Assembly: GCF_008831285.2 (NCBI RefSeq)
Contig: NC_045144.1
Span: forward strand, 8,409,886 to 8,473,885
DNA from: Nymphaea colorata
Taxonomy: Eukaryota; Streptophyta; Magnoliopsida; Nymphaeales; Nymphaeaceae
Length of the DNA: 64,000 nt
Direction: 5' to 3'
Numbering within the stretch: the stretch's first letter is position 1; each line of letters begins with the position of its first letter. A model generated the notes under the pieces. That model was given only the letters and a program-made list of their open reading frames with translations, did no database searches and was not told where the DNA came from. Shown here piece by piece: positions 1 through 64,000 of the stretch. The position numbers were made by a program, and so were the translations under genes.

Positions 1-1587
1 GGTTGCAAGGTGCTGCACATGCAATTCCTCCGTCTGACTATATATTAGAATATCGTCAAAGAAAACCAAGATAAAGTCTCGAAGGTATTGGCGAAAGACA
101 TCGTTCATACACCTTTGAAATGTGGCCGGTGCGTTGGTGAGACCAAAGGGCATAACAAGGAATTCGTAGTGCCCATCATGTGTCCTGAATGCCGTTTTGG
201 GGACGTCATCCTTGCACATCCTGATTTGATGATAGCCGGCTCTCAAGTTTATCTTGGAGAATATGGTCGCGCCGGTTAGTTCATCCAACAACTCATCGAT
301 GACGGGTATGGGGTGCCTGTCCTTCACCGTGGCTTCGTTCAGGGCGCGATAATCTACGCAAAAGCGCCATGTGTTGTCCTTCTTCTTCACTAGTAAGACA
401 GGAGAAGAAAAAGGACTGCTGCTTGGCTGAACTATACCACTCTCTAACATCTCTTTAACCAGTCGCTCTATTTCAGCTTTCTGGTTATACCCATATCTGT
501 AAGGGCGCACATTGACAGGTTCGGCCCCTTGGGTCATAATGAATCGATGGTCGTAGGATCGAGGGGGAGGTAATCCCTTAGGCTCCTCGAACAAATCCTC
601 AAAACGGTCTAACACCGAATGGATCCTTGGTGGCACAATCTCTTCCTGCTCTTCTTTAGATGGCACATCTGTCGCTAGTGCCATCACCCAACACGCTGGT
701 TGGTCTGCCTCTATAGCTCGTAAGGCAGCCTTGGGACGCGTGGCGCTCGTGATGCCTTGGAGGGTCATCGGCTCATTCTCCCCGTCAGGCATGAAGGTCA
801 TGCTGAAATTCCTCACGTCCCATGAAATAATGCCCAATGTGAAAAACCAGGGCATACCGCGAATCAGGTCGACTCCGTCCAACGGGATAACCAAGAAATC
901 GATTTTGAAGGGTTTCTTTTTAATGACGACTTCCATGTTCTTCCCTTCGTTCAGGCATTTCAGCCTTAGACCCCCTCCCACTACTATAGTTTGGGGCTGG
1001 CTGGATTCTAAGGGCACTTTGCATTTCCTGGCGGCTTCCTCAATTAGGAAGTTTCGTGTGGCCCCGTTATCCAACAAGATGAGGATCTTCTTGCCGTTGA
1101 CCCTCCCAAACACCCTGAATGAATTGGGCTTGTTGGGGTCTTGCATCGAATGGAGAGACTCTGCCTCTGTAGGCTTCTTCTCTTTAATGGGAGTCTCTTC
1201 CTTGGTGACCTCTTTCTTCTTCTCGGTTTTTCTAACTCTGCGTTTCTGAGTCACTTCTTCTTCAGACGAGGACGAGCTGGATTCATAAGACGTGCTGGAG
1301 GATGAGTCACTATCTGTACACGAGCTGGACTCTACATCGCTTATCACTTGCACCCTGAAATAGGCTGGGCACTTGTGATACTTGTCTCATTTACCCTCAC
1401 ACCTGTAGCATAGACCCTTGCGTCTGTATTCCTCAATCTGTTGAGGCGTGAGGTAGCGTAAGGGCGGTTTCTTGCCCTGCCCTTGGTTGGCGTTGTGGTA
1501 GGGCCGTGGGTCATTCCCTTTCTTGTAGGGAACTAACTCCTTTCTAGTATTGTTGCGAGAACCAGAGGGGTAGGAGTTTCTCTTCCT
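1..1587 (-). pseudogene. Ty3/gypsy pol (RT-protease) plus gag zinc knuckle, partial
   Basis: On the minus strand one frame runs from the gag stop at 1588-1590 to the left window edge, interrupted only by TGA at 1387-1389. In order it holds a gag-type zinc knuckle (about 1369-1410, CYRC...HKC) in which a Trp-type codon has become the stop, a protease with LLDNGAT (normally DSG or DTG, near 1060-1080), the protease-RT linker with GMPW, then reverse transcriptase. RT motifs seen are FCVDYRALN (about 345-375), [13 protein letters not shown] (about 220-260) and the catalytic FFDD box (52-63). The motif A Asp is Asn (codon 247-249), so the enzyme should be inactive. RNase H and integrase lie beyond the left edge. 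It is continuous with the gag ORF at 1588-2781 and is part of the same element. Family is sure; the clade within Ty3/gypsy is not. Confidence 0.93.
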
Positions 1588-2781
1588 CTACTTGTCAAAT
1601 TTGTGAGCCTTCTTTTTGGCTCTTCTTTCCTCGATTCTCTCTTCATAGAGACGAGCCATGGCGATGCACTCTTCCAATTTCTCAAAGCGATGGATCTTCA
1701 TCTCTCGCTTTATGTCATTTCTAAGGCCTCCCTTGAAAGCACCGATGAGGGCCTTCTCAGGCCATCTAACCATGCTGGCGAGGCGTTCAAACTGCCTCTT
1801 GTAGGCGGGCACGGTAGTGGTCTGGACGAGATTTTTTAAGTCCTCATCGTAGTCAATAAACGTCGAATCTCCAAATTGGAGTTGGAGACTGGCCTTGTAC
1901 TTTTCCCACGTCTGGACATCTGTATTGTGGTTAAACCACAAATAGTGCGTTGTGGCTTCCCCAGTCATATTAGTCGTAGCTATTTCTATCCATTCTTCCT
2001 CGGGGACGTGGTGGCATAGGAAGTATCGCTCTACCATGAAGAACCATTCACGTAGGTGCTCCCCATTGAACTTAGGGAACTCGTATCGGACTGAGGGTGT
2101 CTGTCGCTCTTCTTGCCTGTTGTAGAATCGAGACCCTCTACGTTGACGAGCTGGAGACTCGTCTTGCTCCCCTTCCGAAGTAAATTCTGCCCTGTTCTGA
2201 CTGCAATGGGCAAAGCATGGGGCGCGGGGAGTTCTGTCACCGTAGGCATCTTGCTGATGCCGATCTTGAGGGGGCGCCATAGTATTGCGTCGGCCTCCCT
2301 CTGTACTCATCCCAATGTGTGATATATTGTTGGGATCGACCTCAGTGTCGGTTTGGTAGTTCGGTGGGACTAGCAAACCTTTTCCTTTATCAAGTCGTGT
2401 ATTCGGGCCCTGAGTAGCCCTATCCGTTCCCTGTTGCTGGTTCGAGGCGAGAACCCTAAACATTGCTCGGACTTCGTCCATTTCTTTTTGTTGGTTCTTC
2501 CTCATATCGGCTAAGTCACGCTGGAGATCGCCGAAATGTCTATCCATCTCTCGCCGCCTATGATTTTCGGCCTTGTCCATATCCCTACGAAACTGACCGA
2601 ACTCACGCTCTAAGTTGCCAATACGGCCGATGGCTTGCTCGGGTATCTCCATAGCTGATGCCCTGTGAGCGACTTCTTGAGGATTCGATGTGGTTTCCTC
2701 AAGCACGGGCTCATCTGGGTTCAAGTTTTTCTTTGACTTGGCCATGTGTAAAATCTGGTTTGACCAACGCCAAGGATGCAC
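1588..2781 (-). pseudogene. Ty3/gypsy gag, N-terminal and capsid part
   Basis: A 397-codon open frame encodes the gag polyprotein of the same minus-strand element. Residues of roughly 50-110 are rich in Glu, Arg and Lys and look coiled-coil. A retrotransposon gag (capsid) domain follows, with FPKFNGEHLREWFFMVERYF, a Trp-rich middle, and the C-terminal LxxFKGGLRxDI-type motif. The protein ends at TAG 1588-1590, but the same frame continues into the zinc knuckle and protease, so this stop is a disabling mutation in a formerly continuous gag-pol. The Met at 2781 or the one at about 2745 could be the natural start. Leader and primer-binding site lie just upstream (3307-3318). Confidence 0.92.
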
Positions 2782-3306
2782 TATGTTATGGTTGTCCTAA
2801 CTAAGAAAATCCAAAAGCTGCCTAAACTGCCACTCTTAAACTGAAAACCAAATAGAAGAAGGCTGCCACTCTCAAATTCTGACCACGCTGCCGCTGCTCT
2901 AACTGCCGCACGCGAGATCTAAGGCGAGGGAGACGGGTTGGCCCGCCTAATGCCGCACTTCGCCTAAGTGTCTCGGCAATCACACTTCGCTCTCGACCGG
3001 GCTCTAGGAGCCTAAATCACCGCACTCTCCTAGTGCCTCGGTGACGCACCTCGAGCTTGGCTGCCCTCGGGTGTACAAGGTGTACAGTCCTACACTTGCC
3101 AAGAGTGGACAAGCGAAGCCCTAGTCTACACAACACAAGAAGACCGTGGCTGAACTCTGAACAACTGCACTGACTCTAGAACACCAAATCTGCCTAGAAG
3201 ACCACTGCTAATACCAGAAAACCAAGAGAAATCCGCTGGCACTGTCTGTTGATGACGACGATGCGTAGGTCCAAGTGCTCAAACTGTCGGATATTCCTCA
3301 AGAGGC
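2782..3306 (-). other. Ty3/gypsy untranslated leader
   Basis: This 525-base stretch between the gag start and the primer-binding site has no convincing ORF. It would carry the packaging and leader functions of the element, but I recognise no specific motif. Confidence 0.6.
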
Positions 3307-3318
3307 GCTCTGATACCA
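3307..3318 (-). promoter_or_regulatory. primer-binding site, initiator-Met tRNA
   Basis: The plus strand reads GCTCTGATACCA, so the minus strand carries TGGTATCAGAGC, the canonical plant retrotransposon primer-binding site complementary to the 3' end of initiator tRNA-Met. It sits two bases inside the LTR end (TGTTAGG... from 3321 on the plus strand), which fixes the orientation and the inner LTR boundary. Confidence 0.93.
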
Positions 3319-3320
3319 AT

Positions 3321-6300
3321 TGTTAGGATCTACACCGGTTGGCCTAGAAAAGCCCGAACCAAATGCGATCCTACCTTCCCAGGACCTTCTTGAGGCCTAT
3401 TCTAAAAACCAAAAATCCCAAACAATTAAATACACAAAGCTACCCGGCCGGACAGGACCCCGGCGCAAACCCAAGTAGGTAAGGAGTACACGGTCGGTTT
3501 ACCCTTTCCCAAAAAACCTAACTACAGACAACCTACTACAATCAACTACTCGGTTTGATAAGGCCTTACAAAACGTGAGCGATACAATGTTCAATCTCTC
3601 GCAACTCACTCACAAACCACACAAACCACTACTAACGGCCAAACCACACCCAACGAAAGCAACTAGGTGGTCGGCTCCTTGTAGTCGTGTCTCGGGCACA
3701 GTGCCCTCGAGGTACCACAGAGAGGAGCTTGGCCGAAGCCGGGGCTAAAGCAAAAACAGGAAATAAACTAAATGCTGCCCTAATGCAAACGAAAATAAAA
3801 CCCGCCCGTTGCTACAAGGGGGAGCAAGGAGATACCAGCCAAGGGGAACCTTGGCGTAGCCAGATAAGCACCCGGGGTGAGAACCAACCCCCGGGTATTG
3901 CAGCTCGCTGTACTAGAAGGCCGGTTGTGGAGAGCCTCCTCGGATGTCTGCTGCACAAATTAGACCGCTGGCTGGAGGTCGCTGGACGAAGAGCTCGCCG
4001 CGGGAATGCCGGCCGCGCGCCTGAGGAGGAGTCCGCTCGCTGCTGGCCGAGAGCCTGCACTGTCGGGCTGGAGCTGGACGCCGGGCTGTCTGGCTGTAGC
4101 AGAGCGCCGGAACTATCTGCCGCTGTCGACTGGATGGACGCGGGCTGCGCTGACGATGGCCGTCGTCGGGAACGCGCGACGCTGAAGGGGTCGCTGTCGG
4201 ATACCGGCGCCTGGTCTAGCGGTCGCTGAAGAGTGGGACCGCGGTTGAGGACGCGCTGTCGCCGGTGCTGGAAGTCGACTGCTGTGGGCGCCTGCTGCGG
4301 ATTGTCGCAGCCGGAAAGGACGTTGCTGTCGTGGCCGGAAGGGCCGCCTGAGTGACGAGGGGGGATGCTGTCGGGAAGACAGCGCCTACCTGCCTGCCGT
4401 CATGTGTGGCTCGGCCACGCTCTTCGCTGGATGCCGACGGTGAGGGATGCGGCCGAGGCAAAGGGCCGGTGGGGACTGGCGAGACCTAAATCTAGCTAAG
4501 GCTGGGGCTGGCTCGGTTCGGCTGGGCTCTAGTGGGAGGACGGTCCAGGCGAGATGGGCTCGGGTTGGGGTAGGCTAGGAAAATTGATGGTGTGGGTGCG
4601 GGATAGGTGACCTAACTATGAGGTGGGCTCAATTGGGCTGGCTTGGGTAGAGCCTAAGCTCTCGGGTGTGGCCAACGTTGACCGAAGGAGGTTGGGGTTG
4701 ACTCCGTGGGTGTTGACTAAGGGACCTAGCTTAGTGGGTCCGGGTTAAGTGGGTTAAGGGTCACTCGAGGTAAGCTCGAGCCGACTAGGGTGGCTTAATT
4801 GCAAGGGGGCTCAGTGGGAAGTGTTGACCTAGCTTTGACTATGGTAAGTGAATGATGTCGGACTAGGTAGGCTCGGTAAGGAGGGTTGACCTAGGTGAGG
4901 TGGTGGTGCGAGAGGGTGCCTAAGGGGGTTAGTTTTGACTTGGCTGGTCTTGCCAAGGGTAGCACCACGATCTTGCCACGTGGCAAGAGGGACGAACAGG
5001 TAAAGAGGCGCGGGATATGATTCACGTGATAAGGAGAAGGATGAGGGAACTTCCTAAACGGTAGGGATTGATTCGAGGGAAATCAAGGGATTTTCGGAAT
5101 TAATATTCCGATATTTTTCTCAAATTCTCTCGAGGATCAGGAGGGCTGAGATGCTACCACGTAGGGGAGATGAAGGGCAGGAACTTGACGCGGTTAGGAG
5201 GGGGCTACGAAAACGGAAGGGGGAAGAGGACGCGCACACGACTTGCCTATTCCGGCGTAGCCAAAACGCGTGAAGGGGATTCGGGTTGACCGCGTGGAGC
5301 TGGATGGGTAACGCATCAAGGCGCGTGGGACCCCGCTGACTCGCGAGAGGGGAAGCTGGCTGAGGTGGCGAGGAAGGGATTCACGAGATGCTGACACCTG
5401 GCAGGATGGAGGGCTGAGGCGTGTTTAGGATTTAGGGTTGACTCGAGTGGGGGATTGCGAGGAGAGAAGGACTAGCGGCGGCTGCGGCGTTTCATAAATG
5501 ATTAGAAGCTCGAGATCCTAGGGTGATCTCGAGTCGAGACAGGTGGAGGCCTGGGGTTGTACGAGGTAGGGAGCTGACCAGATGCTGACACGTGGCTGAA
5601 ATCAATGGACGAGGAGGGGGCACGTGTACTAACCTTGACGAGAATCGGTGGCAAGGAAGAGGGATCTCACTCGAGCGGCGGCTAGGGTTGAGGTCGTCCT
5701 CCGAATGTCCACTTTGCCCATTTCAGAATTGAATAGGAAACCAGGAGACGAGGGCAGTTCTGTCTTTAATGCCAGAATCAATGGTGAGCGCCGGATTGAA
5801 CAGCGGTGGTTGGAGGTAAGCCGGAAACCGGCGGAAAACCAGCCAAGATTCCCACCGTCTAAATCCGCCCGAAATCACAGCTTCTTACGGCGATTCGGAT
5901 GGACTGCTTGCTAAACTCAAACCACGAACGCAGCTAATGATTCTTGTGTCTTTTATGCTGCTGGACCGTAGTTAACCCAGGAAATGAACCGAGCACTTTG
6001 ATGGTAATCTTGAAGCTTTCTTCCGTGCGGATTCAGTGGATTGGGGAAGATTAAGTCTTGCGATTAACCGAGTTTCTCCAAAACGTGTAAGGGTTCTCTT
6101 AAGGCTGTTTTCACCGCTTTCTCCAAATCAGCCCTCGGGTATGCCGAGGAAAGATCCAAGAAATAAACTAAACACACCCGCAAGCAACCTTAACACAAAT
6201 TCGGCGAATACAAGGTAATCAAAGAACTAACCTTGTCGATTCACGTTGAAGCCGAAGGGTGCGCCTTGTCTTCAACCTTCCCTTGACGAGCCTTGATCTT

Positions 6301-7000
6301 TCGACTCCTTCGTGTTCAAGTTGAGGGCACCAAGTCTCGGATTCTGCAATTTGAACGGGGAATGGACCGTGGACGAAGGAGGGACCGCCGCCGGTGGGGA
6401 GATCCGCCTAAGCCTTTGCTGCCTTATGCCGGTGTCTTGGAACGTTGGCTCTCCAAGGACAGTTTTTCGGATTTTGGAAGCCCTGTGGAGGAAGAGGACG
6501 CGAGGGGGGAGAGGACGCCAAGCTCGCGGGTGAGCAAGGGGGGAGACGAGAGGGAGAAGAGAGACCTCGAGAGAGGAGAGAGAGAAAACTCGAACAAATG
6601 ACTTGATTAATCCAAAATTGCTTACAATCGGAATGATCCAAAAAGTATATATACAAGCTTGTTTTGAGTCGGGTTTGCAATCCTAACCCGCTCCTCTAAT
6701 CTAATCCATTCACTAAAGCGCCGAGCACATCCCGCTCGGCCTAGGTCTCTTATTCGAATCGCATTGTACACAAAAAAATGGCTAAGTACTGAAACGAAGA
6801 ACCAAAATCAACTAAGTGCGTGAAATGAATACTAGGCCTAGCGCCCTAGCTAAATGCGTTAGGAATCGTCCCTGAACCTTGTGAGCCCAGGGCGGGGACC
6901 TCGTGTGGGTTGCCGCCCACACTTCGGTTCACGTGCATGGGCTAAGTCTGTTTGACTTAGCCAATTGCCTAGGATTCTAGGTCTTTAGATCCGGCTCAAG
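3321..7000 (-). repeat. 5' LTR of the Ty3/gypsy element (outer end uncertain)
   Basis: The inner boundary at 3321 is firm because it abuts the primer-binding site and starts TGTTAGGATC. The outer end cannot be fixed, since the partner LTR and target-site duplication lie outside the window. A long LTR is suggested by a minus-strand TATA-like motif (GTATATATAC at about 6646-6655) followed downstream by a pyrimidine-rich leader (about 6500-6600). That would place U3 right of 6655 and R-U5 over about 3.3 kb. The stretch 3680-4480 is strongly GC-rich with open frames on both strands, which I read as composition and not genes. A short LTR of a few hundred bases followed by unrelated sequence remains possible. 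Confidence 0.5.
6646..6655 (-). promoter_or_regulatory. candidate TATA box of the gypsy LTR
   Basis: GTATATATAC is palindromic and so does not give direction alone. On the minus strand it is followed by AT-rich sequence and then a CT-rich leader running toward the primer-binding site, as expected for an LTR promoter. Confidence 0.35.
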
Positions 7001-7441
7001 GGTCTAGTATTCTCGGACTCACATTGGGGTTTAACTCGACTAACTCGGTGAGCCCAACAGTTAGCTCAGAAACGCCTTGAGACCTATCCATTTTGAGCAC
7101 CTCTTCGGACCTAGTTGCTCCTCCCACTCCTCCCGCTGCAACAGGTATTGGTGCTGCTTCAAGCTCCTTGGTAGAGGCGTCGACATGCTCCATCGTCTGA
7201 GCCCACAACTCAGACGCCTTGCACTTCAGCCGGCTGGGTCCGGCCTGCTCTGTCAGCCTTGGGTCGGGACCAATTGGTTGGTCCGTAACAGTGGCCAAGA
7301 GCAGCGAGCGGGATAGCACGACAGCATTTTAAGGGAATGACCTTAGGCGTTGTGAGGTTAACAGTGCCATGATACACGGGGAGCCAGGGCATTCTGAGCA
7401 AAGTGAAAGGTCAGGTCGCAACACCCTCTGAGGCTCGTTGT
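7001..7441. other. non-coding stretch left of tRNA-like module
   Basis: Two overlapping minus-strand frames (about 6996-7319 and 7210-7401) are open but show no recognisable domain. The segment may be outer LTR (U3) of the gypsy element or the body of the SINE-like unit whose head is at 7442-7520. Confidence 0.3.
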
Positions 7442-7520
7442 GGGCAAAGGGGGATTCGAACCCCTAACACCATGGTTCCTAGCTATGTGCTTTAATTGTT
7501 TGAGCTACAGGACCTATCCC
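7442..7520 (-). ncRNA. tRNA-like module with Pol III A and B boxes (SINE head or tRNA relic)
   Basis: Read on the minus strand, TAGCTCAAACAATTAAAGC resembles a tRNA D-arm and A box. About 40 bases later GGGGTTCGAATCCCC is a perfect B box and T-arm with a pairing stem. The anticodon-like loop CTAGGAA is closed by an imperfect stem. The two acceptor strands do not pair, so this is not a functional tRNA by eye. A tRNA-derived SINE head, with a body running left toward about 7290, is the most economical reading. I found no terminal repeat or target-site duplication. Confidence 0.45.
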
Positions 7521-9460
7521 ATCTCCAAAGGATCATTCCTAAGAGTACCGTCTAAAAGGAACATTTCCTCTCCACAACATTTTTCTCTATTCTCTAAGAA
7601 CAATGTGTTGTTTCGATGTGTGAAGTTGGAGGGAGGGTGTCTTTATTAGAGTTTTGAATAACATGACATTTTTATTTAATAAAAAAAAAGAAGTGTTAAA
7701 ACTTTTTATCATCTTAGCGGACCTCCAATATAGTATAGTCACTGTAGTGCCAAATTGGGGATGGATTGTGTGGTTCTTATATAATTATGGCATCATAATA
7801 TTGAACAATGAATGAAGAAATGCATGAAAGGAAAGCATTATTATATTGGCTATTGATTGTGAGACCTCAATTCATAACTAAAAGGAACACCAAAGGAAAC
7901 GTCCCACTGCACCTCTGTCAGTTGGATGGATAGAAATGTAGGGCTTGCTCTGAATCGCCCGAGATCGCTAACAAATCTGGCCACAAGTCAAGGTTGGCCC
8001 AACTTGCCCCTAACTCTGTCTGGCTGCATGACTCAATCCTGACTCGCCCTGACTTGCCTGATTAGCCACATTGATTTACGTTATGGTTTCTTTCATGAGA
8101 TACAGTGACCATCTTATAACTATACTCCAAATTCATCCTTCATGCAGGTTTAAAGAAGACATGGATGATCGCACATAGAAGCTAGATTACGACGGTTGTG
8201 GGTCTCCTGTTAGGACCACTACTAGAATAAAGCATACTGGCATGTTTGAATACTATCCACGGTCCTGCAAACTTCCGAACACCTGAGAACCGCTAAATAT
8301 CTATTGGACACCGGCAGCGAAGGAATGAATACCCATTCCCCCTTTATTTTGCATGGATATTGCTAAACCGAGATGATTACATGACCGCTTACTAAGGGTC
8401 TTGTTAGGTCGTTGATGAAGCGAACACAAGTTATCTGCTTAGATGAAATGAAATTGTCTCTACATTGTTAAGTACAGCTGCATCAGCCAAAACAGCAGTA
8501 TCCGAGCTAATCCAGCATTAAGTCTGGAGTCCTTTATTTGCCCCTCATAACATACAAGGGTTCCTTTCATCATTCTAGTGGGACCTTCCTTGCATGTGTA
8601 TATAGGAAACAATTCTACTCACTCATTGGCTAAACAATAACGAGATAGATGGAGCATTCAAGTAGCAGAAACCAAATCATACAGTTTCAAACCCAACCAA
8701 TAGTATGTTGCATCAAACCAGCTAAAACAAGTAGTCATGCATGGCATAGATGTGGTGCATCTGGATAGCTTTCTAGCATGCAAAATCACTGTTAAAGCTT
8801 CTTGATTAAAGGTCTGTATCCCAAGTTTAGATCTATATTGGCGATGATAATAACTAGTATAGGCCACCACCGGTTCGCTATAGGGCAAATTTTTTACGAT
8901 GATAATATCAGCAGTATAAATTTACGACAGTCGACAAAATCATGATGACAACGATGTAGGGATCTATACCTGTCACCAACGGGGTGCCGTTGTCATATAG
9001 CGGTTGCTATACAGGTGAACCTTTTTCCTAAGAAAAATCTTAGTTGATCAAAGTAGAACCATGTTGAGTTCAATTTAATTCCATACTCTAATAGCGTTGT
9101 TTCCAAAGAAATTGGTTTTAACAAGAATTTTGCTGATCGCATCGTGTTTGTATCCTTGCGTAGGAAGTTTTGAATATTGCAAACATAGGGTATTTTCTTA
9201 GTATTGAAAATGTTCGGTGAAACAAAATATTTTTATATGCCTAAAGGAATATTGTTTTCATTCATTTGGGAAAATCAAGTGGTACGCTTAATTAGAACCA
9301 AACCCATTGAAACAGCCAATTAATTAAAGAAGAAAGCTAGAAGACATGATTAGCGCTTTTTAGCAACCAAATTTATCTCACTATTAAACCCTCGCCTCGA
9401 TGTTTTTCTGAAGATTAAATAATAATAGAAAAAAAGGGCTTAGCCGTTGCCTCCCCTACA
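7521..9460. other. intergenic, no gene seen
   Basis: AT-rich sequence without convincing exons. The patch near 8890-9010 has short palindromic character (GGTATAGATCC-like and CTGTATAGCAACCGCTATA-like motifs) and may be a degraded small DNA element, but I could not define its ends. Confidence 0.4.
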
Positions 9461-10150
9461 ACTAGGGGTGAGCATGGCGCCCATGTCCGCCCATGCCCGG
9501 CCAGCCCGGCCCCATTTTGTTGGCCTCGTCAAGTTGAGCTTAGTTTATTTTTAATGCAAAAATATAAAATAAATGTATTATATATATTTATAAAAAATAT
9601 ATAACTATAATTAAGATTATTAAAAAAAATTATTGTGCCTGCCCCACGCTCGAGCTTAGCCCAACCCCCACCCTGCAAGACCCTCCCCTTATTAACAGAC
9701 TGTTGCCTATTGCCTCCCCTGCAGCCTCGGCCGTTGGCAACGTTCTCCCCATTGCCTCCTTGTCGCTCGAGCATATTAACCTTTGTTTAGGCCCACATCA
9801 GTTGAGTTGCTTGGATGGTTGGGTTGACGTGATTTTTTGAGCTTTAATAAAAGTTAATGATTCTTTGAAAAATAATTTTAATATTATGTTGAAATAGTAT
9901 TTATAAATACTTTTTTATGATTTGGCTGGTCCGATTTTAGGGTTTAGGACTGGCATAAATGGGATATACCGGGACAAAAACGAGACAACTCGAATCATAG
10001 CCATGTAAAAAATATCAACATAATTTTTTTCCCTTTAAAATAAATAAAAATAACATTTTACGTTGAATTATATTTACAAGATGTGCTTTAAGTGGTCAGG
10101 TGGTATATACAATTGGTATATCCCATAATTTAAGTAGATTCTTGGTACAA
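9461..10150. other. intergenic with GC-rich dispersed-repeat patch
   Basis: Bases about 9461-9540 and 9635-9760 are GC-rich islands of the kind (gggtgagcat... cccggcc) that recur in plant dispersed repeats. Similar wording is seen near 31918 and 45385. The intervening sequence is very AT-rich. No ORF is supported. Confidence 0.35.
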
Positions 10151-10154
10151 TAAA

Positions 10155-10365
10155 AAGGGGCCTATATTTTAAAGGATCTGCTTGTGTTCCACTAATTCAT
10201 TTATTGGACTGTCAATGTGTCCTTGGTAACAACGGAATCAGTTGGAGCCAGGGTCTGCTAGCTTCAACTAACCGGCGAGTTTGGTTGGACCCATTTCTCT
10301 GATCTTTATTAAGGTTTGATGTGCAACTAATGGATTTCTTCCTTATATAGCCTTGCAAATGCCCT
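10155..10365 (+). repeat. segmental duplication block A, copy 1
   Basis: About 200 bases match 19455-19665 closely, including TTATTGGACTGTCAATGTGT, GGGTCTGCTAGCTTCAACTA and a TATA-like TTCCTTATATAGCC near the right end. The block is orphaned here from the gene fragment that follows it in the 19-kb copy. The TATA-like motif and position suggest it could derive from a promoter region (inference). Confidence 0.8.
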
Positions 10366-10539
10366 CTTCTTGATAGCAAAATCACAGGGATTGCCTCCAT
10401 TACCTCATTTCTCTATTGGGAAAGTTTATCTACAGTTTTTAGTAGTTGCCTTATTTCATTGTTCCCTTACCCATCAAGATCTTGTTGCTTTGTTTATCAT
10501 GCAAGATTCCTGCTGGCATTTCGAAGAACCCACATCGAT

Positions 10540-10590
10540 TTATAGGAATGGCCATGACGCCATTGTTTTGACATAAAACAAAAAAATAAT

Positions 10591-10631
<41 letters not shown>

Positions 10632-11225
10632 GAAGTGGAATATGCCAACAAGATGGTTGGAGCAGTACGGGTTGTTGAATAACAAGGCTTGAAAAATTAA
10701 ATTTTTTAACAAGCAATATTGCAAAAATACTGGCTAATGCATCAATAAACATGTGAATTAAAATATTTTCGGGAAGAATTTTTCAATAATTGAAGAAAAG
10801 CAAAAGGATCACTATAGAAGAGTTTCAAAGGTTCCATAGTTCTGCAAGTTTAAAATAATTTTTATTGGGCTTCATTAGCAAAAGTGAAAGAAGACTGTTC
10901 TTAAACCAAGGAATCTAGGGCTCGGGTCCCCGCTGGGGCTCCCTCAACTTGGTTGTTGGGGATTGTAACTTGTGATTATGCAGGAATATTAATGTTTTCT
11001 CTAGGAAATTGAATAAAGGGAGATGCCTTTTGATACATGCAACTCTATGAAAAAGACTTCAGCAATATTTTCTTCATTTTAAATAAATTCTTAATTGGTC
11101 CTGTATTTTATAGGTCTTGAATACACCCTTAAGTGACAAAGTAGAAATTTGATCTACTGGAGTTTGCTGTTAAGTAAAAGAAAAGGGTTTTAGTTTTTAT
11201 GTTGCCAATAGTTAAAGTAAAAATT
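10540..11225 (+). repeat. segmental duplication block B, copy 1
   Basis: This matches 47615-48265 in the same orientation over several hundred bases, for example GCCAACAAGATGGTT, AACAAGCAATATTGCAAAAA, CCAAGGAATCTAGGGCTCG and ACACCCTTAAGTGACAAAG. A (TA)n microsatellite at about 10594-10630 interrupts it only in this copy. A partial third copy starts near 20795. No coding content is recognised. Confidence 0.85.
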
Positions 11226-11753
11226 TAGAGAGCCAGTATGTGTAGAGGAGACTAAAATAGAAGTATTTTCAATGAGAAATGGGAAAGTAATGATGTCCAT
11301 ATAGAATCCTGAACTGAAAAAAGTCGGATATGGAAAAAAATTTAGTATTCGATGGAGAAATTAGATCCGATTCAGATTAAAGAAATGACATCTGATCAAA
11401 TTTGGATTCAAATTCTAAATATACATTGATTTGGATATGGATTCAGGACATATTTATTTTAAATAAATATCATATACATCTAATTCTCTTTTGAAAATCG
11501 ACCAAATTTGTTTTAAAATTCGGATTCAAATTCAGATGTGACTTTTCTTTGTTTGTTTCGAATCCAAATATGTGATATCCAAAAAAACAGATATGGTTAA
11601 AGGTGTATGTGATTGGAATCCAATCGGTTGACATCCCTATGGAAAAACTCCAAAACAAGTAAATTGGTTACTAAAATCAATCGATCTCATATCTCTTTGA
11701 TTCCTGAATTTGCAGCACAGTCAACGTAAGAGATTTCCCTTGTTGGGGAGGAT
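11226..11753. other. intergenic, AT-rich
   Basis: Nothing gene-like is seen. Bases 11330-11600 contain repeated GGATT-CAAATTC-like words typical of degraded AT-rich dispersed repeats. Confidence 0.35.
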
Positions 11754-11930
11754 CAGGGAGTGCTTATACAGGGGCAGTTAGTCCATGGAAATATCCTTCT
11801 AGTTCACGAATCTATTAACAGCTCAGAGAGGGGTCGTGGGGGTTTCGTAATGTGAAAGCTTGGTTTTGAGGAAAGTTTATGATTGCATCTATTGGGATTT
11901 TATTCACAGAGCTGGTCGCATAGCTATTCC
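11754..11930 (+). pseudogene. LINE reverse-transcriptase fragment
   Basis: The frame from 11754 reads like the plant LINE RT segment QxAFxxGRxxxDNILLxHE: here QGQLVHGNILLVHESI followed by a Gly-rich turn and KLGFEE. A TGA lies in the middle. A frameshift then leads into VYDCIYWDFI, matching the family KAYDRxEWDF motif. Only about 55 codons survive, so it is a short dead relic unrelated in position to the two large LINEs of this window. Confidence 0.68.
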
Positions 11931-12458
11931 TTATTTTTTTGATAATAAATTATAAGGATGGGAGTCCTTTTCCATTGGATACAAGGACCGATTGTAATTT
12001 CAAGATGCATTTTCTTACAACCTTCCACCCTTACTTTCTTACAACACTTGATTATAAATTGCTTTGGAAATGTATTGTCGAATAAAATACCTTTTTCCCA
12101 TCTTATTCTTGATAAATGGCTTTGAAATGTGAGAAATGTAGATATAGCTCATTAATGAAAAATAATTAACACAGAGGCACACTCTATATCCATTTATTAT
12201 TGATTAACCATAATAAAAAAACATGTATGGATCAATACAATTGCTTGTAAACAATTTATGCGCAATGGCTATTTTCTTTACCAATTTACTATTACTTTGA
12301 TAATTTCTTTATGGGGAACTTAAGACCAAATGTGTGGTCTCTTGGGAAACCTTTGAGAAAATTGGAACAATACCAAATGCGTGCACTAAGTGATACATGA
12401 ATGTTCATGTATATATATATATATATATATATATAGATATATATATATATATAGATAT

Positions 12459-12497
<39 letters not shown>

Positions 12498-12820
12498 ATT
12501 TTGCATTTCTATTTATGTATTGTAAAGCACATATATTTGACATACGACGTAAAAGTTTTAGACAAGGTAGGCTGTGTTTAATTAATAAATACATATTGTC
12601 CGTCTTCTTGTTCTATTTTCCTAAAAGGTGTTTCTCTGCTTTTTCTTTTCCATTTTCATTTGATTTGAAACTAAAAACAATATTTTCATTTATTTGATTT
12701 CTCAATGATCTTTATTCTGTATTTCCTATTCAGTTCACCAATTAACTAACTTTCCGGACTGATTCAAAAGACCGATTTTGATAAACATTGGATCGTGCAA
12801 GCGCCCACTTGAGAAGAAAA
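11931..12820. other. intergenic with (TA)n and (GA)n microsatellite
   Basis: AT-rich sequence without exons. A compound microsatellite (TA)n/(GATA)/(GA)n lies at about 12410-12492. The short frames over it are repeat artefacts. Confidence 0.6.
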
Positions 12821-12825
12821 TCAAC

Positions 12826-13325
12826 CGCAGGCAGTAATAATATTTCAATGAATGTCCCATTTTGTTACATGTATCATACACTTGTGACGGCAACAAAAAA
12901 AAAAGGAAAAACATGGAGAGATTGACCATAGAAAAGGAATGTGAAGTAGGGAACCTATTACAAAATTTGTTTAGATAGGAAAGAAGAAAAAGGAAAGCAA
13001 TTCAAAGAATTTGCAGGAATGGCTACAAGATCTTGTTGCTTTGTTTATTACCCAAAATTCTTGCGTGATTATCTTACCTAAAATGGTGTGGCTGTACTCT
13101 ATATATTGAGGGTCCATCTTCTCTCAAGAACATCAGACAATGAATAAAAAGAGAGCTTACTTTCCCGTGGATGCATGCATCAAAACGCCGAACCAGGTAC
13201 ATACTTGAGTTTTTTTGTTTTTTCATGTTTGAACACTTCTTCGGTAGGAGGCTGCTAGAGTGTGCACGCATTTGCTTAGTTATATCTGCACTAACATATA
13301 TGATATGTGGTTCTAATAGACAAGT
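12826..13325 (+). repeat. segmental duplication blocks D and C, copy 1
   Basis: Block D (12826-13017) matches 20545-20795 and partly 47540-47625 (AATGAATGTCCCATTTTGTT, TACAAAATTTGTTTAGATAG, AATTCAAAGAATTTGC). Block C (about 13240-13320) matches 19668-19745 (AGGAGGCTG-TAGAGTGTGCA, GTTATATCTGCA, GATATGTGGTT). In the 19-kb copy C precedes D; here D precedes C, so this locus is rearranged. Confidence 0.8.
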
Positions 13326-13528
13326 CTTATGTGGAGACGAGAAAACGAATAAAAGTAAAAATATAATAGCCAAAGTCTTTCGTAAGAATACAGACCCCAA
13401 ATGTTTTGCAATATGCGTTAAATGTTTTTTTTTTTCATAGAAATATTAATATAGATCTAAATGTATTGTGTATGGCTGATAAGATGGGCCACAACTTTCT
13501 TCTAAAATGGAACATGATTATTATATGT

Positions 13529-13559
<31 letters not shown>

Positions 13560-13709
13560 GAACATAATAAAGAGAACTTTGAGGAACAAATTGAAGATAT
13601 CTAGCTGCACGAAATGAACATTTTTTTTCGACATTATTCCATACGCTTCCTGTATTTAATAGCAAAATACCGATGTACGACCAATCGAAGTGAATGTGCA
13701 ATGACTATG
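13326..13709. other. intergenic with (TA)n
   Basis: No gene is seen. A (TA)n tract lies at about 13530-13556. One extra copy of the LINE target word ATAGACAAGTC ends at 13326. Confidence 0.4.
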
Positions 13710-13720
13710 ATAGACAAGTC
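13710..13720. repeat. target-site duplication, left (LINE 1)
   Basis: ATAGACAAGTC here is repeated exactly at 16677-16687, bracketing the LINE. An 11-base perfect direct repeat fits target-primed reverse transcription. Confidence 0.8.
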
Positions 13721-13742
13721 CATCTTGTTGCAATGACTACCG

Positions 13743-15568
13743 ATGTTGACTGATAATGTTGGAACTGGCCTTCTTCCTTCTAATGTTTCTCCAGGTTCGT
13801 TGGTGACTGCAGAAGAAAATGAGTATTTGGTTAGTCCTATTCGTGATGAGGAAATTCAGTGGGCAGTCTTCAATGCGAATAAGGATTCAGCCACTGGGCC
13901 AGATGGATTCAACGATCAATTTTATCTTTCGTTTTGGTCCATTATTGGACCCAATGTGAGCCTCGCTATTAAGGAATTTTTTCGATCCAATCGCATAGTT
14001 AAGGGGATCAATAAAACTCACATTGTTCTTCTTCCCAAAGAAGAGGGACCCAGCACCATGGACAAGTTCCAACCTATCTCTCTTTCAATGGCATCCTCAA
14101 ATTCCTCACTCGTATCATGGTCCTGCGGATGAGACCTATTCTGAGCCGAATTCTTGGTCGAAATCAGTCGGCTTTTATGATGGGCCGTAGCATTCAAGAT
14201 AGCATTCTTTTGAGCCAAGAGGTGGTCCACTCCCTCGCCCGTAGAAAGTCTAAGGCGGCATGTGTTAAAATCGTTCTTAGCAAGGCTTATGGCAGGGTGA
14301 ATTGGCAATTTTTGGAGAATGGACTTAAGTTTCTAGGCTTTCGTTCCAACTGGGTCAGGCGGATTATGACTGTGGTTTCTATTGTGTCCTCTGCGCTTCT
14401 CATTAATGGCAAGGAAGGTTCCTGGTTTTACACCAGAAGGGGGTTGAGGCAGGGAGATCCCTTGTCCCCCTACCTGTTCGTCGTTACGATGGAAGTACTT
14501 AGCCGCAGCTTTCTGACCAATTTGCAAGTAGGAAGGATCTTGGCTCCCAAGGTTAGTTGTTTAAGCTCTATCCACTCATCCTTTTTTTATGATGTTCTCA
14601 TTTTCATTGAAGGAAAAGAAAAGTGTTTTCTAGGCCTTAAAGATTGGCTCGCTGAGTTTGAGGCAACCTCGGGTCTCAAAGTTAATCCCAACAAGACATC
14701 TGTTTCCTTTTTCAACTTTTCGGAGTTGGAATGCAGCAAACTTTGTACAATTACGGGTTGGAGAATGGGCAATTTTTCAGTCATACATTTGGGCTTGCCT
14801 CTCCAGATTCAGGCCATCTTTGCGAGCCAATGTGAACATCTTGTGATTAAAGTTAATCAGAAGCATGCTGGCTGGAAGCAGAAGCTACTCTCTTATGCCA
14901 GTAGACTTTGCTTGGTTAAACATGTATTGTCGTCTATCCCTAACTATTGGATGATGGTCGTATGGATTCCCTTGTCTATTTGTCATAAACTTGACAGGTT
15001 GTGTTCAGGTTTCATTTGAGGGAACAACAAGGAGGCAAAAGGGTTGCACCTTATCAGTTGGGCGACGCTTTGTAAGCCAAAGGTGAAGGGTGGAGTTGGA
15101 CTTCGTTACATGGTGGATGTTAATAGGGCCAACTTCTATTTTCTTGGGGTCAAAGCAATCACACAGGATTCTCTTTGGACTGATCTTGTCAAGGTCAAAT
15201 ATTCAGTTAAGAAAAGTTTGTGGCATTATAAACTCAGCGGGAGTGAATCCTTTTTATGGAAGAGGGTGATCAAATGTAGGCAGCTTATTGAATTTCAAGT
15301 TCATTGGAGAGTCTATAATGGTTCTAGAGTCAAATTTTGGCGTGACCGGTGGAATGGTGTTATCATCGCTAATAAGATTGCACTTGCTCATTGGCCCCTT
15401 GTTCTAGACACCATAAACTGCTCTGTTAAAGAGATACTTGCTGATCAGGAAACCTATGTCCAATTGTTTTTTGATTCTATGAGCATTCCGATGCAAGTTC
15501 CGGTCCTTGAGGACAGCCGGCAGGGCATACTAGAATGGGTGGACAGTGGCAACCGTCCACCGTCATGA
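13743..15568 (+). pseudogene. LINE 1 reverse transcriptase, inactivated
   Basis: Early motifs are ATGPDGFN (about 13890) and a PKEEGPSTMDKFQPISL block (about 14035-14090). A frameshift at about 14110 leads to QSAFMMGRSIQDSILL (about 14165), KIVLSKAYGRVNW (about 14265), LRQGDPLSPYLF (about 14445) and FFYDVLIF (about 14585). In active plant L1 elements these last motifs carry the catalytic Asp residues (KxDxxKAYDR and FADD). Here the motif A Asp is Val and the FADD box is FYDV, so polymerase activity is lost. A stop at about 15018 separates the thumb-like C-terminal part (15044-15568). Confidence 0.9.
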
Positions 15569-15599
15569 CACCATATTTGGGATGTGCCGCGTGCTGGCA

Positions 15600-16465
15600 G
15601 TACCGTTCAGCCTTAGAGGAATTCTATTTGAAAAGTTGGAGCCCCTCCCCGTGCTACATGGATGACCTACTTGGTAGTTGAAGGTCGCCTCCATGTTGAT
15701 GCAAGAGCCCAAAAGAGAGGTCTTCAACTTGCTTCCAATGTTATATCTACAATAAAGCTCAAGAAGATATTAACCATGTTTTCCTTCATTGCGAGGAAAT
15801 CAAAAGCCTGTGGCACTTGGTTATAAGGAAGTTTGGGCATAGTAATTTCCAGCCTATAACTGTTAAGGAAGCTCTTATTTGGTGGACTTCTCGTAAATTT
15901 AAAAACAGGATCCTTTTCAAGTACTGGAAGAATTTACTGCACATAATCCTCTGGCATATATGGAAATGACGCAACAACTGCAAACATGAGGGAAAACACG
16001 CTATGAACTTTAGTGGTAAGGCACTATGGAGGTATTGCACAGATTTCATCATTTCTAGAGACTGGAAGCATAGTAACAGGCAAGCTATCCAAACTTGGTT
16101 TGAGGTAGGGCTACCGTGGAGCTGCTGGAGGTGGGAGAATGGAACTGTCTACAATATCCACATTACAGTACATCTTAACAAGGACAATAGGGATGTGTCT
16201 GCTTTAGTGAGAGAGAGTAGTGGGCGTTTTATTTTTGGCATCGCTTGCTGGAGTGATGGAAGTAGAGCTACTGATGAAGGAAGCCTCCTCCTACACTGCC
16301 TACGAGCATTTCAAGATATCGATAGGCTTGGAGGCATCATTAAGGTAATTTGTAACAATAGAAGTTTCATTAGACGCTGCTGCAAGTGCTTGAGAAACAA
16401 TTCTGTACAGCAGGTTTTGGGTGACTCCGTTAGTCGACTCCAAAATGAGCTGGTTTTTATTTGAG
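15600..16465 (+). pseudogene. LINE 1 zf-RVT and RNase H-like region
   Basis: After a stop at 15566-15568, remnants of the Cys/His zf-RVT domain are readable around 15740-15800 (DINHVFLHCEEIKSLW). An RNase H-like C-terminal frame follows in 16003-16464, with LVRESSGRFIFGIACWSDGS-type sequence (family pattern RDxxGxxxxxG) and DID...V..NNRSF. Stops at about 15968 and 16462 show decay. The domain order RT, zf-RVT, RNase H is that of plant L1 elements. Confidence 0.75.
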
Positions 16466-16676
16466 ATGACCCAGTGCCTGAGGTGTTTCATTTGCTTAAG
16501 AGGATGGACAGAGCCATCACCAGCAAAGTTTGGCATCTGCCTCCTCCTCACTGGAGGCCGCATGAGGATATTTTGTAAAATTTCAGAACCCTTTGATCCT
16601 TTTTTTTGTTGTATATACTCTCCCCATTGTTTGTTAATAAATTCTGGGGCTAACCCCCCCAGCATCAGTTTTCCGA

Positions 16677-16687
16677 ATAGACAAGTC
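16677..16687. repeat. target-site duplication, right (LINE 1)
   Basis: ATAGACAAGTC is identical to 13710-13720. Confidence 0.8.
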
Positions 16688-17790
16688 GGTGCTCATTGAA
16701 AGCGCCATCTGTAGTTTCTCAAGCCTACCAAATTAAATGTGTTAGGTGTGTTTGACTATTGAAATAATTAGAAAATTGTAATGAATCGACATGTTAGCAG
16801 TATCTTGAGTTCTGAAAGGACTGAACAGAAATACGCAAACTATCCAAGTCAATGAACTCAATTTTTTCATAGTTGTAGTTTGTTTTTCCTCTTGATTTAG
16901 GGATCTTGATGGACTAAAGTTCTGGTGGCTTCTTGCCTTGGCGGAAACGCATTGGACACAAGAAAGGGGAAGTTCTTCTACATGATGTTAGAATATTAAT
17001 CAGTTGCTCTGTTTGTATTGATTAAGTTGTCTTCCATCTCCTATGCATTGTACGATACAAGAACCGGAAAAACATTCTGATGCACAGTCGTGTAGTAAGC
17101 TTCGGTCGGATCTCAGTTATCAATCCGAGAAAGCTTGCTTTGCCATCTTGAATGCATCCATTATTCACTTAATTAATCCTTTTCTATTGTCAAAAGGTTA
17201 GTTGGGTAGGACGGTCGTCACAATCTTATCAAGTTAATAGATATTTTGCATGAACTCAACACCACATGTAGTGTTTGAATGTCAAGTATGATAGATGATT
17301 GAAAGTAATTCCATGGGCTGCTTTTGGTAAATTATAAGTGATATACAATTCTTCAGATAGCGTTTGAATATGAAAAAAGTTGTGCTTTTGGAAGACATTA
17401 TAAAATAACATGTTTCAAGGATGACATGCGATTCTTAGATTTAAGAATAGTTAGCATCCGTAATCACACCATGTTTCTTAACACAAAAACATGGTCCTCT
17501 TGAAATGTGTTCTAGAAGATTTTTTATAATGAAATACTTGTATATAATCGATTGAGAAGTCAGAGAATTCTGATGAAAATCAAGCAAACTCAAAGTTAGA
17601 GATAAATAAAACTGAAGTGACTAAGTGAAAGGGTTAGTAAATCTATGAATTTAAAATTGTCCTTCATTGTGGAATTTTAGTTGGAACAGAAATGAGAAAA
17701 GTTAGATCCACTCATGAAGATGATGCTGCCAACTTGGCATAAGATGACATTGCAAGATTGAATCAAAATTAGACTCGGACCCAAAAAATT
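16688..17790. other. intergenic, no gene seen
   Basis: AT-rich sequence with only short frames and no recognised domain or repeat structure. Confidence 0.4.
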
Positions 17791-18175
17791 GGAGTGGCGG
17801 GCACTAGAGGGGTGTCCTTCCAACATTGTGAAACACAGTAAAAAAAGTGCATTTTCGAAAAAAAAGTGAGAAAATTAAATGCTGTTTAAAACTTTGAAAA
17901 CATGTTTTCCGAAAAAAAAACGTATTTTTAACACATTTTTCACTTTTTTTTATTTTTTAAAATTTTTTTAATGCCAAATAGTTTTTTTGAATTTTTGTTT
18001 TCTATTTGTTGCAAATCTACTTATCTCACTTATTATATTTTTTTCAATTCTTAGATTTTTTTAATTTTTAAAAATTTAGAGTATTTTTTCTGTTTTTTCT
18101 CATTTGGTTCTTAGTTATTTTCATTTGATTCTTATATTTTTATGTTTAGCTCTTAGAAACTAAGCATGATCAATT
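17791..18175. other. AT-rich foldback-like tract
   Basis: Runs of A and T form an imperfect inverted repeat (AAAAAAAAGTGAGAAAAT near 17858 against ACATTTTTCACTTTTTTTT near 17935). This may be a degraded MITE, but termini and a target-site duplication were not found. Confidence 0.3.
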
Positions 18176-18188
18176 AAAGAGGACCGCG

Positions 18189-18452
18189 ATGGAGCACGAG
18201 AACCTTAGCTGCCGGACCCTTCCGACGCCTGTGATGAGGACGATCAATGGTAAGATGCAGGTCGATGACATGGTTATCATGAAGGGCGACCCCGTCACTA
18301 GTTCGGCCTTCCCTAGAAACTGGCCGAGGTCATCCCCTGTGAAGAGGAACGGTAAGATGCAGGACGGGGACGTGGTTGTCATGGACGGCGACCTTGTCAC
18401 TAGTTCGGCCTCCAGTGGAACCTGGCCAAGGTCATCCCCTGCAGCCGGATGA
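18189..18452 (+). CDS. hypothetical 87-aa protein with a 34-residue tandem repeat
   Basis: An ATG-initiated frame of 87 codons lies in a small GC-rich island flanked by very AT-rich DNA. It contains two units of exactly 102 bases (from 18249 and 18351), each starting NGKMQ, then an acidic stretch, V(I/V)M, GD.VTSSA and WPRSSP. The units differ at many bases yet keep frame and length, so they are an old in-frame duplication. No signal peptide, membrane segment or known domain is recognised. The opposite strand is also open over the same area (18170-18535), so composition alone could explain the ORF. It may be a gene remnant or a captured fragment. Confidence 0.3.
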   Translation: MEHENLSCRTLPTPVMRTINGKMQVDDMVIMKGDPVTSSAFPRNWPRSSPVKRNGKMQDGDVVVMDGDLVTSSASSGTWPRSSPAAG

Positions 18453-19454
18453 TCTTCATAGCTGCCGACATCATTGTCGTTGACATCGGTGCGACATAAG
18501 ACGAAAATGTGCTGGCCTTGGGAGGACACAGGCACATACCGTTACGGTGCCAGGTGCAAGGTGCTCTATCTCTCCCTCTTTCTGTATGTGTGGTACACTA
18601 GACAGACGCCGTCGTGCTTGGCTGGCAAGACAACAGGATTCCTCACAGGGATTTGGTTCACCCAGTTCTCTTGGGATGATTATTAGGAGGAGAATCCACT
18701 AATACGATGCAACCATAGTTGAACTGGCAAGCTTCACATGGTTATAGAAATCGTAAGCTCGTCCAAATGGGACTCAAGAAACCATGGTTATACTCTGAAA
18801 ACAAAAAACCCGGTGACATGTGGACCATTTAACCTTCGAAGTCTGAAAGCCATATTCACTAGAACCTGCAGGTACCTTAGTTAGAACATGCGCTTTGATG
18901 TTTGCCGGTGGAAGCATAAGAAACGAGCCGAACAATAGATGGGTCGCAGCTAATATTCGTCAATCCCAGGTCAAACTGTAGGTTATTAACATAACCTATA
19001 CAACTTGCTAGCGGTTCCAATCAGATGATGAGGTGAGATTTGATCTGGCAAGCTCTTACCTCTTTTTACAACCCATCAGTATAAATGACCTCAACTTTAG
19101 CTTCCACAAGTTATTTTTAGTTTACCAACTTGTGGTTTTAATTAGTTTACTCATGAACAAAATGTAATCTCCCTTAAACACAAAAAGTGAATATAGTCTG
19201 ACTCAACAGTTGTAAATTAGTGGACAATGTGTCATAACAGCAAAATAAGTGACGAGATCAATTAGCACGTCAGCTGTGCAGCTTATTTGCTGATCATTTG
19301 TTTGACAAGTTATGTGTGACTCTATGTTAGCGGTAACACATTATTACTGCCTTAGGATTCTGCCTTAAAAAAAAATGGGGCAGATTTGTATAACAAGTGT
19401 TCCATGGATCTGGTTCATTTTTCAAGTAGATTCATAATACAATAAAAATGAGCC
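18453..19454. other. intergenic, no gene seen
   Basis: No recognisable exon or repeat structure. The island of higher GC tails off by about 18690. Confidence 0.35.
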
Positions 19455-20880
19455 TATATTTGAGAGGATCTGCTCCTGTTCCGCTAATTCATTTATTGGA
19501 CTGTCAATGTGTGTCCTTGGTAACAACGAAATCAGTTCGAGCCAGGGTCTGCTAGCTTCAACTACCGGGCCAGCTTGGTTGGACCCATTTCTCTGATTTT
19601 TATTAAGGTTTGATGTGGAACTAATGGATTTCTTCCTTATATAGCCTCACAAATGCCCTCTTCTTCCATAGGAGGCTGGTAGAGTGTGCATGTGTTTGTT
19701 TAGTTATATCTGCATTAGCATGTGATATGTGGTTTTAATAGTTCATTCTCATGCCTATGCCATTGCAGTTTGTACACGGGAAGCAAAAGCTATGGCCGGT
19801 CCTTCAGAGGAACAAGAGGAACAAGCCTGAAGTATGGCTTAAGAAAACACCGTTGTTACTAGGCCTACTGAATCAAACCAATGTAAGAAAACACCATTGT
19901 TACTAGGCCTGCTGAATCAAACCAATGTACCAAAAAAACCAGCGATCTCAACCTTCTTTTCAAAATGGAACCATGACGTTTTCAAGGAATTGATTCGTGT
20001 TTTCTGCATTTGGGCAGGTCAACAGGCCTAGGGTGAGCGCTTAAGGATTAAGCAAGCACACCTGGTAGAGTGGTGCCATTGGATATTGGCCATATACAAT
20101 TTTGATGTGGCCTGCAGCAAGCGAAGGCTACCCGTCTTTGTGGCTCTACCCTTTTCCATTTGATACATGTCAAAATATAATGTACTGATTAGAAACAGGA
20201 ATTTTCTCTCCCCAAGTGAATTGGACACCCGAATTAATTTCTCTGTCTACATGCTCTTAGGCGACTTCATTAACAGAAGTAAAAAGCTTCACATCACAAA
20301 AATTTCTGGTGCATTCATTTATTTACCACTTCTGGATACATATACTAACATTGAAACCAGATATAATACATGGCCGTGGGCAAAAGATTACTACAGAGGG
20401 GAAAAGCTGACGAAACGAAACCTCTTCTATTTTCTAATATAAATATGGAATTTTTTCGTTGCCATTTTATTTGCAAAAGTAAGTCGTCTTCCAAAGTTGG
20501 AACTTGGAACTAGCAATTTCATAATACAGCAATAATAATCATGTAAAAAAGTTGCTGACAGTAATAATATTTTAATGAATGTCCCATTTTGTTACATGTA
20601 TCGTAAAAATGTGACGGCAACGAAGCTAAATTAACTTTCTTTTCTTGCCACGTTCCTACATGAACACTAGATTTTTGTGGAGGGAAAGGAAAAGGAAAAA
20701 CAAGGAGAGATTAATGATAGAAAAGGAAAGCAAAGTAAAGAACTTATTACAAAATTTGTTTAGATAGGAAGGAAGAAATTCAAAGAATTTACCGGAATGG
20801 CCATGACACCATTGTTTTGATGCAAAATAAAAAAAAAAACCATTTATTCGGCTATAAAGGTAGTTGCTGACTTTTTGCAT
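19455..20880 (+). repeat. segmental duplication locus 2 (blocks A, C, E, D, part of B)
   Basis: Block A at 19455-19665 matches 10155-10365. Block C at 19668-19745 matches 13240-13320. Block E at 19780-20165 is a broken copy of the gene at 46221-46649. Block D at 20545-20795 matches 12826-13017. The start of block B at about 20795-20880 matches 47615-47705. This locus preserves the longest colinear arrangement, so it probably reflects the ancestral order. Confidence 0.82.
19780..20165 (+). pseudogene. degenerate copy of the three-exon gene at 46105-46649
   Basis: Bases about 19797-19830 match exon 2 of the 46-kb gene (AGGAACAAGCCTGA then GTATGG, donor kept). The following intron is alignable and carries an internal duplication (ACACCATTGTTACTAGGCCT, twice). 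Exon 3 begins at 20018 after a conserved TTTGGGCAG-type acceptor with GTCAACAGGCCTAGGGTGAG. It then meets TAA at about 20041 and has lost much of the middle, while AAGCGAAGGCTACCCGTCTTTGTGGCTCT near 20118-20147 still matches. Exon 1 is not recognisable. It is a clear non-functional paralogue. Confidence 0.85.
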
Positions 20881-20898
20881 CCGCTATTCCACTTCATA

Positions 20899-21412
20899 TA
20901 TATATATATATATATATATGTCTCTTGGGAGCCAAAGCTCTGCTCCTCCCCTACCGACCAACCAGCTGGAACCCTCCTAGGAACAGTACTGTCTGCTTTT
21001 CTCTTCACTGTTGATCACTAAGCACCATTCAATGCGCACAATTGATCAGATGTGAACTATCAAATACAAACTGAATGGTTGTAAATAAGCTGAGCATTTT
21101 ACCTGTTCTTGGTTCAGAATTATGTTGTCGGATGACTAAAATTTAAAAAATTGTCATTTAAAGCAGTCACTAAATTTGTATTACCATAATTTATAGTGCA
21201 GCAACAATTTATAATGGTTTTAATGGTAATTTATGGACTTTTTAGCATTGGATTTTTAGACGACAACTATTTAGCACCGGAAGCAGTGGCTTTTCCAACA
21301 TTATCTCTTTCAGTGCATCTACATCGAAGCAGTTTATTTAGCCCATTATTGAGTGAGTGGCAGGGAAACATGGAAGCCGGCCTCCCATATGCAAGGACAA
21401 ATGCACTGTTTA
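20899..21412. other. intergenic with (TA)n
   Basis: A (TA)n tract at about 20898-20920 is followed by sequence with no convincing gene. The 117-codon frame at 21196-21549 mostly overlaps the tandem repeat below and has no recognised domain. Confidence 0.35.
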
Positions 21413-21641
21413 ATGACCACCAAAGAAATTTGAAACCATGGGTTCCATCGTCTCCACATCCTCTTATCTGTGGCAAACTGTTTAATGTAAAATCCATTCA
21501 GTTCTCTTTGTCCAAGGTGGTAAGCATTATGACCACCAAAGAAATTTGAAACCATGGGTTCCATCGTCTCCACATCCTCTTATCTGTGGCAAACTGTTTA
21601 ATGTAAAATCCATTCAGTTCTCTTTGTCCAAGGTGGTAAGC
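21413..21641 (+). repeat. 116-bp direct tandem duplication
   Basis: Copy 1 (21413-21525) and copy 2 (21529-21641) both run from ATGACCACCAAAGAAATTTG to CCAAGGTGGTAAGC and look essentially identical by eye, indicating a recent duplication. The period is 116 bases. Confidence 0.93.
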
Positions 21642-22960
21642 TCGACACTGTTTGCTTAGACCAAATGTTCAGGAAATGAAAAACTGGATACTGTAATTGA
21701 AAATTTTGGCTGTCATGAATTTTAATGTTTGGGTGAAAATTTTTAAAATGAAAACTATGTAAAAAAAAAGGAGAAAGACAGAAAAAGAAAGGCGTGTAAA
21801 GTTTTTTCAGAAATTGGACAAAAAGATGGATTTGAAAAAGCTAAAAACCGAAGGGGAGGGTGCTAGGATCTCATTTTGCTCTCTAATGTGTCTTGCTCTA
21901 GTCTCTCTCTTCGTTTTAGCTCTTTGTCTGGGATCCCAACTATGTCACATGGGTTGTGATATGGCCAAATACCTTTATCGGACTGTGACAACACAGGTAA
22001 GTGTGTAAGGTTGGGTATGACTGCATTTTAAAATATAAACCACCGAACCGGTACCGCACCAATACTCCCACCCATGTGACATAAGCCGCCAATATGACTC
22101 TATCCACTTGTGGAAGATGACAACCAATTGACCAAAGAACACGTGGAATCCAAACTCCTTAGGATCATTCAAACAGATGAAAAACAAAACCGGACTTTTG
22201 AGAAGTTAGAAGTTAAAAACTAGAATTTTTAGTGACTCTGCAACTAACGGCACCAGTCATCGAGGTACTACCCCCAGGGGCAGAGATAGGTGGGGTTTTC
22301 ATCATACTCTTTGAAACCTTAATTTAATGTTGAAATTTGGGTGAACTTGGGTATATAGGGAAGCTCTACTAAATCCAGGTCACTGCTCTGTAGTCAATTG
22401 AAAATTTGTTAATCATATATTTATATTTAGTGTCTTATAACAAAAAAAAAAAATCTGTCTCAGACCTAATCTCTCCCTCTTTTTCTATGAATCTGAAACC
22501 CTGAAAATCCCTTGCTCAAGGGTTTGTAAACTAAAATCTTCAACCGAGCGTTTCAGTTAAAGAATTTTGTTGTTTTTAAGTTATTTCTAAAATGAGATTC
22601 TTCATCCTCCCCACATTCTGCTTCTTGCCTCCACTACCATCTTCTCCATAGCAGCCTACTGCCTCGACAGCCATCTTCCTCCATAGCAGCAGTAGAAGCA
22701 TCTGAAACACCAAAATGATCTAAACAAGTCGAGCTCAAACACCGACAAGGTTGATAGAGTTGAACTCAAGCTAATATTGTAAAACTTGACTTGAACCAAG
22801 TTGATCAGAATAAGAGTCGAGCCAAGTTCGAATTGGCTGAACCTAGGCTCCAGTCAGCTCGTGTACAGTCTTACATGAGAATCGTGATATTCATCTCCAT
22901 GGCCTTCAAAACCATTTTCTTAGGAAAAATATGACCCTCTCATATGATCCTGGTGGTTGC
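21642..22960. other. intergenic, no gene seen
   Basis: Contains a short hydrophobic frame (21814-22008) and repeats resembling common dispersed plant sequences (GGATCCCAACTATGTCACATGGG near 21930; GAGTCGAGCCAAGTTCG near 22810). No gene is supported. Confidence 0.35.
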
Positions 22961-22975
22961 CTATATTCTGTTGTT
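22961..22975. repeat. target-site duplication, left (LINE 2)
   Basis: CTATATTCTGTTGTT is repeated exactly at 27206-27220, flanking the minus-strand LINE. Confidence 0.92.
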
Positions 22976-23452
22976 CGAAGTGAAAAGCTTGCTTGGGGTT
23001 AGGCCCCCTACCTTTATTCTAACAAAGTGGATATATACAAGGGAAGGCCAAAACAGACCTTAACACTAGACAAAAACAAAGGATTGGCCCAACCCTTCAC
23101 CAAAAAAATTTAAAATGATACATAGCATACTAGCTATGCCTATATAGTGTGTCCAGCAAAGTATTCATAAGTATTATGAGCATGCTCCATGATCAACTGA
23201 CCTAACTGTAGCTTCTCCTTGTTTCACAAAAATCCTATTCTGGAACTTACCAAGGAACCCAGTCCAGCCTGCATTTGTCTTTCTTCCTTCAAGTGCCTGT
23301 CTAGCTTTCTTCATTCAATCTTTAGTTGGGGAGACTATAAAGTAGTCTCTACCATATTCTTATGAAATCTAAAGTTGTGTTCTAAAACATCTATTTCTCC
23401 CTCATGGATCCTACCCCTATCCTTAATAATCACAACACAGCCCATAAGACCA

Positions 23453-24308
23453 TTATCTGCATATTTTCGGTCCGAGTCTGTTATGAGCGCTCACAATATT
23501 AATTAATATACCACTTCTATTCGAAGCAATAGTGTCAACATTGTAGAGCCCAATTTCCAGCCAAATTCTCAATTTTAGTTCTGCCTCAAGCGACCATTTA
23601 ATAGAGGAAAAGCTATTTATGCAATTCCTCCAAACTTCTCTTTTGAACCTACTGATCTCGAGTTGGATACTGTCATCAAAACGTGTTTTTGAGGTGCCAC
23701 AAATTCCAGTAGACAATTAAGAATGTCATCCTCCAGCACCGGCGCCTCCACTTACCCAAAATTCCAACTTGTAGCCATCTTTTGAATTCACCTGCATTCT
23801 CTCCTTGAGGAAACTTCACTGTACCGAACTTTGCAGCAACATATCTCCAAACGTCCTTGACTCTTTTACATTGAATTAAGACATGATCATTTGTCTCCTT
23901 AGCACAAAGGCACAGGGAACAACGATTGGCAAGTTGGATGTCAGCCTTTTGGAGTAGATCTAGTGTGGGTAACCTGCCTTCACAAGCTATGTAAGTATGC
24001 CAGCAACTCTTAGCTAGGGCAGAGCTATTCCAAATCTTTTTGCACCACCATTCTTTAACACCTTGCGTCCAACACTTCTTCGTAATGTCACCAGCTCTGA
24101 AATTCTCCTTACCATCATCACTCCAAACTAAGCTGACCTCAGCATCGCTAAGCCCTATGTTATCCTTATAAACACCAAGACGTGTAGCAATATCCAGAGT
24201 CAGACTATCATGACTCACACTAATAAACTCCCAGACACTGATATTGGGCTCCATCCAGTGCAACCCAAACCCACTTCCATCAGCTCTAGTGAGGAGTACT
24301 TGCCTCAC
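23453..24308 (-). pseudogene. LINE 2 zf-RVT and C-terminal region
   Basis: Frame 24308-23676 (210 codons) carries WHTYIACEGRLPTLDLLQKA and CSLC...ETNDHVLIQCKRVKDVW, the Cys-rich zf-RVT domain of plant LINEs, followed by the usual Trp/Arg-rich helix. The next frame (23716-23453) continues the C-terminal domain after a frameshift. No intact RNase H catalytic set is seen. Confidence 0.85.
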
Positions 24309-24380
24309 CTAGCGATCAGTCCAAAAGCTGATGCATTCTCTATTCCCAAGTCTCCACTCAACTTTGTCTTGAATCCAGCT

Positions 24381-25786
24381 TCACCCCCATCGCAGTCCTT
24401 TCCAACCCCAGCTCTGGTTAGTAGCTCTTTTGAAGGTCCAAAGACTGTGATATTTCAAATACCTCTCTTTAAAAAGGTAGGCCCAAGGGTCCCCACTGAT
24501 CAAAAGCTGGCAGCATCGACTGGCTAGCATCGCTCTATTCACATCCTCCAGTCTTCTAATACCAACTCCTCCCTCCTTAACAGGCAGGCACATCTGATCC
24601 CAGCTAACAAGATGCATGTGTCTAGCGCCTTCTTCGTCATTCCACAAAAATTTGATACATGTTTGCTGTATTTTTTTTAAAACAACTTCAGGCAATCTAA
24701 AAACTATCATCCAATAGTAAGGCAAAGTCATCAAAACATACCTGATGAGAGAAAGCTGACCCACATAAGACAATAACCGAGCCTTCCAACCAGCCAACCT
24801 CTTCTCCACCTTAGTGAGGAGTGGCAGGCAAAGTGCTTCTGTAAGTCTACCCAAAAACAAAGAGAGCCCAAGGTACTCCGAAGGGAGGTCCCATTGGTCC
24901 ATTGTAAGATCCGTTGAATTTCACTACTCTGACAGTCCACCACCATGGTTTTAGCAAAAATCTCAGGCTTTTGCTTGATCACCTTCATTCCAGCAAGACG
25001 TTCAAAATCCTCCAAAACAACTTTGGTAGTAGTAATGGTTTCCTTAGTGGCCTTAACCAACATATTCAAAATCCTCCAAAAAAACTTTGATAGTGGTAAT
25101 GGTTTCCTTAGTGGCCTTAACCAACATAACCACATCATCTGCAAACATCATAGCACAACCCTTCAGCCTCACACAACGGATTTTGAGAAGAAGAATGTTT
25201 TGGCTAATCGTTTCCTTGGTTCTATTAAACATCTCCATGACAATGAAGAAGAGGTAGGGGGTAAAGGATCACCTTGTCTCAGCCCGCGCCTCCCATGGAA
25301 TTTCTCACACATCCTTCCGTTCACTAAGACTCTATAGGACACCGAGGTAATGCATTGCATGATAATAGCAATCCATCTAGGATGGAAGCCCAAAAACTTC
25401 ATACTATTTTTTAATAAATTCCATGAAACTCTATCATAAGCTTTCATTAGGTCCAGCTTTAAACAACAGCCTCCTTTATCCCAAAAGTCTTTATAGTTAA
25501 TGGTCTCATTCACCCACAATATGTTATCATGGATGTGTCTCCCTTTCAAAAAGACTACTTGGTTAACGTTGATAATACGTTCAAGGATGGTCTGCATTCT
25601 ATTGACAATAACCTTTGTGATGATTTTGTATATAGTGTTACAAAGAGAGATGCGTCTGTAATCATCTACTTTCTTAGAGTTATTTTTTTTAGGAATGAGA
25701 CAAATCATAGTCCCATTGATGTTCTTCGCTATTTTTCCAGAAGAGAAGAAATCTTTCACCGCCTTCACCACATCAATGCTAATCAT
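24381..25786 (-). pseudogene. LINE 2 reverse transcriptase
   Basis: The frame 25786-25169 contains NGTMICLIPKK, YRRISLCNTIYKI, QVVFLKGRHIHDNIL, CLKLDLMKAYDRVSW (motif A Asp intact) and LRQGDPLPP. A frameshift then leads to CAMMFADDVVML (FADD intact, about 25150). Next comes a 64-base internal duplication (25001-25128), which shifts frame because 64 is not a multiple of three. The C-terminal part continues in 24902-24381 with GLSLFLGRL, LSLIRYVLMTLPYYWM and CLPVKEGGVGIRRL, all typical plant L1 blocks. Both catalytic centres survive, but the frame does not. Confidence 0.92.
25001..25128 (-). repeat. 64-bp tandem duplication inside LINE 2 RT
   Basis: TTCAAAATCCTCCAAAA starts at 25001 and again at 25065, and each copy ends CCTTAACCAACAT. 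The copies differ at a few bases. The duplication lies immediately after the FADD box and shifts the reading frame. Confidence 0.9.
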
Positions 25787-26479
25787 CGCCCAACACTTCT
25801 GAAAGAAGTAGTTAGGGAAACCATTAGGACCAGCAGCACTATCCTTATCTAAACTCTACATTGTTGCATACACGTCCTCCTCCAAGATAGGCTTTAAGAG
25901 CTGATCATTTTCAGAATCTATTATCTTAGGTATGCTGTCAATACCTGCAAACAACATTCCTTTTGCTTCGTCCATAGCTAATACCTTGTGAAAATAATCA
26001 GTGCACACTTCAAGAATCTGCCCACTCTATACATATTCAGTGCCATCACATTCCAGACTTTTGATCTTCCATTTAGCTTGCCTGGATTTAGCCATCGCAT
26101 GAAAAAAGGAGGTGTTTTTATCTCCCTCTGCAAGCCAATGAATACATGATCTTTGCTTCCACATTACCTCCTCCATGAGAAGAGCCTGAGTTAGTTGCTT
26201 CCTCACCCTGTGTTCCTCATCAATTGCACCCTCAATACCTTGTGCACCCCTCTAGCCTGCTTTGAAGGATGGCGATGTTATCATTAAGATTACCAAAAGA
26301 ATGCGTGTTCCAATCTAAGAGAGCCATTCGCAAGCGATTAAGCTTAACTAGGAGACGCATCATTGAGCACCCCCGGACCTCCCCTCTTCAAGATTCTTGC
26401 ATCACTTCCGTTACTTTCATATCCAACAACCAAGGATTGAAGAGCCTAAACGGCTTCTGGCCTCATGAATCATCAATTG

Positions 26480-27181
26480 TGTCCTTGGTCTGATACAAAA
26501 GCACACTATGATCAGAAGTGGTGGAAGTCTGAACCTTAAGTTTGCCATCTCCACCAAAAGCATTTTGCTACTCATTGTTAACCATGCACCAATCCAATTT
26601 ACAATGCATTGAGTCATGCCCTTGTCTATGATTCGACCACGTAAACCTCTTATTACTGTCTTCAACCTCCTTTAAGCATAAACAAAATGGCTGAAGGATA
26701 TGCAGGAAGTAGCTAAAGGTACAGAACCCGACTTGTGACGACTATTCAACATGACATTAAAATCGCCAATTAACATAACCGATCATTCAACTCTCGCAAC
26801 AAGGGCCTCAAGTTTATACAGGCTTTGCAGCCTTTGCCCAAACCTAGGTGGCAGGTACACACCAAACGCTACAAAGACTTTGTCATCATCTAACCTACGA
26901 AAAGAGACACCAACCCAATTATGATCAACCACCAAAGAAGTAGCTTCCAGCTCCTCCTCTTTCCATACACATAAGACTCTAACAACACCATCAGTACCCT
27001 CAGCATTAGATACAAAACTATTGTTAAAGTATCTTTCTATAATAACCTTCATCCTATGTCTGGAAATCATCGTATCAAGAACAAACCCAATGGAAGGGTT
27101 AAACTTATTGAAAATCAAACTCAATTCTTGCTGCACCGGCCTCTTAGCAAGGTCTCTAATATTCCAACTGAATACTTTCAT
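26480..27181 (-). pseudogene. LINE 2 APE-type endonuclease domain
   Basis: The first 132-codon frame (27181-26783) opens with KVFSWNIRDL, the conserved start of LINE apurinic-type endonucleases (WNxRGL), and runs to a stop at 26783. The frame then resumes with VMLIGDFNV, the GDFN motif of the active site. Further stops follow. The normal catalytic Glu region is not clearly preserved (LDTMIS where LxETK is usual), so the nuclease is unlikely to work. Confidence 0.85.
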
Positions 27182-27205
27182 GAATAAAAGTACAGGGCAA
27201 GGCCT

Positions 27206-27220
27206 CTATATTCTGTTGTT
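27206..27220. repeat. target-site duplication, right (LINE 2)
   Basis: CTATATTCTGTTGTT is identical to 22961-22975. Confidence 0.92.
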
Positions 27221-27850
27221 TACAACTTGAAATTGAAGAAGGTTTTACAAACTCTCTTTTTTCTCTCCTTCTAACAAAAGAATAGCCTGTCAGATCACAG
27301 CCTGGTATAACTCGAAATAAAGAAATGAATCAAACCTTCCCATAGCCCAACTATAGCTGAAGTAGGAATATCAAAAAAATCTTTTTTTTTTTGTAAAAAA
27401 AAGGAAGAAATCTCAGTTCAGATCTCTGGATACAAATAGTTTATCTGATAATATAATGAATTAATCGCATGACACTCAAGGGAATTTTAAACCACAAAGT
27501 GCAATCTAATATGATGAATCTGAATAACATAAATATTGACTACCCAAACTTAACAACTTAAGTTGACATACGTACAGCATGAATACTCATAATAGCTCTC
27601 ACAAGTCTCAATCTGCTTATGGCACAACACATACACATTCAGCTAAGCACTTGCACTAGTGTTTGATGAAACATGCAAACATTGTTGTGCATATGCACAT
27701 ACACACACCTTGATAATGGAAGCAAAACTATTGACACCACAACAAAGAATCATGTCTTTTTCGCTTTTGGGTAGCATCTTCTTACTTAGAGATGCAACAT
27801 TGAAGTGATGAGAACATCCTGGACGAAATCTATTTAAAGGCTTACAATGA
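27221..27850. other. intergenic, no gene seen
   Basis: AT-rich. The minus-strand frame 27643-27933 reaches into the repeat that follows but has no recognised domain. Confidence 0.35.
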
Positions 27851-28440
27851 GTGCAGCTTGAGGAGTAACTTGGTTCAACTAAGCAACCAAAGAAGCCATT
27901 CAAGACAACCAACACCACGAATAAATAATTCACCCAGCTGTAATGCCATCAATATTTGGCATACTCATCCGTATGCAATCATCAAATAATGATTCTGAGA
28001 TTGTTTTACTCCTGCCAACCAAAATTGCATGAGAATTTGAGATAGCTTGAACAAAGTCTATGTACAGAACAATTTGAACAAAGTTGAGAGATTATTAGTT
28101 GCTTGTATCAAAATGCATGGTTCAAAACAACAACATTTTGATAGAGAGAGTGCAGCTTGAGGAGTAACTTGGTTCAACTAAGCAACCGAAGCCATTCAGG
28201 ACAACCAAAGCTTCAAGAATAGACAATTTCATCTCATTCATCCAGCTGTAATGCCATTCAGGCATACAGTTCATTCGTATGTCATCATCAAATAATGATT
28301 CTGAGATTGTTTTACTCCTGACAAAAGTTGCATGATAATCTGAGACAGCTTCAAACAAAGTCATTTGTACAGAACAGTTTGAATAAAATTGAGAGTACTG
28401 TTAGTTGCTTTTGTCAAAATGGTTCAAAAAGTTTTTAGAC
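27851..28440. repeat. 299-bp direct duplication
   Basis: GTGCAGCTTGAGGAGTAACT begins at 27851 and at 28150. The two units stay alignable to about 28149 and 28437 with many substitutions and small indels, so this is an old tandem duplication. On the minus strand both encode VVLNGF(F)GCLVEPSYSSSCT, the only frame retained in both copies. No domain is recognised. Confidence 0.85.
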
Positions 28441-28710
28441 TGTGCGTTTTGAGAGCTCCTGATGTAGAACGAAGGAATGTTTGTTCCGATAGTTTCTTCT
28501 TGACAACCATATTCACAAAGAAACTTCAACAGTCAAACCTGCATGTCAAAATCGATGGTTCAAAAAGTTTTTAGAGAGGGCGCTTTTAGAGATGACAAAT
28601 CGCATGGGACGATGGAAAGCTCCTGATATAGGACGAAGGAATGTTCCTTCCGATAGTTTCTTCGTCGCAACCATCTTCACAAAAAAAATAGAACAGTCAA
28701 ACCTGTTTGG
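28420..28710. repeat. second short tandem duplication
   Basis: ATGGTTCAAAAAGTTTTTAGA occurs near 28420 and 28556. AGCTCCTGAT.TAG.ACGAAGGAATGTT with the following about 70 bases occurs near 28457 and 28617. Together they describe a diverged tandem unit of about 135-160 bases directly after the 299-bp repeat. Confidence 0.75.
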
Positions 28711-29933
28711 CATGGTTTCACTGTGTGGAGCCTAGCAGAGGGAGACAGCAGTGACTTACGAGAGCTTTTAGACTCCGCTTACTGTTGAAAATGGGTGGAT
28801 CTATGAGGGCAGCGGTTGAAACAAATGCCCACACTTAGGTCCATTGTCATCCCAAAACAATCTGGATAGTTTATCAACGGTGTGCGTGAGAGGCATCTGT
28901 GCTTATGTATTCTGTGCTTATGTATCCAGTAGAAGCAATGTATCTTCCCTAGTCCACTTGAAGTCGGTCCCTATTTTTTTAAGAACAAAGTTATGCGAAA
29001 CTAGGTAACATTTCATTGATACGAAGGGTCCACTTTAAAAATGCACTTGTTGAGCCCCATACTGGAGAAAATTGTTCATATGAGTGAGCGTAAAATCCTG
29101 GAATTAGGTGCCCAACGGCAGTTCGAGTATTTTTGCGTATGTGTATGATTGCACCTTATATACATAAAAAGCACACAAAAAAGAAGGCAGGAATCGAGTC
29201 TCATCTAAATCCTTCTTGATATCTTGTTGGCTCGATGTAAGCAGATCAATATGAGATGGATTCATTGCTTCCCTTCAGTTAAAAATCGTCACTGGTACCA
29301 CCATAATTCGATTGGCGGAAATGATATTCAGGAAATTGTTGAAAGGAAGCCGCCTTCGAAACATGGATTATCAAAAATATTCGAGTCCATTGGGCAACGC
29401 CCTTTTGGAAAGGTACTCGAATTAGAAGGGTAGTCGCCTCTTCTTCTTCTGGATATACGTCTTCAACAATGTCTTTTGGAAGGGCTCGACTGAGAGCGAC
29501 ATGCGGGAAGAGTTTTCCATACAGAGGAGATGCGAAAGAATGGGTAGGAGTCTGTAAAGGGGAAATATACCAATTCGTGCATCTTTTCTTTCCAAGGAAA
29601 ATTTCTCGGCGTCTTCCGTTTTCAGTGGGGTCGTCCAGAAAGGCATATATTCGTTTCTTTCTTGCCAACATCTTGTTTCTCCTGTTGCTTTCTTTCGCTG
29701 CCTTCCAAATTATTTGCTGCTCTCTCTTTTTGATCGTATGCCTGACCAACAGGCCCACGGTAACTGAGATACCTCTGACTCCTTTCCTTATTCCTTGTTC
29801 ACATACCAGTCCAAAACATGTTGGTCATTGTCAATTCTGTCTCTTGTCTCCCTTTTAAGCCCACCGAAACTCTTCCATTGGTCTTATTTTGCAATCTGCA
29901 TCCGTTCCTCGTCGTTTCACCAACGTGAAAACA
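28711..29933. other. region upstream of MLO-like fragment, no clear gene
   Basis: No exon is recognised. A 159-codon minus-strand frame (29279-29758) is open and basic but resembles nothing I know, and the plus strand is open over part of it (29469-29858). It may contain the promoter and 5' UTR of the MLO-like gene. CT-rich stretches near 29675-29735 and 29840-29880 fit a leader. Confidence 0.35.
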
Positions 29934-30310
29934 ATGGCAACTTCAACCTTCGAGTATACACCAACATGGGTGGTGGCTGTCGCTTGCTTGGTCATCATTG
30001 TCTTATCTTCAATTATGGAGCGAGGCATCCATTACTTGGGGAAGGTAGCTTCCTTCCTTTATGTTCCTCATATTGGGTGGTTTTGGTGGTCACGCGTTTA
30101 TCTTTTCATGTTTCATGGAGGGCCACTGTATTTTGGTTTTGGACACTATGTTGAATTCACGTTCTTTGTTTTATTCTTTATTCTTAATTTGTTTAGTCAT
30201 TGAAGAAACAGAAACAGAATGCACTATTTGAGGCCCTTCAGAAGCTTCCGTGCAAGCTGAAATACACAAGCGAAGCTAGCCACGACCACATCAAGAAAAT
30301 GAAACCTTAA
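29934..30310 (+). CDS. MLO-like N-terminal fragment, two exons, 74 aa
   Basis: Exon 1 (29934-30044) starts ATG and encodes FEYTPTWVVAVACLVIIVLS, then MERGIHYLGK. This is the diagnostic N-terminus of MLO seven-transmembrane proteins: the extracellular (L/F)EYTPTWVVA motif and the first membrane helix (about residues 6-27). A phase-0 intron (GTAGCT...TTTAG, 152 bases) leads to exon 2 (30197-30310) with KKQKQNALFEALQKL, the start of the first intracellular loop. MLO proteins usually exceed 400 residues and continue with a second helix. Here the sequence departs after ALQKL into a short basic tail and TAA. An A-run follows at about 30322-30342. Full-length MLO modulates powdery-mildew susceptibility and related membrane processes (family knowledge). 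This copy would be a single-pass remnant: a truncated pseudogene or a mini-gene. Confidence 0.75.
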
Positions 30311-30729
30311 GTTGTAATATCAAAAAAAAAAAAAAAAAAAAACTTACCTACCTGCCGCCAGCTGCTGCCAGACACCACTGGACGTCATCGTGGGTTGCCG
30401 GACGTCGTCTCGCTGCTGGCCATAGTTGTGGTAAAGCTCTGTAGAAGAAAACGCCAGTGAGGCTGAGACGTAGACTTCAGTTTTATATAAAATCGAACAT
30501 TTTTTTTTTTTTTGTTCGGATTGGGTTTGACCCAAACCTGATCCAACCCGTACCCAACCGTTTGCCCTACCCGGGTGCAACGGTGTACCGGAGCAGGTAC
30601 GTGGGTTGAATACACGTACCCGTGTGTCACGTACGTATAGGGTCTTCATGACTCCAGCTTTTTTAGCCATTTTGAGTCCATGTACAAGGTTAGATTTATC
30701 AAAAGGAAGGTTTGGAAGTACTAGAGAAA
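30311..30729. other. poly(A) run and GC-rich patch
   Basis: A run of about 21 A starts near 30322. The minus-strand frames at 30344-30670 overlap a T-run and a GC-rich dispersed-repeat patch (CCCAACCGTTTGCCCTACCC) and are not supported as genes. Confidence 0.4.
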
Positions 30730-31195
30730 AGCTCTAGTTCTTTCGGAGCCACACTAACAGTCTCTTCAACAGATTCAACTTCTCGAACCACAGAATTTTA
30801 TTCATGACAAGAAGCATCAATTGCCTGCTCACCGTCGTTGAATTCTTCTCCTGGTGCATTAGAAGAATCTAATGCATGCTGAACTTGAATCTCAATGATC
30901 ACTGCAGAAGAAGCATAATAAATACAGAACTGGGTAACAAGAAACCATGCTACAAAAGATCCATGCAAGAGGTACCTTTTTCTGGTGTTAAGGGAGCTTC
31001 AGGAGAAGCTTCACTAACACCATTAGGGTGAGCTGGACTATCTGTTTCATCCAATAGTCTGAACACATCCTTCAGAACATAGTAACCCTTCTCTTGCGGG
31101 GCTAAGAAAAATGACTGAGTGAATTTCCTACTTGATTTTCATTGTCCTAAAAGGGATCCAGTCACTAAAACAACTATGCCACCATTGAAAGAATT
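30730..31195 (-). pseudogene. G3BP-like (NTF2-domain RNA-binding protein) pseudogene, two exons
   Basis: On the minus strand exon A (31195-30976) follows an AG acceptor. It reads SFNGGIVVLVTGSLLGQ, stop, KSSRKFTQSFFLAPQEKGYYVLKDVFRLLDE, unmistakably the C-terminal half of the NTF2-like domain of plant G3BP-type proteins. A GT donor at 30975-30974 joins it in frame to exon B (from 30901), an acidic linker with IIEIQV, PGEEFNDGEQ and a TAA at 30798-30800, continuing as VVREVESVEETVSVAP. Both stops replace sense codons of the family. The first half of the NTF2 domain, the remaining exons and the RRM are absent, so it is a dead fragment. Its neighbour is the MLO-like fragment on the other strand. 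Confidence 0.8.
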
Positions 31196-31199
31196 CTGT

Positions 31200-32065
31200 T
31201 AATCAACAGTCTTAATTTCTGACTTCAAGTTATGGTAATCTTATGACATTATCTTCTCGTTGATATCAAGAACCAAAAATAGCAATATCAAAAGTGGTAT
31301 ACAATAATCTTTTAATCATCTAGGTTCCTGTATCCAGATGCCACGATTCATGATAAATTCTTATTTCCAAGATGGTGCAATCCAGCCATATATAAACATG
31401 AATGAACATGAACTAAGGAGGAAAAGAAAACAAAAAATCAAAAGATATTCAAATACGAGAGACCAGGTTATAAGAGTAATTTCAACAAGGTAACCCAAAA
31501 GATAACCTGAACCGCATTATAATATGTTCAAAACCGGCATGCAAAGTATATAGATATTGGTGTAGGACATTTACTTAAATCTAAATCCAAGTCAAATTAT
31601 TTAAAATTGAATATGAATATGGACCCCATCAAATAACACTTATGAAATTCTAACAGGTCCAATTTCTTGGTGGATGTCAACCTTTTTATATCCCATTTTT
31701 TTTAAGCAGTACAGTCATATATCCAATCCAAATCTAATATGTTGAATCTTTAGAAGGAAAAGATCCAAATAATATTCTAATTAAATAATAATAATAATAA
31801 TAATTTTTTGAACTATGTGTTCTTGTAAAATTCAGAAACATTCGAAACCCACGTCTACAGAAGCATTATATATATATAGGGTAGAGCAAGATAAGGAGGA
31901 GCATGATGATGGGTCCAATGTTAAGCTTGGGCATCGGTCGACCCAGCCCGATAAGGAGTCGGCTCGGGTTGGCCCGAGACCCAAAACCTGGGCCCAGCCC
32001 GACCTCAGCCAGATTATTAAATTGTCAAATTTTTTAAAAAATCTAAAATCAAAACAAAAATCTCA
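31200..32065. other. intergenic with dispersed-repeat patch
   Basis: AT-rich, with a (AAT)n tract near 31785-31805. A GC-rich CCCAGCCCGA/GGCCCGAGACCC patch at 31918-32005 resembles a common plant dispersed repeat. No exon is seen before about 32070. Confidence 0.35.
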
Positions 32066-32339
32066 AAGTTTAATGTACGATCTTCATCAAGGAAGGTGTG
32101 TTGAGAAAAAAACATTTAAACTTGGTGGCAAATATATGTAGTTTTCTTTGAGAGATATTGCTTTTATATTGGGTATAAGAGTCGTGGATGCTGGAGGCAC
32201 AAGTCTTGCGCAGAAAAGCAAAAAATATGACATTCTTGGGGATCATTAAACAGCTTGATGTTGAAGGTGCAGTCAGGAAATACCATGGTAATGGTCATTT
32301 AGAGGAACACACTAGGTTAGCTTTAGTTTATATTAGGAT

Positions 32340-32344
32340 GGCAT
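32340..32344. repeat. target-site duplication of copia element, left
   Basis: GGCAT immediately precedes the LTR start TGTTGGG and is repeated at 37918-37922. Confidence 0.9.
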
Positions 32345-33145
32345 TGTTGGGTTGGGTCCAGCCTCAAGTGAGGACCCGACCCGACCAATCACTTAAGTGA
32401 CGGGCTGAGGAAAAGGGGAGGGCACCCGATGGTGCCCCCAATCACCCTCACGTCCCTCTCTCTTGTGGGTTTTCTTTTGGGGAAAAGAAAAGAGGGCTTC
32501 CCTCTTGTGGCCGCTCACAGCAAGAGAAGATGAAGGCAAGGAAGAGAAGAAGGAGAAATCGCTGCAAGCTTGCGTGGGTTGATCGGCACACTAAGAAGAG
32601 AGAGGAAAGACAAAGAAGAGAGAGGAAATGAAGGAAGTCTTCATTGGGAGATCTCTTTCTTATTTCTTTGGGGCTCTTTATTTCATTCATACAAAAGAGT
32701 GTTATTGTTCTCTTGAGTTCACTATTTTTCTTAAAACAGTAAGGATATTATTGCTGGTGTATTTGGCTCCCTTTCTTGATGTATAGAAAGTCTCTCTTGC
32801 CCGTAGTTTTATCCCATTATTTGGGGGTTTTCCACGTAAATTAGTGCCTCTTGTTTCCTGCATTATTTAGCATATATTTTGATATATGTTGCTGCAACAT
32901 TGGTGTTGGAAACTCGATCTTATGCTCGCAGTCTTATGATTTTGATTTTGAGCAGTTTTGCACATCTCCGACTGTCAAACTAGTTGGTTTGGGCTGTTTT
33001 ATTGTTGTTGAAAACTGCCATTAGCTGCGTAATTATTGGACAAATATATTGTTGAAGTTTGGGAGTGTTTGTGTTAGCTTTGAGAGTTGTTTTTGGCTGG
33101 TTATTGTCTTCTTAAACATTCTTTTGAGGGAATACATCTATAACA
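32345..33145 (+). repeat. copia 5' LTR
   Basis: 801 bases beginning TGTTGGGT and ending CTATAACA, matching the 3' LTR along the whole length. A pyrimidine/purine-rich leader-like segment (CTCTCTCTTGTGGG, GAAGAGAGAGGAAAGAC) lies in the first half. Confidence 0.95.
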
Positions 33146-33148
33146 AAG

Positions 33149-33160
33149 TGGTATCAGAGC
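33149..33160 (+). promoter_or_regulatory. copia primer-binding site (initiator-Met tRNA)
   Basis: TGGTATCAGAGC lies three bases after the LTR end, the standard Ty1/copia primer-binding site. Confidence 0.95.
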
Positions 33161-33189
33161 CATGTTGGTTGTGTTCATTCTTATTGAAG

Positions 33190-33913
33190 GTTGGAGTCGA
33201 CCTCCACTATGATGGTCTCTCTAAATGGAACAATTGGACTATATGAAAAGCAAAAATGAAGGATTTGTTGTACTGTAAAGATTTATATGCACCTATTGAG
33301 AACAACAGGCCAGCGACAAATGAAAAATGAAAATTATTAGGTAGGAAAACCATTGGCACCATCAGACAATGGTTAGATGATTGTGTGTTTCATTTGGTAT
33401 CCACAAAGACGAGTGCGAAGTCGTTATGGCAGAAATTGAATGATCTTTACGAGAGGAAACCAGCTGGAAACAAGACTTTATTGATTAGGAAATTGGTAAA
33501 TCTGAAACTTAGAGAGGAAAAACATGTGTCAGAACATTTGAATGAAGTGTAGAGCATAATCCATCAATTGTCAGCCATGAAAATATATTGGATAATGAGT
33601 TACAAATACTCTTATTGCTTAGTTCTCTTCCGACATTTAGGAGACTTTAGTTGTTTCTTTGAGCAACTCTGCTCCAAATTGTGTGCTAACGATGAAGCAT
33701 GTAACCAGCATCATTCTAAATAAAGAGACAAGGAGAAAGTCTCTTGGCACTACTAACTCACAAGTGCTAGTGATGGGAGACAGGGACAAACAAAAGAATC
33801 GTAACAAATGGCATGACAGGTCAAAATCTAGGTCCAAATCAAGACCCAAGATGACAGGTAAATGCTTTTACTGTGGTATTCTAGGTCACAAAAATATTGA
33901 TTACAAGAAATGA
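33190..33913 (+). pseudogene. copia gag
   Basis: Readable gag begins LHYDGLSKWNNWTI, with a stop at about 33244, then WLDDCVFHLVSTKTSAKSLWQKL.DLYE and LVNLKLREEKHVSEHLNEV, typical of the UBN2/gag region. The zinc knuckle at about 33859-33906 is CFYCGILGHKNIDY. The last ligand of the CX2CX4HX4C pattern is Tyr instead of Cys. Frameshifts and stops (33244, 33328, 33550) kill the ORF. Confidence 0.88.
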
Positions 33914-34039
33914 AAAGAAGAAAAGGAACAAAAAAAGAAGAGTCAAGAGAATGTGAAGCCAAAATAGTACATTGCAGTTGCTTCAGATAATGAGGTAGTA
34001 TTATTTTTATTTGAAGAAAATGATTGTCTTACAGTTCAG

Positions 34040-34450
34040 AATGGTGATTCTACATGGATTTTAGATACTGGAGCATCATATCATGTCACACCATGTAGAG
34101 GGTTGTTCTTATTCTATAGAGCATGTGATCTTGGAGTAGTTCACATGGACAATAGTGACACTTCGAACATTGTTAGGATAGGAGATGTTTGTATTGAGAC
34201 GAACACAGGATGCAAGTTGACTTTGAGAGATGTAAGATATGTTCCAGATCTTATAATGAATCTGATTTCTGCAATAAAACTAAGTAAAGATGAATATTGT
34301 ACTTCATTTAGTGAGACTGGTTGGAAAATGATAAAGGGGATACTAGTTTTGGCTAGAGGAAGCAGATTTGGCTCTTTGTATGGGATGAAAACTCGAATCA
34401 GTAGTGTGGAGATAAATGCAGTTACTGGTGGTACTTCGTCAAATTTGTGA
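34040..34450 (+). pseudogene. copia protease
   Basis: STWILDTGASYHVTP (about 34048-34092) is the copia aspartic protease active site with DTG intact. The frame then continues GDVCIETNTGCKLTLRDVRYVPDL.MNLISA, the usual protease-to-integrase sequence, and ends at a TGA (34448-34450) where LWHxRLGH is expected. Confidence 0.92.
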
Positions 34451-35289
34451 CATAAGAGGTTAGGTCACATGAATCAAAGTGGAATTGATTTGCTCACCAA
34501 GAAGAATTTGTTACCAAAGGCAAATGGTGCACAGTTATTTCTTTGTGATCATTGCTTGGTTGGTAAGTTGCACAAAATTTCTTTTCAGAAAAAATGGTCT
34601 TGAAAAACTAAAGATGTATTAGATTTAGTTTATTCAAAAATGTGTGCGGACCCATAAATGTAACATCTAAAGGTGGAGCATCATATTTTGTTACATTTAT
34701 TGATGATGCATTTAGGAAGGTGTGGGCCTTTACAATGAAAAGCAAAAGTGAAGTAAGTAGTATCTTTATGACATTTCATGTAGTGGTTGAGCGTACGACT
34801 GGTAAGAAGATGAAGAAACTGCGTACAAGTAATAGTGGTGAGTACGTAGCTTCTTCTTTACGAGATTATTGTCTAAAACATGGTATTAAACATAAAAAGA
34901 CAGTTTCATATACTCAACAACATAATGGAATTGCAGAAATGATGAATAGAACTATAATTGAGAGAGTCAGAAGTTTGTTATCTAGCTCTACGTTACCTAA
35001 GTATGTTTGGGCAGAGGCAATGCATACTATAGTTTATTTGATAAATAGATCTCATTTAATGCCTTTAGATGGAGATATTCCACAGAGAGTTTGCTCAGAT
35101 GAAGAGGTTAAGTATGACCACCTTAGAGTTTTTGGTTGCAAAGCATTCATGCATGTACCTAAAGAACATAGAACCAAACTAGATGATAAAACTATTCCTC
35201 TAATATTTCTTGGTTATGTGTTCATGAGCCAATCTGTGCAGGACCTGAAGAATTTTTATCTGAGCATGGTGAAACTGATGAAAATGTAG
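34451..35289 (+). pseudogene. copia integrase
   Basis: The HHCC zinc domain is readable as HKRLGHMNQSG...LCDHCLVGKLHK (34451-34580), then a stop at 34602. The core follows as GGASYFVTFIDDAFRKVWAF and LRTSNSGEY...KHGIKHKKTVSYTQQHNGIAE. The family motif at the second catalytic Asp is LRxDNGGE(Y/F). Here the Asp position is Ser and Gly is Ser, so the DDE triad is broken. The C-terminal GKR-like region leads to HLRVFGCKAFMHVPKEHRTKLD and FLGY. Confidence 0.93.
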
Positions 35290-35529
35290 AGAAAGAAGAA
35301 ATAGAGACAGATGAGCAGTATAAAGATGAAAGCCCTATGGAGACTCAAATTGATCATGAGCATGAGTTGGACGGAGAGCTTCCTTCTCATTCAAAACAAA
35401 TTGAGGAGCAATTGGGAAGAGGTAAAAGAACACGTATGCCATCTACTAGATATTCTACTGATGAATATATTATGTTTATAGATAGTAGAGAGCTAGAATT
35501 CTATGCAGAGGTGTTAGATGATGCGCATA

Positions 35530-36345
35530 AAGATGAATGAATTAAAGCTATGGAAGAAGAGATGAATTCTTTGTATAAGAATCACACTTTTGATTTGGTA
35601 GAGCTACCAAAAGGTAAGAAACTGTAGCAGAATAAGTGGGTATACAAACTTAAAAATGAAGATCAAGACAAGTTAAGATACAAAGCTTGATTAGTAGTGA
35701 AATGTTTCAAGCAAGAAAGAGGTATTCACTTTCATGAAATTTTTTCTTCTATTGTTAAAATGTCATCTATTAGGGTAATACTTGGTTTGGTGGCATATCT
35801 AGACTTGGAGTTGGAGCAGTTAGATATAAAAATTACTTTTTTTCATGGAGATCTAAAGGAAGGAATCTATATGACACAGCCAGCAGGTTTTGTGGTTGAC
35901 AGGAAGACACATGGTATGTAAGTTAAAGAAGAGCTTGTATAAACTTAAACAAGCACCTAGACAGTGGTACAAGAAATTTGATGCTTTTATGATAAATCAA
36001 AAGTATTAAAGGTCGCTTGTAGATCATTGTGTTTATATCAGAGAGTTCTCATCAGGTATCTTCAGTATTTTGTTGTTATATGTAGATGACCTGCTTATTG
36101 TTAGATGAGATTGTCAATTGATTAATCAATTGAAGAAGGACACCAGCAAATTCTTTGATATGAAAGACTTGGGGCTAGCACAACAGTTGTTAGGCATGAG
36201 GATTGTTCGTGATAGAAAGACCAAGAAGTTGTGATTATCACAAGAGAAATACATTGAGAAGGTGCTTAGTAAGTTCAATATAAAAGATGTCAAAACAGTA
36301 AGTACACCTTTAACAGTACATTTTAAATTGAGAAATGAGCAATGT
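35530..36345 (+). pseudogene. copia reverse transcriptase
   Basis: Motifs in order are EEMNSLYKNHTFDLVELPKGKK, NKWVYKLK, RGIHFHEIFSSIVKMSSIR, LEQLDIKITFFHGDLKEGIYM (motif A Asp intact), MTQPAGFV, then after a frameshift LLYVDDLLIV (about 36075-36105, catalytic YVDD intact). They are followed by DMKDLGLAQQLLGMRI and EKYIEKVLSKFNI. Stops at about 35625, 35688, 36008, 36106 and 36232 prevent translation. Confidence 0.94.
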
Positions 36346-36379
36346 CAATCCTCAATAGGTTAGAAAGAAAGAATGGAGA

Positions 36380-37050
36380 AGGTACCATATGCCTCCGCAG
36401 TAGGAGTCTCATGTATGCTATGGTTTGCACATGCCCAGACTTGGCTTATGCAGTTGGTGAAGTTAGCAGGTTCTTGTCAAATCCAGACCAGAAGCATTGG
36501 GCAGCAGTGAAGTAGATCATAAGGTATCTTAAAAATACTTCCAATTATTGTTTATGTTTTTGTGAATCTAACCAAGAGATGCAAGGTTTTGTTGATGCAG
36601 ACATGGCAGGTTACTTGAACTCTATGAAGTCTCTTTCTGGTTATGTCTTTACTTTTGTAGTGGGTTGTATCATAGCAGAATAGGTTGCAGAAGTGTGTTA
36701 CTCTTTCCACAACAGAGGCGGAATATATTGCAGCAACTGAAGCTTGTAAAGAGTTGTTGTGGATGAAGAGTCTTCTTCATGATATAGGTCTTAGTCAGAA
36801 GACGTATGTGTTGCATTGTGATAGCCAAAGTGTTATACATTTGGCAAAGAATTTAGCGTTTCACTCAAGAACCAAGCACATTGATGTCAGATATCATTGG
36901 ATTTATGATGCACTTGAGCAAAAACTAATTCAGTTAGAGAAGATATATACAGAGAAGAATCCTACAGATATGATGATGAAGTCTCTACCTAAAGAGAAGC
37001 ATGACAAATATAGAGACCTAGCTGGGATGACTGCCTTTAAGGCAATGTAA
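36380..37050 (+). pseudogene. copia RNase H and C-terminus
   Basis: The region YAMVCTCPDLAYAVGEVSRF and the RNase H motifs QEMQGFVDADMAG (Asp) and LSTTEAEYIAATEACKELLW (Glu) are typical. The HIDVRYHWIYDALE block and the tail MMMKSLPKEKHDKYRDLAGM end at TAA 37048-37050, close before the polypurine tract. The last 121 codons are an unbroken frame from 36685. Confidence 0.94.
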
Positions 37051-37088
37051 TAATTTTTGTTCATTTTGTAAGTATGATCCCTCTCTTG

Positions 37089-37105
37089 AGGCTGGAGGGA
37101 GAGTT
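37089..37105 (+). promoter_or_regulatory. copia polypurine tract
   Basis: AGGCTGGAGGGAGAGTT immediately precedes the 3' LTR start at 37106, the expected position of the plus-strand primer. Confidence 0.88.
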
Positions 37106-37917
37106 TGTTGGGTCGAATCCAGACTCAAGTGAGGACCCGACCCGACCCATCACTTAAATGACGGGCAGAGGAAAAGGGGAGGGCACCCGATGGTGCCCCC
37201 AATCACCCTCACGTCCCTCTCTCTCGTGAGTTTTTTTTTTTGGAAAAGAAAAGAGGGCTTCCCTCTTGTGGCTGCTCACAGCAAGAGAAGAAGGAGAAGA
37301 GGAAGGTAAGGAAGAGAAGAAGGAGAAATCGCAGCAAGGTTGCGTGGGTTGATCGGCACGCCAAGAAGAGAGAGGAAAGACAAAGAAGAAAGAGGAAATG
37401 AAGGGAGTCTTCATTGGGTGATCTCTTTCTTGTTTCTTTGGGGCTCTTTCTTTCATTTGTATAAGAGAGTGTTATTATTTTCCTGAGTTCACTATTTTTA
37501 TTAAAACAGTAGGGATATTGCTAGTGGTGTATTTGGCTCCCTTTCTTGATATATAAAAAGTTCCTCTTGCCTGTGGTTTTTTACCTCATTATTGGAGATT
37601 TTTCCACGTAAATTGGTGTCTCTTGTTTTCTGCATTATTTAGCATATATTTTGATATTTATTGCTGCAACATTGGTGTTAGAAACTTGATCTTATGCTCG
37701 CAGCCCTGTGATTTCGATTTTCAGCAGTTTTGTGCTTGTCCGACTATGAAACTAGTTGGTTTAAGCTGTTTTATTGTTGTTGAAAGCTGCCATTAGCTGC
37801 GTAATTATTGGACACATATATTGTTGAAGTTTGGGATAGTTTGTGTTAGCTTTGAGAGTTGTTTTTAGCTGGTTATTGTCTTTTTAAACATTCTTTTTGG
37901 GGAATACATCTATAACA
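37106..37917 (+). repeat. copia 3' LTR
   Basis: 812 bases beginning TGTTGGGT and ending CTATAACA. It is homologous to the 5' LTR with scattered substitutions and small indels. Confidence 0.95.
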
Positions 37918-37922
37918 GGCAT
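37918..37922. repeat. target-site duplication of copia element, right
   Basis: GGCAT, identical to 32340-32344. Confidence 0.9.
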
Positions 37923-38608
37923 TGTCATTCCCTAATGGCAGCATAAGTATAAAATCAAGTTATGTATGAAAAATTGTGCATGAAAAATTGGTTGAGTCAC
38001 TTTGCCAAGCTTCTGTGCAACTGAAAAGGGACTGTAGAGTTGAGGAGTCCTTTGGAGTACTTTGTGGAAGGAGTTCAAGTGGAACTGACCGACAAAAATC
38101 GGTCATTTTTCAAGGGTGTATGGTTGCAATCCAGGTATGTTACTTTGAACCAGACCACCATTTTTTATAGGACTGTTTAGTGCATTGTTCTAGGGTTTCT
38201 CAATATTAGTAATTAGTGATGCATCCTTCCAGATCTGGGCCTTTGAACACATTCTATCACTACAGCCTCAATCATCACTTACAAGCTTCCCTCGCATCCT
38301 GAGATATAGTAGGGTAGCCCATTCTTATAAAAATAAAGATGGTGGTGCTCTCACATTGAAGACCTTGGAATTGGATGATGTAAGTAAATTATGAGGATCA
38401 GACATACATGAAACTTGTAAAACACTTACATTGTCTAGATGTGCATTAAGACATTATGTGATCACCAGAGAAATCTTTTGTCAATTTTATTCTACTTGCT
38501 ATTTGGTAAGTTATAAAGGTTCTGCATCCAACCCCCATTGAGTTGAACAAGCCTGTAATTAGGGAGGTCCTTGACATGAAAAATGGATCTAGTTCAGTAT
38601 CTTGTCTG

Positions 38609-39010
38609 GTAACGTCTTCTTACTAGTCTGTTTCTATGCCTATATCGATTGCTTGAAAATAATTTTTTTTCTGGGTGATTTTGTCTCTCTTCAATGTTTA
38701 TTTGAATTATTTTAAAGAAACATCGTTGAGGAAAATCGATGCTCTGTCCTTGTTTGGTTTAATCTTTGCACTTACAGCTAAGTTGTGCTTTTATATGCTT
38801 AGGGTAGCTTAAGCTGTTTGATTTTATATATTACTGCATGTCGTGTTACAAAGAAGGGGAAGGGTATTTTGGCTCTAGCTTTTTTATATATAAGCAGCGC
38901 CTAGGTGCGTCTAAGTGGGCCTAGGCAAAAAGGCCAACAATTTTTATTTCAATTTTTTTCTTTAGTTATATTAATATGTCAAAATTTTTAATGTCTTCAC
39001 TTCCATGGCT
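38609..39010. other. intergenic, no gene seen
   Basis: No further exon of the plant-mobile/DUF1985-like relic is recognised. A CCTAGG.GCGTCTAAGTGGGCCTAGG patch lies near 38905. Confidence 0.35.
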
Positions 39011-39116
39011 GCCTCTTCTTCTTCCTAGGTGTTCCATCCCTATTCCTTCTTATTGCTTTCGTCCCCGTTCTCTCTCTCGACCTCTCTCCCAATCTATGTT
39101 CATGATAGGTTTCACT
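39011..39116 (+). repeat. duplicate of the leader region of the 46-kb gene
   Basis: GCCTCTTCTTCTTCC, TTCCATCCCTATTCCTTCT and TTCATGATAGGTTTCACT match 45928-46044, the sequence just upstream of the three-exon gene. The similarity stops exactly where the foldback element at 39117 begins. Confidence 0.85.
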
Positions 39117-39485
39117 CATTGTCACAAAAAACGGGGACGGGTATTAAACGGCGAGGAAAAAAAACAGGTATAATACGGCAAAGTTTTATATATCGAGAAT
39201 AAAACGAGAAAAGTTCAGCAAATTTTTAAAAAAAAATTAAACATTTAATACATCTTAAAAATTATAAAAATAGTAATTAATAAAAAAGGGAAAAAAATGG
39301 GAAAATAACGGCAAAAAACGGGAAAATAACGTATAATACGGGTATTAAATGGGTATTATACGCGTTTTTTGTTTTTTGACGTTTTTTTAAAAAAAAACGG
39401 GAATAGTACAGGTATTATACGGCAAAACTGTTTTTGGTATTAAATACGCGTTTTTTTTTAAAAAACGGCGTTTTTTGTGACAATG
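39117..39485. mobile_element. 369-bp foldback element with 17-bp perfect terminal inverted repeats
   Basis: The left end CATTGTCACAAAAAACG is the exact reverse complement of the right end CGTTTTTTGTGACAATG. The interior is AT-rich with repeated GGTATTAAA/TAATACGG words that can pair with one another. No ORF is present, so it would be non-autonomous. I could not find a convincing target-site duplication. The homologous flank at 46044 shows that the left junction is a true insertion point. Confidence 0.72.
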
Positions 39486-42112
39486 GTCTGAACGTCTAAA
39501 CAACTTAGAACCATAACCGAGGAGTACAATTACACTTACACGAGAGTATTTAAACCAGGGGAGAGTGTTACCTACAAAAAATACATCATAACAGCCTTTG
39601 GCCTTCCCCCTTCCCTGTTGTGAAAAAACATCAATTTAACAGGGAGGCAGGAGGTATCTGTTCCTTTACATGAACGGAGTCCTACCCAGTAAGGAAGCGA
39701 CCAAGATGAGTAACATGAACCTATCACCATATGCTTATCTTCTATTTTTCACAGAGAAAAGATGGCAGAGGATAAACATTTGGCAAGATAAAATTGTTAT
39801 ATAAAGTGATGTGTAAGCAACCTAGTCAGTCTGCATTAAAAGGGGGATTTGAAATGAAAAAAGAACTTATCTATGAAGATCAGCTCATAGAATTTATTGA
39901 AGGTGATGTCTTCATGTATCACAGTTCCAACCATTATTTGCAAGTAATCTTTGAAGAAAATGGCAGAGATTAGCATGTGCACATTAGCAGCAACAAAACA
40001 AAAGGAAGGAACTTATCACCTAGTTTTGCTCATCATCCAAAAGTCTTAAAGGGATATCTTGTGCCAATAACTAAAACAGTTTCATGTACAGAGAGAGGTT
40101 GTAGAATACTTCAATAAAAAGGAGACTTGTTAATATAAACAGTTGCTACATAAAGCCACCATAACCGAGCCATTTGATGCCAAAAGAGTTCCTTTAAACC
40201 CTTCCTCTGCCTGCTCAAATTCCATCTTGCTTCCCGAAAGTTCATCTGCATTCAAATTACCAACATAAAGGTCGAACAAGCAGCAAGATATGCTATAAAA
40301 GTGGCAGCGGGAAAGTAAACAACCTGCAATATCACTGCAATGCAAAGCAACGTAAAACAGTCCATTAATGGAATTTTGTGAATTAATTATGCTAGCACAG
40401 GAATAAAGAACTAGTTCCGGTTTTCAGTCCTATTAAGATTGTCAAAGAACATCCAGCTAGAAGAAGTATTAATACTAGTACCTCCCTGTCTGTGTGTGCA
40501 AAACACTTTATTGTATTAATACTATGAAAAAAGAGCCTTCCTCATGCCTTCAATTAAGAAAAGGCCATAAATAAATTAAAGTATCTTATAATGCAAAAGC
40601 AACTTGACAGAAGTTAAAACACCTTAACACGAAGGAAAATTTATGTTGCCTTCTCTCCATTTGATTTAGGCCATTAGGTTGCCTACAAAAGCCAAATATC
40701 TCACCATTCCGGCTAAATTATCTCCGAAATTCAAATAATTGTTTGCCATTTATTTGAAATTTAACAGGAAAAAAAAGATATTTAAAATGCAAAGAGTGAA
40801 CTAATATCTTGGTTGTGTCGCACAAATACTTCATTTGGGCACTGCAACCCCATCATGGTCATGTCACATAGGGGTCAAATGCAAGTGAGTGTGTGTATAT
40901 ATATATATATATAATTTTTTAGAAACAATAAAATTAACAACTAAGAAGCTATGATTTTATCCATGATTAAAATATTCAGTGACAACAAAAAGGCAGAGTG
41001 GCAGTAAACCTTCAAGAAATACTGGGTAAAGAATAGTGATGCTGGCACCTAAGAAGTCTTAATCGAAATGGAGAAAATAAAGAGGAAGAAAAAGAAAAAC
41101 AAGGGTCAAAGTGGAGCTTTTAAGCAAACACCAGCTCAATATTTTAGAAGATATAACAGACAAGGAAAATAAATTTTGGGTTAAGAGTTTGAGTATTTCT
41201 TGTTTGGACTGTTTAGGTGTCATCCTATGTGTTTAGGCTGCCGCTAAGTGCTTAGACATATATGCCTTTAACTGAAAAGTTATGTCACATAGGTGTGGTG
41301 TGTGGGTTTATATACTATGCCGATTCTGCAATGTTTGAAAAACTTTAGGTGCCGGTGCAGCAAGGTATATATATATATATATAGTTATTTATTTATTTTT
41401 AATAGTTTTATCTATCTATATTTACTTTTTAACCATTTTATATTAGAGCTAGTTTAGTTACGTGCACATCTAACACCCCACACCAGAGACATGTGTTATG
41501 TCGGAGCTGCACCAGCACCCACCCATGTTGTGTGGATACGGGTGCAGCAGCTGTTTAGGCACACCTGTGTCACGTAACTGAAAAGACCCCGAACACAACA
41601 AACGGTTCATAAACATCACCAAGCTAGTGTTGCACATTTAACACACTTTAGGAACATTCATATATTACCTTTTGTGATCTTGATTGTTTATTTTCTACCA
41701 GTTAGTAATTTTCTTCCAAGGTATTGTTGTCAACTACATTATTATTGTTGTTTTCTATATAAAATTTTCAATTGCAATGATTTTACAACTCTCGTCCAAG
41801 AGTTAGAACTTGAGATTGCAATAAATAAATAAATAAATAACATATATATTATAGAATCTTTTTACACAATCTGATAGAATATATAGGTTCTGCATTAGTT
41901 TTCGTTAAAAATCATGTTTAATACATATTTTTAAGAAATAAAATCAGGATATCTAGTTTCAATGCATTGTGAGGCACTGATTTATACGCAATTAATTTTC
42001 CTTTCTTCACCAAAACTTAGTATGTATTAAATAAAATAAGCAAATCTAATCTATCAATTTATTTTGATTCATTCATATGATCAAGTAGTGGCTTCATGGT
42101 GGGGAATACTGG

Positions 42113-42171
<59 letters not shown>

Positions 42172-43050
42172 AAAAAATCATGCGATATTTTTTATACCAC
42201 AATACTAACGACGAAATGATAAAAACGAAAAAAAAACCTGAAAAAACTGCCCTTTTGAAAAAAACGTGAAGAGATATTTTATTTTGTTTTTACCGCATTT
42301 TTTACCTGTCCTTTTCCTTTTTTTTCTCTCTCTTTTTTAAGGTTAATGAAATCAGGAATTATCCTTTCAACCGAATTATTCATTTCATTATTAGCATCAC
42401 TAAGCCATTCTTTATTGCATTCTTATTAATTTCTCATTTGTTTGGTTTTTACCGAAATTATTGTTTTTTTTTTTTGTGCCCCAAAAGTTTAATGAGATTT
42501 TCCCGAAATTTCCCAAGCAAAACGACATTGCCGAGAAATACAAGATCATTCATGATGGTCGTCTAATCTATTATGATGGACGGTTATATTAATATGTCAA
42601 AATTTTTTTTATTAACTATTACTAATATTTGAAATGTGGAGAGTAGTAATATAACAAGCATAATCAACTTAAACAATCAAAATTAATTGTTTAAGTAGGC
42701 TTTAAGAAGGACTATAAATCCTCGAGAATGCTTTAATCAACTTAAATTAATCTCCGTAAGAAGGAATATAAATCCTCAAGAACGGTTTAATCCATCTGAA
42801 CACAAACAATTCATAGTATGATAAAAAAGAGTAACAGTACATAATAGTATACATACATGTACATAACAGTAACAATACATATAAGTACATAAACCATACT
42901 AAGACATACAAACATGCTAATAGTATATGCATGTAACATTGATGCAATACTAAATAACAGGTATAGCAGGCTGTACATAACAGTATCTATATATATTAGG
43001 CATTACAATACATATAACGGGAATACCAAGTTAGGCGCTCCCTAAAAGGA
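39486..43050. other. long intergenic stretch with microsatellites
   Basis: AT-rich with (TA)n tracts at about 40896-40911, 41366-41382 and 42115-42168. A minus-strand exon-like frame (about 40255-40135, DELSGSKMEFEQAEEGFKGT) follows an AG but has no partner exons that I can see. The patch 42178-42310 has A/T-run palindromes reminiscent of the 39117 element. No gene is supported. Confidence 0.4.
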
Positions 43051-43052
43051 AG

Positions 43053-43476
43053 GAAGGATGTGGCTGGGCAGAAAAAGGAAGGTGGGGCGACATTCTTGGA
43101 GGGGAAGGTGCAGTCAAATGGAAGGTGGCGGTTACCAAAGAGGCCGGACGTGGCTGCGCAGAAGAAGGAAGCTGGGGCGACAAGAAATTCCTGGAGTACT
43201 TACTTAGCGCCCCAAAAGGTGACCTCCTCCCTCCCGCCGGGAAGTTAAAAAGAAAGCAAGGTGGCCCCGACTTAGGAGGGGGCAGTGCGTCGGAGATTGT
43301 GGCAATATTCTCGAAGGGGATAACGTCCCAGCATCCAGCATCTAGCCACCAGCCCTACACCCGTCGCTCACCCCACCTCGCTCCGGTTCACGCAGCAGCG
43401 CTGAGGGGAGAAGCAGCCGGCACCAGCCGAGTAGAGAAACTTGCTGCAAAAGCGGAGCGTCCAACCGGCAATGAGG
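43053..43476 (+). CDS. GC-rich candidate first exon of an uncharacterised gene
   Basis: This GC-rich island stands out from AT-rich surroundings. A frame from 43125 (or upstream) reads FLEYLLSAPKGDLLPPAGKL, SEIVAIFSKGITSQHPASS and a Lys/Glu-rich end with NEV at 43473, where GAG|GTACCC could be a phase-0 donor followed by a (TC)n intron start. An internal duplication is visible: GGATGTGGCTGGGCAGAAAAAGGAAGGTGGGGCGAC near 43057 against GGACGTGGCTGCGCAGAAGAAGGAAGCTGGGGCGAC near 43143. No domain is recognised. A downstream coiled-coil frame (44750-44980) could belong to the same gene, but the linking exons were not proven. Confidence 0.3.
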
Positions 43477-44695
43477 TACCCTCCTCTTCTCTCTCTCTCT
43501 CTCTCTCTCATCCGCCGGTGGGATGGCTACCGGCAGTCACCTATCTTTCCGTTTCTTCCTGCCCTTCGCGCCCCCTTCTGTTGGGCTGTATGTGGAGAAT
43601 GGAGAACTTTTCAGTTGTGAGCTGCTGCCTCCAGCAGTGGCGAGGCTAGGTTAGGGATGGATATAAATGAATACAAATCCGCAGAGCTCGAGTAGTTGGG
43701 TTTTTCAATGGACAGATCTTGATGTTGGTCTGTCCTTTTTCTCTGTCTCCATCCGTACCAAGCTGACTTAACTTGCTTGTGCCTTTCATGATCGTAATTC
43801 TCTCTGTCAATGTATATGTTGTTGGCTTGAGGGGTTTCAATGGCAAGCATTTGGAGACAACTTTTTTGGTCTTTTTCACTTTCCTTCATTTTCTCGTTTA
43901 ATTTGCCAGTTTTCTGTGCCGATGAAAGAAAGATTCGAAGAGTTTTCGTTTATTTTTTTGAATGTTCTATATAGTAGTTCCTCGTTTCTTTATCTTTCAT
44001 TCTTTCACCTATTTTCCTCTTTAAAATAGTGGATTTAAGAAAAAAGAATAACAGTTTCGTCGAGAAAAAAAAAAAAGAAAGAGAAAACAACTGCAACAGT
44101 GAGAAGTTTAGGAAACCAATATGATTAGTTGAACTGACTATTACATTTATTAACTGAACGTACGAGGAATCTTAGTGACACATTTGAACTGTAGGAGACG
44201 GAATTCTAAGTTGATTGAAGAGCACACTTTAAGGGTTGGAAAATGCATAGTAACTGAAGGCAACTCTTCTTCGTCGTGTCACTTTGCTGAAATGTTGGTG
44301 AAATTAAACTGATTATGCTACAAAATACTTCTATTCTTTTATCTTTTGAACTTTAAACCCATGCTTATTCTGGTGTGTGAGCATGGCTAAGTGAAACGTG
44401 AGTAGGTTGTTGTGTTCACAATTTTTAGAACCTTGCTCACAATTTTCTTTTGTAAATGCTCGTAGTTGCATTAAAAATCATCTGTATTAGGATTATACCA
44501 GAACGGAAGAAAATGTCACACCCCTCTCTTAGCGTGTGCGGTGATTATCTATTTATATTGAAGTGTGTGACTACACGTTACAAGTTACCGTTGCATACTA
44601 GAGACATTATAGCAGTGAAGGTACACTTGCCATATAAAAAATAAAAGCAATAAATCAAATATTTTTAGGTAACTGCAGAGGAAGGATCCCTGTGA
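43477..44695. other. putative intron or intergenic sequence
   Basis: Starts with a (TC)n tract (43484-43512). No recognised exon is seen between the GC-rich island and the coiled-coil frame. Confidence 0.3.
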
Positions 44696-44980
44696 TTGCG
44701 CATGGTGCAGGCTGATGCTTAGGGAGCCAGGAAAACGGGGGAAGGGAGAGTGATGCTTAGGGAGGAGAATGTAATGCTTCGAGAGGCAGCCATGAAAACA
44801 CGGGAAGTGAGCGTGATGGTTATGGAGGAAAACATGAAGCTTCGGAAGGAGAACATGGAGGCTGCTGCTCTGCGGGACGAAAACGTAAGGCTTCGGGACG
44901 CAAACGCCGATCTCAGCCGGAGGGTCAGCATGTTCAGTCAAGGCGAACGAGTTTTTATTTTCATTGAAGGCTTACAGTGA
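44696..44980 (+). CDS. coiled-coil frame, possible exon of an uncharacterised protein
   Basis: From about 44750 the frame encodes a heptad-like string: MLREENVMLREAAM, MEENMKLRKENMEA, LRDENVRLRDANADLSRRV, ending at TGA 44978-44980. Leu/Met recur every seven residues with charged flanks, as in a leucine-zipper coiled coil. At DNA level it consists of degenerate repeats of ATGCTTAGGGAGGAGAA-like words, including an out-of-frame unit just upstream (44715). The frame has no good ATG in context, so it is more likely an internal exon or a remnant. I do not recognise the protein. Confidence 0.35.
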
Positions 44981-45780
44981 AACCATGTGTGCAAGTATAT
45001 CCAAAAGGAATACTATAAAAACAGCGACCACAAAGCTGGTTAATCATGTTGCAATTCTTCCAAAAACTTCACAACAAAAAGATACAATCCTGTAGTCAGA
45101 ACCATTTGTATAGTCGGATTTATGAAAGCAACTTGAGTGAGAAAGAAAGAAAGAAAGGGAAAGAGATAAAAGGATTTAGGCTCATGGTCCTAACTGGGGG
45201 CCCGAAAGCTCGCTCAATGCCCACCTTTAAGTAATCTCCGCTAAGCTTGGGCAATCGGTTGGGTCGTCGGTGGGTACTTGGTATTTGGTTAGAGGCTGAA
45301 AAAAAAAGGCATGGGGCTACCAAATCAATTATAGGGTTGGCTTCAGTAGTGAGGCAGGCTGATAATTTTTTTAAGTGTTTGATTGGGCCCCGATCCGAAC
45401 TCAAATTTTGAGTGTCGGGCTGACCTGAGTCCGACTTTTAATCGGATTGAAGGCTTAATTCCACAATCCATTTACTTGATTGACCGGTGCCAAACCTTTA
45501 TATACTATTCTTGAAATTCAATTTATGTATTACATTTTCTCATGTTTTATTTTATTTTTTAATCTCTAAACATGTAAAAAATGTCCACATGCTTCAATTT
45601 GTTTGAAACAAATTTCAGATGTACCTTTTGATATTTTAAATATTTTACGATAAATGATACACTAGTTTAAAATAAGCAATAAAGGGAGCATAAAAAATAA
45701 AAACATATGTTTAAATTGAATTTTGCCAGCTGATAAATTTATGATATATTAATTTTAATTTCCTACCCATAGCGAGCGTC
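44981..45780. other. intergenic with dispersed-repeat patch
   Basis: Contains GC-rich words (GCTTGGGCAATCGGTTGGGTCG near 45246; GGGCCCCGATCCGAACTCAAATTTTGAG near 45384) like those at 31918. No gene is supported. Confidence 0.35.
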
Positions 45781-46104
45781 TCTTCCGCATGAGAGGACCT
45801 TTCCGCCTTCTTCCCAAATATTCCGAACTGTCCATCTTCAGAAACCCTAACAAAGTCTCGCTGTATCACAGTGCCGTGCACTTCTTTTCTCTGGTTCGGG
45901 AACTCTTTTTGCCCCTTTTTCATATTTGCCTCTTCTTCTTCCTACGTGTTTCCATCCCTATTCCTTCTCCATGCTTTCGTCCCCGTTCTCCCTCTCTCTC
46001 TCTCTCGACCTCTCTCCCTATCTGTGTTCATGATAGGTTTCACTTCGCGTCCAATTTTTGTTTGTTTGCAGACTGATTTTTTGCTGCGCTGACCATCAAG
46101 CAAG
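45781..46104 (+). promoter_or_regulatory. presumed 5' region of the three-exon gene
   Basis: CT-rich leader-like sequence (CCTCTTCTTCTTCC, CTCTCTCTCTCTCTCGACCTCTCTCCC) runs into the ATG at 46105. Part of it (45928-46044) is duplicated at 39011-39116. No clear TATA box is seen, and the transcription start is unknown. Confidence 0.4.
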
Positions 46105-46649
46105 ATGGGCTCTCGTTTCTGGACACAGGTGAGTTTCTTTTCTCAAAGCCTTCTGGTTTACCAGGTCTTGACGTTTCAGTTTCATAGATGATTACAATTT
46201 TTGTAATGATTTCTAAGCAGGAGCTGCGGCCGGAGCATCAAAGGAACAAGCCCGAGGTATGGATTAAGAAAACATTCTTGTTACTACTTACTAGGCCAAC
46301 TGAATCAAACCAATGTAGCAGAAAAATCAGTGATCTCAACCTTCTTTTCAAAATGAAATTAGTGATATCTTCAAGGAATTGATTCATGTCTTTTGCATTT
46401 GGGCAGGTCAGCAGACCTAGGGTGAGCGATCAAGGATTAAGCACACCTCGGGAAGTGGCGCCAAGCGAAGAGGAAAAGAAGATAATGCCTCACACGGAGG
46501 AATTTGAGGCGATGGTGGACGCTGTTATCAATCACAATGCTGATGTGGCCAGCAACAAGCGGAGACTACCCATCTTTGTGGCTCTAACTGATCCCACTCA
46601 AAGGGAGTTTTGGCTTAAAGGAGCATCCGAGCCTTCTCGGGAGCATTAG
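46105..46649 (+). CDS. uncharacterised 100-aa protein, three exons
   Basis: Exon 1 (46105-46128) encodes MGSRFWTQ and ends CAG|GTGAGT. Exon 2 (46221-46256) encodes ELRPEHQRNKPE and ends GAG|GTATGG. Exon 3 (46407-46649) follows TTTGGGCAG and ends TAG. All three junctions are phase 0 with GT-AG borders, and introns are 92 and 150 bases. The product is hydrophilic, Glu/Arg/Pro-rich at first, then EEFEAMVDAVINHNADVAS and RRLPIFVALTDPTQREFWLKG. It has no signal peptide or membrane helix. I do not recognise a family. A decayed paralogue at 19780-20165 keeps the exon 2 donor and the exon 3 acceptor, which supports the splice model. Frames here are intact. Expression is unproven. Confidence 0.6.
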
Positions 46650-46822
46650 CTTGATCAACATTGCCTTACCATTCTTTCTAAGTATATGTGTTCGCTTGCA
46701 TGATACAAAGAATTTTCCATTGTGAGAAGTTGTGATGCGTTTGGAGGATGACTACTTAAGACATACGTTAAAACTTTTACCTGGCAAAATCTTATCGATT
46801 CTCTTATTCGGTGGCACCTCTC

Positions 46823-46871
<49 letters not shown>

Positions 46872-47519
46872 TAGGAAGGATTTCTTGCATATTTAATTTA
46901 GAAGTTGCTCTAGCCAAACAATGTGTTTTTAATCCAACAAACACAGGGTACTACTTATCAATAACACAGAACACAGAAAATGCCAGAGTTTGGAGTCATT
47001 GGATACAATCCAAGAAACAATGTGTTTCTAATATCACAAGTGATTCTTTCAAAGCAACATCAGAAAAATGTGTTTCGCTTTTTCTATTCCATAGAAGCCG
47101 GGAGAGGTCTTTACATCCCAGCACTCCACTTTGTGCTTCACTGGGATTTCGCTAAACTTTTAAATAATGTATCGTCTATTATGTATAGAGAACTACTACC
47201 AGTCCTAAGAAACCAAGAAATGAAAGTGTAGATTATGTAATGCAAGCTGCACGTATAGCCATTGAGTTGGTAACTGTTTTTTAACATAAAAGTTGCTGTC
47301 CAGACAGAAAACTAGAATTTTTCTTTGCGGTTTGTCCACATTTTAGTACCAGGTAACACAACAGAGCTGTACACTTCCATTACAAAATCAAGTGGAGAGG
47401 TGGGCAGCGCCGACTGTGCTACTTTATAAAGTAAAATCTTAAGAAAATTCAGGACAATCTCGTGAAATAATAAATTATTAATAATTAAATAAATTTCACT
47501 AATTGATATGTTGATTAAA
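46650..47519. other. 3' flank and intergenic with (TA)n
   Basis: A (TA)n tract lies at about 46828-46866. The 83-codon frame at 46980-47231 has no recognised domain. Confidence 0.35.
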
Positions 47520-48300
47520 AACAAAGACGTAAAGAAAGGGAAGTAAAGAACCTATTACAAAATTAGTTTAGATAGGAAGGAAGAAAAAGGAAAGCAATTC
47601 AAAGAATTTGCACGAATGGCCATGACGCCATTGTTTTGACGCAAAAAAAAAGAAGAAAAAATCCATTTATTCGGCTATAAAGGTAGTTGGCTGATTTTTT
47701 GCATCCACTATATATATATAGCAGATGCCAACAAGATGGTTTGAGCAATAGAGGTTGTTTGAATAACACGGCTTCAAAAATCAAATTTTATAACAAGCAA
47801 TATTGCAAAAATACTAGCTAATGCATCGATAAACATGTGAATTAAAATATTGTCGGGAAGAATTTTTCAATAATCGAAGAAAAGCGAAAAGATCACTATA
47901 GAAGAGTTACAAATGTTCGACAGTCCTGCAAGTTTAAAATCATTTTTTATTGGGCTTTAGTAGCAAAAGTGAAAGAAGACTGTTCTTAAACCAAGGAATC
48001 TAGGGCTCGTGTCCCTGCTGGGGCTCCCTCAACTTGGTTGTGGGGGATTGTAAATTGTAATTATGCAGGAATATTAATGTTTTAGGGAGACGCCTTTTCA
48101 TACATGCAACACTATGAAAAAGACTTCAGTAATATTTTCTTCATTTTGAATTAAATTCTTAATTGTTCCTGTATTTTATCTGTCTTGAATACACCCTTAA
48201 GTGACAAAGGTAGAAATTTGATCTAACAGAGTTTGCTGTTAAGTAAAAGAAAAGGGTTTTAGCCTTTAAGTGACCGATAATTAAAGTAAAAAAATTTTAA
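47520..48300 (+). repeat. segmental duplication blocks D and B, locus 3
   Basis: 47540-47625 matches blocks at 12960-13017 and 20725-20795. 47615-48265 matches 10540-11225 at length. Together with the gene at 46105 this reproduces the order E-D-B seen partly at 19.8-20.9 kb. Confidence 0.85.
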
Positions 48301-50457
48301 TATTATATATCAAATACAGATGTAGTCATAGGACCGAACTTCACATAATCTAATAGTCTTGAAATTTTATTATATATGTTTTTAGTATTTTCTTACTTTT
48401 TAACTTTTTTATGCTAAAAATATATGACGTTCAATTTTTTCAAAAAATTATACAAAAAAGTATTTTCTTTATCACGAGTATAACAAATACAAAGAATGAA
48501 GAAATAAAACAAAAAAAAATGTATATCAATAATTCTACCATCTTGCCATAAAATTCCTGCTCCTAACAATTCTTCATTACGAAATTGGCTATGCGACCCA
48601 ATTGGCCAACCATCACAGGGCTTTAGATTTCTGGAAGGTGGATGAAACAGAGTGTGGATCCAGATTGCAAATCTGGATATGAAATCGATCTGAAATAAAT
48701 CAAAAAACCCCTTTTCCGTAAATAAAGTGAAATATTGAAAATAACTTCTATTTGATCTTGAGGTGCCAACGTAAACATGTATATAATCCCATTTGCTCCT
48801 TCATCCTGCAAGTGCCTCCATGAATATGATACCACCAGTAAGTCATGACAGGATGTCGTGGTCAATTCAAACATGAGAGACACATTGTTTCAAGAACAAT
48901 TTTGATGCAGGAAACAATTTCGCCCATCAAAAATATCCTTGCAGGAAAAAATTTTGCCCATCAAAAATATCCTTACAGGAAAAAATTTTGAATTGGCAAC
49001 AAATAAAAATCGAAAAATCAATTTGGCGAGGGAAAAAATCTTATAAATAAATTAAATTTATCCAACTTTATTACGGCGGCGGATGCCAGAAAGCACAGGC
49101 ATGGTTAATTTAGGAAGAGGGTAGACGTCGTTGTTGTCGGCGATACTTTCGATCGAAAAGAAGCAAAACTGAAGCTGAAACAAAGCGAGGACCCACTAGT
49201 ATAAAGCCCCGAAAAAGATAACACTGGACCAGAAGAGGTATGGGCAAATTTGTCTTTTCCAGTAAAAGGCCACAGCACGCTAACACATCTAATTCGGGCA
49301 CAGTGACTTAGACCATAGAAAAGGTCATTTCTGCCCCTGTATGAAATTGTTTTGACGTAGAAGAGGCGGAGCTTCGTTTTCCAAAAATGAAGACAATGAA
49401 CCATCCTGTTTCCGTACAAAAGCAAACATAAATTTTCTATTTTTTATATATAAATTAAACTAAAAATTTATAAAGAATTTATTGAATTTTTTAAAATATG
49501 AAGAGGGCCCATGACCCCTGCTAGCTCCACCCTCCCAAGAACTTCCAATAGAATAGCTATTCGTTTACCTGCATCGACAAAATCAATGAAATTATGGCTT
49601 TGATTTTTTTATTTAAACTGATTTGGATCAGCAAATGAATCTTCATGAACTCATAGACAGGGCGAAGCTTGTTCGGAATAATTTCTTCCAAATATGTTGC
49701 TGTCTACTTTCTGGTCATGCATGATCATCCTGGAAATTCATTTGAATCTGATTATTCTCCTTTTTGGCCCTTTAATGTCAGCTATGGAATTAATTGTTCT
49801 TTAATATAAAAATATATATAAACTCATCCTGCTTAAATTTGATTGATTTCAGATCTTAGAAGGTACAACGCTATGTATTAATAATAAATATCTATGAAGT
49901 TTGTGCGCACTACTAAGAGGTGTACAGTTTAATGATCTATGAAATTACTAACTAATATTTATGACCAGTCTGTTTCCGAAATTTCAAGACTGTTTCTCAT
50001 GAAGTCACAAGGGCCCATAAAACTCAAAATCTTATTTTGCATTATATAACAATAACTGTTCTGCGGCGTCCGACTCGGATGATAATTCTTCTTATTAGCG
50101 ATGTACTCTTGCCCTGTACATCTGGACGTAATTTTTTTCATTAAAATAATACACCATTTGAACTTATTTTTATTCACGGCAGATGTGGTAAGCCAAATTA
50201 ATATTAGGGATGTACAATGAGTGGACTCGAACTCACTTGTGTAAGTTCAACTCGAGTTTGAGGCTGAGTTAAAACTCGACGTATATACGAGTTACACGAG
50301 CTCGACTTATTTAAACTGGAATCAACTTGTTGCTTCCCTTGGTTGTTAATCTTCAGGGGCATGTCAATAATTTTATTTTTTTGTGAATTTTAACATCCCT
50401 TTAGTGGTTGTTGCTTTCATTTAAAGAACAAAAAAATATATGATTAAACAATTTGGG

Positions 50458-50492
<35 letters not shown>

Positions 50493-52250
50493 TATCTATC
50501 TTATATATATACTAGTTGAAACTTTGTCATTTTAAATTACTTAAAAGTATGCTGGTACCTCCCTAGCCTTTCAGGCATTCATCAGTACCTAACGTTGTCT
50601 TTGAAGAGTTTAGTTTAGCCAAATCCAGAGAATAATGCGTCAAATGATTATTTAAACTAATTATTTCATAGAAATTGACTCCCGCTCTCACAAGCAAACA
50701 TTCACAGAAAACAAACGAAACATGCCGCCAAAATTATGTGCATCCCAAGTATGTCTCTTAGTGTTTGAGTTTCTTTTACTTTCATAAATGTAAAAAAATA
50801 TAATATATGAAAATTATATATGACGCCTAAATATTATATTTTGTGAGCCGAGAAAGTTAAGATTCTTATTTAATTTCAAAAACCTTATAGAATACCGCTT
50901 ACGTACGTATCTGATTTTCATGTTCTTTTACATCAGCTTTGATATTGTGAATCCATTTATTTTTTACTGTTACATTTGTGGCTTTTAGTTAATGTTCCAG
51001 AACTAGAAGGCACAAGAGAGATGTGTTTCTTTTTTATTAGGTTTTCTTTTCTTTTTTCTAGCATCCATGCAATAAGTGAATGATCTAAGCACCTAATGAC
51101 ACTCATAGGCTCGTACTTCCCGTGACAAAAGTGTTTAGTTTTTCTAATTCAGCCAAAATCGGTATTTTCTTTTTCTGATGTTACTTTACGTCTTTAACAA
51201 TGCCAGGGTATATGAATTCTTCTAAGTTTATAATATGATTAAACAACATATCTTAGATTCGATGGAGCTTTCAGAGTTTTGACTTCCGATGTTCGATCAA
51301 GTGAAAACAAGCATTCCTAAATACAAACATATGAATGGACAAGTGTTTGTGTGAGCATGAATGTAACGTGATTGATAGGCCAAACAATTAATTCATGCAT
51401 ATGAGACGGATTCACATGCCTTAGAACATATACTTTGGCATGAATATATCTTAACGTCAATAAATATATATAGAGTTTGAATAAGTTTTAACAAAGAATG
51501 ATATTTGATTTTGACCACAAAGTATTGGTGCTATATAATTTTTGATATTTTTCACTTGCCTAAAAACATATAATTACCATCAAAACTATGTTTCATTTTA
51601 TCAAGTTAAATTGGTGTTGTGTTACCATGGATCTCAGATCTACGATGATCTCAGATAACTGAGTATCTAAGATCGTCCACCTAACATCCGATTTATGAGA
51701 TCCGTGGTGGTCAAGTCCTACTCCTCTCCACCCCCCCTCCCATCTCAACTTCGATCTCAGATCCATGCTTTTTACATTAAAGTGTGCACTTGAAATCCAC
51801 ATTAGAAGTAGATGCTGAAATATAGCAGTGCTACGAATTGCAGGTATCATGGATTTGAGATTCTTTCAAATCTGACAACCATGAGGAATCAAATGCAAAA
51901 TGATCATGCCACGGAATCGTCGTAGGCATAAGAAATGCACGAAACACCCCCCTAGTAAATGAAAAAAAGTGCTGACTGGGCCTGATTAAGGCCGACCCAA
52001 TTAAGCCACATATCTGTTAAATAGTGGATCCAAAATTGAACATCATTCCATTCCCTACTCTTTGTTTCCACTCGTCAAATTGATCCTTCCATTCTTGCAA
52101 CCATCGGACCCGATTCGAGTCTATTCATTTTAGAAGTCACTACGAGAATCGTGCTTCGGTCATTCAAAGACCTTTTCCGTCAAATCTGGGTTGGAAAACT
52201 TGTGAAGTAAAAGTTGAACGCAGGGATTTGGGCAGTCTTGGCACGGAGTC
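48301..52250. other. long intergenic stretch before the satellite
   Basis: No gene is supported. Three near-identical 36-base tandem units (CAGGAAAAAATTTTGCCCATCAAAAATATCCTT) lie at about 48908-48990. A (TC)n/(TATC)n tract lies at about 50459-50500. A GATCTCAGATC-rich palindromic patch at 51625-51775 may be a degraded MITE. A minus-strand frame (49105-49425) is open but unrecognised. Confidence 0.4.
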
Positions 52251-52801
52251 CTCGACATCTTGATCTTTGGCATTTCATGGTGATGAATGTTCATTCGCTC
52301 GACTTCCGTGTGGTCATCCTGGCTTTGATGGGGAACGAGCAGCCAATTTAGCACGTCAGACGTTCCGAGGACCCCACCCTCATTCAAGCTAGACATCTTG
52401 CTTTTTGGCATTTCGTGCTAATGAAGGTTCACTCGCTCAACTTCTGCGTGGTCATCCTGGCTTTGATGGGGAGTGCGCAGCCAATTTGGCATGTCAGACG
52501 TTCTGAGGACCTCACCCTCATTCCAGCTAGACATCTTCATTTTTTGCATTTCGTGCTGACGAAGGTTCACTTGCTCAACGTCTGCGTGGTCATTATGGCT
52601 TTGATGGGGAGTGTGCAACCAATTTGGCATGTTGGACACTCCAAGGGCCCCACCCTCATTCTAACGAGACATCTTGATTGTTGGCATTTCATGCTCACGA
52701 ATGTTCATTAGTTCGACTTCTGCATGGTCATTATAGTTTTGATGGGGAGCACACAGCAAATTTGGCACGGCGGACGCTCAAGGGGCTCCACCCTCATTCC
52801 A

Positions 52802-52915
52802 ACCTGCTGCTGCATGTCCCAATTCATATAGACACTGAGATCGTCATTTAAGATTTGTCAGGCGCTCATGCACCAGCCTCTTCTCACAAGTATTTCTCTC
52901 CCCACCCTCATTCCA
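52802..52915 (+). repeat. 114-bp interspersed module 1
   Basis: A non-138-bp segment inserted between two CCACCCTCATTCCA words, including AATTCATATAGACACTGAGATCG and CACCAGCCTCTTCTCACAAG. It is the most diverged of five such modules. Confidence 0.88.
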
Positions 52916-53327
52916 GCGAGAGATCTTGATCTTTAGCATTTCGTACTAACGAAGGTTAACTCGCTCGACTTCTGCATTGTCATTATGGCTTTCATGGGGA
53001 GCACGCAGCCAATTTGCACGTCGGATGCTCCGAGGGCCCCACCCTAATTCCAGCGAGACATCCAGATCTTTGGCATTTCGTGCTGACGAAAGTTCACTCG
53101 CTCTACTTCTACGGGGTCATTATAGTTTGATGGGGAGCGCACAGCCAATTTGGCATGTTGGACGTTATGAGGGCCCCACCCTCATTCCAACAAGACATCT
53201 TGATCTTTGGCATTTCGTGCTGATGAAGGTTCACTCGCTCGACTTCTACGTGATCATTATGACTTTGATGGGGAGCGCATAGCAAATTTGGCACGTCGGA
53301 CGCTACGAGTGCCCCACCCTCATTCCA

Positions 53328-53441
53328 ACTCGTTGCAACACATCCCGCTTCATATAAACACAGCGATCGTCATTTCAAATTTGTCTATCACTCATGCACC
53401 AGCCTCTTCTTACAAGTATCTCTCTCCCCACCCTCATTCCA
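53328..53441 (+). repeat. 114-bp interspersed module 2
   Basis: Same layout, with CTTCATATAAACACAGCGATCG and CACCAGCCTCTTCTTACAAG. It starts 526 bases after module 1. Confidence 0.9.
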
Positions 53442-54817
53442 ATGAGAAATCTTGATCTTGGGCATTTCGTGCTGACAAAGGTTCACTTGCTCAACTTCTA
53501 CGTGGTCATTGTGGCTTTCATGGGAGCGTGCAGCCAATTTGCACGTCGGATGCTCTGAGGGCCCCACCTAATTCCAACGAGACATCTAGATCTTTGGCAT
53601 TTCGTGCTGACAAAAGTTCCCTCACTCCAATTCTATGTGGTCATTATAGTTTGATGGGGAGCGCACAGCTAATTTGGCACGTCAGACATTCCAAGGGTCC
53701 CACTCTCATTCGAGCGAGACATCTTGATCTTTGGCATTTTGTGCTGATGAAGGTTCACTTGCTTGACTTCTACGTGGTCATTATGGCTTTGATGGGGAGC
53801 ACAGAACAAATTTTGCACGTCGGACGCTCTGAGGGCCCCACCCTCATTCCAGCGAGACATCTTGATTGTTGGCATTTCGTGCTGATGAAGGTTCACTCGC
53901 TCGACTTCTGTGTGATCATTATGGCTTTGACAAGGTGCGCACAGGCAATTTGGCATGTCAAACGCTCTTAGGACCCCACCCTCATTCCAGCGAGACCTCT
54001 TGATCTTAGTCATTATGTGCTGATGAAGGCTCACCCACTCCACTTCTATGTGGCCATTATAGCTTTCATGGGGAGCGCGCAGCCAATTTGGTACGTTGGA
54101 CACTCTGAGGGCTCCACCCTAATTCCAATGAGACATCTTGATTTTTGCAATTTCGAGCTGACGAAAGTTCACTCTCTCGATCTCTATGAGGTCATCATGG
54201 CCTTGATGGGGGAGCATAAAGCCAACTTGGCACGTCGGATGCTCCGGGGGCCCTACCCTCATTCCAGTGAGACATCTTGATAATTGGCTTTCATGCCAAC
54301 GAAGCTTTACTCGCTCAACTTCTGCATGGTCATTATGGCTTTGATGGGGAGCACGTAGCCAATTTGCCATGTCACACGCTCTAAGGGCCCCGCCCCCATT
54401 CCAGCAAGACATCTTGATCGTTGGCATTTCGCACTGACGAAGGTTCACTTGCTCGACTCATGCATTATCATTATAGCTTTGACAAGGTGCACACAGCCAA
54501 TTTGGCACATCGAACGCTCCTAGGACCCCACCCTTATTCCAGCGAGACATCTTGATCTTTGTCATTTCGTGCTGACAAAGGCTCACTCACACGACTTTTT
54601 CATGGCCATTATGGCTTTGATGGGGGGGCCTGCAGCCAATTTGGCATATCTGATGCTCTTGGGGCTCCACCCTCATTTCAGCGAGACATCATGATTGTTG
54701 GCATTTCATGCTGACGAAGGTTAACTCACTCAACTTTTGTGTGGTCATCATGGCTTGTATGGGGAGGTGCAAGCAATTTGGCACGTCGGGTGCTCGAAGG
54801 GCCCCACCCTCATTCCA

Positions 54818-54931
54818 ACTTGTTGTAGCACGTCCCGCTTTATATAAACACAGAGATCGCCATTTCATATTTGTCTCGCGTTTAGGCACCTACCTCTTCT
54901 TACAAGTATCTCTCTCCCCACCTTCATTCCA
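54818..54931 (+). repeat. 114-bp interspersed module 3
   Basis: Same layout, with CTTTATATAAACACAGAGATCG and CCTACCTCTTCTTACAAG. It is followed by the variant TATTGATCTATGGCATTTC. Confidence 0.9.
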
Positions 54932-55573
54932 GTGAGACATATTGATCTATGGCATTTCATGCTGACGAAGGTTCACTCGCTCAACTTTTGCGTGTTCATT
55001 ATGGCTTACATGGGGAGCATGCAGCCAATTTGGCACGTCAGACGCATTGAGGGCCCCACCGTCATTCCAGCAAGACATGTTGATCTTTGGCATTTCATGC
55101 GGATGAATGTTTACTCGCTCGACTTCTACATGGTCATTATGGCTTTATTGGGGAACGCACAACTAATTTGGCACATCAAACACTCAGAGGGCACCACCCT
55201 CATTCCTGCGAGACATCTTGATCATGGATTTTTGTGCTGACGAAGGTTCACTCGCTCGACTTCTACGTAGTCATTATGGTTTTGATGGGGAGCAAATAGC
55301 CAATTTGGCATGTCAGATGCTCCATGGGCCCCACTCTCATTCCAGTGAGACATCTTGATCTTTGGCATTTCGTGCTAACGAATGTTCACTCACTCGACTT
55401 CTGCGTGATCTTTACAGCTTTGACGAGGAGCACAAAGCCAATTTGGCACGTCGGATACTAAGAGGGTCCCACCCTCATTCCGGTGAGACATCTTGATTTT
55501 AGACAATTTGTGCTGGTAAATGTACACTCGCATGACTTATGCGTGGTTATCATGGCTTTGATGGGAAGTGGCC

Positions 55574-55762
55574 CAGGGGCGGAGGAAGGGGGGCCGCCTA
55601 GGCCATGGCCCCACCCCGGCCAATGAAAAAAAAATACATTGAAAAAAATAAAATTTTTAATTGCGCTATGTACTTTTTGGATTTGATTTAACTTTGGCCC
55701 TGCCCGGATCGAGAGGTTGAACTGTCGGCCTGCCCCTGAAGAAAATTTTGGCTCTGCCCCTG
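55574..55762. mobile_element. 189-bp MITE-like insertion in a satellite monomer
   Basis: The left end CAGGGGCGGAG and the right end CTCTGCCCCTG are inverted repeats with one mismatch. The interior is an AT-rich centre between GC-rich arms. It splits a monomer at GATGGG|AAG...GGGAGCGC. Candidate 8-base flanks GGAAGTGG and GGGAGCGC match imperfectly. No ORF is present. CAGGGGCGGAG-type ends are common in plant DNA transposons of the hAT-like non-autonomous kind (family recall, not verified). Confidence 0.7.
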
Positions 55763-57670
55763 GGGAGCGCACAACCAAATTGGCACGTCGGATGCTCCGA
55801 GGGCCCCATGCTCATTCCAGTGAGACATCTTGATCTTCGGCTTTTCATGCTGACGAAGATTCACTCGTTCGACTTCTGCGGTCATTATGGCTTTGATGGG
55901 GATCGCGCAGCCAATTTTGCACGTTGGACGCTCTGAGGGCCCCACCGTCATTCCAGCAAGATATTTTGATCTTTGGCATTTCATGCTGAGAAAGGTTCAC
56001 TCGCTTAAATTTTACATGGTCATTATGGCTTTGACGGAGAGCACACAGCCAATTTGGAACGTTGGATGCTTCGAGGGTCATTCCAACGAGGCATCTTGAT
56101 CATTATATTTCATGCTGACAAAGGTCTACTCGCTCGATTTCTGTGTGGTCATTTAGCACATTGGATGCTCTAAGGGCCCCACCCTCATTCTTACGAGACA
56201 TCATGATCTTTGGCATTTTGTGCTGACGAAGATTCACTCGCTCGACTTCTACGTGGTCATTATGGCTTTGATGGGGAGCGTGCATCCAATTTGGCACGTC
56301 GGACACTACGATACCCCACCCTCAATCCAGTGAGACATCTTAATCTTTGGCATCTTGTGCAGATAAAAGCTCACTCGCTGGACTTCTACATGGTCATTAT
56401 GCCTTTGATGGGAAGCACGCAGCCAATTTGGTACGTCGGACGCTCTGAGGGCCCCGCCCTCATTCCAACGAAACATCTTGATCTTTGGCATTTCGTGGTG
56501 ACGAAGGTTCACTCACTCGACTTCTGCGTGGTCATTATGGCTTTGATGGGGAGTGCGCTGTAAATTTGACATGTCAGATGTTTCGAGGGCTCCACCCTCA
56601 TTCCAGAGGGACATCTTGATCTTCGGCATTTCATGCTGACGATGATTCACTCATTCGACTTATGTGTGGTCATTATGGCTTTGATGGGCATCGCGTAGCC
56701 AATTTGGCATGTTGGATGCTTCGAAGGCCCCATCATCATTCCAGCGAGACATCTTGATCTTAGACATTTCATGTTGACGAAGGTTCACTCGCTCGGCTTC
56801 TACGTGGTAATTATGGTTTTGATCGAGAGCACACAACTAGTTTGGCACATTGGACGCTTCGAGGGTCATTCCAACGAGACATTTTGATCTTTGTGTTTCG
56901 TTCTAACGACGGTTTACTCGCTCGATTTCTGCATGGTCATTTGGCACATCGGACGCTCCAAGGGCCCCATCCTCATTGCAGCAAGACATATTGATCTTTG
57001 GCATTTCGTGCCGACGAAGATTCAATCGCTCAACTTATGTGTCGTCATTATGGCTTTGATGGGGGAGTGTGTAGCCAATTTGGCACGTCGGACGCTACGA
57101 GGGCCCCACCTTCAATGCAGCATGACATCTTGACCTTTGGTATTTGGTGCTGACAAAGGTTCACTCACTCGACTTCTACATGGTTATTATGGCTTTGATG
57201 GGGAGCGCACAACCAATTTGGCATGTATAACGCTCTGAGGGACCCACCCTCGTTCCAGCGAGACATCCTGTTTGTATGCATTTCGTGTTGATGAAGGTTC
57301 ACTCACTCGACTTCTGCATGATCATTATGGCTTTGACGAGGTGCGCAGAGCCAATTTGAAACCTCGAACGCTCCGAGGACCCCACCCTCATTCCAACGAG
57401 ACATCTTGATCTTTGTCATTTCATGCTGACGAAATCTTACTCACTCGACTTTTGCATGGTCGTTATGGCTTTGATGGGGACCCTGCAGCCAATTTGGCAT
57501 GTCCGATGCACTTGGGCTCCACCCTCATTCCAGCGAGACATCTTGATCATTGGCATTTCATGCTGATGAAGGTCCGCTTCTTTGACTTCTGCATGGTCAT
57601 TATGACATTTTATGGGTATGTGAAGCCAATTTGGCAGGTGAGGCGCTCAAAGGGCACCACCCTCATTCCA

Positions 57671-57784
57671 ACTCATTGCAGCATGTCCCGCTTCATATAA
57701 ACACAGAGATCATCATTTCATTTTTGTCTCTCGCTCAGGTACCTTCCTCTTCTTACAAGTATATTTCTCCCCACCCTCATTCCA
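57671..57784 (+). repeat. 114-bp interspersed module 4
   Basis: Same layout, with CTTCATATAAACACAGAGATC. It is again followed by the variant TATTGATCTATGGCATTTT. Confidence 0.9.
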
Positions 57785-59808
57785 GCGAGACATATTGATC
57801 TATGGCATTTTGTGTTGATGAAGGTTCACTCGCACTACTTTTACGTGGCCATTATGGCTTCGATGAGGAGCGTACAGCCAATTTGGCACGTCAGACGCTT
57901 CGAGGGCCCTACCCTCATTCCAGCAAGACATCTTGATCTTTGGCATTTTGTGATGATGAAGGTTCACTCGCTTGACTTCTACATGGTCATTATGGTTTTA
58001 TTGGGGAGCGCACAACTAATTTGGCACGTCAGAAGCTCTGAGGCCGCCACCCTCATTCCTGTGAGACATCTTGAACTTTGGCTTTTCGTGCTGACGAAGG
58101 TTCACACGCTCGACTTCTACGTGGTCATTATGGCTTTGATGGGGAGCAAGCAGCCAATTTGGCATGTCAGATGCTCCAAGGGACTCACCCTCATTCCGGC
58201 AAGACATCTTGATCTTTGGCATTTCGTGCTAACGAATGTTCACTCACTCGACTTCTACATGATCTTTATAGTTTTGATGAGGAGCATAAAGCCAATTTGG
58301 CACGTCGAACACTCTGAGGGTCCCACCCTCATTCTGGCGAGACATCTTGATCATTAGCATTTCATGTTGACGAGCGAGACATCTTGATTTTAGTCATTTT
58401 ATGCTGGTAAATGTTCACTCACATGACTTATGTGTGGTTATCATGGCTTTCATGGGGAGCGCACAACCATTTTTGCACGCTGGCCGCTCTGAGGGCCCCA
58501 CCATGATTCCAGCATGATATTTTGATCTTTGGCATTTCATGCTGATGAAGGTTCACTCGCTCAACTTCTACGTGGTCCTTATGGCTTTGATGGAGAGCAC
58601 GCAGCCAGTTTGGCACGTCGGACGCTCTGAGGGCCATTCCAACGAGGCATCTAGATCTTTGTATTTCGTGGTGACGAAGGTCTACTTGCTCGATTTCTAT
58701 GTGGTCATTTAGCACATTGGAAGCTCTGATGGACCCACCCTCATTCCTATGAGACATCATGATCTTTTGGCATTTCATGCTGATGAAGATTCACTCACTC
58801 GACTTCTACGTGGTCATTACGGATTTGATGGAAGCGTGCATCCTATTTGGCACGTAGAATGCTACAAGGGCCTCACCCTCAATCCAGTGAGACATATTAA
58901 TCTTTGGCACTTCGTACTGATAAAGGTTCACTCGCTCGACTTCTACATGGTCATTATGGCTTTGATGGGAAGCACGAAGCCAATTTGGCACGTCGGACGC
59001 TCCAAGGGCCTCGCCCCCTCTTTCCAACGAAACATCTTGATCTTTAGCATTTCGTGGTGATGAAGGTTCACTCACTCGACTTCTGCGTTTTAAACCAAAG
59101 TCGCATGCTCCAACGAGTCGACAACCGATTAAAATAAAATCAGATTTTGAGCGAGTTCGGAGCCGCTCAAAATGGAGTAGACCGCCCTTTTTTTTAAAAC
59201 AAAGAACTTTTCTTTTACATATTTTAAATAAAAAATGAACGTTCAAACAATATTTTCATTTTATATATATTTTATTAGATTTTATTAAATTTTATTTGAT
59301 TAAAAAAAAGGAGGAAGTATTCCGCGCTGCACGACACATAGTCGTGCGACGCGCAGTTGCACGATCGCGCTTCACACAGCGCGTGCACGATCACGTTATA
59401 GGATCACGCAACGCGGTCATGCGGTCGTTCAAGACGACCACTTTACGCAGTTGCCTGCGGCGGCCGTTGCAATGCACGGCAGCACGTTGCGCGCAGCACA
59501 CCTTTTACCTGGGCGTTGCTGCGCCTGGCGCGCAATGGCGTCCGGGCAGAAGCCTATAGCAAAGCAGACCCCCCCCCCCCCTCCTTTTCTTGCAAAAAAC
59601 CGCCCCCTAAGGGGCGGTTTTGGCTTTCTAGGATGGGCATTTGTCTTGCCCACACCCCAAAAGGGTGTTTACAGGGCTAATGGCCAATCCCACTTAGTCA
59701 AAACCTATTTTCTTTTAAAAAAATAAAAATAATTCAAAATTACGTGAAATTCGGATGAAAATATTGTGAAATTCAAAAAAATTCAAATTTTGAGTTTTGG
59801 TTCCAAAA

Positions 59809-59824
59809 CTCTCTATAAAAATGT
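59809..59824 (+). promoter_or_regulatory. candidate LTR TATA box
   Basis: CTCTATAAAAATGTCT sits between the GC-rich 5' part and a pyrimidine-rich leader (59905-59970), the expected U3/R border of an LTR promoter. Confidence 0.45.
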
Positions 59825-60172
59825 CTATAATCCTCCCTCTTGAGTATGAGCTAACCTTTAGAGAAACTCTAGTGGATTCTCACTTGAAAACTTAAAGTTT
59901 TTCTTGAGCTCTCTTTTTTTCATTTCCCTCTCCTTCTTTCATTTGCATTCTTCTTCTTCTTCTCTGATTTGGAGTAAGCTACAACTCTTCAAGGAAGCAC
60001 CAAAGATTTCTTGGAGGTCTCCTCTTCATCATCTTGGAGATTCATTCAAGGTGAGTCTAAGATCATTTCAAGCATGGTTGTTCATTTTCCTTAAGTTATT
60101 CCTCATTAGAGGTATGTATTCATCATCCCTCTCATTTCTCTCTTATTTGTTTTCCTTTGTTCATCACTTCCA

Positions 60173-60690
60173 TATGGCCATATGAGATAGCTCTCACTCT
60201 CTATTTTAGAGTCCAGAAGCTATGCTCGAGTGCTCTGGGGGTATGAAAAGATGAGATGATCTTTCATTTCATTATTGAATCATGTTCTTTCTTTTATTGA
60301 ATGTAGCATTGTTTTGGTTTTTCTTATTTCTTCTCTTCCTCATTTTCCTATGGCCATATGAGATAGCTCTCATTCTCTATTTTAAAGTCAATAGGCTATG
60401 CTCGAGTGCACCGAGAGTTTGAGATGAGATGTTATTTTATTTTATAATTGCATCATGTTCTATCTTTTCTTGAATGTAGTCTTGTTGTGATGTTTTTCTT
60501 TCATCTCATTTTAATCTCCCTATGGTCATATGAGATAGCTCTCAATCTCTATTTTAGAATCAAGAAGCTATGCTCGAGTGCACCAGGAGCATGAGAAGAT
60601 GAGATGATATTTCACTTTATGATTGAATCATGCTCTCTCTCTCCTTCCTTGAATATTGTTTTTTTTAGGATATTATCCATGCATAGTTAT
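60173..60690 (+). repeat. three tandem repeats of about 174 bp within the LTR-like insertion
   Basis: TATGG(C/T)CATATGAGATAGCT begins at 60173, 60349 and 60521 (periods 176 and 172). Each unit carries CTATGCTCGAGTGC and GAGATGAGATG. The units have diverged visibly. Confidence 0.93.
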
Positions 60691-61339
60691 TCGATTTTTC
60701 CTATCTATATATGAATGCACGGTGAAAATGAGAGTGTGGTTTGGGACTCTTTATTTTTATGCTAGTTTTTTAGGTTGGGGCTTGTCTAACCCGGAAAAAA
60801 CCCTCAGGAATATATAAATGTTAACATGCATTTGCATGTCATTTTGCGTTAATTTCTTTTTAAACATTTCTTTAAGAACCCTAATAAGCATCTTATCGTA
60901 TGGTTTGCTCTTCTTCCATACCCAATGATGGAAGAAGCATATTCCCTTGTAACAAACTAAGTAACTATGTTTTATGTTCATATACAAAAATATTTGTAAT
61001 CATGTTTTCCAAAATATTTTTGAAAGAACCCTTTCTATTGTGGCTTTGGAGACCTAGCTTAGGCTCTTGCATGAGTCCAAGCTTCAATCCGGCCTACATC
61101 AAACTTGAAGTCGGTTATTTTTTTATTTCTTGATTTCTAATCTCATGAGAACATACATGTATATACATGTTATATACATATATATGCACATGATTATTCC
61201 ATTTATCATTCTCTCTTTATATTTACATACTCTATTTTACAAATTTTCGTATCAATATGAAAGCATATATATATGAATGTCATACTTTCTCTCTCTAGAA
61301 TCTTCTATTTCTCTTTTCAAATCAAATGTCTACATCTAC

Positions 61340-61347
61340 AAATTTCT

Positions 61348-61421
<74 letters not shown>

Positions 61422-61689
61422 TCCATTTCTCTTCTTTTAAAATCTCTCTTTCTATTCAAATCAATGTCATTTTTACAAACTTTCATATATGTGTATATGT
61501 GATGGTATATACACAAGTATGTGCATCTCCTTCTATCTCCCTTTCTTTCTCTCTTTCTTTTAAAAGATTCATTTTTCCCCTCCACTTAAATTAAGACCTC
61601 ATTATCAAAAGCTTATATTATTACATATACACATATAAAGAATATGTATCTTCTCATCTTTCAAAAGTCTTTTATCTAATGATCGTTGA

Positions 61690-61735
<46 letters not shown>
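61340..61735. repeat. (TA)n and (TC)n microsatellites
   Basis: (TA)n over about 61350-61422 and (TC)n over about 61696-61733. Short frames here are artefacts. Confidence 0.9.
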
Positions 61736-61738
<3 letters not shown>

Positions 61739-62512
61739 TTATGAGAGCATTTCATCTTTTCCATTCTTTTAAACATTTTTCTCATAATCTTTTATTTACC
61801 GACTTCTTCATGACCAAAACTCAAGTAATGACCCAATATTTGATTCATGTTTGATGGTCTACAACCCCAATCCAATTTCAAAAACTTTTCCTTCTTGGTA
61901 AGAATATTTTTGTTAACTATAAAACAAAAATGTTAGATGTATGTTATGGTCGGAATGTCTTAGATGAATGTTGTAGTATGAATATTTTATTTTCTTTCAA
62001 TCATGTAGGATAAATGCATTCATGTATTCACAATCACTTAATATCACATATAATCACAAGCACCTCTCCAAAAGAATTTAAGCAAGATGAAATGGAGTTC
62101 TAACTAAGTAGTAACTGAATTAGAGTAAAATCTCAAACCTACTTAAAATCTTAAGAGAATACTAAAGAGAATTCAAAATGATTTCTCAAGCTTTTCGAAT
62201 GATCTTTACAAAAATTTCTCAATTCTAATTTTCCCTAAAACATTTCACATTCACAAATGATTCTTCAAAAACTTTTTCAAAAGTTTGAAACATCAAAACT
62301 TTCAATATTTACTTATACCACATATAGAATAAAAAAGATTTTTAAGTTAAAATGAAATGCATCAATAATAGACATAGCCTTTGAATTGATGACCCTTTGT
62401 AAAGGCACCGAGAACGGTTAATTCTCGTACCGACGGGTGAGTCCATTTTTCTCTAATTTTCAAAACAAAACTATTTTTTTGGAGCACTCCAAAAATTTTG
62501 GGGATGCGAACA

Positions 62513-64000
62513 GTCATCATTATGGCTTTGATGGGGAGCATGCAGCCAATTTGGCACATCGGATGCTACGAGGGCCTCACCCTCATTCCAGCAAGACATC
62601 TCGATCTTTGGCATTTCGTGGTGACAAAGGTTCACTCACTCGACTTCTACGTAGTCATTAAAGCTTTGATGGGAGTGCACAACCAATTTGCCACATCGGA
62701 CGCACCATGGGCCCCACCCTCATTCCAGCAAGACATCTTGTTCGTTGGCATTTCGTTTTGATGAAGGTTCACTCGCTCGACTTTTGCGTGATCATTATGG
62801 CTTTGACGAGGTGAGCACAGCCAATTTGGCATGTCTAGCGCTCCGAGGACCCCACCCTCATTCCAGCGAGACATCTTGATCTTTTTCATTTCGTGTTGAC
62901 GAAGGCTCACTTACTCGACTTTTGCATGGTCATTATGGCTTTGATTGGAAGCGTGCAGCCAATTTGGCTTGTTGGATGCTCTTGGGGCTCCACCCTCATT
63001 CCAGCGAGACATCTTGATTGTTGGCATTTCACGCTGATGAAGGTTAACTTGCTCAACTTCTGCATGGTCATTATTGCTTTTATGGGGAGGCGCAGCCAAT
63101 TTGGCAAGTCTGGAACTCGAATGGCCCCACCCTCATTCCAACTCGCTGCAGCACGTCCCACTTCATATAAACACAGAGATCGTCATTTTATATCTGTCTC
63201 GCACTAAGGCACCTACCTCTTCTTACAAGTATCTCTCTCCCCACCCTCATTCTAGCAAGACATATTGATCAACGGAATTTCATGTTGACGAAGGTTAACT
63301 CGCTCAACTTTTGGTTGTTCATTATGGCTTAGATGGGGAGCGTGAAGCCAATTTCGCACGTCGAACACGTCGAGAGCCCCACCCTCATTCCAACAAGACA
63401 TCTTCATCTTTGGCATTTCGTGCAGACGAATGTTTACTCGCTCGACTTCTACGTGGTCATTATGGATTTATTGGGGAGCGTGCAGCTAATTTGGAACATC
63501 AAACACTTTGAGGGCACCACCCTCATTCCTGTAAGACATCTTGATCTTTGGCTTTTCGTGTTGATGAAGGTTTACTCGCTCGAATTCTACGTGGTCATTA
63601 TGGCTTTGATGGAGAGCGAGCAGCCGATTTGGCACATCTGATGCTCCGAGGGCCCCACCCTCATTCCAGCGAGACATCTTGATCTTTGGCATTTCGTGCT
63701 GACGAATGTTCACTCACTCGACTTCTGTGTGATCATTACAGGTTTGAAGAGGAGCACAAAGCCAATTTGGCACGTCGGACACTCTGAGGGTTCCACCCTC
63801 ATTCCGGGGAGACATCTTGATCTTTGGCATCTTGTGCTGACGAGCAAGACATCTTGATTTTAGTCATTGTGTGCTCGTAAATGTTCACTCGGATCACTTA
63901 TGTGTGGTTATCATGGCTTTGTTGAGGAGCGCACAACCAATTTGGCACGTCGGACGCTCCAAGAGCCCCACCCTCATTCTAGTGAGATATCGTGATCTAC
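62513..64000 (+). repeat. 138-bp satellite array, right part (continues past window)
   Basis: About ten further monomers of the same satellite in the same orientation continue to the window edge. They include one 114-bp module and a block in the same register as 57671-58400, so the array was continuous before the large insertion. Confidence 0.96.
63141..63254 (+). repeat. 114-bp interspersed module 5
   Basis: Same layout, with CTTCATATAAACACAGAGATCG and CCTACCTCTTCTTACAAG. It is followed by the variant TATTGATCAACGGAATTTC. Confidence 0.9.

Follow-up and report, generated by a model that had tools for sequence, protein, structure and literature searches.

The right-hand end of the window, that is, of the whole 64,000-nt stretch of Nymphaea colorata DNA analyzed here, is occupied by a tandem repeat. 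TRF reported a period of 138 bp and multiples thereof from position 52254 across the array, and 55 units of this period follow each other head to tail, all on the + strand, which is the arrangement that characterizes a satellite array. The unit count was derived from 63 rows, of which three 20-bp rows representing module tails (see below) were dropped and five split pairs were merged. When the consensus monomer was compared with the window by blastn (E values up to 0.01), copies were confined to 52254–63985 and to the + strand. The last full unit ends at 63985, with the final 15 bases of the window lying beyond it. The two parts of the array, of 6835 bp and 1484 bp, agree with the approximately 8.3 kb over which the earlier note had seen landmarks every 138 bases. 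Only these 8.3 kb are visible, and the right end of the array lies beyond the window. The features are as follows:

52254..59088, + strand: 138-bp satellite array, left part (6835 bp; TRF, blastn); four units, module 1, three units, module 2, ten units, module 3, 19 units, module 4, and further units as far as the insert at 59089
52802..52899, + strand: 98-bp module 1; its TATA-like string is TATAGA, and copies of CCCCACCCTCATTCCA lie on either side
52920..53855, + strand: short higher-order unit, three monomers plus module 2, then three matching monomers (identities 0.87, 0.85, and 0.89)
53328..53425, + strand: 98-bp module 2 (alignment and boundary check)
54408..55823, + strand: higher-order block A, three units, module 3, five units; contains the 192-bp insert and lacks the 37-bp partial monomer
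54818..54915, + strand: 98-bp module 3 (alignment and boundary check)
55569..55760, strand not assigned: insert within a monomer, 192 bp, with short CAGGGGC-type inverted ends
55960..56196, + strand: deletion-variant pair, a 118-bp unit followed by a 107-bp unit lacking about positions 63–92
57262..58515, + strand: higher-order block B, three units, module 4, five units; 37-bp partial monomer at 58341–58377
57671..57768, + strand: 98-bp module 4 (alignment and boundary check)
59089..62516, strand not assigned: insert splitting one monomer, 3428 bp, with a 172-bp tandem repeat inside (2.7 copies)
62517..64000, + strand: 138-bp satellite array, right part (1484 bp; blastn), cut by the window end
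62732..63985, + strand: higher-order block C, three units, module 5, five units; 37-bp partial monomer at 63811–63847
63141..63238, + strand: 98-bp module 5 (alignment and boundary check)

Each of the 55 units is 79–92% identical to the consensus, and the pairwise identity of the monomers averages 78.3%, with 78.4% for neighboring units. As neighbors (0.784) are no closer to each other than units at large (0.783), there has been no recent local homogenization. With at most two mismatches allowed, 50 copies of the 16-bp box CCCCACCCTCATTCCA were counted, versus 0.04 expected. In the rest of the window, outside the array, only chance-level matches of 12–17 bases to the monomer or the module were found.

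The phase of the monomers is broken by five modules, each exactly 98 bp long and with identical boundaries in all five cases. Both flanks of every module carry CCCCACCCTCATTCCA, which corresponds to monomer positions 119–134, with at most one change, so that each module is bordered by 16-bp duplicates. The modules are 76.5–88.8% identical to one another (84.7–88.8% among modules 3–5). A derivation of the module from a diverged monomer was rejected, because its alignment to the monomer was not above chance. A sixth copy of the 40-base module core was not found in the window within 13 mismatches. The identical boundaries and the 16-bp duplication suggest that the module was inserted once and amplified afterwards, a sequence of events that we infer from the sequence. 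The module starts are spaced by 526, 1490, 2853, and 5470 bp, or by 526, 1490, 2661, and 2042 bp when the inserts are removed. Modules 1 and 2 are linked by a 526-bp unit consisting of three monomers and a module, and modules 4 and 5 are 14 units, or about 2.0 kb, apart with the 3.4-kb insert left out.

A higher-order organization had been claimed in the earlier note, and the comparison of units by rank bears this out. When the five units that follow each of modules 3, 4, and 5 are compared, those of the same rank are 86.8% identical (15 pairs), versus 76.8% for those of different rank (60 pairs). The contrast is weaker for the three units following all five modules (83.3% versus 80.6%). The order of the monomers along the array, which the earlier note had proposed to check by clustering, repeats block-wise to a degree above that of shuffled unit orders. 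With substitutions only, the best five-unit collinear run reached a mean z of 3.94, versus 3.33 as the top value of 500 unit-order shuffles, and the ten best five-unit runs averaged 3.50, versus a shuffle maximum of 2.02. The corresponding values for three-unit runs were 4.41 versus 3.84 for the best and 3.82 versus 2.60 for the ten best. When gap states were counted too, four-unit runs reached 7.86 versus 7.22 (300 shuffles); gap states taken as shared characters inflate the deletion-variant units, and the test was therefore repeated on substitutions alone. Collinear runs were present at lags 19/18, 33, 14, and 3, and seven of the eight runs tested were matched by only 0–10 of 20000 random draws. 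A duplication at lag 6 was reached by 577 of the 20000 draws and is thus not significant by identity alone; its support comes from shared deletion lengths. The deletion-variant pair at 55960–56196 is repeated with equal lengths at 56748–56984, and again at 58516–58752 with lengths of 120 and 105 bp. The collinear runs at several lags, controlled by shuffling, together with the shared insertions and deletions, support the higher-order organization.

The individual landmarks of the blocks can be placed in this framework. A common variant monomer had been described after modules 3, 4, and 5, and TATTGATC is indeed found there, at 54940, 57793, and 63263, but the string is not exclusive to these places, as it is present once more in the array, at 56989. 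That copy does not follow a module. The offsets of 674, 712, and 712 bases proposed for a second variant proved to be exact: CTTGATTTTAG lies at 55492, 58383, and 63853, and these are the distances that separate it from the first base of module 3, 4, and 5, respectively. The difference of 38 bases is made up of the 37-bp partial monomer in blocks B and C and a one-base deletion in block A. From the two equal offsets, descent of the blocks from one higher-order unit had been concluded. The equal offsets reflect the partial monomer common to B and C, yet the identity to C is slightly higher for A, which lacks it (87.4%), than for B (85.5%). Over the three upstream units, the module, and the five downstream units, A and B are 85.9% identical, and the K2P distances are 0.158 (A–B), 0.139 (A–C), and 0.163 (B–C). 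The match between A and B reaches beyond the blocks as far as unit 27/45 and includes the deletion-variant pair. Shared sites number 89 for A–C, 71 for A–B, and 67 for B–C. These counts speak against a simple tree with B and C as sisters, so that the blocks do not have a cleanly branching history; A may have lost the partial monomer, or blocks may have exchanged sequence. No regular, constant length of the higher-order unit was found, and the irregular spacing of the modules points to duplicated blocks with gains and losses rather than to a regular higher-order array. Since the module spacings differ, a single founding higher-order unit is a reconstruction.

Two inserts interrupt the array. 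The 192-bp insert is presumably a hAT-MITE-like element. The 3' end of the 3428-bp insert is, as we label it, LTR-like, and no clear target duplication was found around this insert. As it splits a monomer, it came later. The window as a whole is rich in retroelements: in a Pfam run on 20 of its 40 ORFs, domains of Ty3 gag, protease, and reverse transcriptase, a LINE reverse transcriptase, and a Copia element were found.

The substitutions in the monomers, counted over all 55 units, are unevenly distributed. Transition rates from the consensus are 0.24–0.28 at CpG; at CHG, where each class rests on about five consensus positions, they are 0.12 for C and 0.25 for G. The remaining C/G positions have a rate of 0.07 and A/T positions one of 0.02. 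For C at CHG, transversions (0.115) are almost as frequent as transitions (0.123), a result left unexplained by deamination. The overall pattern fits the expected outcome of long-term cytosine methylation. Methylation at CHG is a hallmark of plants, and the decay at CHG and CpG, with Ty3, Copia, and LINE domains nearby, fits a plant nuclear genome, with the reservation that CHG positions are few.

Several described satellites are suitable for comparison. VicTR-A of Vicia has, according to the passages describing it, monomers of 69 bp, so that 138 bp corresponds to a dimer, and circles of plant satellites are reported to occur in multiples of the monomer and of the higher-order unit (PMC2543021). 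The array resembles VicTR-A, as portrayed in these passages, in its head-to-tail monomers and in variants that are amplified in multi-monomer units, and amplification of blocks by exchange or via circles is plausible here as well (PMC2543021). Unlike VicTR-A, and compared by description, it has old blocks (85.5–87.4% identity), an irregular spacing, and an unrelated 98-bp module (PMC2543021). LDP_SAT1 of Landoltia punctata has the same monomer length of 138 bp, but neither of its two printed probes is similar to the consensus: the local scores of 16 and 15 compare with shuffled means of 14.0 and 14.3 and maxima of 24 and 23, the comparison covering the probe stretches alone (PMC7889562). In the other literature passages retrieved, "138 bp" refers to a range of subunit lengths (Vaccinium), to a satellite of the badger, or to part of a genome size (Musa). 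Six 14-base strings from the monomer retrieved no published paper. Exact-match searches gave no match, in collections that hold few plants: viral contigs were scanned with one pattern from the module and two from monomer junctions, and genome contigs with one of these junction patterns, which matches the array in the window just 8 times. The repeat is possibly an unnamed satellite family, differing from LDP_SAT1 in the stretches covered by the printed probes.

Among the alternatives, a protein-coding repeat is the least credible. As 138 is divisible by 3, a frame open across several monomers could encode a protein of 46-residue repeats, and the consensus indeed has a plus-strand frame with no stop in its 46 codons, with 218 codons open at 57701–58354. 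However, a minus-strand frame of the consensus is open as well, and in the 30 of the 55 units without gaps, in which stops and synonymous changes were counted, the plus frame contains 18 stops, versus 18.5 expected by column shuffling, while its synonymous share resembles that of the other frames. The three array ORFs tested had no Pfam match. With a stop count at the column-shuffled expectation, coding was rejected as extremely unlikely, and by the stops in these 30 units and the Pfam comparison of the three ORFs the array is non-coding, as is satellite DNA. A structured RNA or an rDNA spacer was likewise rejected, because the array has no Rfam match at gathering score; across the window, this score was reached only by a marginal tRNA at 7441–7514, outside the array, and ARAGORN, run with the bacterial code, found no tRNA. 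A hairpin or dyad was discarded too, because the monomer consensus (z −0.48) and the two of the five modules tested fold no better than shuffled sequences. In rDNA intergenic spacers, spacer promoters are active, and by analogy the 98-bp module might be a spacer promoter (a TATAAACA element) from which the satellite is transcribed. TATAAA is present in four of the five modules (TATAGA in module 1), and 16 of the 17 alignment columns from 92 to 108 are invariant. Yet a TATA-like string within AT-rich DNA is weak evidence, the modules are only 76.5–88.8% identical, those numbered 3–5 are kept no better than the blocks around them, and the array yielded nothing at the Rfam gathering score, the marginal tRNA lying elsewhere; we regard a promoter as very unlikely. 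If it existed, a promoter-like module in each higher-order unit might spread transcription starts over the array and feed RNA-directed silencing, an equally improbable scenario in which the module would be to the satellite what spacer promoters are to rDNA. A reading of the module as a plant snRNA promoter was dropped because, judged by eye, the TATA box would lie too near the upstream element.

Two further alternatives concern the surroundings and the origin of the array and are compatible with an old, decayed satellite as the explanation of the visible part. The visible array might be a pericentromeric edge, with the 138-bp family forming a CENH3-binding core further to the right. Higher-order organization and retroelement insertions are common at centromere borders, and the array continues off the window. 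The mean monomer identity of 78% and the K2P distances of 0.14–0.16 between blocks argue against it, as they indicate no recent homogenization in the visible part, and we consider a centromeric edge rather unlikely. Degradation is expected to be stronger at the edge of an array than in the core, so that the absence of ongoing homogenization may not hold beyond 64000. A Tat/Ogre-type element could also have given rise to the repeat, by way of tandem repeats located in its 3' UTR, a possibility with a precedent in plants, as the FabTR satellites of Lathyrus sativus are described as Ogre-derived (PMC7004042). The window often carries retroelement domains, and, like FabTR in the sections of that paper concerned with it, the tandem array lies in a retroelement-rich genome, with elements inserted in the expanded array (PMC7004042). 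Unlike in the FabTR case as described there, no Tat/Ogre coding region adjoins the array on its visible left side (PMC7004042). Among the 20 ORFs scanned, no gag-pol domain adjoins the array, and no pair of repeats brackets its left side, the one within the window, so that an array downstream of gag-pol and between LTRs was not seen on that side. Matches to the monomer or the module in the rest of the window do not exceed chance, and the insert at 59089–62516, which splits a monomer, came later. An origin from a retrotransposon is a tentative option of low probability.

Taken together, the array is a satellite with higher-order repeats, irregular and old, and of an ordinary kind of satellite DNA. 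Very probably, we see the left edge of an old, non-coding nuclear array that decayed after its blocks had been amplified. The satellite would most likely have grown by unequal crossing-over, or by excision and reintegration of circles. A single insertion of the module into one monomer would have produced the 16-bp duplication, and module-bearing blocks would then have been amplified together with their neighbors, giving rise to the higher-order pattern. The visible part would subsequently no longer have been homogenized, and deamination of methylated cytosines, along with insertions, would have led to the decay of the array. If the array has a role at all, it may be that of passive heterochromatin. 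The combination of block duplications that can be ranked by age, a marker module, and methylation-type decay makes it possible to trace the rise and death of higher-order repeats in a plant genome. The main relevance is for the annotation of repeats in the host, and the array does not depart from the known behavior of satellites.

The 3.4-kb insert in the 138-bp satellite array (59089-62516) carries a 172-bp tandem repeat, present in 2.7 copies, and terminates with GGGGATGCGAACA, just ahead of the point at which the interrupted monomer restarts. This insert is perhaps a truncated solo LTR, though it has no clear target duplication. The window also includes the following features:

1-2796, minus strand: Ty3-type retrotransposon pieces (gag, protease, RT)
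14015-15016: LINE-like region with an RT domain
23679-25855: LINE-like region with an RT domain and a zf-RVT domain
about 32345-33145 and 37105-37917: LTR pair of a Copia-type element, 0.8 kb each

The Ty3-type pieces extend beyond the left end of the window, and the two LINE-like regions lie on opposite strands. The LTRs of the Copia-type element (32345-37917) have TG...CA ends and are 89.3% identical to each other; the target duplication GGCAT flanks the element on both sides, and TGGTATCAGAGC within it is presumably the primer site. All structural parts of this element are present, yet it is old.

Nine segment pairs (aligned over 63-586 bp, 84-92% identity) were found among 10129-13319, 19420-20887, 39010-39116 and 45927-48292, and are perhaps copies of dispersed elements. 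At 21413-21641, there is a perfect 116-bp tandem duplication, which reflects either a recent event or an assembly effect.
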